Positions 1 to 64,000 of a stretch of DNA of 64,000 nucleotides are shown here, piece by piece; position 1 is the stretch's first letter, and each line of letters starts with the position of its first letter. Origin of the DNA: Mycobacteroides chelonae (GTDB lineage: Bacteria; Actinomycetota; Actinomycetes; Mycobacteriales; Mycobacteriaceae); NCBI RefSeq assembly GCF_016767715.1, contig NZ_CP050145.1, positions 2,976,001 through 3,040,000 on the forward strand. Reading direction: 5' to 3'. A program made the position numbers and the translations under genes. The notes beneath the pieces were generated by a model that searched no databases, had not been told where the DNA came from, and saw only the letters and a list, made by a program, of their open reading frames with translations.

Positions 1-781
1 GCATGCCGATGCCGCGAAATCCCATCGGCCACAATCCGATCAGGCCGCCGGTGGCGGATATCGCACGCGCCTCCTCGTCGCTGATGTAGCGCGGAAATTC
101 ATGGACCGCCAATGCGCCGGTGTGCGAACTGACCACCGGTGCGGACGTCTGATCGCAGACGGCCAAAGTGGTAGCCGCGTCGGCGTGCGCCAGATCTATC
201 AGCATGCCCAGCCGGTTGGCTTCTGCGACAACCTCTTTACCGAGGGCGGTCAGACCCGAGGAGTATCGTCCGGACCGCACTGCCCTGCTGCCCCTACTCC
301 CGGATAGCGACGTACCGATCGTTCCAAGGGCGTTGTCCGCGTAGTGCACCAGACCCAGCACCCGCACCCCCATGCGGTGAAGGTCGATCAGCCGATCCGG
401 TTGTGCTCCCACCACATCGGCGCCTTCGACACCGAGCATGACTGTGGCAGTGTCGCCTGCTTCGATCTGCTCTACGGTCTCCACCACCGCGATACCCGCC
501 GCGGAGGCCTCGGCCCGGGCCAGCTCCAGCTGGGCCTTCACGCCATTCCATGGCGAGCGCAGTCGCCATGCGGTACCCAGCAATGCGTCCCCGACTGCGG
601 TGACGATAGCGAGGTTCACCTTGCCCTTGGGCAACTGCGACAGCGGTTCGGACTGCATGTCTATTGTCTTGGCGCCCAATGTGCGCAGCCATCGCGGCAC
701 AATGCTCAGGCCGTGGGTGTGCATGTCGATGGTCAGCGCGGTGTCGTTGAGCTTCCTGGCTTGCTCGACCGTGGTGCTCAT
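1..781 (-). CDS. Dipeptidase, peptidase M19 family (partial, 3' end off window)
   Basis: The reading frame is open from an ATG at 781 to the window edge, so only the N-terminal 260 residues are visible. M19 dipeptidases are zinc enzymes that cleave dipeptides, often with D- or dehydro-residues. Landmarks in order are an N-terminal metal region (IDMHTHG, where the family more often has H-x-D), a central GVEGAD carrying the metal-bridging Glu, a DLAHA motif, a VSSHTGA motif and then SDEEARAISATGGLIGLW. It starts 25 bases after the aldolase stop, with a GAGG-type ribosome site 8 bases upstream, so the two genes form one operon. No signal peptide is seen, so it is probably cytoplasmic. The substrate is unknown. 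Confidence 0.85.
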   Translation of the reverse strand, partial: MSTTVEQARKLNDTALTIDMHTHGLSIVPRWLRTLGAKTIDMQSEPLSQLPKGKVNLAIVTAVGDALLGTAWRLRSPWNGVKAQLELARAEASAAGIAVVETVEQIEAGDTATVMLGVEGADVVGAQPDRLIDLHRMGVRVLGLVHYADNALGTIGTSLSGSRGSRAVRSGRYSSGLTALGKEVVAEANRLGMLIDLAHADAATTLAVCDQTSAPVVSSHTGALAVHEFPRYISDEEARAISATGGLIGLWPMGFRGIGM

Positions 782-806
782 ATCGGGCGCCTCGCGATTC
801 CGGGCA

Positions 807-1622
807 TCATTGGAGGGCCTCGGGGGCGGTTTTGATCACGTCGTCCCAGAGCGGCCGGAACTGGAACCATCCGGCGGCGGGGGTGCCGATCTGGTTGTAG
901 ACCGAGACGGCGGTGTCATGGTCGATCGATCGTGGTTCACCAGCGGCCATCGCGAGCAGCTGCGCCTGGCAGGAGCGTTCCATCGTGATGAACCACCAGG
1001 CGGCCTCCGCCACCGAGTGGCCCACGGTAAGCAGCCCGTGATTCTGCAAGATCACCGCCTTGGTGGACCCGAGCGCGGATCCGATCGCCCGGCCTTCTTC
1101 GAGGTCGCTAACCACGCCGCGGTAGTCGGTGTACACCGCGTGGTCTTCGTAAAAGGCGCATGCATCCTGCGTGATGGGCAGTAGCGGCTGCCCCAGCGAT
1201 GAGAACGCCTTGCCATGTATCGAGTGCGCGTGCGCCGCGGCGATCACATCGGGCCTGGCCTTGTGCACCTCGGAGTGAATGCAGAACGCCGCCCTGTTCA
1301 CCGGCCGGCTGCCGGTGATCACGTTGCCGTCGTGATCGACCTGGATCAGGTCGGACACGGTGATGTGCCGGAAGTTCATGCCGAAGGGGTTCACCCAGAA
1401 CGTATCGGGGAACTCCGGGTCCCGGACGGTGATGTGCCCGGCCACCCCTTCGGAGAAGCCGAATGCCCCGAATATCCGGAATGCGGCTGCCAACTCACGC
1501 AGTCGGCGATCACGCTCCTGCTCGACCGTCGCCGCCGGGGCCGGACTCATCGGGACGGCATCGGCGGAACCGACCATGTACGCGGACAATCCCTCGTCCA
1601 CCACAACATCTCCGGAGGTCAT
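807..1622 (-). CDS. Class II aldolase/adducin family protein
   Basis: 271 aa. The ATG at 1622 is chosen because an AAAGGTGG ribosome site precedes it; an upstream in-frame start at 1661 lies inside the operator. The fold is that of zinc-dependent class II aldolases such as fuculose-phosphate aldolase. The metal histidines are in AAHAHSIHG and LQNHGLL, with an acidic IHSEVHKARPDV segment before them. Related proteins act on small phosphorylated or keto-acid substrates, or decarboxylate; the substrate cannot be read here. It heads an operon with the M19 dipeptidase, divergent from a TetR gene. A near-identical TetR-type operator overlaps its promoter 15 bases before the start, so repression by the neighbouring regulator is likely. 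Confidence 0.85.
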   Translation of the reverse strand: MTSGDVVVDEGLSAYMVGSADAVPMSPAPAATVEQERDRRLRELAAAFRIFGAFGFSEGVAGHITVRDPEFPDTFWVNPFGMNFRHITVSDLIQVDHDGNVITGSRPVNRAAFCIHSEVHKARPDVIAAAHAHSIHGKAFSSLGQPLLPITQDACAFYEDHAVYTDYRGVVSDLEEGRAIGSALGSTKAVILQNHGLLTVGHSVAEAAWWFITMERSCQAQLLAMAAGEPRSIDHDTAVSVYNQIGTPAAGWFQFRPLWDDVIKTAPEALQ

Positions 1623-1636
1623 GTACCCACCTTTCA

Positions 1637-1651
1637 ATACATATCTGTATC
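1637..1651. promoter_or_regulatory. Putative TetR operator, copy 1 (aldolase promoter)
   Basis: ATACATATCTGTATC. It differs at one base of 15 from the second copy at 1822-1836. The half-sites ATAC and GTAT flank a 6-base spacer. It lies just upstream of the aldolase start on the minus strand. Confidence 0.55.
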
Positions 1652-1821
1652 TGATGATCACAAGCTACCCCCGCTGCGGAAAACCCGTCAAGAGGAGCTG
1701 CATCCGAAGATGCTGGCACGAATAATGCTTGATTACAGATCAACCAGATGACTGATCGTCGCGAATCGCCCTACCGCCATCTCGCGGTTTCTCCAGCTAT
1801 TTTGCGTGCACTCACTGTAGG

Positions 1822-1836
1822 ATACGTATCTGTATC
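1822..1836. promoter_or_regulatory. Putative TetR operator, copy 2 (tetR promoter)
   Basis: ATACGTATCTGTATC, preceded by G, giving the inverted repeat GATAC-N6-GTATC; the first ten bases, GATACGTATC, are themselves a perfect palindrome. It lies about 40 bases upstream of the TetR start, which suggests autoregulation. Confidence 0.55.
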
Positions 1837-1876
1837 GAAAATACGTTTCACGGATCACACCACAGAAGGGGCGCCC

Positions 1877-2506
1877 ATGCCGACCGGTTCGACGCGCCGA
1901 CGCGAACAGACCCGCGCCCGCCTGATGGAGGCCGCACTCGACGTGTTCGCCGACCGAGGATTCCATGGCGCCAGCATCGAGAACATCTGCGAAAAGGCAG
2001 GATTCACCCGAGGCGCGTTCTATTCGAACTTCACGGGTAAGGATGAACTCTTCTTCACCCTGTTCGATGCCAGCAGCGACCAGCTGATCGCCGCGCTGCG
2101 GGCAGCGCTGGATAAATGCCGCACGAGTCCCGACCCCATCAGCACCTTCATCGCCACCATCGACGACAAGGGGCCTGCGCAACGCCGCTGGTATCTCATC
2201 AGCATGGAGTTCACGTTGTACGCGATCCGTGAGCCCAGCGCCGCGGCGGTGCTGGCCGAGCACGATGCACGGCTGCGGCGCGAGGCCGCCGGCATCATCA
2301 ACGAACTGATGACGATCGCGAAGCGGGAACTGGTCATCGATGCCGAGCTCATTGCCCGGCTTGCCACCGCGCTGCGTGAAGGTGTGGCCGCACAGTTCTA
2401 CGTCGAACCTGAGCTGGCCGAGACACGCATGCTGGAACGCCTGGCCTTCCCCGCCATGCTGCGCGCGTTCTCTCAGCCCGCAGGGTCGATAGCCGGTATC
2501 GAATAG
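1877..2506 (+). CDS. TetR/AcrR family transcriptional regulator
   Basis: 209 aa. The ATG at 1877 follows a GAAGGGG ribosome site; the frame is open further upstream, but that would run through the operator. The N-terminal helix-turn-helix (residues about 12-58) has the classic TetR pattern RARLMEAALDVFADRGFHG, ICEKAGFTRGAFYSNF, and KDELF. The rest is an all-helical ligand domain of usual length with no recognisable specificity. It is divergent from the aldolase-dipeptidase operon. Two copies of a GATAC-N6-GTATC-like site lie in the shared promoter region, so it most likely represses both itself and that operon until a substrate-derived ligand binds. Confidence 0.92.
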   Translation: MPTGSTRRREQTRARLMEAALDVFADRGFHGASIENICEKAGFTRGAFYSNFTGKDELFFTLFDASSDQLIAALRAALDKCRTSPDPISTFIATIDDKGPAQRRWYLISMEFTLYAIREPSAAAVLAEHDARLRREAAGIINELMTIAKRELVIDAELIARLATALREGVAAQFYVEPELAETRMLERLAFPAMLRAFSQPAGSIAGIE

Positions 2507-2515
2507 CGGTGCCGC

Positions 2516-3643
2516 CTACCCGGTGACGCCCCAGACCTCAAGCCGGTTGCCGCCCTGCCGCTTGGCGGAGTACATCGCATGATCGGCATCGGCGACCAAT
2601 TGCCCAATGAGGTTGTCCGGAGCGGTATTCGACGTGGGCGATGGGCAGCTGGCAAGCCCGACACTCACCGTCACCGTGACCATGCCATCTAGAGATTCCG
2701 AACCTGCCCGGATCTGCTCGGCGACCTCTCGCGCCTGCGAGGCGGGCCCGAGTAGTGCGACACAGAACTCCTCCCCGCCAACACGCCCAACGACGGCGTC
2801 GCTGCCCGAAATCGCCTTGATGTGCGAGCCCACATCGGCGATCACCTGATCGCCGACACCGTGCCCAAAACGATCGTTGATCTGTTTGAACCGGTCGATG
2901 TCGATCATGATCACGCTCAGCTCAGATCGATCAGCTCGTGCCGCCTGGGCCAGCGTCGTCGACTGATCATCGAATCCTCGCCGGTTGTGCAGGCCGGTGA
3001 GCGGGTCGATACCGGCCGCCCGGGCATCACTGGTGAGCGCCAGCTGTGCGAAGTGGATGATCGGCGGCACCCCAACCAGCAGCGTCGCGGTGACCACCGA
3101 ATCCGCCATGGCCACGGCCCACCCCTGCTGCAGATCAATCGCAATCGCGAGGAAGGTCAGTGTGGCCAGAGATGCAAGCAAGTACAGAACGATGAGCCGT
3201 GCGCCGTGGAAGGAACATATGTAGATCGCCATCAGAGACAAGGAGATAAGGCCGTGCATGCCGGTGCCCCTGTCGGAGTCCGCGAAGCAGGCGATGCACA
3301 CGGAGGCAACCGAAGTAACCGAAAAGACCACAGATTCGGATTCCTTCGGCAGCGGCCCTAACCACCAGCGCAGCATCCAGAAAAATGCGAGCAGGCTGGC
3401 CAGAATGTCGAGCCACCGCCATACACCCGTACGCGGCCCCATCGGCGAAAACTCCATCGCGAGTGGGATGAGAGCCAGTGCGCCGGCGCATCCGCCGACG
3501 GCAGCACGCAGCGCCACACGCATGGAGCGCGTCGAGAAGTAACCCATCATCTGGTCGTAGCGTGACGGCGAGCTCCACCACCGTGTTAGGTCACCGAGAG
3601 GCAACGCGCTCGTGACCCCTCCGGTGCCGGTGAACGCACCCAT
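2516..3643 (-). CDS. Membrane GGDEF diguanylate cyclase
   Basis: 375 aa. The ATG at 3643 is preceded by AGGGGATAC; upstream in-frame starts lack a ribosome site. The N-terminal half (residues about 40-210) is a multi-pass membrane region of roughly six segments. The C-terminal half is a GGDEF domain running from DPLTGLHNRRGF through the metal-binding MIDIDRFKQINDRFGHGVGD to the active loop RVGGEEF and ending in DHAMYSAKRQGGN. GGEEF is a catalytically competent variant, so it should make cyclic di-GMP from two GTP at the membrane. The inhibitory RxxD site normally placed before the loop reads SGSD here, so product inhibition may be absent. No EAL domain or obvious partner is nearby. Confidence 0.9.
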   Translation of the reverse strand: MGAFTGTGGVTSALPLGDLTRWWSSPSRYDQMMGYFSTRSMRVALRAAVGGCAGALALIPLAMEFSPMGPRTGVWRWLDILASLLAFFWMLRWWLGPLPKESESVVFSVTSVASVCIACFADSDRGTGMHGLISLSLMAIYICSFHGARLIVLYLLASLATLTFLAIAIDLQQGWAVAMADSVVTATLLVGVPPIIHFAQLALTSDARAAGIDPLTGLHNRRGFDDQSTTLAQAARADRSELSVIMIDIDRFKQINDRFGHGVGDQVIADVGSHIKAISGSDAVVGRVGGEEFCVALLGPASQAREVAEQIRAGSESLDGMVTVTVSVGLASCPSPTSNTAPDNLIGQLVADADHAMYSAKRQGGNRLEVWGVTG

Positions 3644-3751
3644 GTATCCCCTATCGTGCTTCAGTTCGTCCCGACCGAAGCAAGTATGGCAACACACGAT
3701 CCCCAGAGTGGCAAGGCCGCCCTCACGCGACGACGACCTGGCGTGGTGGCG

Positions 3752-3850
3752 GCCGTGCACCCACATGTCGTACATGCCACAAACCGTTGTAAATCCGGCC
3801 GGTCTACTGAAAACCTTTTCCGGAGCTAATCAATAGGCCGGGCAATGCCG
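3752..3850. repeat. Segment duplicated at about 29109-29200 (upstream flank of hydrolase)
   Basis: This promoter-side flank of the hydrolase gene, including the stretch CCACAAACCGTTGTA, recurs with scattered differences just before the hydrolase pseudogene near 29.1 kb. It marks the left limit of the duplicated segment. Confidence 0.7.
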
Positions 3851-3875
3851 GCACGAAGGAGCACACGAACTCACT

Positions 3876-4925
3876 ATGATCTCGATTCCGGTCTCGGCGA
3901 GGAACTTGTTCGCCCTCACTCTCGGCGACGGGGTGCGCCCACCCACACCAACCAGCCATGTTGCCCTGTTCGACGAGCCACACCGCCAGTTGCGCCGTTA
4001 CGGCACTGACGATCCGCGCGAGTCCAGCGCTGTCCCAGTCTTGTTGGTTCCGCCGCTGGCAGCGTCGGCGACATGCTACGACCTAGCACCGGGTCAATCA
4101 CTGGTGGCGCACCTACTCGAGCAGGGTCGCACGCCCTACGTCGTCGACTACGGTGAGATCGGCTGGGCAGATAGACATCTGGGTCTGGAAGCCTTCTTCG
4201 CCGACATCATTCCGCAGGCCATCGAGCGCGTGCTCATCGATTCCGGCAAGGCGCAGCTGGACCTGATTGGATGGAGCCTGGGCGGCACCCTGAGCCTTTT
4301 AACCGCCGCAGCCGACCGCGGGTTGCCGATCCGCTCGATCGTCGCCATCGGCACCCCGTTGGACTACGGACAAATCCCGGGATATCCCGAAGCACGCCGA
4401 ATCACCAAACGCACCAACGGCTATGCCGTCACCACGGTGTTACGAGCGCTTGGCGGCATTCCCGCACCAGTGGTACAGGCCGCCTACCGCGCCACCTCGT
4501 GGGACCGAGAAATCAAACGACCCTGGTTCCTCCTGAACAATCTGGACAACACCGAAGCGTTGGCCAAGGCCGAAGTGATCGACCGGTTCCAGGACGCCTT
4601 CCCCGGTTATCCAGGACGGGCCGTCTCGCAGATGTGGGGACGATTCATCTATCACGATGAGATCGCCGCGGGCGTGGTCAATGTGGCCGGTTACACCCTG
4701 GACCTGACGGCGCTGACGTTGCCGATCCAGCTGTTCGGCAGCCACCGTGATGCCATCGCACCGTGGCAGTGTGTGCATCACGGCATGACGATGCTCAAGT
4801 CTGCGGACGTTCGGTTCACCACGGTGGAGGCAAGTCACCTCGGACTGGTGGCGCTGTCGGCCGGTGTCAACGAGACGTGGCCAGCCATCGATGAGTTCTT
4901 GGCCGAGTTGGACGGGCGCGAGTAA
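3876..4925 (+). CDS. Alpha/beta hydrolase, PHA synthase (PhaC)-like
   Basis: 349 aa. This alpha/beta-hydrolase fold protein resembles the PhaC/PhaC-like branch: an N-terminal VPVLLVPPLAASATCYDL, the YVVDYGEIGW strand, and the nucleophile elbow GWSLGG with Ser134. A GSHRDAIAPWQ acid region and an EASHLGLVALSAG histidine region complete a Ser-Asp-His triad. It is shorter than true class I PHA synthases and has Ser rather than Cys at the nucleophile, so a hydrolase or acyltransferase role is more likely than polymerase. A GAAGGAG ribosome site lies 14 bases before the ATG. A decayed copy of this gene and its flanks lies at 29.1-29.7 kb. The physiological substrate is unknown. Confidence 0.82.
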   Translation: MISIPVSARNLFALTLGDGVRPPTPTSHVALFDEPHRQLRRYGTDDPRESSAVPVLLVPPLAASATCYDLAPGQSLVAHLLEQGRTPYVVDYGEIGWADRHLGLEAFFADIIPQAIERVLIDSGKAQLDLIGWSLGGTLSLLTAAADRGLPIRSIVAIGTPLDYGQIPGYPEARRITKRTNGYAVTTVLRALGGIPAPVVQAAYRATSWDREIKRPWFLLNNLDNTEALAKAEVIDRFQDAFPGYPGRAVSQMWGRFIYHDEIAAGVVNVAGYTLDLTALTLPIQLFGSHRDAIAPWQCVHHGMTMLKSADVRFTTVEASHLGLVALSAGVNETWPAIDEFLAELDGRE

Positions 4926-5573
4926 GTCGCCGGCGTTCAGCGCCAATCCACCCGCATGAGAACGCGCGTGGATTGGCGGAACCCAGCCAAGGCCCTTCGC
5001 TGTCCGCCTCGCAGTCAGGAGCTTGTGTACCTCTGGAGTGCGGCGCTGACAATCGTGGGCGTCCGATTGGGCATGCTGAGTTCTCACGAGTGCAGGACAT
5101 GACTTCTCCGCCGCGTGCAGAGTTGAAGACCTCAGCCGAAGCTGTCCAATCGCATCAACCGCGCGTCGGCAACGTCACTTCACCACCCGGCCTTATCCCC
5201 GCATAACGTGTGCATTCCATCACCGGGAAACACCAACCATGAAATAACCGGCTCAGCAATGGTTTTAAGACTGCAACGGCTGGCCGAGTGGTTGTGCTGT
5301 TTTCGTCCTGTGGGTGCTGTACGCGACAGCTGCCGATCCGCGGCCAATGTTTGATCTGCCCGCCGATGCCCGCGAGATCGCCCGCCGTGATCTCGCCGAA
5401 CGGTTTGCGCCCTACGTCAGGTCGGTCCGGACGCAGATCCCGACCTGACGTCCTCGCACCGGCGCACCACGTGGGAGAAGGTCCGCGAACAAGGTGATCG
5501 ACCTGGCAATGGCGATTTGCACAACTCGGCGCAGCGGAATGCGCTGAAGCGGGGCGGTGAGATCGCGTGCCGG
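4926..5573. other. 648-base intergenic region: duplicated tail plus a possible gene remnant
   Basis: The first 205 bases or so (4926-5131) match the sequence after the hydrolase pseudogene up to tRNA-Val at 29.5-29.67 kb. Further on, 5347-5448 encodes a 33-residue open frame (MFDLPADAREIARRDLAERF and on) that stops. A coding-looking stretch follows in a shifted frame (5440-5560, containing HRRTTWEKVREQGDRPGN). The pattern suggests the remnant of a frameshifted gene, but I do not recognise the family. No other gene is seen. Confidence 0.35.
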
Positions 5574-7811
5574 TCAGCCGAGCGAGGGCAGCAGCAGCGG
5601 CTGTAGTCGGTAACCGGGAGGCTCGGTGCCGTGTAGATGCCGCACAAAATAGTCCCAGGTGCGACGTAGCGAATAGTGCAGCCAACCGTACAGCGAGTGC
5701 TCGGCACCAGGAATCATGATCAGGTCGAAGTCTTTGTCCGCCTTGATGAGTGCATCGGCCAGCCGCATCGTCATGTACGGGTGTGCGTTGTCGTCGAGTT
5801 CACCGTGGATTAGCAGCAGCTTGCCTTTCAGGTTGGCGGCCAGCGTGGTATTCGAGATCGCTGCTTGGCCTTCGGCGCTCAGATCGCCGTGGTAGTGCTC
5901 GGCCCACATTGCCAGGTTAAGGGCGTTGTCATGATTGCCCGAGACCGCGACGGCCACCGAGTAGAAGTCCGGATACTGCAGCACGGCACGCGCCGCAGCG
6001 AACGCGCCCGCGGACTGTCCCGTAATCCCGACTCGGGCGGTGTCCAGCCACGGATACCGCTGTCCGAGTTCGCGGATCGCGGCGATATGGTCGTCCAGGG
6101 CGCCGGCGTTGCCGAGATCTCCATAGGAGTGGTCATGAAATGCCTTGCTGCGCCCAGCGCTTCCACGACCGTCGATGGCCACCACCGCGAACCCGAGCGC
6201 GGCCAAAGCCTCCGGTTCGCCATAGTGCGGCGGGTTGAACGTCGGTGCGGCGCGGTAGAGCTGCGGCCCCGGATAGATGTGTTCGATGATCGGGTACGTG
6301 CGGTCCGGGTCCAGATCGTGCGGTCGCCAGAGCAGACCGTAGATGGAAGTCTTACCGTCCGCTGCGGTTGCCCGGAACCGCTCCGGCGGTTGCCAGCCCA
6401 GAATCTTCAGGTCGTCGGTGTCGGGCGTCTCCAACTCCACCACCACCTGACCATCCCCGTCGAGTACCACCGAGCGTGGCGGCAGGCTCGGGCTTGAGGC
6501 CCGATCCACCAGGTAGCCGCCCTGCGGCGGGCTGACCGCGTCATGATCCAGCTCGTCATCTGTGAGGCGGGTGAACCCGTTGCCGTCCAGTCCGATTCGG
6601 CAGAGCTGCCGCAGATACGGGTCGGCCTCGACCAGACCGTTGGCCGCGAAGTACACCTGTCGAGCCTTTTCGTCGACCCATAGCAGGCTGCTCACCAGCC
6701 ACGGCCCGGCAGTGATCTGGGTGACCTGGGCGCCGTCGGCCGAATAGAGGTACAGGTGGCCCCAACCGTCGCACTGCGACCACCACAGGATCTCGCCGGT
6801 GTCCAGCACGTGCACCATGTGCGGGTCGCCGAGCAGCACGGTCGGGTCGACCCGGGTCTGGCCCGTCTCGGTGATTAGCGTGCTGACCGCGCCGGTGGAC
6901 GCGTCGAGGCGACACAGTTGCAACGTCCGGGCGTCGCGGGATTGGTGCAGGTAATGAACGGCGTCCGCGCTCGACCACCAGGCGTAGACGAGTGCGACAT
7001 TGTGCATGATCGGTGTCGGCTCGGCCCGCTGCCGTACGACCGTGCGTTGCTCGACATCGAGCACGTTCCAGGTCATCGTTGCAACAGATTCCTCGCCGGG
7101 CATCGAGTAGCGGGTGCGGTGTTCCAGCGGCCGGCCACCGTCGGCCGGGCTGGATTCGACGAGCACCAGTTCGGGCACCTCGCGTTGATCGATGCGCGCA
7201 ACCAGGATTCGGGTGGAATCGGGCGACCAGTGCAGGATCATCGGCGCCGGAATACCCAGTGCACGCATCAGTGCGCGTCCGCCGGTGGTGTCCGGCAGGC
7301 CGCCGTAATCGAAGTAGGGTTCGGCGTCATCGGTGAGGGCATGCTCGGTGCCATCGACCCGGCTGCGGACCCAGATATTGCCATCGCGGCGGAACGCATC
7401 CCACCGCTCATCGGGCGAAGGGACCCCGCCAGGAATGGTTGCGGCAGTGTCAGATTCGGTGCAGGCGTTGTCCGCCCATTGCCAATTCCGGCCGAACGCG
7501 CTGAACAGCACCGCGTCGTCAGCCCGAATTTCCACGGCCACAATCGGTAGATCGGCACCGGTCACCGCCTGCCCAACTGCCGCCGACAGTGCGGCGGCCA
7601 GCGCGTCGTGGTCGAAGGCGGCACGACGAGTCCTCGCAGCGGGATCGACCGCGACGTACCGCGTTCCGACGCGGTACCAGAATCGGGCACCGTCGGCGAA
7701 CCACTGCGGTGTCAGCACAGTGCCCGGCACCCGCCGTGCCCGAGAAGGGAAAAGCATCTGCTCGGCACGCGCATAATCAGAATCGGTCAGCAATGTCGTC
7801 ACACCAGGCAT
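5574..7811 (-). CDS. S9 family prolyl oligopeptidase / dipeptidyl peptidase IV-like
   Basis: 745 aa from the ATG at 7811; an in-frame ATG at 7868 would add 19 residues that look unlike the family start. The N-terminal two thirds is a DPP-IV-type beta-propeller with many W- and Y-rich blades. The C-terminal alpha/beta-hydrolase catalytic domain starts near residue 510. The nucleophile Ser600 sits in GQSAG, the acid in LDDNAHP and the histidine in PGAEHSLYG; a GRGSAGR motif precedes the elbow. Such serine peptidases release dipeptides, often X-Pro, from peptide N-termini. There is no signal peptide, so it is probably cytoplasmic. It may be co-transcribed with the CPBP protease gene 72 bases upstream. 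Confidence 0.9.
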   Translation of the reverse strand: MPGVTTLLTDSDYARAEQMLFPSRARRVPGTVLTPQWFADGARFWYRVGTRYVAVDPAARTRRAAFDHDALAAALSAAVGQAVTGADLPIVAVEIRADDAVLFSAFGRNWQWADNACTESDTAATIPGGVPSPDERWDAFRRDGNIWVRSRVDGTEHALTDDAEPYFDYGGLPDTTGGRALMRALGIPAPMILHWSPDSTRILVARIDQREVPELVLVESSPADGGRPLEHRTRYSMPGEESVATMTWNVLDVEQRTVVRQRAEPTPIMHNVALVYAWWSSADAVHYLHQSRDARTLQLCRLDASTGAVSTLITETGQTRVDPTVLLGDPHMVHVLDTGEILWWSQCDGWGHLYLYSADGAQVTQITAGPWLVSSLLWVDEKARQVYFAANGLVEADPYLRQLCRIGLDGNGFTRLTDDELDHDAVSPPQGGYLVDRASSPSLPPRSVVLDGDGQVVVELETPDTDDLKILGWQPPERFRATAADGKTSIYGLLWRPHDLDPDRTYPIIEHIYPGPQLYRAAPTFNPPHYGEPEALAALGFAVVAIDGRGSAGRSKAFHDHSYGDLGNAGALDDHIAAIRELGQRYPWLDTARVGITGQSAGAFAAARAVLQYPDFYSVAVAVSGNHDNALNLAMWAEHYHGDLSAEGQAAISNTTLAANLKGKLLLIHGELDDNAHPYMTMRLADALIKADKDFDLIMIPGAEHSLYGWLHYSLRRTWDYFVRHLHGTEPPGYRLQPLLLPSLG

Positions 7812-7883
7812 CCAACACCCGGACGTAACGGCACAGTCAACACCGACTTGACCGCGCCGCAGCGGCACAGCGAGCCCCGGCAG

Positions 7884-8579
7884 TCAGTATCCGAGGCCGT
7901 GATACAAGATGCCCGCACTGTTATAGGCGATGTGCACCATGACCGCAGGCCAGATCGAACCTGAGCGCCACAGCAGAACACCATTGGCCAAACCGATCAT
8001 GAGGGCCAAAGGCATCACGGCGTTGATCCCATGTGCCACAGCGAAAACTGCCGCGCTGAAGACCACGCTGATGCAGCTCCCCCAGCGGAACAGGAAAGTC
8101 GCAAGCACGCCACGAAACAAAGCCTCCTCACCGAGCGGCGTCAAGATACCGCCAAGCCCCACTGCCACGATAAGAGGCACTGCTCCCGACCGAGCAGCAT
8201 CACGGTAGGGCTGCTTAACACCCTCCGACCCCGGAAACAGCGGATCAAAAATCGCCGAAACCGGCCAACTAAGCCCGAAGCACACCAGGCCGATGACGAC
8301 GCCGGTCAGCAGCCACAACAGACTCGTATGCCGCAACCCGAACGGACGGACATCACGAATCCGAACGAGGACCGCAGCAGCAAACGCTCCCAACGGCGCA
8401 AGCCCTGAAATCAGGAAGTTCACCTGTCCGAGGACAATGGGGAAATCTTCCGCCACGAAGTATGCGGCCACGCCGCCCACTAGATACAGAAAGACAGCGG
8501 TGGCCGCAGCTACCCCCAGTTCCAGCCAGCCGGGCCGCGCGGGTCCGCTCGCCACGCCGAAGTGCTCTACAACACTCAT
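7884..8579 (-). CDS. CPBP family intramembrane metalloprotease
   Basis: 231 aa, almost entirely membrane segments. The three motifs of the CPBP/Abi (Rce1-like) family are present in order: EEALFR (diacidic Glu pair, residue about 150), FAVAHG (F-x-x-x-H) and HIAYN (H-x-x-x-N). These residues are expected to bind the catalytic metal inside the membrane. Family members cleave prenylated or other membrane proteins, or act in bacteriocin immunity; no specific substrate is suggested here. It lies upstream of, and on the same strand as, the DPP-IV-like peptidase. It is the last gene before the tRNA-derived repeat at 8.7 kb. Confidence 0.88.
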   Translation of the reverse strand: MSVVEHFGVASGPARPGWLELGVAAATAVFLYLVGGVAAYFVAEDFPIVLGQVNFLISGLAPLGAFAAAVLVRIRDVRPFGLRHTSLLWLLTGVVIGLVCFGLSWPVSAIFDPLFPGSEGVKQPYRDAARSGAVPLIVAVGLGGILTPLGEEALFRGVLATFLFRWGSCISVVFSAAVFAVAHGINAVMPLALMIGLANGVLLWRSGSIWPAVMVHIAYNSAGILYHGLGY

Positions 8580-8710
8580 GGGGCGGAGTATCAGCTATGC
8601 CCTCAGGGCACACTCAAGCCTCATCGCGCCGTGGCGCTGCCATAAGCGAGTCAAGCTCTTATTGCACTCTTAATTAGTGCGGCGCGTGGCAAAGCAGAAA
8701 AACTCTCCGC

Positions 8711-8771
8711 CCTGTACTTCTTCTGTGGCCCCGGCTGGGGTTCGAACCAGCGACCCCTTGCGTGTGAGGCG
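8711..8771 (-). repeat. tRNA-Val 3'-half remnant, putative attachment site
   Basis: Some 61 bases closely match 29675-29735, with only about five differences. They cover about 15 bases beyond the tRNA 3' end, the acceptor 3' strand, the whole T arm and the 3' side of the anticodon stem, and stop at the anticodon loop. The rest of a tRNA is absent. A direct-repeat copy of a tRNA 3' half ending at the anticodon loop is the usual footprint of tyrosine-recombinase integration into a tRNA gene. The surrounding 8580-9090 holds no other recognisable feature. Confidence 0.6.
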
Positions 8772-9090
8772 CCTCCCATAAGGTCTACGCAGGTCGATTC
8801 AGCCTAGGGAAGTCCATCCAGCAGTATTTTTAGTCCAGGGCAAGCAGGTTCGTCTGTCCGTTGTGGGTCATCGGTGGGCCATCGCGGGTTGTTGTTCGCC
8901 TCGCTCCCCTCGCCTTCGTGCCGCAGCCACAGCAGCCCGTCACCAAAGGGTTTCCTGGTGATGCTCATCCACCAGCCGCACCGTCCACCCCTCGGCTCCT
9001 GTTCAATTTTCTTCTGGATGATCAACACGTTCCCGCCACAAACACAAAGCTCTCAGTTCAAAGGTCACCAAACCCTGGCCAGGCCAGCAA

Positions 9091-10038
9091 TCAGTTCGTA
9101 CCGGTCTTTTTCAGTGTTGTTGAGCAAATCGTGAACTTTCTCTGCGCGTGCGCCCACCCACCATTTGCACATTGTTTTAGTGACGTCGTATCGAGAATAA
9201 CGGAGAATGGCTTCTCAATTGGGTAAGATTGGATATCATCGCAACTCACTTTTGTTGCGAACCAGGTTTGACCGTTAGCCATCTTTACGCAATCCATCCG
9301 ACTCCAATTATAATCGAGACAGTAGGTAAATTCAACTTTTCCCGTTCGCGAATAGTAACGCTGATCAGCATCGGATACACACTGGTCGGGAGTAGTAGCG
9401 ACTTGCACTATTCTGTAGTTCGCTTCACGCGATCCGCAGGGTAAGATCTGAGCGAATGGATTATCGGGCGTTTTACCTGAGAGATTGACACAACCGCCTA
9501 CGCCTTCGCCCGTTCCAACAAATTCACCGGGAATCTTATCGAAATCCGCTAGCACCTTATTGCGCGGAGCTGCCGGCTGGGTATTTGTCGCACAACTGCG
9601 AATAGTTATCCAAGATACACATACCAGGACAACTACACCAAATACGGCGAAACCACGTCTAGTCAGTCTCGATAGATCTTTCGGCGCATTCGGATCATCC
9701 ACGATGTGTGTTGGAAAGACGATCAATCCCGCGAAGGCCATCACGAACGACAACAATCGCACCATGCCAATACCAATGTAAGTTCCGGCGTATTGACCTT
9801 TCGACGCAAGGTACCAGGTGCTCCAAACATCAAGGCACAGCGAGAGCGCCAACAGCGAAACAGAGGCTACCGAGGTCCATCGCACAGTAGCCGGACGCGG
9901 CCATCTATGCAGCAACAGAACCCCCGCAATAGCAGCCAGGACGAAGAGCCAGCGTGGCCAGCTCAGGCCATAACTGGACAGCAGTCGGACTGTGATCCAG
10001 TAAGTTAGCGTCAGAACAACGGGGACGGCCCATTTCAT
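9091..10038 (-). CDS. Membrane protein with C-terminal Cys-rich (LppU-like) extracytoplasmic domain
   Basis: 315 aa from the ATG at 10038, which has AGAGGAAAC six bases upstream; an ATG at 10059 would overlap the previous stop (ATGA) and add seven residues. About five membrane segments occupy the first 150 residues. They are followed by a soluble domain with evenly spaced cysteines: GGCVNLSG, LPCGS, PDQCVSDAD, TYCLD, MDCVKM. The layout (GxCVxVSG, then xxCGSxxxNY, then CLD) resembles the mycobacterial LppU-type lipoprotein domain; this is from memory. It is the last gene of the MspA/PLA2 operon. Its function is unknown; binding or neutralising the upstream secreted proteins is a guess from position. 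Base composition is low in GC. Confidence 0.65.
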   Translation of the reverse strand: MKWAVPVVLTLTYWITVRLLSSYGLSWPRWLFVLAAIAGVLLLHRWPRPATVRWTSVASVSLLALSLCLDVWSTWYLASKGQYAGTYIGIGMVRLLSFVMAFAGLIVFPTHIVDDPNAPKDLSRLTRRGFAVFGVVVLVCVSWITIRSCATNTQPAAPRNKVLADFDKIPGEFVGTGEGVGGCVNLSGKTPDNPFAQILPCGSREANYRIVQVATTPDQCVSDADQRYYSRTGKVEFTYCLDYNWSRMDCVKMANGQTWFATKVSCDDIQSYPIEKPFSVILDTTSLKQCANGGWAHAQRKFTICSTTLKKTGTN

Positions 10039-10055
10039 AAGTTTCCTCTTATTTA

Positions 10056-11267
10056 TCATTTATGGGCAAATTCCACGACTAGGTAGTATGACTTCGCGAA
10101 TCCCTTGCATATCGCTTGATCTGGACCATTGCCCCAGGTCGAGGGTGACCATTTTTCCACCGGAAAAGCAACATCACAGGCCTCGAACAAATCATTCTGA
10201 AACGCAACGTTGCACGCATGGTAGGTACTATCGTGGAAGTTGTTGTCTTCATGTTCATAGCACATATCATGTCGTGCACAGGAATAGGCGAAATCTGCTC
10301 CCGTGGGGTCGTCTTCTGACTTTGTGCAGTAGTCGTGGAGAGATTTTTTGTTCGGGTCTGTCACCTTGCTATCAGGATCATAAATATACCCGCAGGGCAT
10401 CATGAAGACTTTATCTCGACTGACCGATTGTCCAGGGTAGAAACTTGTGTCGCAGTTTCGATCAAATTGCTTGATCCTCTCAGGGTCGCATTTTCTACAG
10501 GTGCCGTCAGCACTGGGTATATCTCGCTGAAACCCCGTTAATTGAATACCGCTTCTAGTCACGCCGTCAAACCTCGAGGGAACAAAGGCAGAACTTGAAG
10601 CGCTCATCACACAATCCAGCATCCGATCCGTGTCTTGATTCCCGTCAGATGGTTCCGGCTCTTGCGTTGCCGATGGCTTCGACGTTTGAGGCTGTTGAGT
10701 TTGCGTTGGCGCCTCACTTGGCTGCTGCCCCTCCTGAGGCGACTGTTGCCCCTGCTGCGGTGAACCCTGCTGGGGCGCTTGATAGTCGGGGTTCGGTTCA
10801 CCCGGCCCCTGGGTGTATTCCGCCGGTCCATGATCGATCGGCTGCTGTTCTCCATTCGCCGCCCGCTGCCATGTGCCGTCTGCGTTTTGGCCCGGCTGCA
10901 GGCCCTGCTGCGGGCCATTAGCCTGCCCTGGCTGCTGGGGAGCACCCTGAGCTGGCGTGTTGTAGATGTTGACGCCGCCGTTCTGGTCCAACGGCGGCTG
11001 ATTGGCACCCTGGTAGTCCAGCTGCGACGGCATCGAGGGTGGCTGGAACTGGCTACCTCCTCCGGGAGGTCCAGTCATCCCGCCGCCACCGGGGCCAGTT
11101 GGCCCTGTAGGGTCGGCGCCCACGGTGGCGACTGTGGAAAACCCGCTACCCGGTTCAGTGTGATCACCTAGTACTTTGGCCCCACCTACGGCCAGAGCAG
11201 CGATCGCGATGACCGCAGATGCTCTACGTAACCCAATCGGCATGCGCCACTTATCACTCATGACCAT
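10056..11267 (-). CDS. Secreted Pro/Gln-rich protein with prokaryotic phospholipase A2 domain
   Basis: 403 aa. An AGGAAAGG ribosome site lies 7 bases before the ATG. An N-terminal hydrophobic helix (residues about 14-34) serves as signal or anchor. A long low-complexity linker (about 40-205) rich in Pro, Gln and Gly follows. The last 110 residues carry the group XIV secreted PLA2 signature: DYCTKSEDDPTGADF then SCARHDMCYE, with the catalytic pair His333-Asp334. This matches the pattern of the Streptomyces enzyme (D-x-C-T, D-x-P-x-G, C-A-R-H-D). The predicted activity is hydrolysis of sn-2 ester bonds of phospholipids outside the cytoplasm. Several Cys pairs suggest disulfides. Its stop overlaps an alternative start of the downstream membrane gene. 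Confidence 0.82.
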   Translation of the reverse strand: MVMSDKWRMPIGLRRASAVIAIAALAVGGAKVLGDHTEPGSGFSTVATVGADPTGPTGPGGGGMTGPPGGGSQFQPPSMPSQLDYQGANQPPLDQNGGVNIYNTPAQGAPQQPGQANGPQQGLQPGQNADGTWQRAANGEQQPIDHGPAEYTQGPGEPNPDYQAPQQGSPQQGQQSPQEGQQPSEAPTQTQQPQTSKPSATQEPEPSDGNQDTDRMLDCVMSASSSAFVPSRFDGVTRSGIQLTGFQRDIPSADGTCRKCDPERIKQFDRNCDTSFYPGQSVSRDKVFMMPCGYIYDPDSKVTDPNKKSLHDYCTKSEDDPTGADFAYSCARHDMCYEHEDNNFHDSTYHACNVAFQNDLFEACDVAFPVEKWSPSTWGNGPDQAICKGFAKSYYLVVEFAHK

Positions 11268-11376
11268 GAGAAGGCCTTTCCTATCCCGTGCACTGTTGCC
11301 GGACTCGCCGACGGAAACTGGCCGCTAAACTCATCGAGTTCGTTGTATGACATGGACTTCCAACTGATTGACGGCG

Positions 11377-12636
11377 TCACTGGCAATACCTGTTGTTATT
11401 TGAGGGCAGCCTGCGGGTATCGGCCGCTGGCGTGATGGGCTGACACAGGGGCCCGGTGAGCATGTTGGCTTTAACCCAGGCCACCTCATCGCTCGCCACG
11501 TGCTGGCAGGCGTCATAGTCGTCGCCTTGCTGTCCGAATGTCGAAACGCAGTTGGTGGACATGTTGGCGAACAGGGTGTTGTTGCAGACATCCGTCGAGG
11601 TGTTCGACGGGGTGGCGTCCAGGCACATCTGCTGGCGCTGGCAGGACACGGTGAAGTCTGCCGCGCGCCCATCGGCGGACCGGAATTCGTTGGGTCCGCC
11701 CTGACAGCCACCGCTGTGCCGCTGTGCGTAGAGCGCCGGGTCAATGCCGGCGGGCCGATAAGTGCCTGCAGGGTCAGTAACGTAGTCAACAGGTTGGGTG
11801 ATCACCTGCGGCGCGCCGACTCCACCGGGCATGCCGCCCCAGTCCGCAGTCAGCGCGCCGCTGGTGGGTGTGTTTGAGGCACGGTAGGAGAGGGTGATCT
11901 CGATGGGGAAGGCGAAGATGTTGGCCTCGCCCAGGTTGATCAGAATGTTGGTCTGGTTCGGAAAGCCCGGACCGATACCCGGTGACACCGTGACGGGGGC
12001 ACCCTTGGAGTCTCGGGCCACCGGAATGGAGAACGTGCCGACGACCGTTGCAGGGCGACCTGGGTGAGGATCGGTTTCCACCAAGACGACATTGGTGCCC
12101 TGACGTAGGTGCGTGCCCTCAGGGATGCGCACCCCGACCTGCATATCCGACGGCGAGAAGATCGTCTTGCGACGAATCACAATGTCACCGCCGCCACCGG
12201 AGAATGGGATCACCTCGTAATCAACGTCGTTGGAGGTATAGGTGGCCCCGCCATCTCCGGACCAGGCCGCGGCTTGCAGCGTCATCTCGCCCGGTAGGTG
12301 GATCGCGATGTTCTTGCCGGCCCAGGTGGTCGGGAAGAAGATGCCGTCCTTGGCGAACATCGGCACCGTGAAGTTCGACAGCTCGCGTGCGGCCGCTAGA
12401 GGCTGGCCCATGCCGTTGCCTTCGCCCTGCGGGGCACTCGACGAGACTTTGGCTCCACCAATGTTGTTGATGCGCGGTGCATCCTGGGGCATCTCGCGCG
12501 GCGCTGGCAGCGGTGCAGGCGTCGGTACCGCCGGATCGGCATGTGCCCGAACGATTGCCGCACCCGACCCCTCGGCGGGTATCACAACCAACCCAGCAGC
12601 AAGAAGTATCAGCGCAATTCTGAAAACTTTAGTCAT
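11377..12636 (-). CDS. Secreted protein with degenerate PLA2-like C-terminus
   Basis: 419 aa; the ATG at 12636 overlaps the porin stop (TGATG). A signal peptide (residues about 1-35, ending near VRAHADP) precedes a Pro-rich segment and a large domain of unknown family with beta-rich character (about 75-300). The C-terminal 100 residues look like the PLA2 domain of the next gene: ADFTVSCQRQQMCLD aligns with the neighbour's C-x-R-H-D-M-C block and is followed by a similar Cys spacing. The catalytic His-Asp is Gln335-Gln336 here. It should therefore be inactive as a lipase and may bind lipid or act as a partner. It sits between the MspA-like porin and the active PLA2 gene, 109 bases from the latter. 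Confidence 0.7.
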   Translation of the reverse strand: MTKVFRIALILLAAGLVVIPAEGSGAAIVRAHADPAVPTPAPLPAPREMPQDAPRINNIGGAKVSSSAPQGEGNGMGQPLAAARELSNFTVPMFAKDGIFFPTTWAGKNIAIHLPGEMTLQAAAWSGDGGATYTSNDVDYEVIPFSGGGGDIVIRRKTIFSPSDMQVGVRIPEGTHLRQGTNVVLVETDPHPGRPATVVGTFSIPVARDSKGAPVTVSPGIGPGFPNQTNILINLGEANIFAFPIEITLSYRASNTPTSGALTADWGGMPGGVGAPQVITQPVDYVTDPAGTYRPAGIDPALYAQRHSGGCQGGPNEFRSADGRAADFTVSCQRQQMCLDATPSNTSTDVCNNTLFANMSTNCVSTFGQQGDDYDACQHVASDEVAWVKANMLTGPLCQPITPAADTRRLPSNNNRYCQ

Positions 12637-13370
12637 CACAGGTCTTTCGGCTCGCCGTAGACGGTTTGGGTGTCATTGCCGTTCTCGGTGCGGATCCGGA
12701 AGGTCGCGAACGATTGGATCTTGACCTGGCCGCCGCAGCCGTCGGCCTCCACGTTCTGGTTACGCACCTGTGAGACCGCATGCATGTTGCGGAAGTTGAT
12801 CCGGTCCATCGGCAGCTGCGCCAAACCGCCCGGCTTGAGCAGCACACGCATATAACCGCCGATGTGCTCCTGGGCACCCACCGAGGCACCACCGGAGACG
12901 CCGCCGAAACCGCCGCCCTGACCACCACCGCCGCCGGACCCGCCCTGCCCGCCGCCATACGCTCCGCCATACGCCTGCCCATTGAGCTGCTGGCTAAGCG
13001 TCAAACCGAGGTCACCGCCCAGTTCGACACCCGAGGAGGAGTCGGTGCGGCAGCCCACGAAGTACCCGGTCTCCAGCTGGGCATCCTGAATAACCGCCGA
13101 ACCCGCACCCGAGATCGTGGCCTCCGCGCGATACGACACCCGGGCTTGCCACGAGTTGCTTGCCCCCGCGATGTTGTCGATGTGATCGATCACCTCATTG
13201 GTCATCGTCAACCCGACCGTCCACCCGTCATCGGTCACGAACTGCTGATGCTGATCCGGCATCACCTGCGGATCGGCCAACGCGGGGGGCAGTGCGCTCA
13301 GCAGTGTGGCGGCAACCAGCGATGAGGTTGCGAGCGTCTTTCGTGTCGTTATGGGCACGAGCGACAGCAT
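12636..13370 (-). CDS. MspA family porin-like protein
   Basis: 244 aa with a signal peptide ending near LPPALADPQ. MspA landmarks are in order: DDGWTVGLTMTNEVIDH, the conserved central TGYFVGC and SSGVELGG, LLKPGGLAQLPMD, and the C-terminal VEADGCGGQVKIQSFATF through TQTVYGEP. MspA-family proteins are octameric outer-membrane channels or related envelope proteins. This one has a Gly-rich insertion (about residues 132-157, strings of GGG/QGG) where MspA has its rim and constriction loops. It is the first gene of a tight four-gene operon with two secreted PLA2-fold proteins and a membrane protein, which is unusual for a nutrient porin. No strong ribosome site is seen at the start. Confidence 0.82.
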   Translation of the reverse strand: MLSLVPITTRKTLATSSLVAATLLSALPPALADPQVMPDQHQQFVTDDGWTVGLTMTNEVIDHIDNIAGASNSWQARVSYRAEATISGAGSAVIQDAQLETGYFVGCRTDSSSGVELGGDLGLTLSQQLNGQAYGGAYGGGQGGSGGGGGQGGGFGGVSGGASVGAQEHIGGYMRVLLKPGGLAQLPMDRINFRNMHAVSQVRNQNVEADGCGGQVKIQSFATFRIRTENGNDTQTVYGEPKDL

Positions 13371-13589
13371 TAAGTGCCTGGAGGGCGCTGACCAGTGCAG
13401 TAATCGTCATATGAGTAGCACTAACACCCTAAGGAGCGGCCAGAGGCAGGATGCAGATTGGTTAGCGAGGTGACTCAGTCGACACTCCCCTCGTCACGCC
13501 GACGTTGTGCTCCAGAAGCGGGGGCATCAGTGCCACAACATCTTTGAAGAACCGCTCAGCGCCCACGCATGCCGACCGGAGTCGCCTTG

Positions 13590-14582
13590 CTAGAGAGCGA
13601 CCAGCAGTCGATCTCGGATCGGCGTTTCCGTCGCCTCAACAACTTCCGGGAGTAACCCTGCTGGGTTCGGAATGTGCCGTTGTTGTGTAAGGCGTGACTG
13701 GTCATCAGCGGGAAGCAGGTCCACGCGGTTGGGGGTTTTCCATAACTCGATGGATTGAACAACCCAATAGACACCGAACTCCACGACCAGCGCGATCTCC
13801 AAGATGATGAACCAATGGCTCCATGTCCTCAGTACGCCGTGTAGCACCGAAACCACAATCAACGTCGCGATCATGGTCGCCGCAATGACTTGGTAGAGCG
13901 CGTGATACAGGCGGCGATGCGGGCATTTCGTGTCATCTTGACGGCTAACGAGGAACGCGGTGATGGCGACGGTGACGATGATTGCCAGGAACATCAGTGC
14001 GGCAGCGATCTTGTGGGCGTGCGCGTCGAAGAACGGCCGGAAGAAGACCAACGCAATAAGGCCGCCGCCCATGATCGCCCGCGAGACGTACAGCGACACT
14101 GTGCCCAAGACGCTCTTGGGCCGTACCGTGCCGGTGCGCCGGTGCAACCACCAGGACACCGCGCGCGCAAGCCCCAGGGCGATGACAACAGCCCACACGT
14201 TGTCGGTGATCGCGTAACTGACGTTGCCGTCCACCGGCAGATCGTGACTGCCGCACAACAGGACTGGTCGATTGTTGGGAACCATGGCGACAATGAAGGC
14301 CAACACCCCCGACAGAGTCAGTAGCACGTCCTCGGTGTCGCTACTGCCCTTGTAGACGATGAGTTGCACGCCGATGCCGCACAGCGCTGCGATGAATATT
14401 CCGTGCGCCGTGGTGAAGTAGTAGTCGCTGATCGTGGCTTGCCAGCACGAGGCCATCATCCGCTCGCCGCCCACCGCCACACCGAGCATCACAATCATCA
14501 CGACCATGCCGGCCCGCAAGTATCGGTAGGTCTCCAACGTCACATCGTGAGTGTGTGGCGTTACGCCGTCTGACATTGTCAT
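13590..14582 (-). CDS. Multi-pass membrane protein of unknown function
   Basis: 330 aa from the ATG at 14582, with GGGGAGGAGCAC just upstream. About seven to eight hydrophobic segments are spread over residues 20-275, with a short charged C-terminal tail. A segment with the sequence SDYYFTTAHGIFIAALCGIG and a Cys-containing loop VLLCGSHD are visible, but I recognise no family. It lies 49 bases downstream of the XRE regulator on the same strand, so the two are probably co-transcribed and divergent from the 11-gene operon. A role in transport or sensing linked to that operon is possible but not shown. Confidence 0.7.
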   Translation of the reverse strand: MTMSDGVTPHTHDVTLETYRYLRAGMVVMIVMLGVAVGGERMMASCWQATISDYYFTTAHGIFIAALCGIGVQLIVYKGSSDTEDVLLTLSGVLAFIVAMVPNNRPVLLCGSHDLPVDGNVSYAITDNVWAVVIALGLARAVSWWLHRRTGTVRPKSVLGTVSLYVSRAIMGGGLIALVFFRPFFDAHAHKIAAALMFLAIIVTVAITAFLVSRQDDTKCPHRRLYHALYQVIAATMIATLIVVSVLHGVLRTWSHWFIILEIALVVEFGVYWVVQSIELWKTPNRVDLLPADDQSRLTQQRHIPNPAGLLPEVVEATETPIRDRLLVAL

Positions 14583-14631
14583 GTGCTCCTCCCCACCGCA
14601 GGTTAGCCGATCAGCCGCCAAGCCCTGTGGT

Positions 14632-15489
14632 TCAACGCTTTTCCGCCTCCGCGAGCAGGCTATGGAGTGCCTGCCTGTCCGAATCAGTGACCGGGCTCTG
14701 CAGGATCAGGGTCAATGACGGGTACTGAACCAAGCGGAGCTGGGCAAGGTCCAGATGGATCTCGCCGACAAGGTGGTGACGGATGACGTGCCGCGGCTCG
14801 GTAAACGTCCCCACCTGATAGTCAGACCACCGCTCGCGGAAGTAGGGGCTGGATTCACTCAGCCGCGCCACCAATTGGGCTAGCTGAGAATCCTGGGGGT
14901 TACGGCCAACCACCGCACGGAATTGAGCGATCAGCGCCTGTGCACGCAGGTCCCAGTCGACGACGAGATCACGCAGGCCTGGGTCGTTGAAGAACAGCCA
15001 GAGCAGGTTGCGCTCTTGCGTGGGAATGGTTTCCAGCTCACGCCAGATCTCTCCGTACACCAGATTCCAGGCACAGATGTCGAAGCGTTGATCGATAACG
15101 CATGCGGCATTGGGCAGCAGGTTCGCGACTAAGCGCCCGAGGCGTGCGTCCAACTCCGACTCGTGAATGGGGTCAGGCAACGCATGTTGAGGCAGCGGGA
15201 GATTCGCGAGTGCACGCACGTGCCGGTGCGCGGCCTCCTCGAGGAGTAACGCCCGGGCAATGCTGTCGATCACCTGCGCAGAAGTGCTCACCACCCGCCC
15301 CTGCTCTAGCCACGTGTACCAAGCAAGGCCAACCCCGGCAAGCTGGGCAACTTCCTCTCGCCGCAGGCCTGGGGTGCGCCGTTTTCCGATAGTCTCCGCT
15401 AATCCGACGTCGGCGGGCTTGACGGCCGCCCGGCGCGCACGCAGGAATGCACCTAGTTCAGCGCGCCGCGCCAACTCGCCTCCCGACAT
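14632..15489 (-). CDS. XRE family regulator with MmyB-like ligand-binding domain
   Basis: 285 aa. An N-terminal helix-turn-helix (residues about 10-75) has the typical RRTPGLRREEVAQLAGV and WYTWLEQGR. An MmyB-type PAS-like domain (about 105-280) follows, with NAACVIDQRFDICAWN, LWLFFNDP and the terminal PSLTLILQSPVTDSD. MmyB-family regulators sense small hydrophobic ligands and commonly control an adjacent, divergently transcribed oxidoreductase or biosynthetic operon. Here the divergent neighbour is the 11-gene operon beginning at 15719, with 229 bases between the starts, so it is the best candidate for that operon's regulator. No clear inverted repeat was identified in the gap. Confidence 0.9.
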   Translation of the reverse strand: MSGGELARRAELGAFLRARRAAVKPADVGLAETIGKRRTPGLRREEVAQLAGVGLAWYTWLEQGRVVSTSAQVIDSIARALLLEEAAHRHVRALANLPLPQHALPDPIHESELDARLGRLVANLLPNAACVIDQRFDICAWNLVYGEIWRELETIPTQERNLLWLFFNDPGLRDLVVDWDLRAQALIAQFRAVVGRNPQDSQLAQLVARLSESSPYFRERWSDYQVGTFTEPRHVIRHHLVGEIHLDLAQLRLVQYPSLTLILQSPVTDSDRQALHSLLAEAEKR

Positions 15490-15718
15490 GCCAGCAACTT
15501 TAACTGAGTATTACTGCCACTCCTATGACCATTGCACTACTGGTTAGCCACCGGCCCCCTGCCCAGACTTGGCGAGAACGACCCCTGGCCGGGCCGCTCA
15601 CCCATAGGCACGTAGCGGACCGTACCGAGACAGTCACGCCTGTGTCCATGACGTAACGGTGCTGAATAGGAATTGCGAGACTATGGTTGGCGAACAGAAC
15701 TACCAGGAGGGGCTCGTG

Positions 15719-16546
15719 GTGCCGAAGAAGATCTTGATTGTCCTGTCGGAGTTCGGCTACTGGGGTGAGGAACTGGTCGGCCCCGCCGAAGTGTTCGACT
15801 CCGCGGGCTATGAGCTGACGTTCGCGACCCCGACAGGAAAGCGCCCCATCGCCCTCCCCCCCAGCCTTGACGAGAACTTTGTCGATCCGCCGCTCGGCCG
15901 CGCAGTAACCACCGCCGAGATGGCGGCCAAGGCGAAGGAATGGAATAACTCACCGCGCCTTGATAATCCGGTAAGCCTGCACCGATTGATTCCCGAGCGC
16001 CCCTACCTGAGCGATGTGAACTACCTACGGGCGCTCGAGAGGTATAACCAGGATCTTGCAACCGCGGTGGCGGCGTTGGTTTCCGGTTACGACGGCCTTC
16101 TCATCGTGGGCGGCAGCGGTCCCATCGTGGATTTGGCCAACAACGAACGCCTACATGCGCTCATCCTTGGCTTCGTCGCGGACGGCAAGGTAATCGCCGC
16201 CGAGTGCTACGGAGTTACCTGTCTAGCATTCGCTCGCGATTGGGGCACCAGACGCAGCATCCTGGAGGGCAAGCACGTCACCGGCCACCCCAAGGAATAC
16301 GACTACAAGGACGGGACCGGGTTCGTAGGTACCGACCTGAACATGGGGCCTCCCCCTTATCCGCTTGAGTACATCCTGCGGGACGCGACTGGCCCGGCAG
16401 GTGGCTTCCACGGCAACGTCGGTAGGCGGCTGTCGGCATTGGTGGACTATCCGTTTGTCACCGGCCGCTCTACTCCCGATTCCCAGCTGACCGGGCAGCT
16501 CGTCGTGGAGGTACTGGAACACGGATTGCGCCGCTATGGGTGGTAG
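15719..16546 (+). CDS. DJ-1/PfpI family protein (class I glutamine amidotransferase-like)
   Basis: 275 aa from a GTG at 15719 with AGGAGGGG eight bases upstream; a GTG at 15716 and an ATG at 15683 are alternatives. The fold landmarks are KKILIVLSEFGYWGEELVGP at the N-terminus, GYDGLLIVGG, and the nucleophile elbow AAECYGVTC with Cys163. The relatively long insertions between strands resemble the Hsp31/class III type of the superfamily. Members act as glyoxalases/deglycases, chaperones, hydratases or amidases on reactive carbonyls. First gene of the 11-gene operon; the next gene overlaps it by 11 bases. The presence of a second DJ-1 gene two positions on suggests a pathway handling keto- or aldehyde-sugars. 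Confidence 0.82.
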   Translation: MPKKILIVLSEFGYWGEELVGPAEVFDSAGYELTFATPTGKRPIALPPSLDENFVDPPLGRAVTTAEMAAKAKEWNNSPRLDNPVSLHRLIPERPYLSDVNYLRALERYNQDLATAVAALVSGYDGLLIVGGSGPIVDLANNERLHALILGFVADGKVIAAECYGVTCLAFARDWGTRRSILEGKHVTGHPKEYDYKDGTGFVGTDLNMGPPPYPLEYILRDATGPAGGFHGNVGRRLSALVDYPFVTGRSTPDSQLTGQLVVEVLEHGLRRYGW

Positions 16547-18140
16547 CCCACTGCGGCCCGCCCGCCGAGCGGTGGTGGAGCAACTTGAGGCGCAGGGCGT
16601 GCAATACGTCTTCGGCAACCCCGGCACCATCGAGCAAGGCCTCATCGACGAGATCGAGCATTCCGCCATCGCCTATGTGCTCGCACTGCAGGAGGCGGCA
16701 GCCATCGGCATCGCGGACGGGTACGCACGGGCAGGACAACGTTTGGCCGTCGCACAGCTTCACAGTGGCGTCGGCCTGGGCAACGGCATCGGCATGCTCT
16801 ACCAGGCGATGCGGGGAGGCAGCCCACTGCTAGTCCTCGTGGGCGAGGCTGGCCTGACCTTTGACGCCTTCGAGGCACAGATGGCTGCCGACTTGGTCGG
16901 CATGGCAAAACCTGTGAGTAAGAACGTTTTTCGTGTGTTACACCCACAATCCACACTGCGAGTGTTGCGCCGCGCCATCCAGACGGCACTTACCCCGCCA
17001 TGCGGGCCCGTTGTGGTAGTGCTGCCCGCGGACCTCCTCGACCAAGAGACCGACGAGGATGTCCGCGCGGTATGCCCCCCGGTCACCCGAGTCGCCCCGT
17101 CTGATGCGGTGCTGACGAAAGCCGTCGGCCTGCTCAATGTGCCCGGTCGCAAGGTGATCGTGATGGGAGACGGTATCACCGCCAGTGGCGCGCAGGCCGA
17201 GCTCGCCCGCGCAGCGGAGGCACTCGGCGCGGATGTGTATGGCGCCAACGATTCCGGGACCAACATGAGCAGCGAGAACCCCAGCTACCGTGGGCAGCTC
17301 GGCCATATGTACGGCCAGGACAGCACCCGGCTACTTGCCGATGCCCGGTCGGTTCTGATTGTCGGTACCTACGTCTTCCCCGAGGTGTACCCGGACCTGC
17401 ACTCGCCATTTCATCCGGACGCGAACATCGTGCACATCGATTTGGATGTGTCATCGATCGGGAAGAACTTTCCCGTAGACCTCGGGATTCTCGGTGACCC
17501 CAAATACAGCCTGGCGCGCTTACTGGCCATCCTCGGCCGGTTCTGTCCCGACCAAAAAGATGACGCTACACAGACTTTCACTCTTCCCGAGCTCACCAGC
17601 ACTTCACCGCTGGAGGCCGTCATCCGGTCAATCGCCGTGCAGGCGCGCCACCGCCTCGTCTTCGATGAGGCACTGACATGCTCCCCGCTCGTCACCCGCT
17701 ACCTGGCTTCACAGACACCTGGGGACTATCTGCTCACCCGCGGCGGGTCGTTGGGGGTCGGCATACCAGGAGTGGTCGGGGCCAAGTTCGCCTGCCCCAA
17801 TCGCGAAGTGATCGCCTTCACCGGCGACGGGGGTGCGATGTACACACCGCAGGCACTGTGGACCGCACACCGCTACGGGCTTGCCATCAAGGTGGTGATC
17901 TGCAACAACCAGCGATACAAGCTCCTCGATAACAACATCGAACACTACTGGCACACCCAAGGAACTCCGGAACACCAGCACCCCAGCTCTTTTGGGCTAG
18001 CGCCCTCAGTGAATTTCGTGAATCTTGCACTGTCGATGGGCATACAGGCGCAGCAGGTGGAAAAGGCAAGCGACGCCGAAGACGCCGTTACCGCGATGCT
18101 CAACCACGACGGCCCCTACCTCATCGACGCGACAGTCTAA
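16536..18140 (+). CDS. Thiamine pyrophosphate-dependent enzyme (acetolactate synthase/benzoylformate decarboxylase-like)
   Basis: 534 aa, with the three-domain layout of TPP enzymes. The N-terminal Pyr domain has the activating Glu in LALQEAAAIGIADGYAR. The central domain follows from about residue 185. The C-terminal PP domain carries the TPP/metal motif AFTGDGGAMYTPQAL through VICNNQRY. The length and motifs fit the acetolactate synthase/benzoylformate decarboxylase branch, which forms or cleaves C-C bonds next to a keto group. It lies between two DJ-1 genes and overlaps the first by 11 bases. Substrate not determinable; decarboxylation of a 2-keto acid or carboligation of a small aldehyde are both plausible. 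Confidence 0.85.
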   Translation: MGGSPLRPARRAVVEQLEAQGVQYVFGNPGTIEQGLIDEIEHSAIAYVLALQEAAAIGIADGYARAGQRLAVAQLHSGVGLGNGIGMLYQAMRGGSPLLVLVGEAGLTFDAFEAQMAADLVGMAKPVSKNVFRVLHPQSTLRVLRRAIQTALTPPCGPVVVVLPADLLDQETDEDVRAVCPPVTRVAPSDAVLTKAVGLLNVPGRKVIVMGDGITASGAQAELARAAEALGADVYGANDSGTNMSSENPSYRGQLGHMYGQDSTRLLADARSVLIVGTYVFPEVYPDLHSPFHPDANIVHIDLDVSSIGKNFPVDLGILGDPKYSLARLLAILGRFCPDQKDDATQTFTLPELTSTSPLEAVIRSIAVQARHRLVFDEALTCSPLVTRYLASQTPGDYLLTRGGSLGVGIPGVVGAKFACPNREVIAFTGDGGAMYTPQALWTAHRYGLAIKVVICNNQRYKLLDNNIEHYWHTQGTPEHQHPSSFGLAPSVNFVNLALSMGIQAQQVEKASDAEDAVTAMLNHDGPYLIDATV

Positions 18141-18152
18141 ACGGGAGCGAAT

Positions 18153-18749
18153 ATGGCGACACAGCGACCACTGAAGGGCACCGAGATTGGCGTGTTCATC
18201 GAGAGCGACTACATCTACCGCGAGATTCATTACTACGTCGATAGATTCGCTGAAGAAGGCGCCGTCGTGCGCCTCATCACCAGGCTCTGGAGCAGCACAC
18301 CGCCCACGTTCACCGACCACGACTTCCACATACCACTCGACCTGCCAATCGAGGACCTGCGGCCATTCCTGGGTGAGGGGCTAGCCCAGCTAGACGCCTT
18401 GATCATCCCCGGCGGCTTCGTTTCGGACAGGCTGCGCTACTCCGAAGTGCCGGGCGGTATCCCCCCGGCTCTGGAGCTGCTGCGCCAGGCTTTCGGCGAC
18501 AAGCGGATCGTCAAAGGTATTATTTGTCACGGGCTTTGGCTCTCGGCTTTGCTTCCCGAGCTGATCGCTGGCCGCCCTGTGACATGCCATAACAACCTCG
18601 TTGGCGATGCCCGGAACATGGGCGCTCATTACACCGACAGTGATCTGGTCGATGACGGCGATCTGGTAACTGCCCGCACCGCGGACCACCATCAGATTTT
18701 CACCGCCGCACTCATCGACAAACTCCGATCGACGAAAGGCCTGGTGTGA
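18153..18749 (+). CDS. DJ-1/PfpI family protein (second)
   Basis: 198 aa, the compact PfpI type. It begins GTEIGVFIESDYIYREIHYY, has LDALIIPGGFVSDRLRYSE and the nucleophile elbow GIICHGLWLSALL with Cys125, and ends with the dimer-side segment DGDLVTARTADHHQIF. A GGGAGCG ribosome site precedes the ATG and there are 12 bases to the previous stop. PfpI proteins are usually annotated as intracellular proteases, but many act on glycation adducts or small carbonyl compounds. It is unlike the first DJ-1 protein of this operon in length and sequence, so it is not a recent duplicate. Confidence 0.85.
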   Translation: MATQRPLKGTEIGVFIESDYIYREIHYYVDRFAEEGAVVRLITRLWSSTPPTFTDHDFHIPLDLPIEDLRPFLGEGLAQLDALIIPGGFVSDRLRYSEVPGGIPPALELLRQAFGDKRIVKGIICHGLWLSALLPELIAGRPVTCHNNLVGDARNMGAHYTDSDLVDDGDLVTARTADHHQIFTAALIDKLRSTKGLV

Positions 18750-18750
18750 C

Positions 18751-20613
18751 ATGGTAGAGACATACTCGGACTCGGTGATGGGCTATCTCGACGAGTTACA
18801 CGAGGACCACCTGACGCTGCGGGGCATCGACGGAGAGCTGCTGCGCCTAGAGATGAACACCCGCACCAGCGTCCAACGGCTGCGCAATCTCGGCGAGGAA
18901 TACGTCGACGGGACAGCCGATCTATTCGCCGGCCGGGTGCCGCAGAACGCGTTAATCATTGCCTACGGGCCGATCGTCCCCTACGAAAGCGGCACCAGGC
19001 GTTACGCCAGCACCATCACCATCGTCGGAGCACTCGACGGCAACCCCATCATGGAGCCCACCTGGTGGATCACGCAGATCACACAGATCGCCAACTTCTA
19101 TCGCAATGCACAGTTCGGCGACGGCCCCATCGACTTCCAGCAGTACCGCACCAACCTGGACCGCTCGGGCCGCAAGCACGGGGATATCCAGGAAACCGCG
19201 GTGCTGTCCCGGCTCATCTACGGCATGGCATCGTCCTTCTTGCTGACCGGCAACGATGACCATTTAACGGTGGCCACGGCGGGCTGCGCTTACATGCTCG
19301 AAAACATGCGGATGTCCGAACTTGCAGGGGAGCGCGATCCCTTCGGGAAGGAAACCCTCTGGTATCACCGTCTTGAGGTCACCCCCGGTCAGACAAACAA
19401 GATACTGGCCTCCCAGTTCCCGGACGACCGCGGTTCGATCCCCGCGTACGAACAGATCTACGCGCTCGCCGGCCTCACCCAGACCTACCGGGCTACAGGT
19501 GATCCCGCGCTCCTGGAGGCCATCCAGCAGACCGTCCGGCTCTTCGATATCTATTTCAAAGACCCCCTGCTCGAGGGGTACTACTCACACATCGATCCTG
19601 AGACCTGGGGTTCGCAATCATCGCGACTGGGGCAGAACAAGGCGAAAAAGAACTGGAACTCAAACGGCGATCATGCTCCGGCGTACTTGTTCAATCTCTA
19701 CCTGAGCACCGGCGACCCTCAATACCTGGAAATGCTCACCTACACCTTTGGCATCATTGCCACACACTTCCCGCAGAGCGGCCTGCGGACCCGTGTTGAG
19801 GAAACTCCTTTTGTACGTGAACGATTCAACGCCGACTGGACCGTCGACGAGAACTGGGGATGGCAGCAAGACCGCGCGGTCGTCGGGCACAACCTCAAGA
19901 TCGCGTGGAACTTCATACGGATGTCGGTGCTCTCCGAGGACCCTCGGCTACTCGGCTATGCCACGAGAATCGCGCACACCATGCCCAACTACGGGCTGGA
20001 CGTGCGGCGCGGTGGCTGGTACGACGTGCTCGAACGCGCACTGTTCGCCACCGACCGCTTCACCTGGCATGACCGGAAGGCTTGGTGGCAGCAGGAGCAA
20101 GCGATTCTGGCTTACCTAATCCTGGCGGCCCGCGTTGACCCCCTCTACGAAAACGAAGCGTTCGAGGCCGCGGCCTTCTACAACGCCAACTTCCTCGATC
20201 ACGATTTCGGTGGCGTCTTCCCCACCGTGCTGGCCAGCGGCATGCCCTACGGGGTAGGAGAGGAAGGCGGTAAGGGCTCGCATTCGATGGGGATGTACCA
20301 CTCGGCTGAGTTGTGCTACCTGTCAGCGGTTTACACCGCACTGATGCTCCGGAAGGAGCCACTGTATCTGTGGTTCAAACCCGCACCGGATCAGAACTTC
20401 CCGGGCAACATCCTCCGAGTAGCGCCCGACACACTGACGCAAGGTTCAGTCTTCATCGCGTCGGTGCTCGTCAACGGCGAGCTCTACGACAAGTACGACA
20501 GCGCCAATCTCACGGTGACGCTCCCCGAGTCCACAACGGGGCTCACCATCCGGGTGCGACTCGACAACGACCCCCGCCACTCCCCCTCCCTCACCCTGGG
20601 TATGCATGTCTAG
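18751..20613 (+). CDS. AGE family (N-acylglucosamine 2-epimerase-like) protein
   Basis: 620 aa. The central 400 residues have the alpha/alpha-barrel pattern of the N-acylglucosamine 2-epimerase/cellobiose 2-epimerase superfamily. Conserved blocks are EQIYALAGLTQTYRATGD, then DRAVVGHNLKIAWNF, then HDRKAWWQQEQAI, then GKGSHSMGMYHSAEL. In typical members the second block reads G-H-x-x-E; here the last residue is Lys, so catalysis may differ. Extra N-terminal (about 150) and C-terminal (about 80, beta-rich) regions make it longer than the usual 400 aa. The likely role is sugar epimerisation or isomerisation. It starts one base after the previous stop and its end overlaps GlgX by 8 bases. Confidence 0.7.
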   Translation: MVETYSDSVMGYLDELHEDHLTLRGIDGELLRLEMNTRTSVQRLRNLGEEYVDGTADLFAGRVPQNALIIAYGPIVPYESGTRRYASTITIVGALDGNPIMEPTWWITQITQIANFYRNAQFGDGPIDFQQYRTNLDRSGRKHGDIQETAVLSRLIYGMASSFLLTGNDDHLTVATAGCAYMLENMRMSELAGERDPFGKETLWYHRLEVTPGQTNKILASQFPDDRGSIPAYEQIYALAGLTQTYRATGDPALLEAIQQTVRLFDIYFKDPLLEGYYSHIDPETWGSQSSRLGQNKAKKNWNSNGDHAPAYLFNLYLSTGDPQYLEMLTYTFGIIATHFPQSGLRTRVEETPFVRERFNADWTVDENWGWQQDRAVVGHNLKIAWNFIRMSVLSEDPRLLGYATRIAHTMPNYGLDVRRGGWYDVLERALFATDRFTWHDRKAWWQQEQAILAYLILAARVDPLYENEAFEAAAFYNANFLDHDFGGVFPTVLASGMPYGVGEEGGKGSHSMGMYHSAELCYLSAVYTALMLRKEPLYLWFKPAPDQNFPGNILRVAPDTLTQGSVFIASVLVNGELYDKYDSANLTVTLPESTTGLTIRVRLDNDPRHSPSLTLGMHV

Positions 20614-22690
20614 CGATGCGCTAGTCGCACGGCCGGGTAAGGCGTACCCACTCGGCGCGACCTACGACGGCGCAGCGGGCACAAACTTCGCGCTGTACAG
20701 CGAGATAGCCGAGTCAGTAACACTGTGCCTGGTCGGGGCCCAGGGCGACGAGATCTCGGTGCCGCTGACCGAGGTGGACGGCGGTATCTGGCACGCCTAC
20801 CTGCCGGGGATCAGGCCGGGGCAGCGCTACGGGTACCGTGTGGCGGGCGCCTTCGACACCGCCCGCGGATTGCGCTGCGACCCTTCAGCCTTCCTGCTCG
20901 ATCCCTATGCCAAGGCCTTCGATGTAGGTGACCTTACAGACTCCCCGCACACGATGACGGGCGTTGTCATCGACCCCGCACGTTTCAACTGGGCCGGTGA
21001 TACCAAGCCTGATCGCCCGTACCACGAAACCATCGTCTACGAAGCACACGTCAAGGGCATGACGGCCGCGCACCCCGCCGTGCCTCATGGACTGCGCGGC
21101 ACCTACGCCGGAATGGCACACCCAGAAGTTCTTGAGCATCTAACAGCCCTAGGTGTGACCGCTGTGGAACTAATGCCCGTACACCAGTTCATGCACGATG
21201 GCTGGCTCCTTGATCGCGGACTGCGGAACTACTGGGGCTACAACACCATTGGGTTCTTCGCACCGCACGCCCAGTACGCGTCCACAAGTACCCCCGAAGA
21301 CGCCGTTGACGAATTCAAGGCGATGGTCCATGCCCTACACCAGGCAGGACTGGAGGTGATTCTCGATGTTGTCTACAACCACACCGCCGAAGGCAATGAA
21401 CTTGGGCCAACCGTGAGCTTCCGCGGTATCGATAACCCCTCCTACTATCACCTGGTCGCCGACGATCTCTCACGCTACGAAAACTTCAGCGGCACAGGTA
21501 ATACTCTCAATGCCGGCCAGCCTTCGGTGCTGCAGCTGATTATGGACTCGCTTCGGTACTGGGTGCTCGAGATGCACGTGGACGGCTTCCGGTTTGACCT
21601 AGCTGCCGCACTGGCTCGGGAAGTCCATGACGTCGACAAGTTGTCGGCCTTCTTCGACCTCGTTCAGCAGGACCCAGTGATCAGCCGCGTCAAACTGATT
21701 GCCGAACCGTGGGATAACGGCGCAGATGGCTACCAGATAGGCAACTTTCCCGCCCAATGGTCGGAGTGGAATGGGCGCTACCGGGACACCATGCGCGACT
21801 ACTGGCGGGGCCAGCTCAGCTCGCTGGGAGAGTTCGCCACCCGGTTCGCGGGCTCCTCAGACCTGTACGGCCCGTCTCGCCGCCGCCCCAGCGCAAGCAT
21901 CAACTACGTCACCTGCCACGACGGGTTCACGCTGAACGACCTTGTCTCGTACGACACCAAACATAACCAGGACAACCCTTCTAACGACGGGAATGACGAC
22001 AATCGGTCATGGAACTGTGGGACCGAGGGGCCCACAAACGACCCGGCCGTGCTGGCGTTACGGGCGCAGCAGCGCCGCAACTTCCTCGCCACCACCGTGC
22101 TCAGCCAGGGAACGCCCATGCTGTTGCACGGCGACGAATTTGGGCGGACCCAGCAGGGCAACAACAATGCCTACTGCCAGGACTCCCCCCTGGTATGGAT
22201 GGACTGGTCGCTCACGGCTGTCGACTCGGACCTACTCGAGTTCACGCGGCGGGTCATAGCTCTGCGCGGACGCCACCCGGTGTTCCAGCGCCGGCGATTC
22301 TTCCGCCCTTGCCCCACCGCCAGTTGCGCAGAGATCACCTGGCTCACGCCTGCGGGCGTGGTGATGCGTGAGAACGATTGGGACGCCGACTGGGCCAAGG
22401 CACTCATGGTCCAGCTCAACGGAGATGCCATCCCCGAGCCGGACAGCGCGGGCCTGCCGATACGGGACGACTCCTTCCTGCTGTGCTTCAACGCGCACTG
22501 GGAGAACATCGAATTCAACTTGCCAGCAACAGAGCGCGGGCGGTCCTGGGCGGTGGCGCTCGATACCGCCCACCCACTCGGACGAGGCAGCCATACCGCA
22601 AGCAGCTCAGCTGCGGTGCCGGCCCGCTCGCTCATAGTCTTCGTCGCACTGCAAAAACCGGACACTATCGATACCAGGAGCACGACGTGA
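20606..22690 (+). CDS. glgX: Glycogen debranching enzyme GlgX/TreX-type (GH13)
   Basis: 694 aa. An N-terminal carbohydrate-binding domain (about 10-130, from [20 protein letters not shown]) is followed by a GH13 barrel. All catalytic residues are present: the nucleophile Asp331 in DGFRFDLA, the acid Glu367 in IAEPWDNG and Asp439 in [10 protein letters not shown], with the usual [16 protein letters not shown] later. GlgX/TreX hydrolyses alpha-1,6 branches of glycogen-type glucans. It lacks glycogen-operon neighbours (glgB, treY, treZ) and sits inside an unrelated-looking operon, so it may supply a glucan-derived sugar to the AGE and GMC enzymes, or act on an unusual glucoside. Its stop overlaps the next GTG start. 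Confidence 0.9.
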
Positions 22691-23622
22691 CGCCACAAGA
22701 CAATGACCGCCCGACAGTTGGCCTGTTCGCCGTCAATATGCAGCCGACCGTTCATCCGGCCGCACTCGGGGAAATTGCCACCCTGGCAGAAGAACTCGGA
22801 TACGACTCCCTCTGGGCTGGTGAGCACGTGGTCCTACCAGACTCCCCTGAATCCGGCAGTCCCTTCGATCCGGCACTCGAGCTCGTCGACCCGCTGATCA
22901 CTCTCGCCCATCTGTCAGGCGTGACACGAACCATCAAGCTGGCCACCGGAGTAGTTATTTTGCCACTGCATAATCCGCTGCTTCTTGCCAAGCAGCTCGC
23001 CTCACTTGATGTGCTCTGCAACGGGCGGCTTATCTTCGGTTACGGCAACGGATATCTTGAGCAGTCTTTCGATGCGGTCGGAGTTCCCTTTGCCGACAGG
23101 GCTTCCCGCAGCAATGAGTACCTGAGGGCCATGCGGGCACTCTGGCATACCGAAAAGCCCGCCTACACAGGCAGCCACGTGAGCTTCTCACAAGTCGACG
23201 CGCATCCGCGCCCCCTGCAACGCAGCCTCCACACCGTCGTCGGCGGTGCGTCCACGCGCGCCCTACGCGAGGCCGCCACCCATGCCCATGGCTGGTACGC
23301 GTGGGGCATGACTCCCGATGCACTTGCTGAGGCCAAGAATGCGCTAGACACCATGGTCCGTAACAACTCTCGCGCAGAGGAGCTGGGCCGAATCCAGATC
23401 ACGGTGACCCCGCCTCAGGGTGCTACCGTCGGCGCAGCGCAAATCGACGCCTTTGGCGCCGCCGGCGCTGACCGCATCGTGCTCTTTCCCCCAGATGGCC
23501 TAACGATTGCTGAATTACGTGCCTTTATCCGGGCACACGCACCAGCGGCGATCGGCGCGATGCCGGCGCCCATATCCACGCCCCGCCACGAGGAGAGCCA
23601 TGGGCACAGCACAAATCCGTGA
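22687..23622 (+). CDS. LLM class (F420-dependent type) oxidoreductase
   Basis: 311 aa from a GTG at 22687 overlapping the GlgX stop (GTGA), with an AGGAGC ribosome site. It has the luciferase-like monooxygenase barrel pattern: AALGEIATLAEELGYDSLWAGEH at the N-terminus, KLATGVVILPLHNPLLLAKQ, and LIFGYGNGYL. The closest type I can name is the mycobacterial F420-dependent Rv2161c-like group. Such proteins reduce or oxidise alcohols, imines or enones using F420, or hydroxylate with FMN. It is one of two redox enzymes in this operon, with the GMC protein two genes on. The substrate is unknown. Confidence 0.85.
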   Translation: MTPQDNDRPTVGLFAVNMQPTVHPAALGEIATLAEELGYDSLWAGEHVVLPDSPESGSPFDPALELVDPLITLAHLSGVTRTIKLATGVVILPLHNPLLLAKQLASLDVLCNGRLIFGYGNGYLEQSFDAVGVPFADRASRSNEYLRAMRALWHTEKPAYTGSHVSFSQVDAHPRPLQRSLHTVVGGASTRALREAATHAHGWYAWGMTPDALAEAKNALDTMVRNNSRAEELGRIQITVTPPQGATVGAAQIDAFGAAGADRIVLFPPDGLTIAELRAFIRAHAPAAIGAMPAPISTPRHEESHGHSTNP

Positions 23623-24016
23623 GTTCGTCGACCGGTGGTTCAGCCTCCTCAGTGCGCATGCACCGGTGGGCGAGCTGACGGCCTGCCTAGCAGCCACGGG
23701 GCTGGAGATGATATTCCCCGAGCGCACGCTTCGCTCCATCGACGACTTCACGTCCTGGTACGCAGCCGTCGGCGAGGCGTTTGCCGACCAGGACCACGAT
23801 GTCGAGCGAATCGAAATACAGCACCGCCCCGACGAGAACCTGTACCGCCTCGGAGTCAGCGTCGTATGGCGGGCGACCAATGTCGCCGACGGGAAGCTCA
23901 TCGCGCAGCGCGCGACACAAGCATGGGTTCTTCAGTACGACAAAGCTTCCGGGGAGCCGCGCATTCAGAAGTATTACGTCGTCAAACTGATAGACCTGGA
24001 GACAGGCACCTCATGA
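23600..24016 (+). CDS. SnoaL-like/NTF2-fold protein
   Basis: 138 aa from the ATG at 23600, with GAGGAGAGCC upstream; it overlaps the previous gene by 23 bases. The cone-shaped NTF2/SnoaL pattern is visible: an N-terminal helix IREFVDRWFSLL, then SIDDFTSWYAAVGEAF, then strands with HRPDENLYRLGVSVVWRAT and WVLQYDKASGEPRIQKYYV. SnoaL-like proteins act as cyclases, isomerases or hydrolases in natural-product pathways, or have no known activity. Its position between an F420-type oxidoreductase and a GMC oxidoreductase suggests a small-molecule step. Confidence 0.75.
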   Translation: MGTAQIREFVDRWFSLLSAHAPVGELTACLAATGLEMIFPERTLRSIDDFTSWYAAVGEAFADQDHDVERIEIQHRPDENLYRLGVSVVWRATNVADGKLIAQRATQAWVLQYDKASGEPRIQKYYVVKLIDLETGTS

Positions 24017-25590
24017 GAACTGCACCGCTGTTCGTCGATTACGTGGTTGTCGGAGCCGGCTCATCGGGATGCGTTGTTGCAAGCCGACTGAGCGAAGACC
24101 CGGCCTGCTCGGTGCTGGTTATCGAGGCCGGGGGCTGGGACGATCACCCTGAGATTCATGATGTCAGCCTCGCCTCAGCATTCGCGCTGTGGGATGCCGC
24201 GGGCCCGCCGGACATCGACTGGGGCTACGAGACCCTGCCGCAGGAATATCTCGGAAACCGCACCATACCCATCGCACGCGGCAAGGTTGTGGGCGGCTGT
24301 GGATCGATCAATGCCCTCGTGTGGGTACGAGGAAACTCCCGCGACTACGACCACTGGGCTCAAACAGGTGCAGCGGGCTGGTCCTACGCCGACGTACTTC
24401 CTTACTTCAGGCACTGCGAGGAGTTCCTTGGGCGCAGCACTGCATGGCGCGGCGGCGATGGGCCGGTCAGCGTGTGGAAACACGCCAATCTGACACCTGC
24501 GGCAGAGGCGTTTATTCGAGCCGCCGACGAAATTGGTTACAGCACAGACGATCGTGATTACAACGGCGAGCACCAAGATGGGTTCGGATTCGGGTATCAA
24601 ACCAATCGCACCAAGATCGGCACGCGGTGCAGCACCGCAACGGGATACCTGCACCCCATCCGTCGGCGGAGCAATCTCACGGTGCTCACCCGATCACAGG
24701 TCACCCACATCGGATTCACCGGCGGTGCCGTAAAAACAGTCGAGTATCTCACGGACGGCCAGCGGCGCACGGTACACGTCGACCAAGGCGCAATACTCAG
24801 TGCTGGCGCGTTCGAGACCCCAAAACTACTGATGCTCTCGGGTATTGGACCGGCAGCGGAACTGAAAGAACACGGCATTGATTGCCTACATCACACGCCG
24901 GAGGTCGGCCAGAACCTGCAAGACCACATTTTCGTGGGCGTGACCTACGACTCCAAGATCGCATACCCAGATGCGGAGCTGGTTTCCGAGGCAGGTTTGT
25001 TCACCAGAACCACGCTGCAGAATACCGACTCACCCCCCGACCTGCAGATGACGTTCGGTACTGGTAAGTTCCTTCCCCCCAATGCTTCTTCAGATCAGCT
25101 GGCCGGCCCTGGATTCACCTTCGGGCCGGTGGCCATTCAGCCGCACAGCAGAGGAGAGGTGCTTCTCGCTAGCGCCGACCCACTGGCGAACGCCCGGGTG
25201 CAGCCGCGGTACCTGTCTGATCCCGCCGATACCGCTGTGCTGATCGAAGGCATCGAGCTGGCGCGGGATATCGTTCATGCCAGCGCATTCGATGAACTTC
25301 GTGGTGCCGAACTTGCACCTGGCCCGTCGATGACCGACAAGAGCGAGCTCGCCACATTCATCTCTGCCGCGGCTAGCACGTTATGGCACCCCGTAGGCAC
25401 CTGCCGCATGGGCAGTGACGATGGCTCAGTGGTCGACCCCACGCTTCGGGTGCACGGCGTGGAGAATCTCTGGATCGCTGATGCATCGATCATGCCGTCG
25501 ATCACGTCCGGCAACACCCATGCCCCGTGCGTCATGATTGGCGAACGAGCCGCCGAATTCATCAAGAAGGCAAGGAGACTCAATGACTGA
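24013..25590 (+). CDS. GMC family FAD-dependent oxidoreductase
   Basis: 525 aa; ATG overlaps the previous stop (ATGA). The FAD-binding motif VVGAGSSGCVVASRLSED opens the protein, with GMC signature 1 in RGKVVGGCGSINALVWVRG and signature 2 in GAFETPKLLMLSGIGP. The catalytic His is in LWHPVGTCRMG. The second active-site position reads GNTHAP, that is His, where choline-dehydrogenase-like members usually have Asn; glucose-oxidase types have His. GMC enzymes oxidise alcohols or sugars to aldehydes or keto sugars. Next to an AGE-type epimerase and GlgX, a sugar or glycoside is a reasonable substrate guess. The next gene overlaps by 8 bases. Confidence 0.9.
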   Translation: MRTAPLFVDYVVVGAGSSGCVVASRLSEDPACSVLVIEAGGWDDHPEIHDVSLASAFALWDAAGPPDIDWGYETLPQEYLGNRTIPIARGKVVGGCGSINALVWVRGNSRDYDHWAQTGAAGWSYADVLPYFRHCEEFLGRSTAWRGGDGPVSVWKHANLTPAAEAFIRAADEIGYSTDDRDYNGEHQDGFGFGYQTNRTKIGTRCSTATGYLHPIRRRSNLTVLTRSQVTHIGFTGGAVKTVEYLTDGQRRTVHVDQGAILSAGAFETPKLLMLSGIGPAAELKEHGIDCLHHTPEVGQNLQDHIFVGVTYDSKIAYPDAELVSEAGLFTRTTLQNTDSPPDLQMTFGTGKFLPPNASSDQLAGPGFTFGPVAIQPHSRGEVLLASADPLANARVQPRYLSDPADTAVLIEGIELARDIVHASAFDELRGAELAPGPSMTDKSELATFISAAASTLWHPVGTCRMGSDDGSVVDPTLRVHGVENLWIADASIMPSITSGNTHAPCVMIGERAAEFIKKARRLND

Positions 25591-26401
25591 GCCCGGACCA
25601 GACCCTCAATCTAGGCTCTATCGGCGCTTCCTGGAGTTGTTCAACGCCGGGCGCTACGAGGATTTATCGACGGTTGTTGATGAGCGGTTCATCGCCCATC
25701 ACGCAGGTTTTGGAAATACCCATACCTTGAGCGCCTACATCGACAGCCTGCGCACGGCCAGAGAAGCCCTAGAGCTCCGAGCCGAACTCGATTACGTGGC
25801 CGCGTTCGACGACCGTGTGATCACCCGATGCCGGTTACTGGGGCGGCATGTCGGCACCTTCCTGGGCTACGCACCGACGGGAAGGGCCGTTACCTGGGAG
25901 ACCCTCGAGATATGGCGAGTGGCCAGCGGCAAGTTCGTCGAACGCTGGTCACAGGATGACCTATACGGCCTGTCCCAGCAGCTCTCCCCCGACGGCGCCA
26001 ACGTGGCACTCATTAAGCGCCTCAACGACGTTGTCAACGAGCGTCGGTACGGCGACATGGACGCACTGTTCTCTGCAGAGTTCGTGGACCATAACCCCGC
26101 GTGGAGCGCGCGCAATCTGGATGAACTGAAAGACATCATCAGTTCTGCCCACAAGGCGCTGGACTTCACCTCGAACCAGGATCTTATCTACCCCGCCGAC
26201 GGCGGGAAGGTTGTCATCCACATCACGTTTACTGGCCGCCATGTGGGGCCGTTCCTCGGACGCCAACCAACAGGCCGAGCCGTGTCCTGGACGAGCATCG
26301 AGGTATACCAGCTCTCCGACGGACTAATCGCCGAACGATGGGTGCAAGCCGATACCGCGGGCCTCATGAAACAACTCGGTGTCCCGCTTCCGGGCGCCTA
26401 G
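25583..26401 (+). CDS. Tandem SnoaL-like (ester cyclase-type) protein
   Basis: 272 aa from the ATG at 25583, with AAGGAGACTCA upstream. It has two SnoaL-like domains in tandem. Each has an N-terminal helix (RRFLELFNAGRYEDL; IKRLNDVVNERRYGDMDAL), a HH or DH pair (FIAHHAGFG; FVDHNPAW), and a late strand set (GRHVGTFLGYAPTGRAVTWE; GRHVGPFLGRQPTGRAVSW) ending in ERW. This is the pattern of the SnoaL/ester-cyclase family, normally about 130 aa as a single domain, so this protein is an internal duplication. Polyketide-type aldol cyclisation is the classic role; the actual reaction here is unknown. Confidence 0.8.
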   Translation: MTEPGPDPQSRLYRRFLELFNAGRYEDLSTVVDERFIAHHAGFGNTHTLSAYIDSLRTAREALELRAELDYVAAFDDRVITRCRLLGRHVGTFLGYAPTGRAVTWETLEIWRVASGKFVERWSQDDLYGLSQQLSPDGANVALIKRLNDVVNERRYGDMDALFSAEFVDHNPAWSARNLDELKDIISSAHKALDFTSNQDLIYPADGGKVVIHITFTGRHVGPFLGRQPTGRAVSWTSIEVYQLSDGLIAERWVQADTAGLMKQLGVPLPGA

Positions 26402-26414
26402 AGAGGGAACCAAC

Positions 26415-26714
26415 ATGCCTTCATTTCTGATGAACATCAACGTCAAACCCGGCCAGGAGGATGCAGCGCTGGCACAGCTTGCCGAGATACAGCGGCTGGC
26501 CCGGGCCGACGCCGGGAATCAGTTGTTCCTGTGGCTCCATCACACAACTGACCCGACGCGGTTCACCCTCTGCGAACAGTGGGATACACAAGCAGACCTC
26601 GACAAGCACCTCGTGAACATCTCGCCGGCCTGGGACCGGTTCACTCCACTGCTCGCCGGAACACCTGTCAGCGAGCCGGTAGCGCCGGTGACCGAGATCG
26701 ATCCACAAAGATGA
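26415..26714 (+). CDS. Antibiotic biosynthesis monooxygenase (ABM) domain protein
   Basis: 99 aa from the ATG at 26415, preceded by GAGAGGGAAC. It is a single ABM/dimeric ferredoxin-like domain: FLMNINVKPGQEDAALAQL, then HHTTDPTRFTLCEQWDTQADLDKHL, with the usual length. ABM-domain proteins include cofactor-free quinone-forming monooxygenases, haem degraders and small quorum-type proteins. Within this operon a cofactor-free oxygenation or structural role is possible. Its last four bases overlap the VOC gene start. Confidence 0.82.
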   Translation: MPSFLMNINVKPGQEDAALAQLAEIQRLARADAGNQLFLWLHHTTDPTRFTLCEQWDTQADLDKHLVNISPAWDRFTPLLAGTPVSEPVAPVTEIDPQR

Positions 26715-27160
26715 GCGTGTCATTCGTCAGATGGTCACACGTTGCGCTCAATTGCCGGGACCTGGCCGCGACTGAGCATTTCTATTCCGCCTGGTTCGGG
26801 TTCACCCGGTCGCGGGTGTTCGAGTCTCCATACCGCACAACAATATTTCTGAGACTCGGCGACGTGTACCTCGAACTGTTCGGCGGGGTATCAGTGGATA
26901 CTCGGGTCGCTTTGAGTAGTTCAGCAGACGGCCCACAACACCCCGGGTCCGTGCGCCACATCGCATTCCAGGTGGATGACGTCGACGCACTACTTACGAA
27001 AATGGGGGCCGCAGCGGTCGTGACACTCGGTCCGCTGGATTTCGATCAGTACATTCCCGGTTGGCGGAGTGTGTGGCTATCCGATCCGGACGGCGTCACC
27101 GTGGAGGTAAGCCAGGGGTACCGAGATGTTCCAGAACCAGGCAAAGCCTTGCTGGACTGA
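26711..27160 (+). CDS. VOC family protein (glyoxalase/extradiol dioxygenase fold)
   Basis: 149 aa; ATG overlaps the previous stop (ATGA). Paired beta-alpha-beta-beta-beta modules are visible: SHVALNCRDLAATEHFYSAWFGF and YLELFGG in the first, then RHIAFQVDDVDALLTKMGA and VWLSDPDGVTVEVSQG in the second. The metal-ligand pattern His, Glu, His, Glu (H in SHVALN, E in YLELF, H in RHIAF, E in TVEVS) is complete, so it should bind a divalent metal. VOC enzymes isomerise, epimerise, cleave or oxygenate small molecules. Last gene of the 11-gene operon. Confidence 0.85.
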   Translation: MSVSFVRWSHVALNCRDLAATEHFYSAWFGFTRSRVFESPYRTTIFLRLGDVYLELFGGVSVDTRVALSSSADGPQHPGSVRHIAFQVDDVDALLTKMGAAAVVTLGPLDFDQYIPGWRSVWLSDPDGVTVEVSQGYRDVPEPGKALLD

Positions 27161-27225
27161 TGCCCATTGCCCGACCGATTCCAGCTTGTGAAAAACCTTG
27201 TCCTACAACATATACGTGATCTGCA

Positions 27226-28494
27226 CTATTGCGATGCGAAGGTGGCGACCTCTATCTGAATCTCGAATATCCTTCGCACCTCAGCATCTACCGGGCTGGG
27301 ACCGACCGTGGCAGTCATACCTAATAGAGCATTTATGTCTTGAAAAGATCCCCGGCGCACGGCCTGAATCAAGAAGGCGTCCACCGTGGACCGCAGTAAC
27401 TTGTCGCTGGCATATCCTGCCGGTATCAAGGTCCGCCACAAGCGGAAAACTCGCTCGACCCGGACCGCGATTGCCTGGAGCGGCTGCGAGAGTTGCGAAG
27501 CATCCTCCAATATTTCACTTCTGTTAGCCAAGAAGAGGGCCTCAGCCGCGGTCGCATCGGCTTTTGCCGCCGCCAGGTGCAACAAGCCGTATACCAAGGT
27601 TGTGTGATACGTGTTAGACCAAACGTACTGATCAGAATCGACTGCTCGCTGCCGCGCCGCTTCATCAAATGATGGCGACGGTACATAACCGCAGGTCGCG
27701 AACACCGCCGCCGCAGTATTCGAGACGATAGCAATCTCAGCCCACGACGCCTGCCCCTCCACATACAGTGAAGATGCAGCAAACTCTCCAGCAAGGTCAT
27801 AGTCGCCCTCAAGGAGCATCGCTAACATGAGCGGACCGAGCCAGCCCTGCTCGACCGCATCTAGCGGTGGCAGAAGACCAAAATCCGTGGTGTACATCGC
27901 GGTATGCGTGATGGCGTACAAGCCAACATCACCCATCCACGGCGCTGCCTGCAGGTTCGCGAGCCCCGTTCGCGCATATACCTGCTTGTCCCTTATAGCT
28001 TCGATCGACCCGTGTCCGCTAACGAAGGTAATCCATGCGTCGTCCAGGAGACGGAACGGCAACCTTTCGGCCGCCCACACCGGATGCTCGGCCCAGATTC
28101 CTCTGATTCTCGTCAATTGTTCGTGCTCGTGGGCAACTCCTAAGCCATTTGAGTCCAGCAACGAATGAACAAACCCGTAGGAGAAGCAAAAATGCGGACG
28201 CAACCAGGCGGTGCTGAAAAGTTGATCAATGACATCCCTACGGCCGGCAATGGCTTCAAAGAGCTTTCGGACTGAAGGAACGTCACCCAGGGTCCGTTTT
28301 GCCAACAATGCTAGGACGGCCACCTCCTGGACCAATTTCACTAGCTTCGGCAGTCCGCCGGTGTCAGATTCAGTCCATTCGAGGCCGCCATCAGCACGCT
28401 CAAGAATTTCCGTCAGGCAATCAAGCAGTTCAGATATAGAAGTACGCGATGGCCCACACGCACCTGTGTGGGCCATCGCTCCCAGATCTATCAC
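27226..28494 (-). CDS. Helical protein of unknown function, DUF6895-like, paired with a 70-aa protein
   Basis: 422 aa from a GTG at 28494; an ATG at 28476 is an alternative. The protein is predicted all-helical with no signal peptide or membrane segment. Recognisable blocks are LRPHFCFSYGFVHSLLDSNG, RLPFRLLDDAWI and YAITHTAMYTTDFG; the last resembles the THTxFYxTDFG block I recall from the DUF6895 family, seen beside small-peptide genes in some actinobacterial clusters. That assignment is tentative. It starts 3 bases after the stop of the 70-aa gene, so the two are translated as a pair. It is convergent with the 11-gene operon and lower in GC than its neighbours. Confidence 0.6.
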   Translation of the reverse strand: MIDLGAMAHTGACGPSRTSISELLDCLTEILERADGGLEWTESDTGGLPKLVKLVQEVAVLALLAKRTLGDVPSVRKLFEAIAGRRDVIDQLFSTAWLRPHFCFSYGFVHSLLDSNGLGVAHEHEQLTRIRGIWAEHPVWAAERLPFRLLDDAWITFVSGHGSIEAIRDKQVYARTGLANLQAAPWMGDVGLYAITHTAMYTTDFGLLPPLDAVEQGWLGPLMLAMLLEGDYDLAGEFAASSLYVEGQASWAEIAIVSNTAAAVFATCGYVPSPSFDEAARQRAVDSDQYVWSNTYHTTLVYGLLHLAAAKADATAAEALFLANRSEILEDASQLSQPLQAIAVRVERVFRLWRTLIPAGYASDKLLRSTVDAFLIQAVRRGSFQDINALLGMTATVGPSPVDAEVRRIFEIQIEVATFASQ

Positions 28495-28497
28495 GGG

Positions 28498-28710
28498 TTA
28501 CCGTGGGTGCCTGTTGTTGAAAAGAATGTTGTTGCCTGCGTACACGAGATGATTCTGCGGGTCGAGGCCTTTTTGCTTAGCGGACTCAATAGCCTCATGC
28601 AGGTTAGCGTCGAGATTGATGACACCGGCCTGAGCGAGATGCGCGGCAAGCTTACGGATCTCCTCAGACTCGCTTTCCACTACTTCCCGTAATGTTCCTG
28701 GCTCTGACAT
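28498..28710 (-). CDS. Small 70-aa protein, possible precursor peptide
   Basis: 70 aa from the ATG at 28710, with a strong GTAGGAGGACGAAC ribosome site that decides the start. The N-terminal two thirds is acidic and helical (SEPGTLREVVESESEEIRKL, then LDANLHEAIESAKQKG). The C-terminus is short, non-helical and rich in Asn (VYAGNNILFNNRHPR). It has no cysteine and no signal peptide. The bipartite look, leader-like helix plus distinct tail, and the tight coupling to the 422-aa protein fit a ribosomal-peptide precursor or a toxin/antitoxin-type small protein. No maturation enzyme of a known class is adjacent, so the role is open. Confidence 0.65.
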   Translation of the reverse strand: MSEPGTLREVVESESEEIRKLAAHLAQAGVINLDANLHEAIESAKQKGLDPQNHLVYAGNNILFNNRHPR

Positions 28711-29108
28711 GTTCGTCCTCCTACAGTCTTGTGCTGAGTGCACTGGCAGTAACCAGCCCAGTTGTTGGTCACCAAACAAGCTTGCGATGCCGTCTATCCC
28801 TTAGCCAGAAGACTGCTAATCATGGGATCGGCGCTAACAGGTTGAGTCAACTGGCCAGGCGGGAGACACGAACCTGTGACCGTCGATCCGACGCCAGACA
28901 GGATCGGGGCTACACACCAGATCGGGTACCTCTTTGGCAGCGTCTTTTTTTGGGGTTCCGCAGCTCTACCGCCGCTATCTGGGGGCGAGTGCCCACACAT
29001 TGAACTCATGTCAGCTCGACCAGATAGGAGATGGTTCTAATGTCCAAATACCTTTAGCCAGAGGCCAATTCGCCCTCAGCAGTGCAGCGTCCCGTCCAAG
29101 TCCAGCTC
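28711..29108. other. Gene-free stretch between the 70-aa gene and the duplicated segment
   Basis: About 400 bases with short open frames only, none with a ribosome site or recognisable translation. It has lower GC than the flanks. The promoter of the 70-aa/422-aa pair should lie at its left end. Confidence 0.5.
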
Positions 29109-29672
29109 CATGCACCCATGTGTCGACCGTGCCACAAACCGTTGTATATCGACCGGTCAATTGAAAGGCTCTTGATCAGCTAACAGATAGGCCGGGGATA
29201 CCCGGGGCGGGGCAGTGTCGCAGATGCGGGGCCGATTCATCTATCACGATGAGATCGCCGCGGGCGTCGTCAATGTCGTCGGCTACAGCCTCGATCTGAC
29301 GGCTCTGACACTGCCGATCCAGCTCTTCGGCAGCCACCGCGCGTGGCAGTGTGTGCACCACGGCGTCACGATGCTCAAATCGGCAGACGTTCGATTCACC
29401 ACCGTGGAGGCGAGCCACCTCGGGCTCGTGGCGCTGTCGGCCGGCGTCAACAGACATGGCCAGCCATCGACAACTTTCTGGCCGAGCTGGACTGGCGCTA
29501 GTAGATCGCTGGCGTCCAGCGTCAGAATCGTTCGCTATCCGGCTGGCTGTCAGCGACGTCTATAGCGTGCGGAGTACGACGCTGACGTTCGTGGACGCCG
29601 GACTGGGCCTAGCGGCTTCTCACGAGTACAGAGCGTGGTTTCTCCGCTGCGTGCAGAGTTGAAGATCTCGGT
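29109..29672 (+). pseudogene. Decayed copy of the PhaC-like hydrolase gene with flanks
   Basis: 29109-29200 matches the upstream flank of the intact gene (3752-3850). The sequence then jumps to the part equivalent to 4624, so about 770 bases, including the start codon and nucleophile Ser, are missing. The remaining frame (GRFIYHDEIAAGVVNV through EASHLGLVALSAGVN) is nearly identical to the intact C-terminus. It lacks 12 bases encoding the DAIAP region and has a one-base deletion near 29450 that shifts the last residues. The downstream tail also matches, up to a few bases before tRNA-Val. It cannot encode a working enzyme. Confidence 0.85.
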
Positions 29673-29690
29673 CTGCCTGTGCTTCTTGTG

Positions 29691-29762
29691 TGGTCCCGGC
29701 TGGGTTCGAACCAGCGACCCCTCGCGTGTGAGGCGAGTGCTCTTCCACTGAGCTACGAGACC
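29691..29762 (-). tRNA. tRNA-Val(CAC)
   Basis: 72 bases. The acceptor GGTCTCG pairs with CGGGACC, discriminator A, CCA not encoded. The anticodon stem CTCGC/GCGAG encloses the loop CTCACAC, giving anticodon CAC. The T loop TTCGAAC is canonical. Its 3' half is repeated at 8711-8771, so it is the likely integration target of the island to its left. Confidence 0.95.
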
Positions 29763-29930
29763 GCATGTTGATCGTTGATGGCTGATCAACCGAGGTGAAA
29801 GGCTAGCACGAGACTCCGGAAACGCCGCAGTCCGGCCACCGACGGGCCGCGCACGCAAGGGATTTGTGAATAAACCTTCCGTTCGACTACTGTTTCAACT
29901 CGCACCGGGTGACGATCTCATCCGTTGCGC

Positions 29931-30003
29931 GCGGATGTAGCGCAGTTGGTAGCGCATCACCTTGCCAAGGTGAGGGTCGCGGGTTCGAATCCCGTCATCC
30001 GCT
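29931..30003 (+). tRNA. tRNA-Gly(GCC)
   Basis: 73 bases. The acceptor GCGGATG pairs with CATCCGC, discriminator T. The anticodon loop TTGCCAA gives GCC; T loop TTCGAAT. First of three tandem tRNA genes; CCA is not encoded. Confidence 0.95.
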
Positions 30004-30029
30004 CGAAGGGGTAGACAAGCATCCCTAGC

Positions 30030-30103
30030 GGTGGAGTGGCCGAGTGGTGAGGCAACGGCCTGCAAAGCCGTGCACACGGGTTCGATTCCCGTCTCCACCT
30101 CCA
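30030..30103 (+). tRNA. tRNA-Cys(GCA)
   Basis: The acceptor GGTGGAG pairs with CTCCACC, discriminator T, followed by an encoded CCA (30101-30103). The anticodon loop CTGCAAA gives GCA. It lies 26 bases after tRNA-Gly. Confidence 0.95.
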
Positions 30104-30112
30104 TAAAGACCC

Positions 30113-30187
30113 GCGCGATTAGCTCAGCGGGAGAGCGCTTCCCTGACACGGAAGAGGTCACTGGTTCAATCCCAGTATCGCGCACCA
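30113..30187 (+). tRNA. tRNA-Val(GAC)
   Basis: The acceptor GCGCGAT pairs with ATCGCGC, discriminator A, followed by an encoded CCA (30185-30187). The anticodon loop CTGACAC gives GAC. It lies 9 bases after tRNA-Cys and is probably one transcript with it. Confidence 0.95.
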
Positions 30188-30197
30188 CAGTTTTACT

Positions 30198-30216
30198 GCA
30201 GCTACGCTGCGTTTTT
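30198..30216 (+). terminator. Rho-independent-type terminator after the tRNA array
   Basis: A perfect 5-bp stem GCAGC-TAC-GCTGC is followed by GTTTTT, ten bases after the last tRNA. Confidence 0.6.
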
Positions 30217-30328
30217 CTCCCCGGCAGACTGGGCTTGCGTCACGTGTGCACCGCGCAGCTTGTATGTACTTAGCGCCAGGATGAACTTCCCGACGAGGAA
30301 AGAATCATCCTCACGGCCCTTGACCCGA

Positions 30329-31143
30329 TCATTGACGTAACCGAGTCGGCGGCGCCACCAGAGGGGAATTCAGTTCGGGCCGCACATCGGCCAGATACGG
30401 ATTGGCCTGTTGCGCTACGCGTACCGCTTCGGCATCTATCTCGGCGATGATCGTGCCGGTTCCGGATTCGATGCGGTCGAGAACAGCCCCGTCGGGTCCG
30501 ACGATGCTGCTCCGGCCGACGTATGTCGTCGCGTTCTCGGCACCGTCGTGGTTGATGTACGCCACATAGATCTGGTTCTCCCAGGCTCGTGCCCGGATCA
30601 CGACATCGGCGACGAACTCGAAAGGCGTCATCTGTGCCGTCGGCACCGCAAGCAGATGCGCACCGGCAAGGGCACTCATCCGGACATTCTCGGGAAACTC
30701 CACGTCGTAACAAATCATCATGGCGACGTTGACGCCGCGATACCGCACCACGGTCGCCGGTTGGCTCCCCGGCGTGAAATAGGCGCGATCGATCTCGCCG
30801 AACAAGTGAGTCTTCCGGTGTCGGCCACACACCGCGCCACGCTCATCGACAAAGACAGCATTGTTGTACAGCGCCCCCGCCGCACCACTCTCTGCCAGCC
30901 CCACGATGATCGCAATCTTGTTCCGTTCAGCGATTGAGCAGACGGCATCAAGATGGTCGGCGCTCACGAGATCGGGTAAACGGTCTCCGATGTCGTAACC
31001 GGTGACGAACAGCTCAGGCGTAATGAGCAGATCTGCTTGCCCTGCAAGTCTTCTCGCGACCTGCTCAAGTTGAGCAAGGTTGGCATCCGGATTCGCGGGT
31101 TCCCGGCCGACTGCAGGCCCGCGACTCTTAGTTTCGTGGAAAT
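30329..31143 (-). CDS. Carbon-nitrogen (nitrilase superfamily) hydrolase, probably frameshifted near N-terminus
   Basis: The body is a nitrilase-superfamily amidase with a complete Glu-Lys-Cys triad: TPELF, RKTHLFGE and MICYDVEF. It ends normally at 30329. The expected first beta strand (STKLRVAGLQSAG) lies in a different frame, at about 31105-31140. The two join across a run near 31102-31108 if one base is restored. In the N-terminal frame a GGAGG site at 31151-31155 is followed by ATT at 31143, where an ATG would be expected. The uninterrupted frame instead runs to an ATG at 31189 with an unrelated N-terminus. The gene is therefore either a recent pseudogene, uses an unusual start, or the base is a sequencing error. 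Confidence 0.65.
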
Positions 31144-31378
31144 TCGATAACCTCCAAGCTGGCGCAGCGTCCCTTCCACCGTGGGGCACGCGCGACTCTT
31201 ACGCATCCGACACGCCTAGTTTTACGGCACAACCGGGTACGGCCAGCGGCGGCGAACCCGGCATCGCCAGGGCCATCCCACGCCTAGCCATGCAGGCCAT
31301 TCAACAGACAGTTGAAGCGCTTTCGCCGGGCCTAGCAAGTAGCTGTACACGTGAGTGCTCAGATGTAAAAATGCGCAC

Positions 31379-31621
31379 GTGACTGAGGATGCCTCTGTGG
31401 CACAGGCCCGCACACTCCTCGCATCGCTCTACGAGCATGTCAGTGAAGTGTCACAAAACATGGCCAAGACCGAGCACCTCATCCGACATACCCCGAAGCA
31501 CAGCTCAACCCACCGGCATCACCACCGCCGGGCGGCCGCGATGCGCAGAGACCTCTACGAGGCCCACCGGCTCATCGACGGCCTACATCACCGGTACCCC
31601 GCTACGCGAGACGCGCGGTAG
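31379..31621 (+). CDS. Small conserved mycobacterial protein, helical
   Basis: 80 aa from a GTG at 31379; the frame could start eight codons earlier. It is helical and very His/Arg-rich: ARTLLASLYEHVSEVSQN, then HTPKHSSTHRHHHRRAAAMRR and LYEAHRLIDGLHHRYP. It looks like a small mycobacterial hypothetical protein family; no function is known to me. There is no strong ribosome site, so leaderless translation is possible. It overlaps the next, convergent gene by 20 bases. Confidence 0.55.
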   Translation: MTEDASVAQARTLLASLYEHVSEVSQNMAKTEHLIRHTPKHSSTHRHHHRRAAAMRRDLYEAHRLIDGLHHRYPATRDAR

Positions 31622-31835
31622 CCCCCTCGGCCGTCACCGCACTCGACGAACTCGCCGTCGCCAACTCCGCGCGGGCACGTCGTTCTACCAACAACGGCAC
31701 AAACTCACGCACCCGGCAATCGACGAACTGTGCGTGCGCACCCTGCACCACAGCCGAGACGTGTTCGGCCGACAACCACGAGTACATCGCCATCAACCGC
31801 TGCTGGACCGCCGCCACTAATGCCTGCTCACTCAT
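31602..31835 (-). CDS. Three-helix-bundle dimerization-type small protein
   Basis: 77 aa from the ATG at 31835; in-frame starts also exist at 31844 and 31862. The pattern QQRLMAMYSWLSAEHVSAVV then AHAQFVDCRVREFVPLLVE followed by RRAR matches the small mycobacterial family described as a three-helix bundle dimerization domain. Members are often near regulators or stress genes; the role is unknown. It is convergent with, and overlaps by 20 bases, the small protein on the other strand. Confidence 0.65.
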   Translation of the reverse strand: MSEQALVAAVQQRLMAMYSWLSAEHVSAVVQGAHAQFVDCRVREFVPLLVERRARAELATASSSSAVTAEGATARLA

Positions 31836-32076
31836 TCCAGACATGGCATAAGCGTGAGCCACGACACCTGGCCCGTCAACCGGTAGTTCAGATGCCCTTA
31901 ACCACAGAGCGCGCGCCTCGCCGCTGGGTTGACCTGAGAACAGTTCGCCGTCAGGTGTTCATTTCTCATTGCATCGGGGTGAAGTAAGCATTCACTTTTT
32001 CACCCTATCGGTAGCTGAAACACAAAGAATCCGGCAATATTTGCGGCTTGACCATCTGTCTTTTCCGCATTAGAAA

Positions 32077-32808
32077 TTGCTGGTGCAAGCGCTAAGAGTG
32101 CAGCTGGCTGGCCTGTTCATCGCGGGCGGGTTGTTGGCCGGGTGTGTGGTTCCCGGCGCCGCGAATGTGGGTCAAGGACACGTTGGTTCGGCGGCCGAGA
32201 TCCTGCCCGATGATGCCCAGATGTCTTCACTTTTGGCGCTCCGGCTCCATTCGGATCCGCGCGTCGAAAGGCTCGACCTCGCGGCTGCCAATGCCCACAG
32301 CGCCGATACCCGCACAAGTTCTGTCGAGTGCCTGGGCGCTGCCTCACCCAGTTGGGGCACCACATTCGCCGAAGCTCCGGTACGTCAGGCGATACAGCAG
32401 CAATGGTCTACACGCTGGAAAATCCGGGGAACTGGTTCGGGAACGACAATAGAGATCCAGATTATTGAGCTGGATTCTCCGGGCAGTGCCAGCACCTGGT
32501 TCACCAACCTCGAGGCCAACTGGCGCCATTGCCAGGACAAGCCGTTCACCACAAGAGGCACCGGGACCGGTGCGGTAACCAATGTGGAAATCAAAAATGT
32601 TGCGCAGGATCGTATTTCATCAGATGTTGTGCATGCGATTGTCACCGAATCGACCGGACCGCAGCATCTGGCGCCACGCCAAACACAACGAGCTGCCATC
32701 CAGACATCGCAGTACATCATCGAGGTATCGGTACGCGGACGCACCGACGCCACGAGTGACAAAGCCCAATCCGTGGCCCGCCTGGTCAAGGCCAACGCCA
32801 CCGCATAA
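32077..32808 (+). CDS. Lipoprotein with PknH-type extracellular sensor domain
   Basis: 243 aa from TTG at 32077 (GTG at 32083 or 32098 also possible). The lipobox LLAGC near residue 22 marks a lipidated, membrane-anchored protein. The mature part matches the PknH C-terminal-like sensor domain common in mycobacterial lipoproteins: ILPDDAQMSSLL, a disulfide-type Cys pair (SSVECLGA and WRHCQDK) and a late YIIEVSVRG strand. In PknH the domain senses an extracellular ligand; as a free lipoprotein its function is unknown. No partner is obvious nearby. Confidence 0.8.
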   Translation: MLVQALRVQLAGLFIAGGLLAGCVVPGAANVGQGHVGSAAEILPDDAQMSSLLALRLHSDPRVERLDLAAANAHSADTRTSSVECLGAASPSWGTTFAEAPVRQAIQQQWSTRWKIRGTGSGTTIEIQIIELDSPGSASTWFTNLEANWRHCQDKPFTTRGTGTGAVTNVEIKNVAQDRISSDVVHAIVTESTGPQHLAPRQTQRAAIQTSQYIIEVSVRGRTDATSDKAQSVARLVKANATA

Positions 32809-33071
32809 GCCCCCGCCTGCGCTCGTTTTTGCCATCGCACACGGACCAATCGCGACACTCGGGACGTAAGGATCGTGTAAATCGAATAGTTCTGCGGGCA
32901 CCAAATCCCCTTACTGTTCAGCGATTTCAGCAAGTTCACAGCGATTCTGTGAGCAGCGTCATAGATGCCGAATTCAACTGACAGTTCTACAGTTTCAACT
33001 GTCACAAGGACGTGTCGCTCCCGGGTATCAATTCCACTGCTCCTTCAGCCGCAGAGTGATTGGAGTCCGTC

Positions 33072-33962
33072 ATGCAACGATGCACTGTCCCGAAAGTTCG
33101 TTTCCACAATGGTGTGGACATCCCCCAGCTCGGGCTCGGCGTCGCCGCAATCCCCGATGCCGAAGCGGAAACCATTGTCCGGCAAGCACTTGACACCGGA
33201 TACCGACATATCGACACCGCCACCAGATATGGCAACGAGCGAGGAGTCGGTCTGGGCATCGCCCGCTCGGGCATACCCCGTGAAGACGTCTTCATCACCA
33301 CGAAGTTGTGGGTAGACGACTTCTGTGATGTGGCGGGCGCTTTCGCGCGCAGCCTCGACATGCTCGGCACCGACTACGTGGATCTGTTCCTGATCCATTG
33401 GCCTGCACCGGATCACGGGCAGTATGTGACCGCCTGGCAGCAGATCGTGCAGCTCTATTTGTCCGGCGGCATCCGCGCCATCGGGGTGTCCAATTTCGAG
33501 CCCGAGCACGTTCACGCCATCGTCGATGCGACCGGCGTACTACCGGTGATCAACCAGGTGGAGTTACACCCGTACTTCCAGCAGCGAAAGTTGCGGCAGT
33601 TCAACTCCGATCGGGAAATTGTCACCGAGGCCTGGAGCCCGCTGGCCCAGGGAATCGGCACCACCGAGGACTCCCCACTGGCTGCGCTGGCCGCAAAACA
33701 CAACAAGACCCCCGCGCAACTCATCCTGCGTTGGCATATCGAATTGGGACATGTGGTGATTCCCAAGACCTGCTCGCCGAGCCGGCTGGCGGAGAATCTT
33801 CAGATCTTCGATTTCAGTTTGTCCCCAGAGGATCTCGATGTGTTCGTTCAGTTCGACAAACCCAACGGCCGGCTGGGGACACATCCCAACGAGGGATTCT
33901 CGGCGCACCATTCTGAGCGGAGTAGATGGCACCGGGAGCAGCTGGCCAGGCGCGCCGCCTAG
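33072..33962 (+). CDS. Aldo/keto reductase
   Basis: 296 aa from the ATG at 33072. The TIM-barrel pattern is clear: VPKVRFHNGVDIPQLGLGV, the first catalytic block DTATRYGNERGVG (Asp, Tyr), Lys in TKLWVDD, and His in IHWPAP. The NADPH-binding C-terminal IPKTCSPSRLAENL is present, and the AGF-type end is replaced by AHHSERSRWHREQLA. It reduces aldehydes or ketones with NADPH; the length and motifs match the DkgA-like group common in mycobacteria. It is a single gene, convergent with xdhC 10 bases away. Confidence 0.92.
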   Translation: MQRCTVPKVRFHNGVDIPQLGLGVAAIPDAEAETIVRQALDTGYRHIDTATRYGNERGVGLGIARSGIPREDVFITTKLWVDDFCDVAGAFARSLDMLGTDYVDLFLIHWPAPDHGQYVTAWQQIVQLYLSGGIRAIGVSNFEPEHVHAIVDATGVLPVINQVELHPYFQQRKLRQFNSDREIVTEAWSPLAQGIGTTEDSPLAALAAKHNKTPAQLILRWHIELGHVVIPKTCSPSRLAENLQIFDFSLSPEDLDVFVQFDKPNGRLGTHPNEGFSAHHSERSRWHREQLARRAA

Positions 33963-33972
33963 CCGTTAGTCG

Positions 33973-35046
33973 TCACCGGTGGATCGGTCCTTCAGTGTCG
34001 CTCAGTGCCCGCCCTGATCCTCCCGAGGTTTCCGCAATGATTTGCGCTGCAATGGATATCGCGGTCTCCTCGGGTGTGCGGGCATTGAGGTCCAGGCCCA
34101 GCGGGCTGTGTAAGCGCCGCAACTGATCGTCGGTGACGCCTTCCTCCCGCAGGCGGGCCACCCGCTCGGTGTGGGTGCGGCGCGAGCCCAGCGCGCCGAC
34201 GAATGCCACCGATGCTGTCGTCAGCGCCGCCGCCAGCATCGGCACATCGAACTTCGGGTCGTGGGTGAGCACGCACACCACGGTGCGCCCGTCGACGCGC
34301 CCGGCCGCCACTTCAGCGCGCAGGTATCGGTGCGGCCAGTCGACCACCACCTCATGGGCGTACGGGAACTGCGCCGCCGTCGCGAACACCTCACGCGCAT
34401 CGACGACCGTAACCCGGTAACCCAGTTGGGTTCCCGTGTGGCTCAGCGCCCGTACAAAGGCGTTGGCCCCTGCCAGGATCATCCGCGGCGGTACTCCGAA
34501 CGCCTGCACAAACACGCGTGGCCGCGCCGATTGATCGGGCTCACAGCGATCGGCACCCGCCACCGCGCTGCGCCCCGCCCGCACCAACGACGCGATGGTG
34601 CCGTCGATCTGCGGCCACGGCGCCGACTCACCCGGCCGCACCAGAGCCCAATCGGGAATTCCCGACAGTGTGCTCACCAACGCCACCGGCTCCCCCGCCT
34701 CGATCAGCGCACGCAGCCGACGTAGCAGCGGCAGTTTGTCGGAGTCCACCCTTTCGGTGACGACTTCGATCTCACCGCCGCAGGTCAGTCCGGGAGCAAT
34801 ACCGTCGTCGACACCGAACCGCTCACTCACACACGGCCCCGCCGCCAGCACGTCGCGCGCGGTCTCGATCACCGCAGCCTCCACGCATCCACCGGACAGC
34901 GATCCGATGACCGCCGAATCGGCCGTCACCAGCATCGCCGCACCGGGCTCACGCGGAGCCGCACCACTGACCTCCACGACGCGGGCCAGGGCGACAGCGC
35001 CACCGCCCTCGAGCAGGCCGATCAGATCACCGAGCACGTTCCTCAT
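33973..35046 (-). CDS. xdhC: XdhC/CoxI family Mo-cofactor insertion protein
   Basis: 357 aa; the ATG at 35046 overlaps the xanthine dehydrogenase stop (ATGA). The N-terminal XdhC/CoxI domain has AREPGAAMLVT and GSLSGGCVEAAV with the conserved Cys, then GLTCGGEIEV. The C-terminal Rossmann domain starts at ILAGANAFVRALSHTG and ends TPEETAISIAAQIIAE. XdhC binds molybdenum cofactor, helps its sulfuration and inserts it into xanthine dehydrogenase. Last gene of the operon 8-oxoguanine deaminase, FAD subunit, XDH, XdhC. Confidence 0.9.
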   Translation of the reverse strand: MRNVLGDLIGLLEGGGAVALARVVEVSGAAPREPGAAMLVTADSAVIGSLSGGCVEAAVIETARDVLAAGPCVSERFGVDDGIAPGLTCGGEIEVVTERVDSDKLPLLRRLRALIEAGEPVALVSTLSGIPDWALVRPGESAPWPQIDGTIASLVRAGRSAVAGADRCEPDQSARPRVFVQAFGVPPRMILAGANAFVRALSHTGTQLGYRVTVVDAREVFATAAQFPYAHEVVVDWPHRYLRAEVAAGRVDGRTVVCVLTHDPKFDVPMLAAALTTASVAFVGALGSRRTHTERVARLREEGVTDDQLRRLHSPLGLDLNARTPEETAISIAAQIIAETSGGSGRALSDTEGPIHR

Positions 35047-37751
35047 GAGGACGCTCCCGCACCGGATGCGTTGATGGCCTGCCACACGCGTGCCGCATTC
35101 ATCGGCAGGCGGTGCATCCGAACCCCGACAGCGTCCCGGATCGCGTTGGCCAGCGCGGGGGCCACCGGGTTGTACGGGGACTCACTCATCGACTTGGCTC
35201 CCAGCGGCCCCAACACGTCATAGGTGTCGGCGAAATAGACCTCGGTATCGGGCAGATCCACCAGTCGTGGAATGTGATAGTTGCGCAGCGCCGTGGTGCT
35301 GACAAGGCCGTCCTGCACCAGGATCTCTTCGTAGAGCGCAGAACCGATGGCCTGTGCCACACCGCCTTCCACCTGGCCACGGCACTGCTGCGGGTTGATG
35401 ACCACCCCCGCGTCGGCGGTCTGAATCGACTGCAGGATGCGCACGGTGCCCGTTCCCGGATGCACGCCGACGCGGAATGCCTGGACGTTGAAGGCGACCG
35501 ACCGGGGCGTGCCCTCATGGCGGCCCAGTGCGGCTAACGGCTCCGGTGCCGAGCCCGCGATATCGACCAGCCCCAGCAGCTCCCCGCCGATCCGCACGCC
35601 GTCGGGCCCCAACACGCACCGCGATTCCGGTACCGCCAACTTCGCCGCGGCAAACCGGATGATCTTGTCGCGCAACAACTCCGCCGCCCGGTGCACGGCC
35701 AGACCGGCGACGGTGGTGCCGGCCGAGCCGAAGGCACCGGTATCGTGGCCCACCCCGTCGGTGTCGGCCTGGTGAATGTCGACCTGGCCCGGTGCGCATC
35801 CCAGTACCGCAGCCGCGAGCTGCGCGTGCACAGTGGTGGTGCCGTTGCCGAACTCGGCAGAACCCACGGTAATCCGATAACGCCCTTGCTCGTCCAGCTC
35901 GGCGCGCGCATCGGCCACATGCCCACGCGGCGGCACCGTCGCGATCATGGCGATCGCCATGCCCTCCCCTACCTTCCACTCCGCAGACAGGGTCGACCCG
36001 TTACGCGCCGGATCGGCACCGCCGCGAGCCAGCGCGTCCTGCGCGAGGTCCAGACACTGGTCCAGCCCGTAGCTGCCGAACTCCAGGTCGTCTTCCTCGA
36101 CCTCCCAGCTGACAAACGGGTCGCCCGGGACGATGGCGTTGCGGCGACGGAACTCGAACGGGTCGATGCCGAGTTCACGTGCCAGCTCATCGAGGGCCGA
36201 TTCGATACCGAACTGCACCTGCCCCAGCCCGTAGCCACGGAAAGCGCCGGACGGAATGTTGTTGGTGTACACGGCCTGCGCGTCGACACGTTTATTGGCA
36301 CAGCGGTATTGGGCCATCGACTCGTTACAGCCGTGGAACATCACCCCGACGCTGTGGTTGCCGTAGGCCCCGGCATCGGAGAGCACGTCGACGGCCAGGG
36401 CGGTCAGCACCCCGTCGGGTCCGGCCGCGGCGGTCACGTTCACCCGCATGGGGTGACGGCACGGCGCGATGGTGAATTGGTCGGTGCGGCTGAACTCATA
36501 GACCGCGGGCGCCCCGGTGACACGCACCGCCAGCAGCACCAAATCCTCGGTGAGCATCTCCTGTTTGGCGCCGAACCCGCCACCGACGCGTGGTGCGAAC
36601 ACCCGAACCTGTTCGCGTGCAAGGCCGAAAACATGACACAGCTCGTCGCGCACCAGGAACGGGACCTGACTGCTGGTGCGCAGCACATAGCGCCCGCGCT
36701 CGTCCTGCCAGCCCACCGCGCCGTGGGTTTCCAGGTGCACGTGCTGCACCCGCGCCGTCTGCCAGCTGCCGCTGACCACCGCCCCCGCTTCCCTGGCCCG
36801 GGTCACCGCGGCCTCGACATCACCGACCTCACCGTGCACCTCGGCGACCAGATTGCGTGCGGGATCGGCGATCCTAGCGCCAGGCCCCTTATCCCCATGC
36901 ACCATGTGTGCGCCGGGCTGCTGCGCGAGCTCCGGATCGAAGATCGCCGGCAGTACCTCGTACTCGATGTCGATGTGCTCGAGCGCCCGGTGCGCGATGG
37001 TCGGCGAGTCCGCCACCACCGCGGCGACGCGCTGTCCCGCGAACCGCAGTACACGGTCGAAAATCAGTGTGTCGTCGGGGTCGTCGGTGCGCTCGTGATG
37101 GCGCGCGGTGGAGAACGGCACACCTGGGTCGTCGCGATAGCACAGCACCGCGCGCACCCCGGGCACGTCGCGGGCCTTCCGGGTGTCGATCCGGGTGATA
37201 CGGGCCGATGGGTGCGGGCTGCCCAGCACCGCGATATGCCCTACCCCGGCGGGCAGCTGGTCCATGGTGTACGGCTCGGTGCCGGTCACCACCTTCGCCG
37301 CTGCAGGGGCACTGACGACCCCTTGCGGGGGCGCCGCACCGCAGATGGCGGCGCGAATAGGCCGGTAACCGGTGCACCGGCACAGGTTGCCTTTCAACGC
37401 ATTTCCCAGATCTTCTGTCTGATCCTCGGTGAGCGTGGCCGCCGTCAACACCATTCCGGCGGTGCAGAATCCGCATTGGAATCCGGCATGGCCGATGAAG
37501 CCGTGTTGCATCGGGTGCAGGCCCTGCTCGTCCCCGAGGCCACGCACGGTGAGAATCTCGGCATCGGTGACGCGATGTGCGGGCACGATGCACGAGTGTT
37601 GCGATGCCCCGTCCACCAGCACCGTGCAGGCACCGCAATCACCTGCGTCGCAACCCTTTTTGACCTCGGTGTGGCCGTGCTCGCGCAGGAAGGTGCGCAG
37701 GCACTGCCCAGGTCGGGGGCTGGTGTCGATGATGTGACCGTTGACCTTCAC
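35043..37751 (-). CDS. Xanthine dehydrogenase, fused [2Fe-2S] and molybdopterin subunit
   Basis: 902 aa from a GTG overlapping the FAD-subunit stop (GTGA). Residues 1-150 are a ferredoxin-like small subunit with both clusters: CDAGDCGACTVLVDG plus HSC, and CGFCTAGM plus CRCTGYRPI. From about residue 160 to the end is the molybdopterin subunit with APRVGGGFGAKQ, SGAFRGYGLGQ, GSAGTT and the catalytic Glu in GAKSMSESPYNPV. The enzyme oxidises hypoxanthine and xanthine to urate. In many bacteria these two parts are separate genes or are fused differently. The FAD domain is a separate protein here (next gene upstream). Confidence 0.93.
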   Translation of the reverse strand: MKVNGHIIDTSPRPGQCLRTFLREHGHTEVKKGCDAGDCGACTVLVDGASQHSCIVPAHRVTDAEILTVRGLGDEQGLHPMQHGFIGHAGFQCGFCTAGMVLTAATLTEDQTEDLGNALKGNLCRCTGYRPIRAAICGAAPPQGVVSAPAAAKVVTGTEPYTMDQLPAGVGHIAVLGSPHPSARITRIDTRKARDVPGVRAVLCYRDDPGVPFSTARHHERTDDPDDTLIFDRVLRFAGQRVAAVVADSPTIAHRALEHIDIEYEVLPAIFDPELAQQPGAHMVHGDKGPGARIADPARNLVAEVHGEVGDVEAAVTRAREAGAVVSGSWQTARVQHVHLETHGAVGWQDERGRYVLRTSSQVPFLVRDELCHVFGLAREQVRVFAPRVGGGFGAKQEMLTEDLVLLAVRVTGAPAVYEFSRTDQFTIAPCRHPMRVNVTAAAGPDGVLTALAVDVLSDAGAYGNHSVGVMFHGCNESMAQYRCANKRVDAQAVYTNNIPSGAFRGYGLGQVQFGIESALDELARELGIDPFEFRRRNAIVPGDPFVSWEVEEDDLEFGSYGLDQCLDLAQDALARGGADPARNGSTLSAEWKVGEGMAIAMIATVPPRGHVADARAELDEQGRYRITVGSAEFGNGTTTVHAQLAAAVLGCAPGQVDIHQADTDGVGHDTGAFGSAGTTVAGLAVHRAAELLRDKIIRFAAAKLAVPESRCVLGPDGVRIGGELLGLVDIAGSAPEPLAALGRHEGTPRSVAFNVQAFRVGVHPGTGTVRILQSIQTADAGVVINPQQCRGQVEGGVAQAIGSALYEEILVQDGLVSTTALRNYHIPRLVDLPDTEVYFADTYDVLGPLGAKSMSESPYNPVAPALANAIRDAVGVRMHRLPMNAARVWQAINASGAGASS

Positions 37752-38560
37752 GGGCGGCCTCCGGTCAGCTCGTCAGCGACCTCGCGGGCCAGTTGGGAGG
37801 TGACCGCACGCCGCCAGTCGGCGGTGCCGTGAGCATCGGTATGGAACTGCGCGCCCGGGATGGCCGCCGCGGCCCGCGCGACACGTTCCGGTTCAGCGGG
37901 AACCCGCAGCACGATTGGCCTACGCGTTGCGGCCGAGACCCCGAGCACGATGTCGCGGCCGTCCAGGCGCCCGGTCACCAATGCACCGGAGCGCCCCAGC
38001 GCCGAGTACGCGACCTTGCGCAATGCAGTCGGTTGCGTGAGCGCCGCGGCGGGAAAGATGATGGCACGCAACACATCACCGGGACGCAATACTGTCGTGT
38101 TGATATCGGTCACGAAGTCGGTAACGGCGCAGCGTTCGTCGGTTCCGTCGCCGCGCCAGATGAGTAGCTCGGCATCCAGGGCAGCGCACAGCGAGATCAT
38201 CGCCCCTGCGGGCAGGGCCAGGCAGATGTTGCCTCCGACCGTCGCGGCGCGCCAGATCTTGAAGGAGGCCAGCAGGGCACGCGCGCACTGCCCGAAAAGG
38301 ACGGTGGCCTGCCATTCGGGTGGATATGAGGCAGTGACCAGTCGTTCGATGCTGCAGGTAGCCGCGACCTGCAGGCCCTCTTCGGTCACCACCAGGTCCG
38401 GCCAGCGCATACCGGCGAGGTCGACCAAACGTCGCAACCCCGGCTGCGGTTGACTCATCAGCCACGTGCCGCCCGCCAGCACGCCGTCCTGCGTCCCGAG
38501 ACCGCCCAGATCAGCGCGGTCCCGCGGAATCAGCACCGAGTCGATGGTGTGCAAATCCAT
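37748..38560 (-). CDS. Xanthine dehydrogenase FAD-binding subunit
   Basis: 270 aa from the ATG at 38560 (TGATG overlap with the deaminase stop). It shows the CO-dehydrogenase flavoprotein-like fold: LAGGTWLMSQPQPGLRRLVDL for FAD binding and RAATVGGNICLALPAG with the second FAD loop. The C-terminal domain contains LRKVAYSALGRSGALV. It passes electrons from the Fe-S clusters to NAD. Upstream in-frame starts are ignored because they run back into the deaminase gene. Confidence 0.92.
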   Translation of the reverse strand: MDLHTIDSVLIPRDRADLGGLGTQDGVLAGGTWLMSQPQPGLRRLVDLAGMRWPDLVVTEEGLQVAATCSIERLVTASYPPEWQATVLFGQCARALLASFKIWRAATVGGNICLALPAGAMISLCAALDAELLIWRGDGTDERCAVTDFVTDINTTVLRPGDVLRAIIFPAAALTQPTALRKVAYSALGRSGALVTGRLDGRDIVLGVSAATRRPIVLRVPAEPERVARAAAAIPGAQFHTDAHGTADWRRAVTSQLAREVADELTGGRP

Positions 38561-39930
38561 CAGCGCACCCTGCCCATCAATCCATGATGCGCCGCCTGCA
38601 CCGCGGCCGCGATCCGATCGGTGTCCACCGTCAGCATCTGCCCGTCCCTGACGACGGGCCGGCCGCCCACCCACGAACATTTCACGGGCGGTACCTCACC
38701 CAGCACCAATGCGGCCACCGGATCATCGATTCCGCGGTGCCCCAGCGTGCGCAGGTCCCACAACACCAGGTCGGCGTACTTACCGACCTCTATAGAGCCG
38801 ATCTCGTCGGCACGGCCAAGGAGGCGGGCCCCTCCCAACGTCGCCAGCTCCAGCGCGGTGCGCGTGCTCAGCGCCGTGGGCCCTCCGACCGCGCGGGCGA
38901 ACAGCAGCGCCTGGTGCGCCTCCTCCAGCATCCGCCCCGACTCATTGGAAGCAGCGCCGTCCACGCCCAGACCCACCGGTACCCCGGCCGCCAGCAGCTC
39001 CCGGGTACGGGCGATACCGGCGCCCAGGCGCCCGTTGGAGGTCGGGCAGTGCGCGATTCCGGTTCCCGTGCCGGCCAGCCGGGCGATGGCCGCGTCGTCG
39101 AAGTGAATACCGTGCGCGAACCACACATCGGGTCCCAGCCAGCCCAGCTCGTCCATATAGTCCAGGGGGGTGCAGCCAAACCGCTGGGCGCAGTAGTCGG
39201 TCTCGTCCTGGGTCTCGGCTAGGTGAGTGTGCATCCGGACACCGCGTGCGCGGGCCAACACCGCCGTCTGCCGCAACAGCTCGGTTGTCACCGAGAACGG
39301 CGAGCAGGGGGCCAGCCCGATGCGCACCATCGATCCGGGTGCCGGGTCATGCCAACGTTCGACGGCCGCAGCGCTGGCCTCCAGGGCGGTGTCGATCGAC
39401 TCCACCAGATCATCGGGCGGCAGGCCGCCGGCCGACTGCCCCAGGTCCATCGACCCGCGTGTCGGGTCGAACCGCAGGCCGACCTCCCGCGCCGCCTCGA
39501 TCTCGGCTTCCAGCAGATCACCTGCGCCCGAAGGGAAGACGTAGTGGTGATCGGTGGTGGTGGTACATCCCGACAACGCCAGCCAACTCAACGCACCCTG
39601 CGCCGCCACATGCAGACCATCGGCGTCGATGCCCGCCCACACCGGATACAGGGCGCTAAGCCATTGGAAGAGTGTGTGATCGGCGGCAAGCCCGCGGGTG
39701 ATCCACTGATAAAGGTGGTGGTGTGTGTTGACCAGCCCGGGTGTGAGCAGACAGCCACGGCCATCCACATGTTCGATGCCCGGCAGCGCCTGCCAGGGGT
39801 TCAGCTGACCGGTGTCCAGTATCGCGGCGATCAGATTGCCGTCGATGACCACAGTCGCGCTGTCGAGCTCACGACCGTCGCGATCCACGGTGGCCACGAA
39901 TACATTCTCGATCAACGTAATTGGACTCAT
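38560..39930 (-). CDS. 8-oxoguanine deaminase (amidohydrolase)
   Basis: 456 aa. It is an amidohydrolase-superfamily deaminase with all metal ligands: LVNTHHHLYQ (His-x-His), MHTHLAET, FAHGIHFDD and the final GVDGAASNES Asp. The N-terminal THHHLYQWITRGLAADHTLFQWL is characteristic of the 8-oxoguanine deaminase/hydroxyatrazine aminohydrolase group rather than guanine deaminase. It converts 8-oxoguanine to urate and ammonia. First gene of the xdh operon, divergent from guanine deaminase with 62 bases between them, so both purine deaminases share one promoter region. Confidence 0.85.
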   Translation of the reverse strand: MSPITLIENVFVATVDRDGRELDSATVVIDGNLIAAILDTGQLNPWQALPGIEHVDGRGCLLTPGLVNTHHHLYQWITRGLAADHTLFQWLSALYPVWAGIDADGLHVAAQGALSWLALSGCTTTTDHHYVFPSGAGDLLEAEIEAAREVGLRFDPTRGSMDLGQSAGGLPPDDLVESIDTALEASAAAVERWHDPAPGSMVRIGLAPCSPFSVTTELLRQTAVLARARGVRMHTHLAETQDETDYCAQRFGCTPLDYMDELGWLGPDVWFAHGIHFDDAAIARLAGTGTGIAHCPTSNGRLGAGIARTRELLAAGVPVGLGVDGAASNESGRMLEEAHQALLFARAVGGPTALSTRTALELATLGGARLLGRADEIGSIEVGKYADLVLWDLRTLGHRGIDDPVAALVLGEVPPVKCSWVGGRPVVRDGQMLTVDTDRIAAAVQAAHHGLMGRVR

Positions 39931-39992
39931 CGGCGCGACCTGCCGGTAACCCTTGGGCTGCGGACCTGACGTGCGATGTGCACTATGGTGCG

Positions 39993-41402
39993 ATGGACCC
40001 GATTGCCGCCACCGTCTACCGTGGGCATATCTTCCACATCGCGGGCTCCCCCGGTGTCGCCGATGCCGCTACGCACCTGCAATCGATCCCCGATGGCGTG
40101 CTGGCGGTCGGCTCCGACGGTGTGATCGCCTACTGCGGCACCTATACCGAACTGCCGCAGGCATACTCCGCGTGGCCGGTGCGCGATCATCGCCCCGGTT
40201 TTCTGCTCCCGGGCTTCGTCGACACCCACATGCACTTCCCGCAGACCTACTGCACCGATTCTTATGGCGGCGGCCAACTGCTGGAGTGGCTGCAGCGCTG
40301 CATCTTTCCGGCAGAGGCCCGTTTGGCCGATCCGGTGCTCGCCCAGCACACCGCCGAAACCTTTTGCCGGCGCCGTATCGCCGTCGGCACCACGGCCGCG
40401 ATGGTGATGGGCTCGGCCTTCCCCGACGCGCAGGCTGCCTTGTTCACGGCCACACGCACCGCGGGCCTGCGGATGGTCAGCGGACGCGGCGTGCAGACCA
40501 CCGGGCCCGACAGCGCCGCGCCGCTGCTCACCACCACCGAGCGCGCAATCCAGCTCTGTGCCGACGAAATCGAGCGCTGGCATGGCGGCCCGCTCACCGA
40601 CGTGGCGCTGGTGCCCCGGTTCTCGCTGTCTGTCACGCCCGATACCCTCGCGGCGCTTGGCGAGCTGTACGACGGGGTGCGCGGCAGCGGCGTCTACTTC
40701 CATTCCCACCTCAACGAGAACGCCCGGCCCGGCACCGGCGAGGTGGACGTCACTCTCTCCACGTTCGGGGTGCGCAGCTATCTGGATACCTATGACGGTC
40801 ATTTCCTGCCCGGCTCTCGCAAGGGCGGCTCAACCCTGTTAGGCCGCAGGAGCATCCTGGCGCACGCCGTGCATTGCCAGGATGCCGAACTGGCACGCAT
40901 GGCCGAAACCGGTTCCTCCATAGCGCATTGCCCTACCTCACAACTGTTCCTGGGCTCCGGGACCATGCCGTGGCGCCGGACCGTCGAGAGCGGAGTCACC
41001 ATCGCTCTGGGCACCGATGTGGGCGGCGGCGATGAATGGCTGATGACGCGTGTACTGAACGACTGCTTCAAAGTCCATATGTCCGAACCGGCGTCGGCCG
41101 CGGTGTCCCTGCATCCCGCCGAGCTGTTGTTCACCGCCACCCTTGCCGGGGCCCGCGCGCTGGATCGCGAGGAAACGTTTGGCAACTTGGACGAAGGCAA
41201 AGACGCGGACTTCCTGATCATCGATCCACACCGATGGGAACCGTTGGCCGACACCCTCTTCCGTGGCGTCCGGTCTGATGATGAGCAGTTGGCCACCGAA
41301 CAGCTGCTGTTCCGGCTGCTGATGGGGCTACGCGAACCAGCCATCAGCTCGGTGCGGGTGCGTGGGCGCGATATCACCGGCTACCTCGACCGCGACTGCT
41401 AA
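39993..41402 (+). CDS. guaD: Guanine deaminase
   Basis: 469 aa from the ATG at 39993; the frame continues upstream but would enter the divergent gene's promoter. Guanine deaminase hallmarks are PGFVDTHMHFPQT (His-x-His), PRFSLSVTPD, FHSHLNEN, LAHAVHCQD, SIAHCPTSQLFLGSG and GTDVGGGDEWLM. It hydrolyses guanine to xanthine and ammonia, feeding the neighbouring xanthine dehydrogenase. It overlaps the convergent uricase gene by 4 bases. Confidence 0.92.
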   Translation: MDPIAATVYRGHIFHIAGSPGVADAATHLQSIPDGVLAVGSDGVIAYCGTYTELPQAYSAWPVRDHRPGFLLPGFVDTHMHFPQTYCTDSYGGGQLLEWLQRCIFPAEARLADPVLAQHTAETFCRRRIAVGTTAAMVMGSAFPDAQAALFTATRTAGLRMVSGRGVQTTGPDSAAPLLTTTERAIQLCADEIERWHGGPLTDVALVPRFSLSVTPDTLAALGELYDGVRGSGVYFHSHLNENARPGTGEVDVTLSTFGVRSYLDTYDGHFLPGSRKGGSTLLGRRSILAHAVHCQDAELARMAETGSSIAHCPTSQLFLGSGTMPWRRTVESGVTIALGTDVGGGDEWLMTRVLNDCFKVHMSEPASAAVSLHPAELLFTATLAGARALDREETFGNLDEGKDADFLIIDPHRWEPLADTLFRGVRSDDEQLATEQLLFRLLMGLREPAISSVRVRGRDITGYLDRDC

Positions 41403-42307
41403 ACCAGCCAGGCCAGATGCGGGTCCCAGGCCGGCCCGGCCTCCGGAGCGTCGTCGCGGGCCACGATGGCCTGGATGAGCCCGTACGGACGGTCGTCTGC
41501 GTGGAAAACCTCGTTGGGGTTCTCCAGCCCGAACGGTGACAGGTCGTACACGAAGTGGTGCTTGTTAGGCGCCGAGAGCCGAACCTCGGCGATCAGCGGA
41601 TACGCCTCCAGGATCGCCTTGCCGATCTCGTACAGCGTCTGCTGCAGGGCCAGCGAATGCACGGTGGCGAAGCGCTCCAGAATGATCCGCTTGACCCCCA
41701 GATACGTCTCATCCCAGTCGATATCGGTACCGACAAAGCGCCATTTGGCCACCAGCGAGGTGGCCATCACCCGGTCACTGGTGGGCTGCAGGATCGTGTA
41801 CTTGTCCTCGAGGAAATCGTGAAACTCCGAACCCGTCGACTTCAGCACGACCAGGTCTTTGAGACCACCGATCACCCAGCTCCGCTGCGCCGCACCCACA
41901 CCGTCAACGGTGATCTCCGCGGTACGCACCTCCTGCCCCTTGCGAACCCAACTGTGGTCATGCTCGCGCCCGTCGACAACGACTCTCTCCCAGGAATATT
42001 TGTCGATCTCGATGCGCGCACCGGTCACCGGTTCGTACTCGTCCACAAAGTGATGCGCCAAGTCCAGGCCGTATCGCTCGATGGTCTCTATGCCCTTCTC
42101 CTTGGCGTAGGCATAGATGGTCTGCTTCTGGCTGTCGGTGGGCAGCACCTTGCGCTGATCGCCGTCTGTGTAGGCGGCGGCGAAATCCCCACGCAGCGCG
42201 CTGCCGACGTTGAGGTCCTTGATCTCATGACGCGGGCTGTCGCGATAGATCCTGACTACCCGATTCTCGGCCTTGCCGTACTGATTGCCTCCGAGGACGA
42301 TTGCCAC
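41399..42307 (-). CDS. Urate oxidase (uricase)
   Basis: 302 aa from a GTG at 42307 preceded by AAAGGAAACG. It is a two-domain uricase: first half GNQYGKAENRVVRIYRD, ending with the YTDGDQRKVLPTDSQKQT Lys/Thr catalytic region; second half with SEFHDFLEDKYTIL, DRVMATSL and SAPNKHHFVYDLSPFG. The length is that of cofactor-free uricases. It oxidises urate to 5-hydroxyisourate. It is the last gene of the GntR, permease, OHCU decarboxylase, HIU hydrolase, uricase run. Confidence 0.95.
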   Translation of the reverse strand: MAIVLGGNQYGKAENRVVRIYRDSPRHEIKDLNVGSALRGDFAAAYTDGDQRKVLPTDSQKQTIYAYAKEKGIETIERYGLDLAHHFVDEYEPVTGARIEIDKYSWERVVVDGREHDHSWVRKGQEVRTAEITVDGVGAAQRSWVIGGLKDLVVLKSTGSEFHDFLEDKYTILQPTSDRVMATSLVAKWRFVGTDIDWDETYLGVKRIILERFATVHSLALQQTLYEIGKAILEAYPLIAEVRLSAPNKHHFVYDLSPFGLENPNEVFHADDRPYGLIQAIVARDDAPEAGPAWDPHLAWLV

Positions 42308-42323
42308 TGGTGCGTTTCCTTTC

Positions 42324-42647
42324 TCAGCTGCCGCGATAGGTGGAGTAGGCGTACGGGCTCAGCAGCAACGGGACATGCAGATGCCCACCACCGTCCGCCT
42401 GGAAACTGATGATCACTTCCGGGTAGAAACTCTCGATCCCGTTGTCGGTGAACCAGGTGCCGGTGTCGAAGACCAGCCGGTACCGCCCAGCGGCCAGCGC
42501 CGCACCAGTAAGGTCAGCGATCCTGCCGTCGGAATCTGTTGTGCCGTTGGCAAGCTCGGTGCCCGTGCCGTCCAGAAGCGTCACCGGCACGCCCCGCGCC
42601 GGTCGCCCGGATACCGCGTCCAGCACATGGGTACTCAAACCCGTCAC
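42324..42647 (-). CDS. 5-Hydroxyisourate hydrolase (transthyretin-like)
   Basis: 107 aa. It has the N-terminal LSTHVLDAVSGRPARGVPV with its catalytic His, a central Arg region (GRYRLVFDTGTWF), the HLHVPLLLSPYAYSTY His, and the YRGS C-terminus that defines hydroxyisourate hydrolase against transthyretin. Starts at a GTG overlapping the upstream stop. Converts 5-hydroxyisourate to OHCU. Confidence 0.95.
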   Translation of the reverse strand: MTGLSTHVLDAVSGRPARGVPVTLLDGTGTELANGTTDSDGRIADLTGAALAAGRYRLVFDTGTWFTDNGIESFYPEVIISFQADGGGHLHVPLLLSPYAYSTYRGS

Positions 42648-43186
42648 AATCCACCTTCCGTCTCGACGTCATCGGCATGCCTGCCCGCCGGACCCAGCAT
42701 CCGCTCCAGGCGGCTGCGATTGATCTTTCCAAATTCCATTCTCATCACCCGGCGCTCGTGCTGCGGGTCGTTCTTGAGCCGCTCCTGAAGAATCGCCAGT
42801 AGCTCCTCGGCGGGCCTACCATTCGCAAAGACCAGGTACACGTAGCCGAACCGCTCCTCATACTCGGCATTGCCTTCCCGTAGACGCTCCAGTACCGCGG
42901 CGTCGGCACCGGTGACCCCCGACTGCTCGCGGCGCGACGCCGCGTTATCGGCCCGCTCCCCGATCCGTGGGTGCCCGTCGAGTGCCTCGTCCACATCCGC
43001 GTCGGTCAGCTCGGCCAAAATCAGATCTGCCCGGTGGTACAGCGCGTCCTCATCGCGGAATGGCCGGCCTGCAGCGACCCGCACTGCCCATATCCGCGAC
43101 GCGCAGCACTCGTAGAGCCAGTGGATCGCCTGGCCGTCGCTGAGCTCGTTGAAACTCTCGATCCCCCGCCAATCAACGCGCCGCAT
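42644..43186 (-). CDS. OHCU decarboxylase
   Basis: 180 aa from the ATG at 43186; the long upstream frame is only the shadow of the permease gene. The family motifs are intact: SFNELSDGQAIHWLYECC, GHPRIGER with the catalytic His, SRREQSGVTGAD, and ERFGYVYLVFANGR. It decarboxylates 2-oxo-4-hydroxy-4-carboxy-5-ureidoimidazoline to S-allantoin. It overlaps the upstream permease fusion by 14 bases and HIU hydrolase by 4. Confidence 0.92.
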   Translation of the reverse strand: MRRVDWRGIESFNELSDGQAIHWLYECCASRIWAVRVAAGRPFRDEDALYHRADLILAELTDADVDEALDGHPRIGERADNAASRREQSGVTGADAAVLERLREGNAEYEERFGYVYLVFANGRPAEELLAILQERLKNDPQHERRVMRMEFGKINRSRLERMLGPAGRHADDVETEGGL

Positions 43187-45125
43187 GGAAGTCCTCGAAG
43201 CGCCCGAAGCGGGCCGTCGTGATGGGGTTGGCGTCGGCCACCAGATCATCGAACCGGTAGTTGGCGATCTTGGCGATCTCGATGAGGGCGAACGACCGCT
43301 CGCTGGTCGTGGAGTTCTCCATGCGGCTCCACCCATTGCGCAGCACCCGCTCATAGCGCTCGGTCTCGCGCGCGCAGATCACCAGCGGAAAACCGAAATG
43401 CTCGCGATAGGCGTTAGCCAGGCTCACCACGTTGTTCAGCTCGCCCTCGTCGAGAGTCTGCAAAATGGTGTGGTCGACGGCCGTCATCTCTCCAGCTTCG
43501 TCCTCGGCGCCCAAATCGGGGAACGATCTGATCAGTTCAAGCTGTTCCTCGTCACTACCGGTGAGCATCGCCTCCTGGAAAGCGCTGCGTAGATCGTGTG
43601 CGTCGGCGAAGGGACGCTGTCGGTAGGCACGATCGACAACCCAGTGCACGTCTTGGACAAGTGCGCCGAAGGTGCGACGGAACTCTTCCAACGTCATCTC
43701 GTTGACCTGTGCGAGCCGGATGGCGCCGCCGCCCGCCACCGCAATACCCCGGCTGCCGGTGTGGAAGAACAACAGATTCAAGGCGATCGCGGTGATAGCG
43801 CCCATGGTGATACCGGTGCTGAACGGGATCTGCAGCAGCCCCGGCACGGCCTGATCGATTCCCGGCAATGCGGGAACCTGAACTTCACGTCCGTGATCCA
43901 GCACGGTCGACGAGCCCGATGATTGGGAGAACTGCACGTACATCCCCATGGCCAGTGAGGTACTGGCGATGATCAGGTTGCGGTGGTCGTTGAAGTCGAC
44001 CTTGCCGAGTGTCTGGATGCCGACCACAGCCACCGTCGCGAACAGTGTCATCGCGGCCCCGCCCAGCACCGGGGCGGGGATGGACTCCACGACCTTGGCG
44101 GTCTTGGGCAGCACGCCCAACACCATCATGATCACCCCGGCGGCCGCTACTACCCAACGACTCTTGACCCCGGTCAGGCGCACCAGACCGACATTCTCCG
44201 AGAACGCCGTGTACGGGAATGAGTTGAAGGTGCCGCCGATCATGGTGGCGATGCCGTCGGCACGCACGGTGGCAGCGATATCCGCCCCGCGCACCCGCTT
44301 GCCGACGATCTCGGCGGTCGCGAAGACCGCCCCGGTGGATTCGACGGCCGTCACCATCAGCACCACGATCAGAGACACCACCGCGATGACGTCGAAACGC
44401 GGTGCGCCGAAAGCAAATGGCGAGGTGAATCCGATCCAGCCCGCCTCGCCCACCCGGGTGAAATCGGTGTCACCGGCGAGCCAGGCAATGGCGGTACCGG
44501 CGATCAACCCGAGCAACACCGCGATGGTGCTCCAGAAGCCACGAAAGAACCTCTGCATCAACACGATCAGCACGATGGTGCCCACCGCGTACATCAGCCA
44601 GCGCCCGTTGCCCGGATCGTGCGCGGCCACCGGGCTGTGCGGGTTGCGGACAGCGTCGCCGATGCCCACCGGTAACAGCGATACCCCGATGATCGTGATG
44701 ACCGAGCCGGTCACGATGGGCGGGAAGAAGCGGATGAGGCGGGCGAAGAACGGGGCGATGAGGAAGGTGAACGCACCTGCGGCAATGACGGCGCCGTAGA
44801 CGGTGAGCAGCCCGACCCGGCCGCCACCATGGTCATTGGCGATCTTGATCACCGGGGCCAGGGTGGCGAAGGTAACCCCTTGCAGCAGCGGCAGGCGCAC
44901 ACCGATCTTCCAGAACCCGACCGCCTGCAAAATGGAGGCGATACCGCACGTGAACAGATCGGCGGTGATCAGCATGGTCAGCGCCTCGGCGTCCAGGTCG
45001 ATGGCGCGCGCGATGAGCAGCGGCACCAGCACCGCGCCGGCATAAAACGCGATCACATGCTGAATGCCCAGCGTGACGAGCTTGCCCGCGGACGGCACCT
45101 CATCGACGGGATGGACTCTCCTCAT
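43173..45125 (-). CDS. NCS2 urate/xanthine permease fused to an OHCU-decarboxylase-like domain
   Basis: 650 aa from the ATG at 45125 with GGGAGGTTCCGCG upstream. Residues 1-470 form a nucleobase:cation symporter of the urate/xanthine group: GIQHVIAFYAGAVLVP, VTAVESTGAVFATAEIVG and the signature GTFNSFPYTAFSENVGLVRL. Residues about 476-650 are an extra soluble domain like OHCU decarboxylase: MTLEEFRRTFGALV, FPDLG, REHFGFPLVICARET, and IAKIANYRFDDLVAD. The His of the family's HPDL/HPRI motif is Phe here, and the S-x-x-EQ motif is absent, so catalysis is doubtful. It would import purine and possibly channel or sense a pathway intermediate. Confidence 0.9.
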   Translation of the reverse strand: MRRVHPVDEVPSAGKLVTLGIQHVIAFYAGAVLVPLLIARAIDLDAEALTMLITADLFTCGIASILQAVGFWKIGVRLPLLQGVTFATLAPVIKIANDHGGGRVGLLTVYGAVIAAGAFTFLIAPFFARLIRFFPPIVTGSVITIIGVSLLPVGIGDAVRNPHSPVAAHDPGNGRWLMYAVGTIVLIVLMQRFFRGFWSTIAVLLGLIAGTAIAWLAGDTDFTRVGEAGWIGFTSPFAFGAPRFDVIAVVSLIVVLMVTAVESTGAVFATAEIVGKRVRGADIAATVRADGIATMIGGTFNSFPYTAFSENVGLVRLTGVKSRWVVAAAGVIMMVLGVLPKTAKVVESIPAPVLGGAAMTLFATVAVVGIQTLGKVDFNDHRNLIIASTSLAMGMYVQFSQSSGSSTVLDHGREVQVPALPGIDQAVPGLLQIPFSTGITMGAITAIALNLLFFHTGSRGIAVAGGGAIRLAQVNEMTLEEFRRTFGALVQDVHWVVDRAYRQRPFADAHDLRSAFQEAMLTGSDEEQLELIRSFPDLGAEDEAGEMTAVDHTILQTLDEGELNNVVSLANAYREHFGFPLVICARETERYERVLRNGWSRMENSTTSERSFALIEIAKIANYRFDDLVADANPITTARFGRFEDFHAAR

Positions 45126-45223
45126 CGCGGAACCTCCCTGGTCTCGGTGCGTACCCGCCGGCCGCGCAAGCGACGCTAGGGCCAGCGTGTTGCGGCCAGG
45201 TTGCCGGGTGTCTATATTTTGCC

Positions 45224-45231
45224 GACCGGTC
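45224..45231. promoter_or_regulatory. Palindrome GACCGGTC between gntR and the permease gene
   Basis: A perfect 8-base palindrome within TTGCCGACCGGTCAA, in the 112-base gap upstream of the permease start. It could be a site for the adjacent GntR protein; no second copy was found. Confidence 0.25.
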
Positions 45232-45237
45232 AATCCG

Positions 45238-45948
45238 CTACGTATCGACGATCACATCCAATTGCCCTGCGGCAGAGACTATCGCCGACTCCAAGCGGTC
45301 ATGGTGCGTGCTCGCCACCGCGAGCAGGGCCTCGGTATCGCGCCTTGCCACCGCTGTGATCATCGCCTCATGGTCGGCATGCAGCTGCAGTTGATCCGAC
45401 GCCGATACCGTCCGCATCACCTGAAACGGCTCCGTCAGATTCCAGGTGGCCTCGAACATGTGCAACAGGCGATGCATACCGCAAGGGGTCACCAGGGCGC
45501 GGTGAAAACGCCGGGAGTGCAGGTGAAAGGCCCGTGCATCACCCTCGACGGTCGCCTGTTGCAGCAGCTCGTGTTCGGCCAGCGCTCGATCCAGGTCCTC
45601 CGAGGTTGCCAGCGCTGCGGCCTGTGCCAGCGCGGCACGCTCGAGAACGCCTCGGGTGAAATAGATCTCACGAAGTTCCGGCAGCGTGAGCTGAGCCACC
45701 CGGTATCCGCCATTGGCCCGATGATTGACAAGCCCTTCGGCGACAAGGGTCTTGAGCGCTTCCCGCACCGGGATCGGGCTGATCTGGTACGTATCGGCCA
45801 CCTCGTTGATGGGGATCATCGAGCCCGGTGGCGCGGCACCGTCCAGGATGGCCCGCCGCAGCCCGTCGAGCACGCTCGTCTGGTCATGCCCGGACCGATT
45901 GGCACGCAACTCGTTGATCAGCCTCCGGTAGCGGAACGTACGTGACAT
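45238..45948 (-). CDS. GntR family transcriptional regulator, FCD type
   Basis: 236 aa. The N-terminal winged helix (residues about 22-90) contains VLDGLRRAILDGAAPPGSMI and ISPIPVREALKTLVAEGLV. The C-terminal FCD domain has EIYFTRGVLERAAL, FHLHSRRFHRALV and the metal-binding His in QLHADHEAMITAV. FCD regulators bind small carboxylates or ureido compounds. It lies directly upstream of the permease-uricase genes on the same strand and next to the allantoin genes, so a purine- or allantoin-responsive regulator of this locus is the simplest reading. Confidence 0.92.
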   Translation of the reverse strand: MSRTFRYRRLINELRANRSGHDQTSVLDGLRRAILDGAAPPGSMIPINEVADTYQISPIPVREALKTLVAEGLVNHRANGGYRVAQLTLPELREIYFTRGVLERAALAQAAALATSEDLDRALAEHELLQQATVEGDARAFHLHSRRFHRALVTPCGMHRLLHMFEATWNLTEPFQVMRTVSASDQLQLHADHEAMITAVARRDTEALLAVASTHHDRLESAIVSAAGQLDVIVDT

Positions 45949-46105
45949 TCGCCCTCCATCGCCGTCGTCTCACACCCGATCTTCCCAGCGCTCGCGCCGG
46001 GCCGCCATCGCTGGCGACACAGAGTTAACGCGAACGTTTCATGACGCGGTGCACTGTGACAACGCCGCACCCCGCACCCTACGCGGGCGACGTACCCTGT
46101 GGGCC

Positions 46106-46846
46106 ATGCGGATACGCGTCATTAATCCCAATACCACCGAAGCCATGACGAAGGCCATCGGCGTGGTGGCGGAGTCGGCGGCCTGGCCGGGAACCAGCAT
46201 CACCGCCGTCAACCCGGCGATGGGGCCGGTATCGATAGAGAGCCATTACGACGAGGCGTTGAGTGTGCCCGGCGTGCTGGCCGAAATCCGCCGCGCCGAA
46301 ATCGAAGGCGCCGACGGGTATGTACTCGCATGCTTCGGCGATCCCGGCCTCGATGCGGCCCGGGAACTTGCCACCGGTCCGGTGCTCGGTATCGCCGAGG
46401 CCGCCATGCACATGGCCAGTCACCTGGGCCGGGGGTTCAGTGTGGTCACCACGCTGGAACGCACCGCCGGGCGCGCCTGGGATCTGGCCGAACGCTATGG
46501 GATGTCACGTTTCTGCCGGGGCGTGCACGGTTGCGATATCGCGGTGCTCGACTTGGAAACCAATCCCCAGACCAAGGACATTCTCATAGAACTATGCCGC
46601 CGCGCGGCCCGCGACGACGGCAGCGAGGTGATCGTGCTGGGCTGCGCGGGAATGGCCGGGGTGTGCCGGGATATCTCGGCAGAGATCGGACTCCCGGTAA
46701 TCGACGGCGTGGCGGCCGCGGTGAACCTGGTGCAATCGTTGGTGTCGATGGGCCTGCGTAAATCCGGGCACGGCGAGTTCGCCGCGCCACCGGTCAAACC
46801 CTATGCCGGACTATTGGATTCGTTCGGTTCGATACCGGCGGGGTGA
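46106..46846 (+). CDS. Asp/Glu/hydantoin racemase family, probable allantoin racemase
   Basis: 246 aa from the ATG at 46106. It is a two-Cys racemase of the hydantoin/allantoin group: MRIRVINPNTTEAMT at the N-terminus, the first Cys in LACFGDPGLDAA, the second in VLGCAGMAGVC, and VIDGVAAAV. Flanked by OHCU decarboxylase and allantoinase genes, it most likely interconverts R- and S-allantoin so that both isomers can be used. It overlaps the convergent allantoinase by 46 bases. Confidence 0.88.
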   Translation: MRIRVINPNTTEAMTKAIGVVAESAAWPGTSITAVNPAMGPVSIESHYDEALSVPGVLAEIRRAEIEGADGYVLACFGDPGLDAARELATGPVLGIAEAAMHMASHLGRGFSVVTTLERTAGRAWDLAERYGMSRFCRGVHGCDIAVLDLETNPQTKDILIELCRRAARDDGSEVIVLGCAGMAGVCRDISAEIGLPVIDGVAAAVNLVQSLVSMGLRKSGHGEFAAPPVKPYAGLLDSFGSIPAG

Positions 46847-47766
46847 ATCCGGCGCCAATGCTCGGCGATGTCGAGTCGTCTGGCGATCCACACCCCCTCA
46901 TGAGCTTGTACGTGGTCGAGAAACCGCTCGAGCGCAACCGTGCGTGCCGGCCGGCCCACCAGCCGGCAATGTAAACCCACCGACAGCATCTTCGGGCTGC
47001 CCGCCTCCCCCTCGGCGTACAGACAATCGAAGGCATCACGCAGATGGGTGAAAAATTGTTCCCCACTGGGGAATCCGGCCGGTGAGGCGAACCGCATGTC
47101 ATTTGTGTCCAGGGTGTAGGGCACCACCAGGTGATCGATCACACCGCCGTGGGCGGGCACCCGAACCCAGTACGGCAGATCGTCGGCGTACGAGTCGGAG
47201 TCGTAGGTGAACCCCCCGTGCTCGACCACCAGCTGCCGGGTCTGTGGGGAGTCTCGCCCCGTGTACCACCCCAGAGGCGCCGCGCCGGTGAGCTCGCGCA
47301 CGATCTGAACCGCCTGTGCCATGTGCTCACGCTCGATATCCGGCGACACCAACTGATAGGACTGCCAGCGCAGCCCGTGACAGGCAATCTCGTGCCCAAG
47401 CTCACCGAACGCGGCCACCGCCTCCGGATTGCGCTGCAACGCCCGCGCCACCGCGAAGACGGTCAGCGGCAGGCCACGGCGCTCGAAGACCCTCAAGACG
47501 CGCCAGAGACCGGCCCGTGAGCCGTATTCGTACAGCGATTCCATGCTCATGTGCCGGTTGGGGAATGCCTCGGCCGGGACCATCTCCGAGAGAAATGTCT
47601 CCGAGCCCGCCGAGCCATCCAGGACGTTGTTTTCCGCGCCCTCTTCGTAGTTGAGCACGAACTGCACCGCGATCCGCGCCTCGCCGGGCCAGCGCGGGTG
47701 TGGCGGCGTGCGCCCGTAACCCACCATGTCGCGGGGTGTCGCCTGTCCAGCCTCGTTATGAGCCAT
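46801..47766 (-). CDS. puuE: Allantoinase PuuE-type (polysaccharide-deacetylase fold)
   Basis: 321 aa from the ATG at 47766. The cofactor-independent allantoinase pattern is clear: DMVGYGRTPPHPRWPGEARI, FVLNYEEGAENNVLDG, SRAGLWRVLRVF, EIACHGLRW, GWYTGRDSPQTRQLV, VPYTLDTNDMRF and LSVGLHCRLVGRP. It opens the hydantoin ring of S-allantoin to allantoate. It differs from the metal amidohydrolase AllB. It is divergent from the NCS1 permease with 166 bases between them. Confidence 0.9.
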   Translation of the reverse strand: MAHNEAGQATPRDMVGYGRTPPHPRWPGEARIAVQFVLNYEEGAENNVLDGSAGSETFLSEMVPAEAFPNRHMSMESLYEYGSRAGLWRVLRVFERRGLPLTVFAVARALQRNPEAVAAFGELGHEIACHGLRWQSYQLVSPDIEREHMAQAVQIVRELTGAAPLGWYTGRDSPQTRQLVVEHGGFTYDSDSYADDLPYWVRVPAHGGVIDHLVVPYTLDTNDMRFASPAGFPSGEQFFTHLRDAFDCLYAEGEAGSPKMLSVGLHCRLVGRPARTVALERFLDHVQAHEGVWIARRLDIAEHWRRIHPAGIEPNESNSPA

Positions 47767-47932
47767 CGTGCGCACGATAGTAGGCGGCCCGATTCACCGC
47801 ATCGAATCACGTTCCGGTGGATCGATTCTGATCCGGGAAAATATTGTTTCCGCGCAACACGGCGGCAACACCGGCCGCTTAGTTTCGGGTGTCACCAGCT
47901 TTCCTGGCTGGTCGACATTCGGAGGAGGTTGT

Positions 47933-49450
47933 GTGAGCGGCACACTCACGGCTGAGGCCATCGCCCCCACCGGCGGACACGGTGCTGCCGGGGAAAGTGT
48001 GATCAAGCCCGGCTACGACCCGGCGTTGACCAATGGCGACCTGGCGCCGCTGCGGACTCAGAATTGGACCAGCTACAACTTCTTTGCGTTCTGGATGTCC
48101 GACGTACACAGTGTCGGCGGCTACGTCTTTGCGGGAAGTCTTTTCGCGCTGGGAATTTCAGCATCGCAGGTGCTGCTCGCACTGCTGGTCGGCATCGTGG
48201 CGGTGTACTGGCTGTGCAACCTGGTGGCGCGCCCTTCGCAACAGACCGGCGTGCCCTACCCGGTGACCACGCGCATCGCGTTCGGAGTGCGCGGCGCCAA
48301 TCTTCCGGCCGTGATCCGCGGACTCATCGCCGTGGCCTGGTATGGCATTCAAACCTATTTGGCATCAACGGCATTCGTGCTTCTGGCGGTGAAGTTCGAG
48401 CCTTCGCTGGGCCGCTACGCCAATGCCGACGAGTATGGCTTTCTGGGTCTATCTTTCCTTGGCTGGGGCGGCTTCCTGCTGATGTGGGTGCTGCAGGCCG
48501 CAGTCTTCTGGAACGGCATGGAGGCGATACGTAAATTCATCGACTTCTGCGGGCCCGCGGTGTACGCGGTGATGCTGGCACTTGCGCTCTATCTGGTCGT
48601 CGCGGCCGGTTGGGAAAACGTGCATTTCGGCTTGGCGTCGGGCCCGCCGAAAACTGGGTTCGCCGCAGCGGCGACGGTGCTGAGCGCGATCGCACTGGTG
48701 GTGTCGTACTTCTCGGGTCCCATGCTCAATTTCGGTGACTTCTCCCGATATGGCCGCACCTTCGACGAGGTCAAACGCGGCAACTTCCTGGGATTGCCGT
48801 TGAACTTCCTGTTCTTCGCCGTGTTGGCGGTGTGCACGGTGTCGGCCGGCGCAACGGTTATCGGACGCGGCGAGGACGGCGCCATCATCACCGACCCGGT
48901 GCTGATCGTGGACAAGATCAACAACACCACCGCGGCGGTGCTGGGCGTGCTCACCTTCGCGATCGCCACCATCGGGATCAACATCGTGGCCAACTTCGTC
49001 TCGCCCGCTTTCGATTTCTCCAATCTGGCCCCGACACGGATCAGCTGGCGTGCCGGCGGGATGATCGCGGCGGTCGGCTCGATCCTGATCACGCCCTGGA
49101 ATCTCTACAACAACCCCAACACCATCCACTACACGCTCGACATTCTCGGCGCCGTGATCGGCCCACTCTTCGGAGTCCTGATCGCCGACTTCTATCTGGT
49201 GCGGGGCCACACGGTCATCGTGGACGATCTGTTCACGCTGTCGCCGTCGGGGGCGTATTACTACCGCGGCGGCATCAACCCGGTCGCGGTGACCGCGACG
49301 GTGGTCGGTGCCGCGGTGGCCATTGCGACGGTGATCTGGGGCAGCGCGTATCTGGCCGCCTTTACCTGGTTCGTGGGCGCGGGTATCGGTTTCGCCGTCT
49401 ATCTCCTCGGCATGCGATACACGCCGCGGCATCTGATTTACGGCCGGTAA
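47933..49450 (+). CDS. NCS1 family purine/allantoin permease
   Basis: 505 aa from a GTG at 47933 with GGAGGAGG upstream. NCS1 landmarks are NWTSYNFFAFWMSDVHSVGGY, GVPYPVTTRIAFGVRGAN, PAVIRGLIAVAWYGIQ, GPMLNFGDFSRYGR and SPAFDFSNLAPTRISW through PWNLYNNP. About twelve membrane segments. By position and motifs it imports allantoin, uracil or cytosine-type bases with a cation. Divergent from allantoinase; overlaps the convergent mocA-like gene by 13 bases. Confidence 0.9.
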   Translation: MSGTLTAEAIAPTGGHGAAGESVIKPGYDPALTNGDLAPLRTQNWTSYNFFAFWMSDVHSVGGYVFAGSLFALGISASQVLLALLVGIVAVYWLCNLVARPSQQTGVPYPVTTRIAFGVRGANLPAVIRGLIAVAWYGIQTYLASTAFVLLAVKFEPSLGRYANADEYGFLGLSFLGWGGFLLMWVLQAAVFWNGMEAIRKFIDFCGPAVYAVMLALALYLVVAAGWENVHFGLASGPPKTGFAAAATVLSAIALVVSYFSGPMLNFGDFSRYGRTFDEVKRGNFLGLPLNFLFFAVLAVCTVSAGATVIGRGEDGAIITDPVLIVDKINNTTAAVLGVLTFAIATIGINIVANFVSPAFDFSNLAPTRISWRAGGMIAAVGSILITPWNLYNNPNTIHYTLDILGAVIGPLFGVLIADFYLVRGHTVIVDDLFTLSPSGAYYYRGGINPVAVTATVVGAAVAIATVIWGSAYLAAFTWFVGAGIGFAVYLLGMRYTPRHLIYGR

Positions 49451-50004
49451 TCGTGGTCGCAACCGTCGCCGAGATGCTCGCACGGCACCTCGATCACATC
49501 GCCGCGTGCGGCCAGGTACGGCCCGGCTCCCCGGTCGCCCGCCAGCGCGCTCGACAACGGGCCGAAATGATCCGAGCCAATGTACACCGGATGGCCCGGC
49601 CGACCGCCGAATGTCGCGCGGACCAGTGCCGATCGGCGGCGCTCACTGGCGTGCAGCACCACACCGACCACCTCCGGCCCCACCGATGGCAGGTCCACCA
49701 GATGAATGAGTACCCCGACCACATCCGTGCGCGGGTGCGCAACGTCCAGCACCGCCCGCACCGATTCCGACACGCCGCCGCGCCACCGCGCGACGTCGAT
49801 ACCTCGCGCGGGCAAAGGTATCTCGGCCGGCGCAGCGCCCCGCGTCACATAGATCTCGTCGCAACCGCCCCGGTCCAGTGCGGCGACGGCCAGTTCGAGC
49901 CAGCGCCCATTCTCGGCAAGGATCTTCGGCATGCCGTAGCGGCTTCCGGCACCGGCTGCCAGCACCGCACCGATGACAAGGCCCGTGGCGGTATCCGGTT
50001 GCAT
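49438..50004 (-). CDS. MobA/MocA-like nucleotidyltransferase
   Basis: 188 aa from the ATG at 50004. The N-terminal VIGAVLAAGAGSRYGMPK is the nucleotide-binding loop of MobA/MocA enzymes; a GVLIHLVDLPSVGPEVV metal-binding segment and GRPGHPVYIG follow. MocA attaches CMP to molybdopterin. Within this xanthine dehydrogenase locus it is probably the enzyme that matures the XDH cofactor, together with XdhC, although it lies 12 kb away and on its own. Confidence 0.85.
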   Translation of the reverse strand: MQPDTATGLVIGAVLAAGAGSRYGMPKILAENGRWLELAVAALDRGGCDEIYVTRGAAPAEIPLPARGIDVARWRGGVSESVRAVLDVAHPRTDVVGVLIHLVDLPSVGPEVVGVVLHASERRRSALVRATFGGRPGHPVYIGSDHFGPLSSALAGDRGAGPYLAARGDVIEVPCEHLGDGCDHDYRP

Positions 50005-50096
50005 ACGTCCATCGAACCGCACGGGCACGCCGTGCGTAATACGGGCTGAATACCGTGTTCACATCCGATAAACAGGCCGTCGTTACGGTCGCGCAC

Positions 50097-51458
50097 ATGT
50101 CGACCACCATCGAGACACCCGCCAGTGAGATGGTGCGCCTGGCGAACAAGCCGCCCTGGTACCGATCACTGTTCGTCCAGCTTCTGGTGGCGATCATCGC
50201 GGGCGTACTTGTCGGGTGGCTGTGGCCGGAGGTTGGCGCTGATCTGCGCCCCCTGGCGGACGGTTTCATCAAGCTGATCAAGATGCTGATCGCCCCGATC
50301 ATCTTCTGCACGGTGGTGCTCGGGATCGCCCATGTCGGCGACCTCAAGTCCGTCGGCAGGATCGGCGTTAAGGCCCTGATCTACTTCGAGGCGGTTACCA
50401 CATTTGCCCTGGTGTTCGGCCTGCTGGTGGGCAATCTCGCCAAACCGGGAGCGGGATTTCACATCGACGCGGGCACGCTGGCGACGGGGGCCGATGCCAT
50501 CGCGAAGAAGACCAACAACGGTGAGCTGCCCCATACCGTCGAGTTCCTGCTCGGCATCATCCCCTCCTCGATCGTGTCGGCCTTCGCCGAGAACGCGCTG
50601 CTGCAGGTGCTGTTCTTCGCGGTGCTGTTCGGCCTGGCGCTGGCCAGGTTCGGCGAATCGGGGCCGCCGGTGGTCCTCGAGTTCATCGACCACCTCAGCC
50701 ACATCTTCTTCACCATCATCGGGTGGATCATGCGGCTGGCGCCGCTGGGAGCGCTCGGCGCGATGGCCTACATCGTGGGTCAATACGGCATCGGCTCGCT
50801 GGGCAGCTACGGCAAGCTCATCGCGGCCTGTTACGCGGCGGCGCTGCTGTTCATCGGAGTCCTGGCGGTGATCGCGCGGATTTTCGCGGGAGTGAATCTC
50901 TGGAAATTCGTCGTCTACATCAAGGACGAGCTCTTCCTGGCGCTCGGAACCGCATCCACCGAAGTGGTGCTGCCGCGCATCATGACCAAGCTCAATCACG
51001 CGGGCTGTTCCAAGACGACTACAGGACTGGTCATTCCCACCGGATACTCCTTCAACCTCGATGGGGCCACCCTGTACTTGTCGATCTGTGTGCTGTTCCT
51101 CGCGCAGGCACTCGGGGTCGACCTGACCCTCGGAGAACAGATCACCGCCGTGCTGGTGCTGATGCTCACCTCTAAAGGCATGGCAGGCGTGCCGGGTTCA
51201 TCGTTCCTGGCGCTCTCAGCGACCGTCGCGGCGATTGGCCACGGCGCCATCCCGGTGGCCGCCGTGGCGCTACTGCTGGGCGCCGACCGGATCATGGACT
51301 CGATGCGCGTGTCGGTGAATCTGCTGGGTAACTGCGTGGCGACGATGGTGGTGGCCAACTGGGAAGGCCAACTCGACAAGGACCGCATGCGCGCGGTTCT
51401 CGCCGGTGAACAGGTCGCCGACGAGCCCGAGGAGGAATCCTCAGCTGCACACGCCTGA
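50097..51458 (+). CDS. Dicarboxylate:cation symporter, DctA/DAACS family
   Basis: 453 aa from the ATG at 50097. It has about eight membrane segments with two re-entrant loops: ADGFIKLIKMLIAPIIFCTV, then LALGTASTEVVLPRIM, PTGYSFNLDGATLYLSI and SKGMAGVPGSSFLAL. These are the substrate and sodium/proton sites of the DctA group. It imports C4-dicarboxylates such as malate, succinate and fumarate. Downstream neighbours are the malate-synthase-like protein and allantoicase, so its link may be the shared malate/glyoxylate node. Confidence 0.92.
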   Translation: MSTTIETPASEMVRLANKPPWYRSLFVQLLVAIIAGVLVGWLWPEVGADLRPLADGFIKLIKMLIAPIIFCTVVLGIAHVGDLKSVGRIGVKALIYFEAVTTFALVFGLLVGNLAKPGAGFHIDAGTLATGADAIAKKTNNGELPHTVEFLLGIIPSSIVSAFAENALLQVLFFAVLFGLALARFGESGPPVVLEFIDHLSHIFFTIIGWIMRLAPLGALGAMAYIVGQYGIGSLGSYGKLIAACYAAALLFIGVLAVIARIFAGVNLWKFVVYIKDELFLALGTASTEVVLPRIMTKLNHAGCSKTTTGLVIPTGYSFNLDGATLYLSICVLFLAQALGVDLTLGEQITAVLVLMLTSKGMAGVPGSSFLALSATVAAIGHGAIPVAAVALLLGADRIMDSMRVSVNLLGNCVATMVVANWEGQLDKDRMRAVLAGEQVADEPEEESSAAHA

Positions 51459-51483
51459 GCGCCGCCGCAGCGAGTCTGCGAGC

Positions 51484-52761
51484 ATGGGACCCGTGTCAGC
51501 GGCTTCTACGTCCCACCCACCAGAGGCCGATGGTCCCGACTGGCTGGCTCCCATCGCAGCGCTGGTGGCCGGTCTGGACGCCGAGCTGGCGTCTGCCTAC
51601 CCCGATGGCCGCAGCGAACCGCAACCGATCCACACCGCGTACGTCAGCGCGGAGCTGGCCGGCGTGCAGACCCCTGCGCAGTGGGGTGAATCCGCGCTCG
51701 AACTCCTCGGGCGCCACGAAGAAGTGCTCGCGGCACTCGACACACAGGGCGTGCTGCCCCGCGTCTCGGAATGGCTTGCCGCCTCCCCCATCCAGGATCT
51801 GCGGGTGGACTTCGAGGACGGCTACGGCTGGCGCGAAGACGGCACCGAGGACGCCGACGCACGCAAGGCGGGACGCACCTTGCGCTCACTGTCGATCGCG
51901 GCGAATCCTCCTGCGGTACTGGGCATCCGGATCAAGGGCCTGACCTCGCAACACCTGCGGCGCAGCGTACGCACATTGGAACTGGTGCTGGACGGCGCGT
52001 CGGGCGTGCCGCGCGGATTTGTCACCACCATCCCGAAATTCCGCGCGCTGGCCCAGGTCGAGGCGGCCCTGCGTTTGTTCGACGAACTCGAGCGGGTACA
52101 CGGATTACCGCATGGTTCACTGCGTTTCGAGCTTCAGATCGAAAGCCCGCAAGCAGTGCTGGGCGCCGACGGCACCGCCACCCTGGCCAAGGCCATCCAT
52201 GTTGGGCAGGGGCGCCTCACCGCATTGCATTACGGAACCTATGACTACAGCGCGGCATGCGGGATCGCCGCCGAGCATCAGTCGCTGGAGCATCCCGTGG
52301 CCGATCACGCCAAGGCGGTGATGCTCGCCGCCGCCGCGCAGACCGGAGTATGGGTATGCGACGGCTCCACCCAGGTGATCCCCGACGGCACCCTCGAACA
52401 GCAGGCGGCGGCACTCACCAGGCATCACCGGCTGGTCACCCGCGCCCTCGAACGCGGCTACTGGCAGGGCTGGGACATGCACCCGGGACATCTGATCACC
52501 CGCTGGCTGGCGACCTACGGCTTCCACCGGCGCGCGCTCGCGGTGGCCGGCCCGCGCATCGTCGCCTACCTGCAACGGCAGGGCGGCGGTGTCATCGACG
52601 AACCGGCGACGGCGCAGGCCTTGGCCGCCGGGGTTCTGCGCGGTCTGGACTGCGGCGCCTACTCCCCCGACGACGTGGTCGCCATCGCACCCGGATGCGA
52701 CCGGGCGGTACTAGACCAACTCGTGCAACGCACCACAACAGGAGATACCGACCAGCAATGA
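51484..52761 (+). CDS. Malate-synthase/HpcH aldolase-like protein (DUF6986 type)
   Basis: 425 aa from the ATG at 51484 (GTG at 51493 also possible). It is a TIM-barrel protein of the HpcH/citrate-lyase-beta/malate-synthase superfamily: DLRVDFEDGYGWREDGTEDAD with the metal-site acids, VLGIRIKGL, PRGFVTTIPKF, LRFELQIESPQAVLG with the Glu, LTALHYGTYDYSAACG and GWDMHPGHL. It has an ATGA overlap with allantoicase, the step that releases ureidoglycolate (a glyoxylate source). Condensation of glyoxylate with acetyl-CoA, or another C-C reaction on it, is therefore the likely function. This is an inference. Confidence 0.75.
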   Translation: MGPVSAASTSHPPEADGPDWLAPIAALVAGLDAELASAYPDGRSEPQPIHTAYVSAELAGVQTPAQWGESALELLGRHEEVLAALDTQGVLPRVSEWLAASPIQDLRVDFEDGYGWREDGTEDADARKAGRTLRSLSIAANPPAVLGIRIKGLTSQHLRRSVRTLELVLDGASGVPRGFVTTIPKFRALAQVEAALRLFDELERVHGLPHGSLRFELQIESPQAVLGADGTATLAKAIHVGQGRLTALHYGTYDYSAACGIAAEHQSLEHPVADHAKAVMLAAAAQTGVWVCDGSTQVIPDGTLEQQAAALTRHHRLVTRALERGYWQGWDMHPGHLITRWLATYGFHRRALAVAGPRIVAYLQRQGGGVIDEPATAQALAAGVLRGLDCGAYSPDDVVAIAPGCDRAVLDQLVQRTTTGDTDQQ

Positions 52762-53774
52762 CCGGCAATACACCCACCGGGCTGCCAGATTTCACGATGC
52801 TGCCCGATCTGGCGCTGCGGCCGCTCGGCGGCGCGGTGATCTGGGCCAACGACGACCTCTTCGCCGAGAAAGAGAACCTGATCAAGCCCGGGCCCGCCGA
52901 CTACCGGCCCGCGACCTTCGGGCACAAGGGACAGGTGTACGACGGATGGGAGACCCGGCGCCGGCGCGACCCCGCGGGCGAGCCCGGCCACGACTCCGCC
53001 ATCGTCCGGCTGGGCGTCCCCGGTGTGATCGCGGGCATCGTCGTCGACACCGCATGGTTCAAGGGCAACTACCCGCCGGAGATATCGGTCGATGCCGCCG
53101 AGATCGAGGGGTACCCACCCGCCGACGATATCGCGCGGAATACTCACTGGCACAGCATTATCGGACGCACCAAGGTCTACGGAGACAGCCGCAACGTCTT
53201 CGACGTCCACTCCACACAACGGTGGACACATGTGCGGTTGACCATGCACCCGGACGGCGGAGTCGCCCGATTGCGCGTGCATGGCCATGGCCGGCCCGAC
53301 CCGCGATTCCTTGACGCCGGGCAGTTCGACCTGGCCGCCATCGAGAACGGCGGCCTGGTGACCGATTGCTCCAACCGCTTCTACAGCTCACCGCAGAATC
53401 TGTTGTTCCCCGGCGTTGCCCGGGTGATGGGCGACGGATGGGAAACCGCACGCCGCCGCGACGATGCCAACGACTGGGTGCAGGTGCGGCTCGCCGGTGA
53501 AGGGGTACTGCGCCTGGCTGAGATCGACACCTCGTATTTCGTGGGCAACAGTCCCGGCGCCGCGGGGCTGCAAGGCCGGACCGCTCAGGGTGACTGGGTT
53601 CCGCTGCTGCCACGCACCCCGCTGCAGCCCGACACCCGGCACCGTTTCCTGCTGGAGAACCAGCAGCCCGTCACCGACGTGCGGCTGGACATCTACCCCG
53701 ACGGTGGGCTGGCGCGCTTACGCCTCTTCGGTGACCTCACAGCGGCAGGGCGGGCCTCCCTCGAAGACCGTTGA
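52758..53774 (+). CDS. alc: Allantoicase
   Basis: 338 aa; ATG overlaps the previous stop (ATGA). It has two jelly-roll repeats typical of allantoicase: GGAVIWANDDLFAEKENLI, YDGWETRRRR, then VDTAWFKGNYPPEISVD and TQRWTHVRLTMHPDGGVARL in the first. MGDGWETARRRDDANDW, DTSYFVGNSPGAA and VRLDIYPDGGLARLRLFG are in the second. It hydrolyses allantoate to ureidoglycolate and urea. No ureidoglycolate lyase or urease is in the window. Confidence 0.95.
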   Translation: MTGNTPTGLPDFTMLPDLALRPLGGAVIWANDDLFAEKENLIKPGPADYRPATFGHKGQVYDGWETRRRRDPAGEPGHDSAIVRLGVPGVIAGIVVDTAWFKGNYPPEISVDAAEIEGYPPADDIARNTHWHSIIGRTKVYGDSRNVFDVHSTQRWTHVRLTMHPDGGVARLRVHGHGRPDPRFLDAGQFDLAAIENGGLVTDCSNRFYSSPQNLLFPGVARVMGDGWETARRRDDANDWVQVRLAGEGVLRLAEIDTSYFVGNSPGAAGLQGRTAQGDWVPLLPRTPLQPDTRHRFLLENQQPVTDVRLDIYPDGGLARLRLFGDLTAAGRASLEDR

Positions 53775-53822
53775 CGGTCGCGCCTCGTGCGTCCCGGGGT
53801 GGCGCCAATAGACTCCTTCGAC

Positions 53823-54779
53823 GTGACCGAACGAGAGAAGACGGATTCCGCACCCACCAAGGACGCGGGGGCCGCCCTCGACGTGGAGGGCTCCGGTGTC
53901 CAACCCCCGGTGTCCGACCGGATACGCAGGGCTTTCTGGTGGCTGGAGCGCTTCGCACCGGCCATCGGATCCCGCTGGGCGGTCGAGCTGTGGTGCACCC
54001 CGCCGGTCATCGAGTCGAGTCTGCGCATGCCGCCCGGTGTGCCCCCCGGCGAACCGCTGGAGGCCCACTGGGACGGGCACCGTATTGCGGGTGAGTCATG
54101 GGGCGAGGGGCCGACGGTCTACCTGGTCCACGGCTGGGGCGGGCAGCGCACGCACCTCGGGATCTTCATCAAGCCTCTGCTGCAGGCCGGTTACCGCGTC
54201 ATCGCCTTCGACCTGCCCAGCCATAGCGAGTCCGCTGGGGGCGCGCTCGCACCGGGGCGCACCACGCTTATCGAGTGTGCGCAAGCGGTGGCGGCCGTCA
54301 TCAAGGAGCATGGGCCCGCCCACGCGGTGGTCGCCCACTCCCTGGGGGCCAACGCGACCACCTTCGCGGCCTCCTATGGCGCACCAGTGGGACGCTTGGT
54401 GTACCTGGCACCGATGGGCGATTTCCCCCTTTACTTGGACCTCTTCGCCGCACGCCACGGCTTCGGCAAGCGGATACGCGCCGGACTGCAGCGCCAGCTC
54501 GAGCGCCGTATCGAGATGACGCTGCCCGAAACCGAGTTGGTTCGCGTCGCGGCGGCCGCTGGGCATCCTCCGCTGCTGCTGATCCACGACCCCGACGACC
54601 CAGACACGCCGTACGCATCGAGCGAGCGGCTGGCGCAGTCATGGCCCGGTGCACGTTTCATGGCGACCAAGGGACTCGGGCGCCTGGCACACTTCCGGAT
54701 CCTGCGGCACCGCCCCGCGATCAACGCCGGTCTCGAATTCATCGGCCCCGCGACTGAACAGCAGCCAGCCGACGCCTAG
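53823..54779 (+). CDS. Alpha/beta hydrolase
   Basis: 318 aa from a GTG at 53823; an in-frame GTG at 53787 would add 12 residues. The hydrolase fold shows the oxyanion loop [13 protein letters not shown], the nucleophile elbow VAHSLGANA, an acid region [12 protein letters not shown] and the His in [10 protein letters not shown]. There is no signal peptide or membrane segment. It overlaps the end of the convergent NRPS gene by 4 bases, so no terminator separates them. The substrate is unknown. Confidence 0.85.
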
Positions 54780-57700
54780 AGCATCCCGAGCAGCTCCATA
54801 TCGGTGACGTACTTGACGATGTTCGGCGCCCCGACCTGAGGAATGTCTCTCTCGGAGCCAATCTTGGCTTCCTGCACCGCGGCACGGAACCGATCGGCTG
54901 GGGCGAATGAACCTGTAGTCGGCACGATGGGACTGACCCGCTCGGGATCCTGCACCAGCGTCAGATACATCTGCAGCACCGAGTTTCGCCGGTGCTTCTC
55001 GGGCAGTGCGTGCAAGCCTGTCCCGAACCGCTGCAACCAGTCCTGGAAATCGTCGACACGCTCGATGGGGTACCCGGCCTCGATCAACCAGTCGACATAC
55101 TCGTCGAGACCGATGCCGTCATCATGCGGGTTCATCACGTGATAGGTCTGGAATCCGTCAACCACCTGAACACCCAAGGTGGTGATGGCCTCGGCAACGA
55201 ACTCCACGGGTAGCCCGTCGAAGTGCGCACGCCTCCGATTACCTTCAGCGTCAAGGCGATAGAACGACTTGGGCGCCAGGCCGGTGGTCACGATGCTCAG
55301 GATCATCTTGCTGAACACATCCGACGAGTTCAGCTGACCCGCATAGGTGGTGTCGGCCAGGATCATGTCGCAGCGGAAGACCCCGATCGGCAGTCCACAC
55401 AGATCATGGGCTTCTCGAAGCAGCACCTCGCCGGCCCACTTACTGCTGCCGTAGCCATTGGCGTACGTGTCCTTGATGACACGCGTGGCACAGATGTCAC
55501 GGATATCGGCGTCCTCGGTGAAGGCCACCTTTTTGACCGGATCACCCACATTGGCCGTCGACACGAAGGTGAACATCTTCAGCTTCGTGGTGAGGGCCAA
55601 CCGGATCAGCTCTGCGGTACCGGCCACGTTGGGCCCGAACAACTCGCCATAGGACAGGGCGCCACTGACGACGGCCGCCGAATCGACGATCACGTCAACG
55701 GTATCGGCCAGTCGCTGCCAGGTCTGCTCGGTCAAACCGAGGTCTACTTCACCCTTATCACCGGCGATGACCTCCAAATGGTCTTCGGCCAGTTCATGGA
55801 AGTGCCGCAACAGTTCCGGGTCGCCGCTGTCGAAGATCTGTTCCAGGCGGCGGCGGGCCTCCTCATCCGACGAGGCCCGCACCAAGCAGATCAGCTTGCC
55901 GTCGAGCAATTCCAGCTTTTCGAGCCATTGCAGCACCAGGTAGCGACCGAGGAAGCCCGTCGCCCCGGTCAGCAGGACGGTGCGCGCCTCCCCACTGGGA
56001 TTCGGCAATATCGTTGCGTTGCTGAGGGTTTCCGCGTCGATGAACTTGTCCAGCGTCAGATCCGCGGCACGCACCTCGGCGACCTCGGAGCCGTGTACCG
56101 CCACATAGCGCGGGTCACTGGCATGCTTGTCCAGTTGTCCGCTCAGGCTGCTCACCGTGGGGGTGTCGAAGAGCGCGCGCACCGTCAGGTGGGTGTTCAT
56201 CGACTTGTTGATGGCGGCGATCAGGCGCATGGCCGACAGCGAGTCTCCGCCCAGATCGAAGAACGACTCGTCGACGCCCACCCGTTCCAGACCGAGCACG
56301 TCGGCATACAGGCCGGCCAGGGCTTCCTCGACCGGATTGGACGGGGCCCGGTACTGGGTTTCCTGATACTGCGGCTCCGGCAACGCACGGGTGTCGAGCT
56401 TTCCGTTGACCGTCAACGGCAAAGCGTCGATGACCACAATCGCCGCGGGGACCATGTAGGCCGGTATCCGTTCGGCCAGTGCGGCTCGTGCCTGGGCCGG
56501 CTCGACGGTCCCGGTGACGTATCCGACGAGTCGCTTATCGCCCGGGCGGTCCTCACGCACGATCACCACTGCCTGCTCGATGCCCTCGAGATCGGCTAGC
56601 GCGGTCTGGATCTCGCCGAGCTCGATGCGATAACCGCGGATCTTCACCTGATCATCGGCACGCCCCATGTAGTGCAGTTGCCCGTCGGTACCCCACCGCA
56701 CCAAATCCCCGGTGCGATACATACGCAGTCCTTCTTGGCCCGCGAATGGGCATGCCACAAAACGCGATGCGGTTAGCCCGGACCGGTGCAGATACCCGGC
56801 CCCCAGCCCGTGGCCCGCGATATACAGCTCCCCGACCACCCCTATCGGAACCCGTCGCATCGAGGTGTCCAGCACGAACAGCGCCGCGCCGGCGACCGGC
56901 ACACCGATCGCCGGTGTGCCGGAGCCAGCGGCCAGGGGCGGACTCACTGTCACGCACAGTGTGGACTCGGTGGGGCCGTAGGCATTGACCATCAACCGTC
57001 CGGGCGCCCACCGGTCCACCATCTCCGCAGAGCATGCTTCGGCAGCCACCACCAGGGCCATGCCCTCCAGCGCCTCCGGAGACAGTGCTGCCGCCGCGGA
57101 CGGCGTTTGGTGCAAGACCGTGACGCGCTCCGTAACCAGGAATTCCTGGAAGTCTTCCGGGACCAACGATTCGGGTACCACCACGAGGCTGCCACCGTGC
57201 AGCAGCGGACCCCAGATCTCTTCCACCGAGGCATCAAAGGCATACGAGTACCACTGAGACCACACCTGCCCCGGCCCCGACGGCACACCAAGGTGCTCAT
57301 ACCCCAGCACTTGTGTCACGTTGTGGTGAGTTGTCGCCACGCCCTTGGGAATACCGGTGGTACCCGAGGTGTACACGATGTGCGCGATGTCATCGGGGGC
57401 AGGCCCCGCCAGGGCGGTGCCAGGCTGGGTGTTCACTGCGGAGCCGCTGACATCGATGATCGGCAGCGTGTACCCGTGCAGACGTGAGCGCAGTGCCGCA
57501 CTGGTTATCGCGGCGATCGGACGCGCATCGTTGATCATGAATTCGATGCGCGAATCGGGAACTGCGGGAGCGATCGGCAGATACGCCGCCCCGCTCTTGA
57601 GTACCGACAGAATCGCGACGATCGCCTCACCACGGCGTTCGGAGAGCAACGCCACGCACTGACCCGGTCCCGCACCGTGCTCAACGAGCAGGTGCGCCAA

Positions 57701-60700
57701 ACGATTCGATTCATCATCGAGCTCGCGGTAGGTCCACGACCGCTGTCCGCATCTCATCGCGATCGCCGCTGGATTGCGAACCACCTGCGCTGCGAACAGT
57801 TCCGGTATCGACGTCGGTGTTACCGGAGCAGAGAGCACCGCGCGGTTGCCCAGATCATCGAGCCGGGCACCTTCGGCGGCATCGAGCACATCCACCGCCG
57901 ACAACCGCTGCGAAGGATCTGCCGCGACAGCCTCAAGCACCCGCCGCAGCCGTGCCATCAGCGACTGCACACTCTCCACATCGAAGACGTCGGTGCGGAA
58001 CTCGACCGCACCACCGATCCCGGCAGGTGCGCCGGTGTCGGTGAAATGCTCACCCAGAGAGAACGTCAGGTCCATCCGAGCGGTGTTGGTGTGCACCGGT
58101 ATCTGCGTGATCCGCAGATCGCCCAGCGCCAATGCCGCGGCATCCTGCCCGGGAAGGTTCTGCCAGGTCAACCCGACCTGAACAAGTGGATGACTACTGC
58201 GGGACCGGATGGGGTTGAGCCGCTCCACCAGCACCTCGAAGGGCACGTCCTGGTGTTCGAGCGCACCCAGACTGCGAGCGCGGACCTGTGTCAGCAGATC
58301 CGCGAACGTGGGGTCACCGCCGGCATCGACCCGCAGCACCAACGTGTTGACGAAGAAACCGACCAGCTCGTCGAGCGCCGGCTCATCACGCCCGGCGACC
58401 GCGAACCCCACCGCCACATCGGAGGTGGCGCCGATCTTGGACAGCAGCACCGCCAGTGCCGCCTGGATCACCATGAAGCTGGTCGCTCCATGCGCACGTG
58501 CCAATGCACGCACTCCCTGCTGCAGCTCTTCCGGCCAGTCCAGATCCACACTGGCGCCGCGGTAATCGGCGACGGCTGGGTAGGGCCGGTCGGTGGGCAG
58601 CGAGAGATGTTCAGGCATCCCGGCCAGCGCATCCTGCCAATAGGCGACCTGGGTGGCGATGGCGCTCCCGCTGTCTTCGAGATCGCCCAGCTGATCCCGT
58701 TGCCACAGCGTGTAATCGGCATACTGCACCGGCAACGGCGCCCAGTCGGGTGCATGTCCCCCGCACCGGCTGGCATAGGCCACGGTCAGATCGCGCATGA
58801 GCGGGGCCACCGACCAGCCGTCGGCGGCGATGTGATGCACCGTGGCCACCAGCACGTGCTCGCCGTCGGACACCGCGAAAAGCTGCGCATACAGCGGTAT
58901 CTCGGCCGCGAGATCGAACGTGTGACGCGCCACGGCGCCGATCGCGTCATCCAGCTGCGCGGGCAGCCATGCGCTGGCGTCGACGACATCCCAGCCGAAT
59001 TCCACGCTCTCGGGTGGCAGCACCTGCTGGTACGGCACGCCGTCCTCATCGCGGAACACGGTGCGCAGCGATTCGTGGCGGCTCACTACATCGGACAACG
59101 CCGCACCCAATGCGTCCAAGTCCAGCTGCCCGCTCAGCCGCAGCGCGACCGCCATGTTGTACACCGGTGAAGCACCGTGCAATTGGTCAAGGAACCACAA
59201 CCGCCGCTGCGAGAACGACAGCGGAACGACCGCGGGACGCGGTACCGACACCAACGGCGCGCGGCCGCCCGATTCGGTGCGCAGGCCCGGAGCCAGCTGG
59301 GCGATCGTGGGGGTATCGAAAAGAGCACGCACGGTCAGGTGCGTGTTCATCGACTTGTTGATGGCCGCGATCAAACGCATCGCCGACAGCGAGTCCCCGC
59401 CCAGATCGAAGAACGAATCGTCGACGCCCACGCGTACCAGACCGAGCACCTGCGCATAGATATCGGCCAGGATCTCCTCGACCGCGTTGGACGGGGCCCG
59501 GTATTGGGTTTCCTGATACTGCGGCTCCGGGAGGGCGCGGGTGTCGAGTTTTCCATTGACCGTCAACGGCAAAGCGTCTACCGCCACGATCGCGGCCGGC
59601 ACCATGTACGGCGGCAGGCGCTCACCCAGCACCACACGCGCGCCGGCGGTATCGACCAGTCCGGCTACCGACTCGGTGACGTAACCGACCAAACGCTTAT
59701 CGCCCGGCCGATCCTCGCGCACGATCACCACCGCCTGGTCGACACCTACGACGTCGGCAAGGGCCGCCTGGATCTCGCCGAGTTCGATGCGATAGCCGCG
59801 GATCTTGACCTGCGCATCAGCGCGGCCCAGGTACTGCAGGTTTCCATCGGCACGCCACCGCACCAAATCGCCAGTGCGGTACATACGCTGGCCCGGGCCG
59901 CCGAAGGGGCACGCCACAAACCGCGAGGCGGTCAACGACGAGCGGCTCACATAACCGAGTCCAAGGCCGAGCCCCGACACATACAACTCGCCGACCACAC
60001 CGACCGGCACCGGCCGCAGCCAGGCATCGAGCACAAACAGTGCGGCTCCGGGCACCGGGCCACCGATCGTCGGCGTCCCAGAACCCGCGGCCAACGGCTT
60101 GCTGACCGTCACGCACATCGTGGTCTCGGTGGGCCCGTAGGCGTTCGTCATCACTCGCCCTGGTGCCCAACGATCCACCAGCTCGGCCGAACATGCCTCG
60201 GCGGCCACCACCAGTGCCACCGAATCGAGTGCCTCCACGGACAGCGCCGACACCGCCGACGGGGTCTGGTGCAGCACGGTGACATGTTCGTCAATCAGCA
60301 AGGCCTGGAACTCATCCGGACCGATCGACTCCGGTATGACCAGTAGCCGCGAACCGTGGAACAGCGCACCCCAGATCTCTTCCACCGAGGCATCAAAGGC
60401 GTACGAGTACCACTGAGACCACACCTGCCCCGGCCCCGACGGCAAACCGACGTGCAACGACTCCAACAACTGCGTGACGTTGTGGTGAGTTGTCGCCACT
60501 CCCTTGGGAATACCCGTAGTGCCCGAGGTGTAGATGACATGCGCGACGTCGTCAGAGGCGGGCGACGGCAGCGATGCATCGGACTGTTCGCCGATCACCG
60601 GGTCATCGACGTCGACGACCACGACATTCTGCGCCGCGAACCGGCTCGCCAATTCGGCAGTGGTAACCACGGCCACCGGCCCCGCATCGCCGATCACGAA

Positions 60701-63700
60701 ATCGATCCGGGCGTCGGGCACCGCCGGGTCAATCGGCACGTATGCCGCCCCGGTCTTGAGCACCGCCAAGATCGCGATGATGCCCTGCGCCGAGCGCGGG
60801 AACATCACCGCAACGCACCGGCCTGGGCCAGCACCTAAGCCAATCAGATAGTGCGCCAGCTGATTCGAATCCCGATCAATCTCACCGTACGTCCACGACC
60901 GGCCTCTGCAGGTCAGCGCGGCCGCATCGGAGGTCCGCGCCACCTGTCCCGCGAACAACGCCGGAATCGACGTCCCCGTCGCCGGGCGGAGCAGCACTGC
61001 CCGGTTGCCCATCGCGTCCAGACGTTCACGCTCGTCGGCTCCCAGCACGTCCACCGCGGACAATCTCTGCGATGGATCGGCGGCCATTGCCGCCAAGACG
61101 AGTTCGAGTCGGCGAACCAAGATCTCGGCGCTCGCGGCATCGAACACTTCGGTGTCATGTTCGATGGTCAGCGCCAGTTCCCGACCGGGTGTCACCTGTA
61201 GTGCCAGCGGGTAGTGGGTGGCTTCCCGGCTGGAGAACCCCGCGATGGCCAATTCGCCTGTCCCCATGATCGTCTCGAATGCCGCCGGGTCGATCGGGTA
61301 GTTCTCGTAGACGAACAAGGTGTCGAAGAGCTGGTCCTGCCCGGTGACGCGGTGAATCTCGGGAAGCGCGACGTGTTGGTGGTCCAGGGTGCGATTGGAC
61401 TGGCTCTGCAGCTGCTCCAGCAGCCCGGCGGTGGTGGTGGTCGCGGTAATGCGTGCGCGCACCGGGACCGTGTTGATCAACAGGCCCACCATCGATTCCG
61501 CGCCTGCCACCTCGGCAGGACGGCCGGAGACGGCGGCCCCGAATGCCACGTCGTGCTGGCCGGTCAACCAGACCAGCAGCTGCGCCCAGCCTGCCTGCAG
61601 GACGGTGTTGACGGTGGTGTGATGTGTGCGTGCAAGGTCGGTCAGTGCGCGCGTGGCCGGCTCGGACAGTCGCAGTGATTGAGTCTCGCGGCGCCCCGAT
61701 CCCAGCTTGTGCGACGGGCCCACCAGCGCGGGCGTCTCGAACCCGGCCAGCGCGTCCTGCCACGCGGCGAGTGCGGCGTCATGATCCTGTTCGGTCAGCC
61801 ATGTCACGAACCTGCGGAATGGGACGGCCGGCGGCAGCGCGTGCCCGCCCAGAGTCGCGAAGACCTCTTGCAACAGGATGGGCAACGACCAACCGTCGAG
61901 CACACTGTGGTGGCTGGTGAGCACAAAGCGGTGTTGGTCGTGTCCGATCCGGATCAACGCCACCCGGAACAGGGGCGGGCTGGTCAGATCGCAGACCGCT
62001 GCGCGTTCGGCCGCACACACCTGATCGATCTGGTCGTCGATATCGATCCCGCCAAGTTCTATGTACTGCCAAGGGGTTTCAGGATCGGCGGGGATGATCT
62101 GCACCGGCGGATCGAACTGTGGGTGGAAGCGGGCCGCGAGGTTGGGATGTCGGGCGATGACCGTATCCACCGCGTCGCGCAGCCCCTGCGCATCGAGCGC
62201 ACCCGCAAGAGTGAGGTCCAGTTGCACCGCATACACATCATCGCTGTTGGCATGGGCGGTGGCATGGAAGAGCAACCCCTGCTGCAGCGGCGTCAGCGGC
62301 AGCACATCGGCAACTCGGTGCTGGCGCTCCAGCTCGTCGATCTGATGTTGAGTGAGGGATGCGGGCAGGATATCGGTCGGCGTCAATCCCCCTCCGCCGC
62401 AACGCACATGTGCGCAGATACCTGTCAGCGCCTCGATCCAGAGCTGGCTCAATCGGCCGATCTGCGCATCGTCCATCGAGGACACCCAGGTCCAGTTGGC
62501 CTGCAGACGAGGCTCGGTGCCGGTGCCCGTTTCCCAAACACCCGCGTTCAGGGTCACGGTATGAGCCAATGCCAGCGGCACAGCAGCGGTCACCGCGGCC
62601 GCAGCGACGGCGTCGGTGCTCGGCAGCCACAGCTCGCCGCCCTGATCGCCGACACCGCCCAGACGCCCCAGGTAGTTGAACCCGATAACCGGTTCTGCCC
62701 CAGCGAGATCCACCTCGGGGTTCAGGTATCGCAGCAGACCGTAGGTGATGCCGTCGGGCAGCGCACGCAGCTGCTCCTTGGCTGCCTTGATCACCGCACC
62801 CAACGCGGCATCGCCGGCGCTCACCTGCACCCAGTCCAGCCTGCCAAGGCTCAGGGCCACCGGGTATTTACTGGTGAACCACCCGACAGTGCGCGACAGA
62901 TCGACCCGTGCGGTCACACTGGGATCCAAGTCCTCCTGGCGCCCATGGCCTTCCACGTCGATACCGACCGGCGCACCGGTGTTACCCGTCAGCTGCGCGA
63001 CTGCCAGCCCGAACGCGATCAACAAGATGTCGCCCACCCCGGCGTGGAACGCCGCAGGGGCCTCACCCAGCAAGATGCGGGTGGTGTCGGCGTCCAGAGA
63101 CACCGACATCGTGTGGGCGGTCGCGTAGGTATCAACCTCCGGCTGCACGGCAGGCAGCAGCGCAGGGGTCGTCTGCACCCTCGTCCACGCCTCGGCATGT
63201 CCAGCCACCTCGGTGGTGCGCGCGTGCCGATCGATCAGCGCCGCCCACCGGGCGAAGGACGTGCCAGTCGACGGTAGAGCCACCGGTTGCCCGGCGTGAT
63301 GCTGAGCCCAACCGATATTGATGTCTTCCAGCAGGATTCGCCAAGACACTCCGTCCACGGCGAGGTGGTGCACAACCAATGCCAGCTGCGCTGTGGAGCG
63401 CACCCACAGTGCGCTCAGCATCGTCCCGGTGGCCGGATTCAGCCGGTCTCGGGCCTGCAACAATGCCTCGTCGGACAAGGCGTCCACGCAGCGCAGGCAG
63501 TCGCGCGCGTCCACCGCCCCCGCCTCGGGGACTGTCAATGACCACTCATCCGCACCGGTGTCCTCGGCACGCAGCCGCAACATCGCGTGGTGGTCCAGTA
63601 GCGCTTGCAGCACCACCGTCACATCGGCTTCGGTCACCGCGGCCGGGACCGACACGACCATTGTCTGATTGAAGTGGCCGGTTTCACCCTGCACGCCCTG

Positions 63701-64000
63701 CAGCCATCGCATGACCGGCGTCGCGAGCACCTCGCCCACCCCGTCATCGGCCGCATCCTCATCCCCGGTGACCAGGGTGGCCACGCGGGCCAGCCGTGCC
63801 ACGGTCTGCTCGACGAAGACATCGCGCGGTCGGCACAGCACCCCGGCAGCTCGTGCACGCGACACCACCTGCATCGACATGATGCTGTCTCCGCCGAGAT
63901 CGAAGAACGAATCGTCCACGCCGACCCGCGGGAGCCCGAGGACCTGTGCGTAGATAGCAGCGAGCGTCAGCTCGACCTCGTCTGATGGTGCTCGGTACGC
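54776..64000 (-). CDS. Non-ribosomal peptide synthetase with terminal thioester reductase (5' end off window)
   Basis: At least 3,074 aa; the frame is open through the right edge. Domains from the N-terminal side, by nucleotide: carrier ([11 protein letters not shown], near 63890); epimerization ([13 protein letters not shown] near 63365, FNYLGR near 62680); condensation after an epimerized residue ([10 protein letters not shown] near 61900); adenylation (about 60990-59530); carrier (Ser near 59390); condensation (HHIAADGWS near 58825); adenylation (57860-56400); carrier (Ser near 56240); and reductase with GATGFLG near 55960 and YGSSK near 55445. The reductase should release the peptide as an aldehyde or alcohol. 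Both adenylation pockets read almost the same (D-A-E-H-V-A-A-M/L-C by hand alignment). Paralogous stretches between modules are near-identical. Confidence 0.95.

Follow-up and report, generated by a model that had tools for sequence, protein, structure and literature searches.

A regulator-free, enzyme-rich variant of the icfG-type gene cluster in Mycobacteroides chelonae with a possible link to alpha-glucan metabolism

The window analyzed here, a stretch of 64,000 nucleotides from Mycobacteroides chelonae (NZ_CP050145.1), contains an operon of eleven genes that represents an undescribed variant, rich in enzymes and free of regulators, of a known gene cluster. Our tentative explanation, to which we give somewhat less than an even chance, is that the operon is one form of an enzyme cassette that has a scattered distribution and is connected with alpha-glucan (glycogen) metabolism. 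Comparison of loci from other bacteria revealed a core of five predicted genes (DJ-1a, TPP, DJ-1b, AGE with a GHNLK motif, and a glucan-active GH13 enzyme) that are found together in different phyla; NTF2/SnoaL, GMC and VOC genes often join them, LLM, SnoaL and ABM genes more rarely. Because these core genes stay together next to glycogen genes even in distantly related bacteria, the set looks like a real side pathway of glucan metabolism and not a random mix.

All eleven open frames lie on the + strand between 15719 and 27160, with spacings in gene order of -11, +12, +1, -8, -4, -23, -4, -8, +13 and -4 bases; that is, no overlap between neighbors exceeds 23 bases and no gap exceeds 13 bases. 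The recomputed distances agree with the close same-strand packing reported in the preliminary description of this DNA, which had taken the genes to be surely one transcript. Judged by spacing, a single operon is likely, though the word surely is too strong. Promoter-like sites (1 found versus 3.1 in shuffles) and terminator-like sites (7 versus 7.6) showed no excess over chance, and there were no inverted repeats at 15440-15760. Divergent from the operon is a gene (14632-15489, - strand) for an XRE regulator with an MmyB-like ligand-binding domain (PF17765, 140.5 bits; HTH_31, 43.5 bits). MspA-porin and PknH_C proteins are also encoded in the window, in keeping with a mycobacterial host.

The first gene of the operon (15719-16546, with alternative starts at 15659, 15683 and 15716) encodes DJ-1a, a ThiJ_like/DJ-1_PfpI protein with Cys163 (PF17124, PF01965). 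It is followed by genes for a TPP enzyme (16536-18140; PF02775, PF02776, PF00205), the PfpI-like protein DJ-1b with Cys125-His126 (18153-18749; PF01965), an AGE-fold protein whose GHNLK motif includes H380 and K383 (18751-20613; PF07221) and a GlgX-type glycogen debranching enzyme (20606-22690; TIGR02100, 898.1 bits versus a cut-off of 640.9). Next come genes for an LLM oxidoreductase (22687-23622) predicted to be of the F420 type from its score above the TIGR03619 cut-off (207.3 versus 166.9 bits), a small NTF2/SnoaL-like protein (23600-24016), a GMC oxidoreductase (24013-25590; PF00732 and PF05199, but under all NCBIfam cut-offs), a two-domain SnoaL protein (25583-26401; PF07366 in two stretches), an ABM-domain protein (26415-26714; PF03992, 46.4 bits versus a cut-off of 23.1) and a VOC protein of the glyoxalase fold (26711-27160; PF00903, 46.7 bits versus a cut-off of 20.6). 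Pfam and NCBIfam models back ten of the eleven family names; the remaining gene, at 23600-24016, was missing from the title of the preliminary description and matches only SnoaL_2 below threshold (E 0.019, 16 bits versus a cut-off of 27).

The TPP enzyme shares three TPP domains with benzoylformate decarboxylase and acetolactate synthase, and benzoylformate decarboxylases are its nearest solved relatives in the PDB. It scores well under the benzoylformate decarboxylase cut-off (NF005485, 256.4 versus 493 bits), however, and under every NCBIfam cut-off among the 25 listed of 53 families. Nearly all of 50 relatives retain E53 and H76, and in the alignment an Asn occupies the position of a second active-site His of benzoylformate decarboxylase. 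In DJ-1a, Glu18, Cys163 and His190 are kept in at least 97% of 46 sequences. It is possible, though unlikely, that the operon provides defense against carbonyl or solvent stress, in which case the DJ-1, VOC, GMC, LLM and TPP proteins would remove reactive aldehydes and ketones, the glucan genes would supply carbon or be co-regulated, and there would be no dedicated product. Consistent with such a role, DJ-1b, whose Cys125-His126 pair is conserved (52 sequences), matches the PfpI/YhbO deglycase subfamily with a score under its cut-off, the VOC protein combines its glyoxalase fold with conserved E55, H83 and E132 (22 sequences), and an aldehyde dehydrogenase gene is nearby in one related locus (L081).

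In AGE and cellobiose 2-epimerases the Glu of the GHxxE motif is catalytic, and it is present in four solved epimerases (9l8i/3wkf, 1fp3, 8h1k and 8bry). The family motif is replaced by GHNLK in the window protein, with Lys in place of Glu (alignment of 36), and this Lys is invariant in all 80 loci taken from the best 80 of 575 relatives as well as in 120 of 120 proteins listed of 4438 AGE relatives. A structure model and a fold match (VIA-align over Foldseek's top 1000) indicate an (alpha/alpha)6 barrel. Of the earlier designation as an AGE epimerase, the fold thus stands, while the epimerase label is weakened by the invariant Glu-to-Lys change. The protein differs from the rest of the superfamily, which includes D-mannose isomerase and the cellobiose and N-acylglucosamine 2-epimerases, in this replacement and in the extra N- and C-terminal beta regions of its model. 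Stress defense leaves a protein with such a fixed Lys unexplained.

Relatives of the AGE protein are also found fused to other domains. DJ-1 and AGE are joined in P0109 and P0114, and both AGE and STAS are carried by P0107, P0117, P0118 and P0120 (all among the 120 listed of 4438 AGE relatives). Within the best 80 of 575 relatives, the AGE frame ends in a STAS domain in 24 of the 79 loci with a closed AGE frame, a count that excludes 14 frames of about 605 amino acids that merely overlap the next gene, L046 being the locus without a closed frame. A bolder proposal, which we regard as quite improbable, is that the AGE-fold enzyme is the non-epimerase center of a new alpha-glucan side pathway whose five-gene core occurs in at least five phyla. 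The invariant Lys would form a Schiff base through which the enzyme cuts or joins sugar C-C bonds and feeds the DJ-1 and TPP proteins, and in many relatives the enzyme's own or a neighboring STAS domain would switch it directly. Offered beside C-C bond chemistry for an AGE-type Lys is AprG, an AGE-fold protein titled in the PDB as a transaldolase of apramycin biosynthesis; it is likened to the window protein by title and fold, with 11-12% identity and only 335 residues, and a literature search found no paper on its mechanism. If the proposal is correct, partner switching would control an enzyme and not sigma factors alone.

The co-occurrence of the operon genes was assessed from a scan with the AGE protein only, using one genome per species, in which the best 80 of at least 575 confirmed relatives were taken as loci; the main counts exclude the 14 of these 80 that are shorter than 20 kb and refer to the remaining 66. 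Matches were taken from tblastn at E 1e-5, a threshold at which the counts for NTF, XRE and the response-regulator/Pyr_redox fusion may include paralogues. Within these 66 loci (from the best 80 of 575), relatives of DJ-1b were found in 55, of DJ-1a in 38, of TPP in 38, of VOC in 17, of GMC in 15, of NTF in 15 (all weak), of LLM in 4, of SnoaL in 3 and of ABM in 2. Twelve other window genes served as controls, and 11 of them were found in none of the 66 loci and the twelfth in 4 of the 66. The preliminary description had suggested looking elsewhere for at least six of the eleven families together, and this was the case in 20 of the 80 loci. The possibility that the genes do not co-occur in other genomes can be dismissed, since the five-gene core recurs across phyla and the control genes of the window do not.

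The association is closest for DJ-1a and TPP, as 40 loci (best 80 of 575) have a DJ-1a of more than 50% identity and in 39 of them TPP starts no more than 1.3 kb from it. The core of DJ-1a, TPP, DJ-1b, AGE and GlgX is found in Actinomycetota, Bacteroidota, Pseudomonadota, Deinococcota and Cyanobacteriota, and on plasmids as well. Most cyanobacterial loci have neither DJ-1a nor TPP inside the 10 kb examined; in a Nostoc plasmid (C052) these two genes lie about 14 kb from AGE, a spacing that may explain why they are missing from the 10-kb cyanobacterial pieces. There is good support for regarding the core as a functional unit.

The cluster is nevertheless rare and scattered, as seen from counts in the genus, phylum and order. 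Among 297 genomes of the genus, 3 carry AGE (E up to 1e-40), and these 3 are also the ones with DJ-1a (E up to 1e-50); among 396 of the phylum, each of the two genes is found in 2, again the same ones, own genome included in each case. Excluding it leaves 2 of 296 and 1 of 395, respectively, and two independent genes would coincide in the same two genomes out of 296 with a probability of 2e-5. AGE (E up to 1e-100) was present in 5 of 348 genomes of the order, again including the window's own. A megablast search of a plasmid collection with the operon returned 7 records, with a coverage of the operon of 9% at most. Very improbably, the operon could be a set of loosely linked accessory genes gathered in an island with no joint pathway. 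The rarity of the cluster in the genus fits that idea, as do the varying gene content around AGE and the lower GC content of the region (0.60 at 8-34 kb versus 0.66 at 34-64 kb of the window, in a genome of 5,061,177 bases in one contig). An island leaves the near-constant pairing of DJ-1a with TPP, the DJ-1-AGE and AGE-STAS fusions and the joint presence of AGE and DJ-1a in the same genomes of genus and phylum unaccounted for.

The known counterpart of the cluster is the icfG operon (slr1852-slr1862) of Synechocystis sp. PCC 6803, which, according to the parts of the two papers that were available, encodes an AGE protein (Slr1855), STAS proteins (Slr1856 and Slr1859), GlgX (Slr1857), the phosphatase IcfG (Slr1860) and a kinase (Slr1861) (PMC8670252, PMC12329169). 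AGE and GlgX share one operon there, as they do in the window, where the two genes are adjacent, and icfG-like operons in many of the loci (best 80 of 575) carry relatives of the window AGE and GlgX. The AGE-GlgX part of the operon, earlier called unassigned, can thus be assigned to this published operon, which these excerpts discuss for its regulators while giving the AGE protein no product. DJ-1a, TPP, LLM, GMC, SnoaL, ABM and VOC are unmentioned for slr1852-1862 in the same excerpts, Synechocystis being compared by description. In line with the earlier remark that no described pathway with this set was known, no such pathway or characterized cluster was found in the literature searched, and the accessible portion of a 2024 alpha-glucan review makes no mention of epimerase, icfG, anti-sigma, PfpI or SCO7338.

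The window operon differs from the icfG operon in lacking STAS, kinase and phosphatase genes. The 66 loci (from the best 80 of 575) include STAS2-like relatives in 62, STAS1-like relatives, HATPase kinase and SpoIIE phosphatase in 39 each, a response-regulator/Pyr_redox_2 fusion in 38 and a second kind of MmyB-type relative in 14. Searching the whole window with the STAS1, STAS2, HATPase, SpoIIE and RR-Pyr_redox proteins of L081 gave no match (tblastn, E 1e-3). The window has a divergent MmyB-type regulator, and 39 of the 66 relatives have icfG-type kinase and SpoIIE-phosphatase genes nearby. A SigB-type consensus promoter was found upstream of DJ-1a in 0 of 36 actinobacterial loci. As far as the source excerpts go, icfG mutants show effects on glucose and under low-carbon conditions (PMC12329169), and slr1854 appears in a list of general stress proteins and is induced by butanol (PMC3726282), an observation that also favors stress defense; slr1852-1862 is repressed and not induced by salt (PMC8670252), which speaks against it.

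The GH13 enzyme of the window scores above the cut-off of the GlgX equivalog model and has a GH13-motif stretch of 12 residues and a TCHDG stretch, which presumably hold the GH13 catalytic residues. Pairwise identities place it nearer to the second GlgX of its own genome (61-65%) than to the cluster GlgX proteins (at most 46%). GlgX was found in 65 of the 66 loci counted (from the best 80 of 575 AGE relatives), a regularity for which stress defense offers no explanation. In L101 its place is filled by a GH13 protein with CBM48 and Alpha-amylase_C, domains of branching enzyme. The different lineage of the window GlgX and the branching-enzyme-like protein of L101 suggest that a glucan enzyme may be retained in the cluster while its lineage is exchanged. 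GlgE was present in 16, GlgB in 14 and GH63 in 7 of the same 66 loci, and a further glucan enzyme (relatives of GlgE, GlgB, GH63 or TreS) in 23, all counted without a control. In its glucan direction, the earlier reading of a glucan-derived metabolite agrees with these counts, and it is likely that the core acts on glucan-derived sugars.

The arrangements closest to the window suggest how the operon may have been assembled. In L097, from the same order, VOC, ABM, SnoaL and LLM lie on one strand, and an XRE gene, NTF, DJ-1a, TPP, DJ-1b, AGE and GlgX lie on the other, making ten of the eleven families plus the regulator. Ten families were also found in L004 of Saccharothrix and nine in L003, and relatives of the XRE regulator (50-51%) lie beside the cluster in all three loci. 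L101, from the window's genus, has a nine-gene run on one strand comprising AGE (36%), DJ-1b, the GH13 protein, DJ-1a (56%), TPP, NTF, SnoaL (71%), ABM (67%) and VOC (67%). In L102, from a further genome of this genus, the genes are AGE, DJ-1b, a weakly matching GH13 and DJ-1a. The window operon may thus combine two units that L097 keeps apart. A close SnoaL relative was found in 3 of 37 genomes searched (covering 38 of the 80 loci), all Saccharothrix; by coordinates it lies inside the AGE locus in L003 and L004, and in the third about 5.5 kb beyond the examined piece, if the contig is the same. The matching place in G050, of the same genus, has no operon gene except a shortened VOC relative (85-88% DNA identity). 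Recent insertion into a virgin site is unsupported, as this evidence leaves loss as possible as gain.

The grouping in L097 bears on another explanation, which we consider improbable, namely that the operon is a small natural-product cluster in which a sugar released from glucan is converted by SnoaL, ABM, LLM, GMC and VOC into a secreted or signaling metabolite. The tailoring-type genes LLM, SnoaL, ABM and VOC do form a unit there, sharing a strand with an SDR gene and having an MFS gene nearby, and L051 has a KS-AT-ACP polyketide synthase of a gene family found in 11 loci (best 80 of 575). In the window operon, however, no scaffold-building or transport gene was found, as the preliminary description had noted for PKS, NRPS and transporter genes, and the core is common to photosynthetic and freshwater bacteria and accompanies regulators of central carbon metabolism.

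Under the preferred explanation of a glucan-linked cassette, the GH13 enzyme would open glucan branches, and the AGE-fold enzyme would act on the released or reducing-end sugar, possibly via its invariant Lys. Together, the DJ-1 pair and the TPP enzyme would process the carbonyl or dicarbonyl compound that results and form or cleave a C-C bond, after which LLM, GMC, SnoaL, ABM and VOC would oxidize, reduce or isomerize the product, a small metabolite that would be made as carbon supply or stress changes. We infer the carbonyl chemistry and the product of the core. Counting for a cassette are the locus counts of the core and of further glucan enzymes, the pairing of DJ-1a with TPP, the exchange of glucan-enzyme lineages, the joint presence of AGE and DJ-1a, the two kinds of fusion, the arrangements in L097 and L101, the carbon phenotype of icfG and the butanol response of slr1854. 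Counting against it are the rarity of LLM, SnoaL and ABM, the SigB-type promoter result, the salt repression in Synechocystis, the many cyanobacterial loci without DJ-1a and TPP in 10 kb, and the host-type GlgX, which could mean later insertion without shared function; in addition, the available source passages report no activity for the AGE, DJ-1 or TPP members of clusters of this kind.

An operon that is free of regulators and rich in enzymes is a convenient system for learning what the icfG-type enzymes make. Solving the pathway would account for the recurrence of this gene set in cyanobacteria, Streptomyces, Bacteroidota and Deinococcus, and might reveal the reason for the connection of carbon and stress signaling with glycogen breakdown.

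AGE-containing gene clusters related to the operon are found in other genomes, and a number of their AGE proteins, about 700-720 aa in length, carry a STAS domain at the C-terminus (loci L009, L030, L085 and L087 and the listed AGE-related proteins P0107, P0117, P0118 and P0120). Such AGE-STAS fusions occur in 24 of 79 loci drawn from the best 80 of 575 AGE relatives. One neighbour of the cluster joins a response-regulator domain to a Pyr_redox_2 (thioredoxin-reductase-like) domain, as in the genes adjoining the cluster at L081 (1182-3167, - strand) and L009 (13454-15115, + strand), and matches to this fusion were found at 38 of the 66 loci of at least 20 kb among the same best 80. A KS-AT-ACP polyketide synthase adjoins the cluster at L051 (17828-21127, - strand), and its gene family is represented at 11 of the clustered loci.

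In the window, genes for a prokaryotic phospholipase A2 domain protein (10056-11267, - strand) and an MspA-family porin (12636-13370, - strand) lie left of the operon, and tRNA genes for Val, Gly, Cys and Val (29690-30187) lie to its right. GC content is 0.60 at 8-34 kb versus 0.66 at 34-64 kb. On the - strand, 54776-63919 forms one open reading frame 3047 aa long.

G050, a congeneric genome without the operon, has a shortened VOC relative at the matching place (L105, 13695-14000), which aligns with window 26796-27126 at 85-88% DNA identity to the window VOC gene. This shortened relative hints that the operon was formerly present in G050 and has since been lost.
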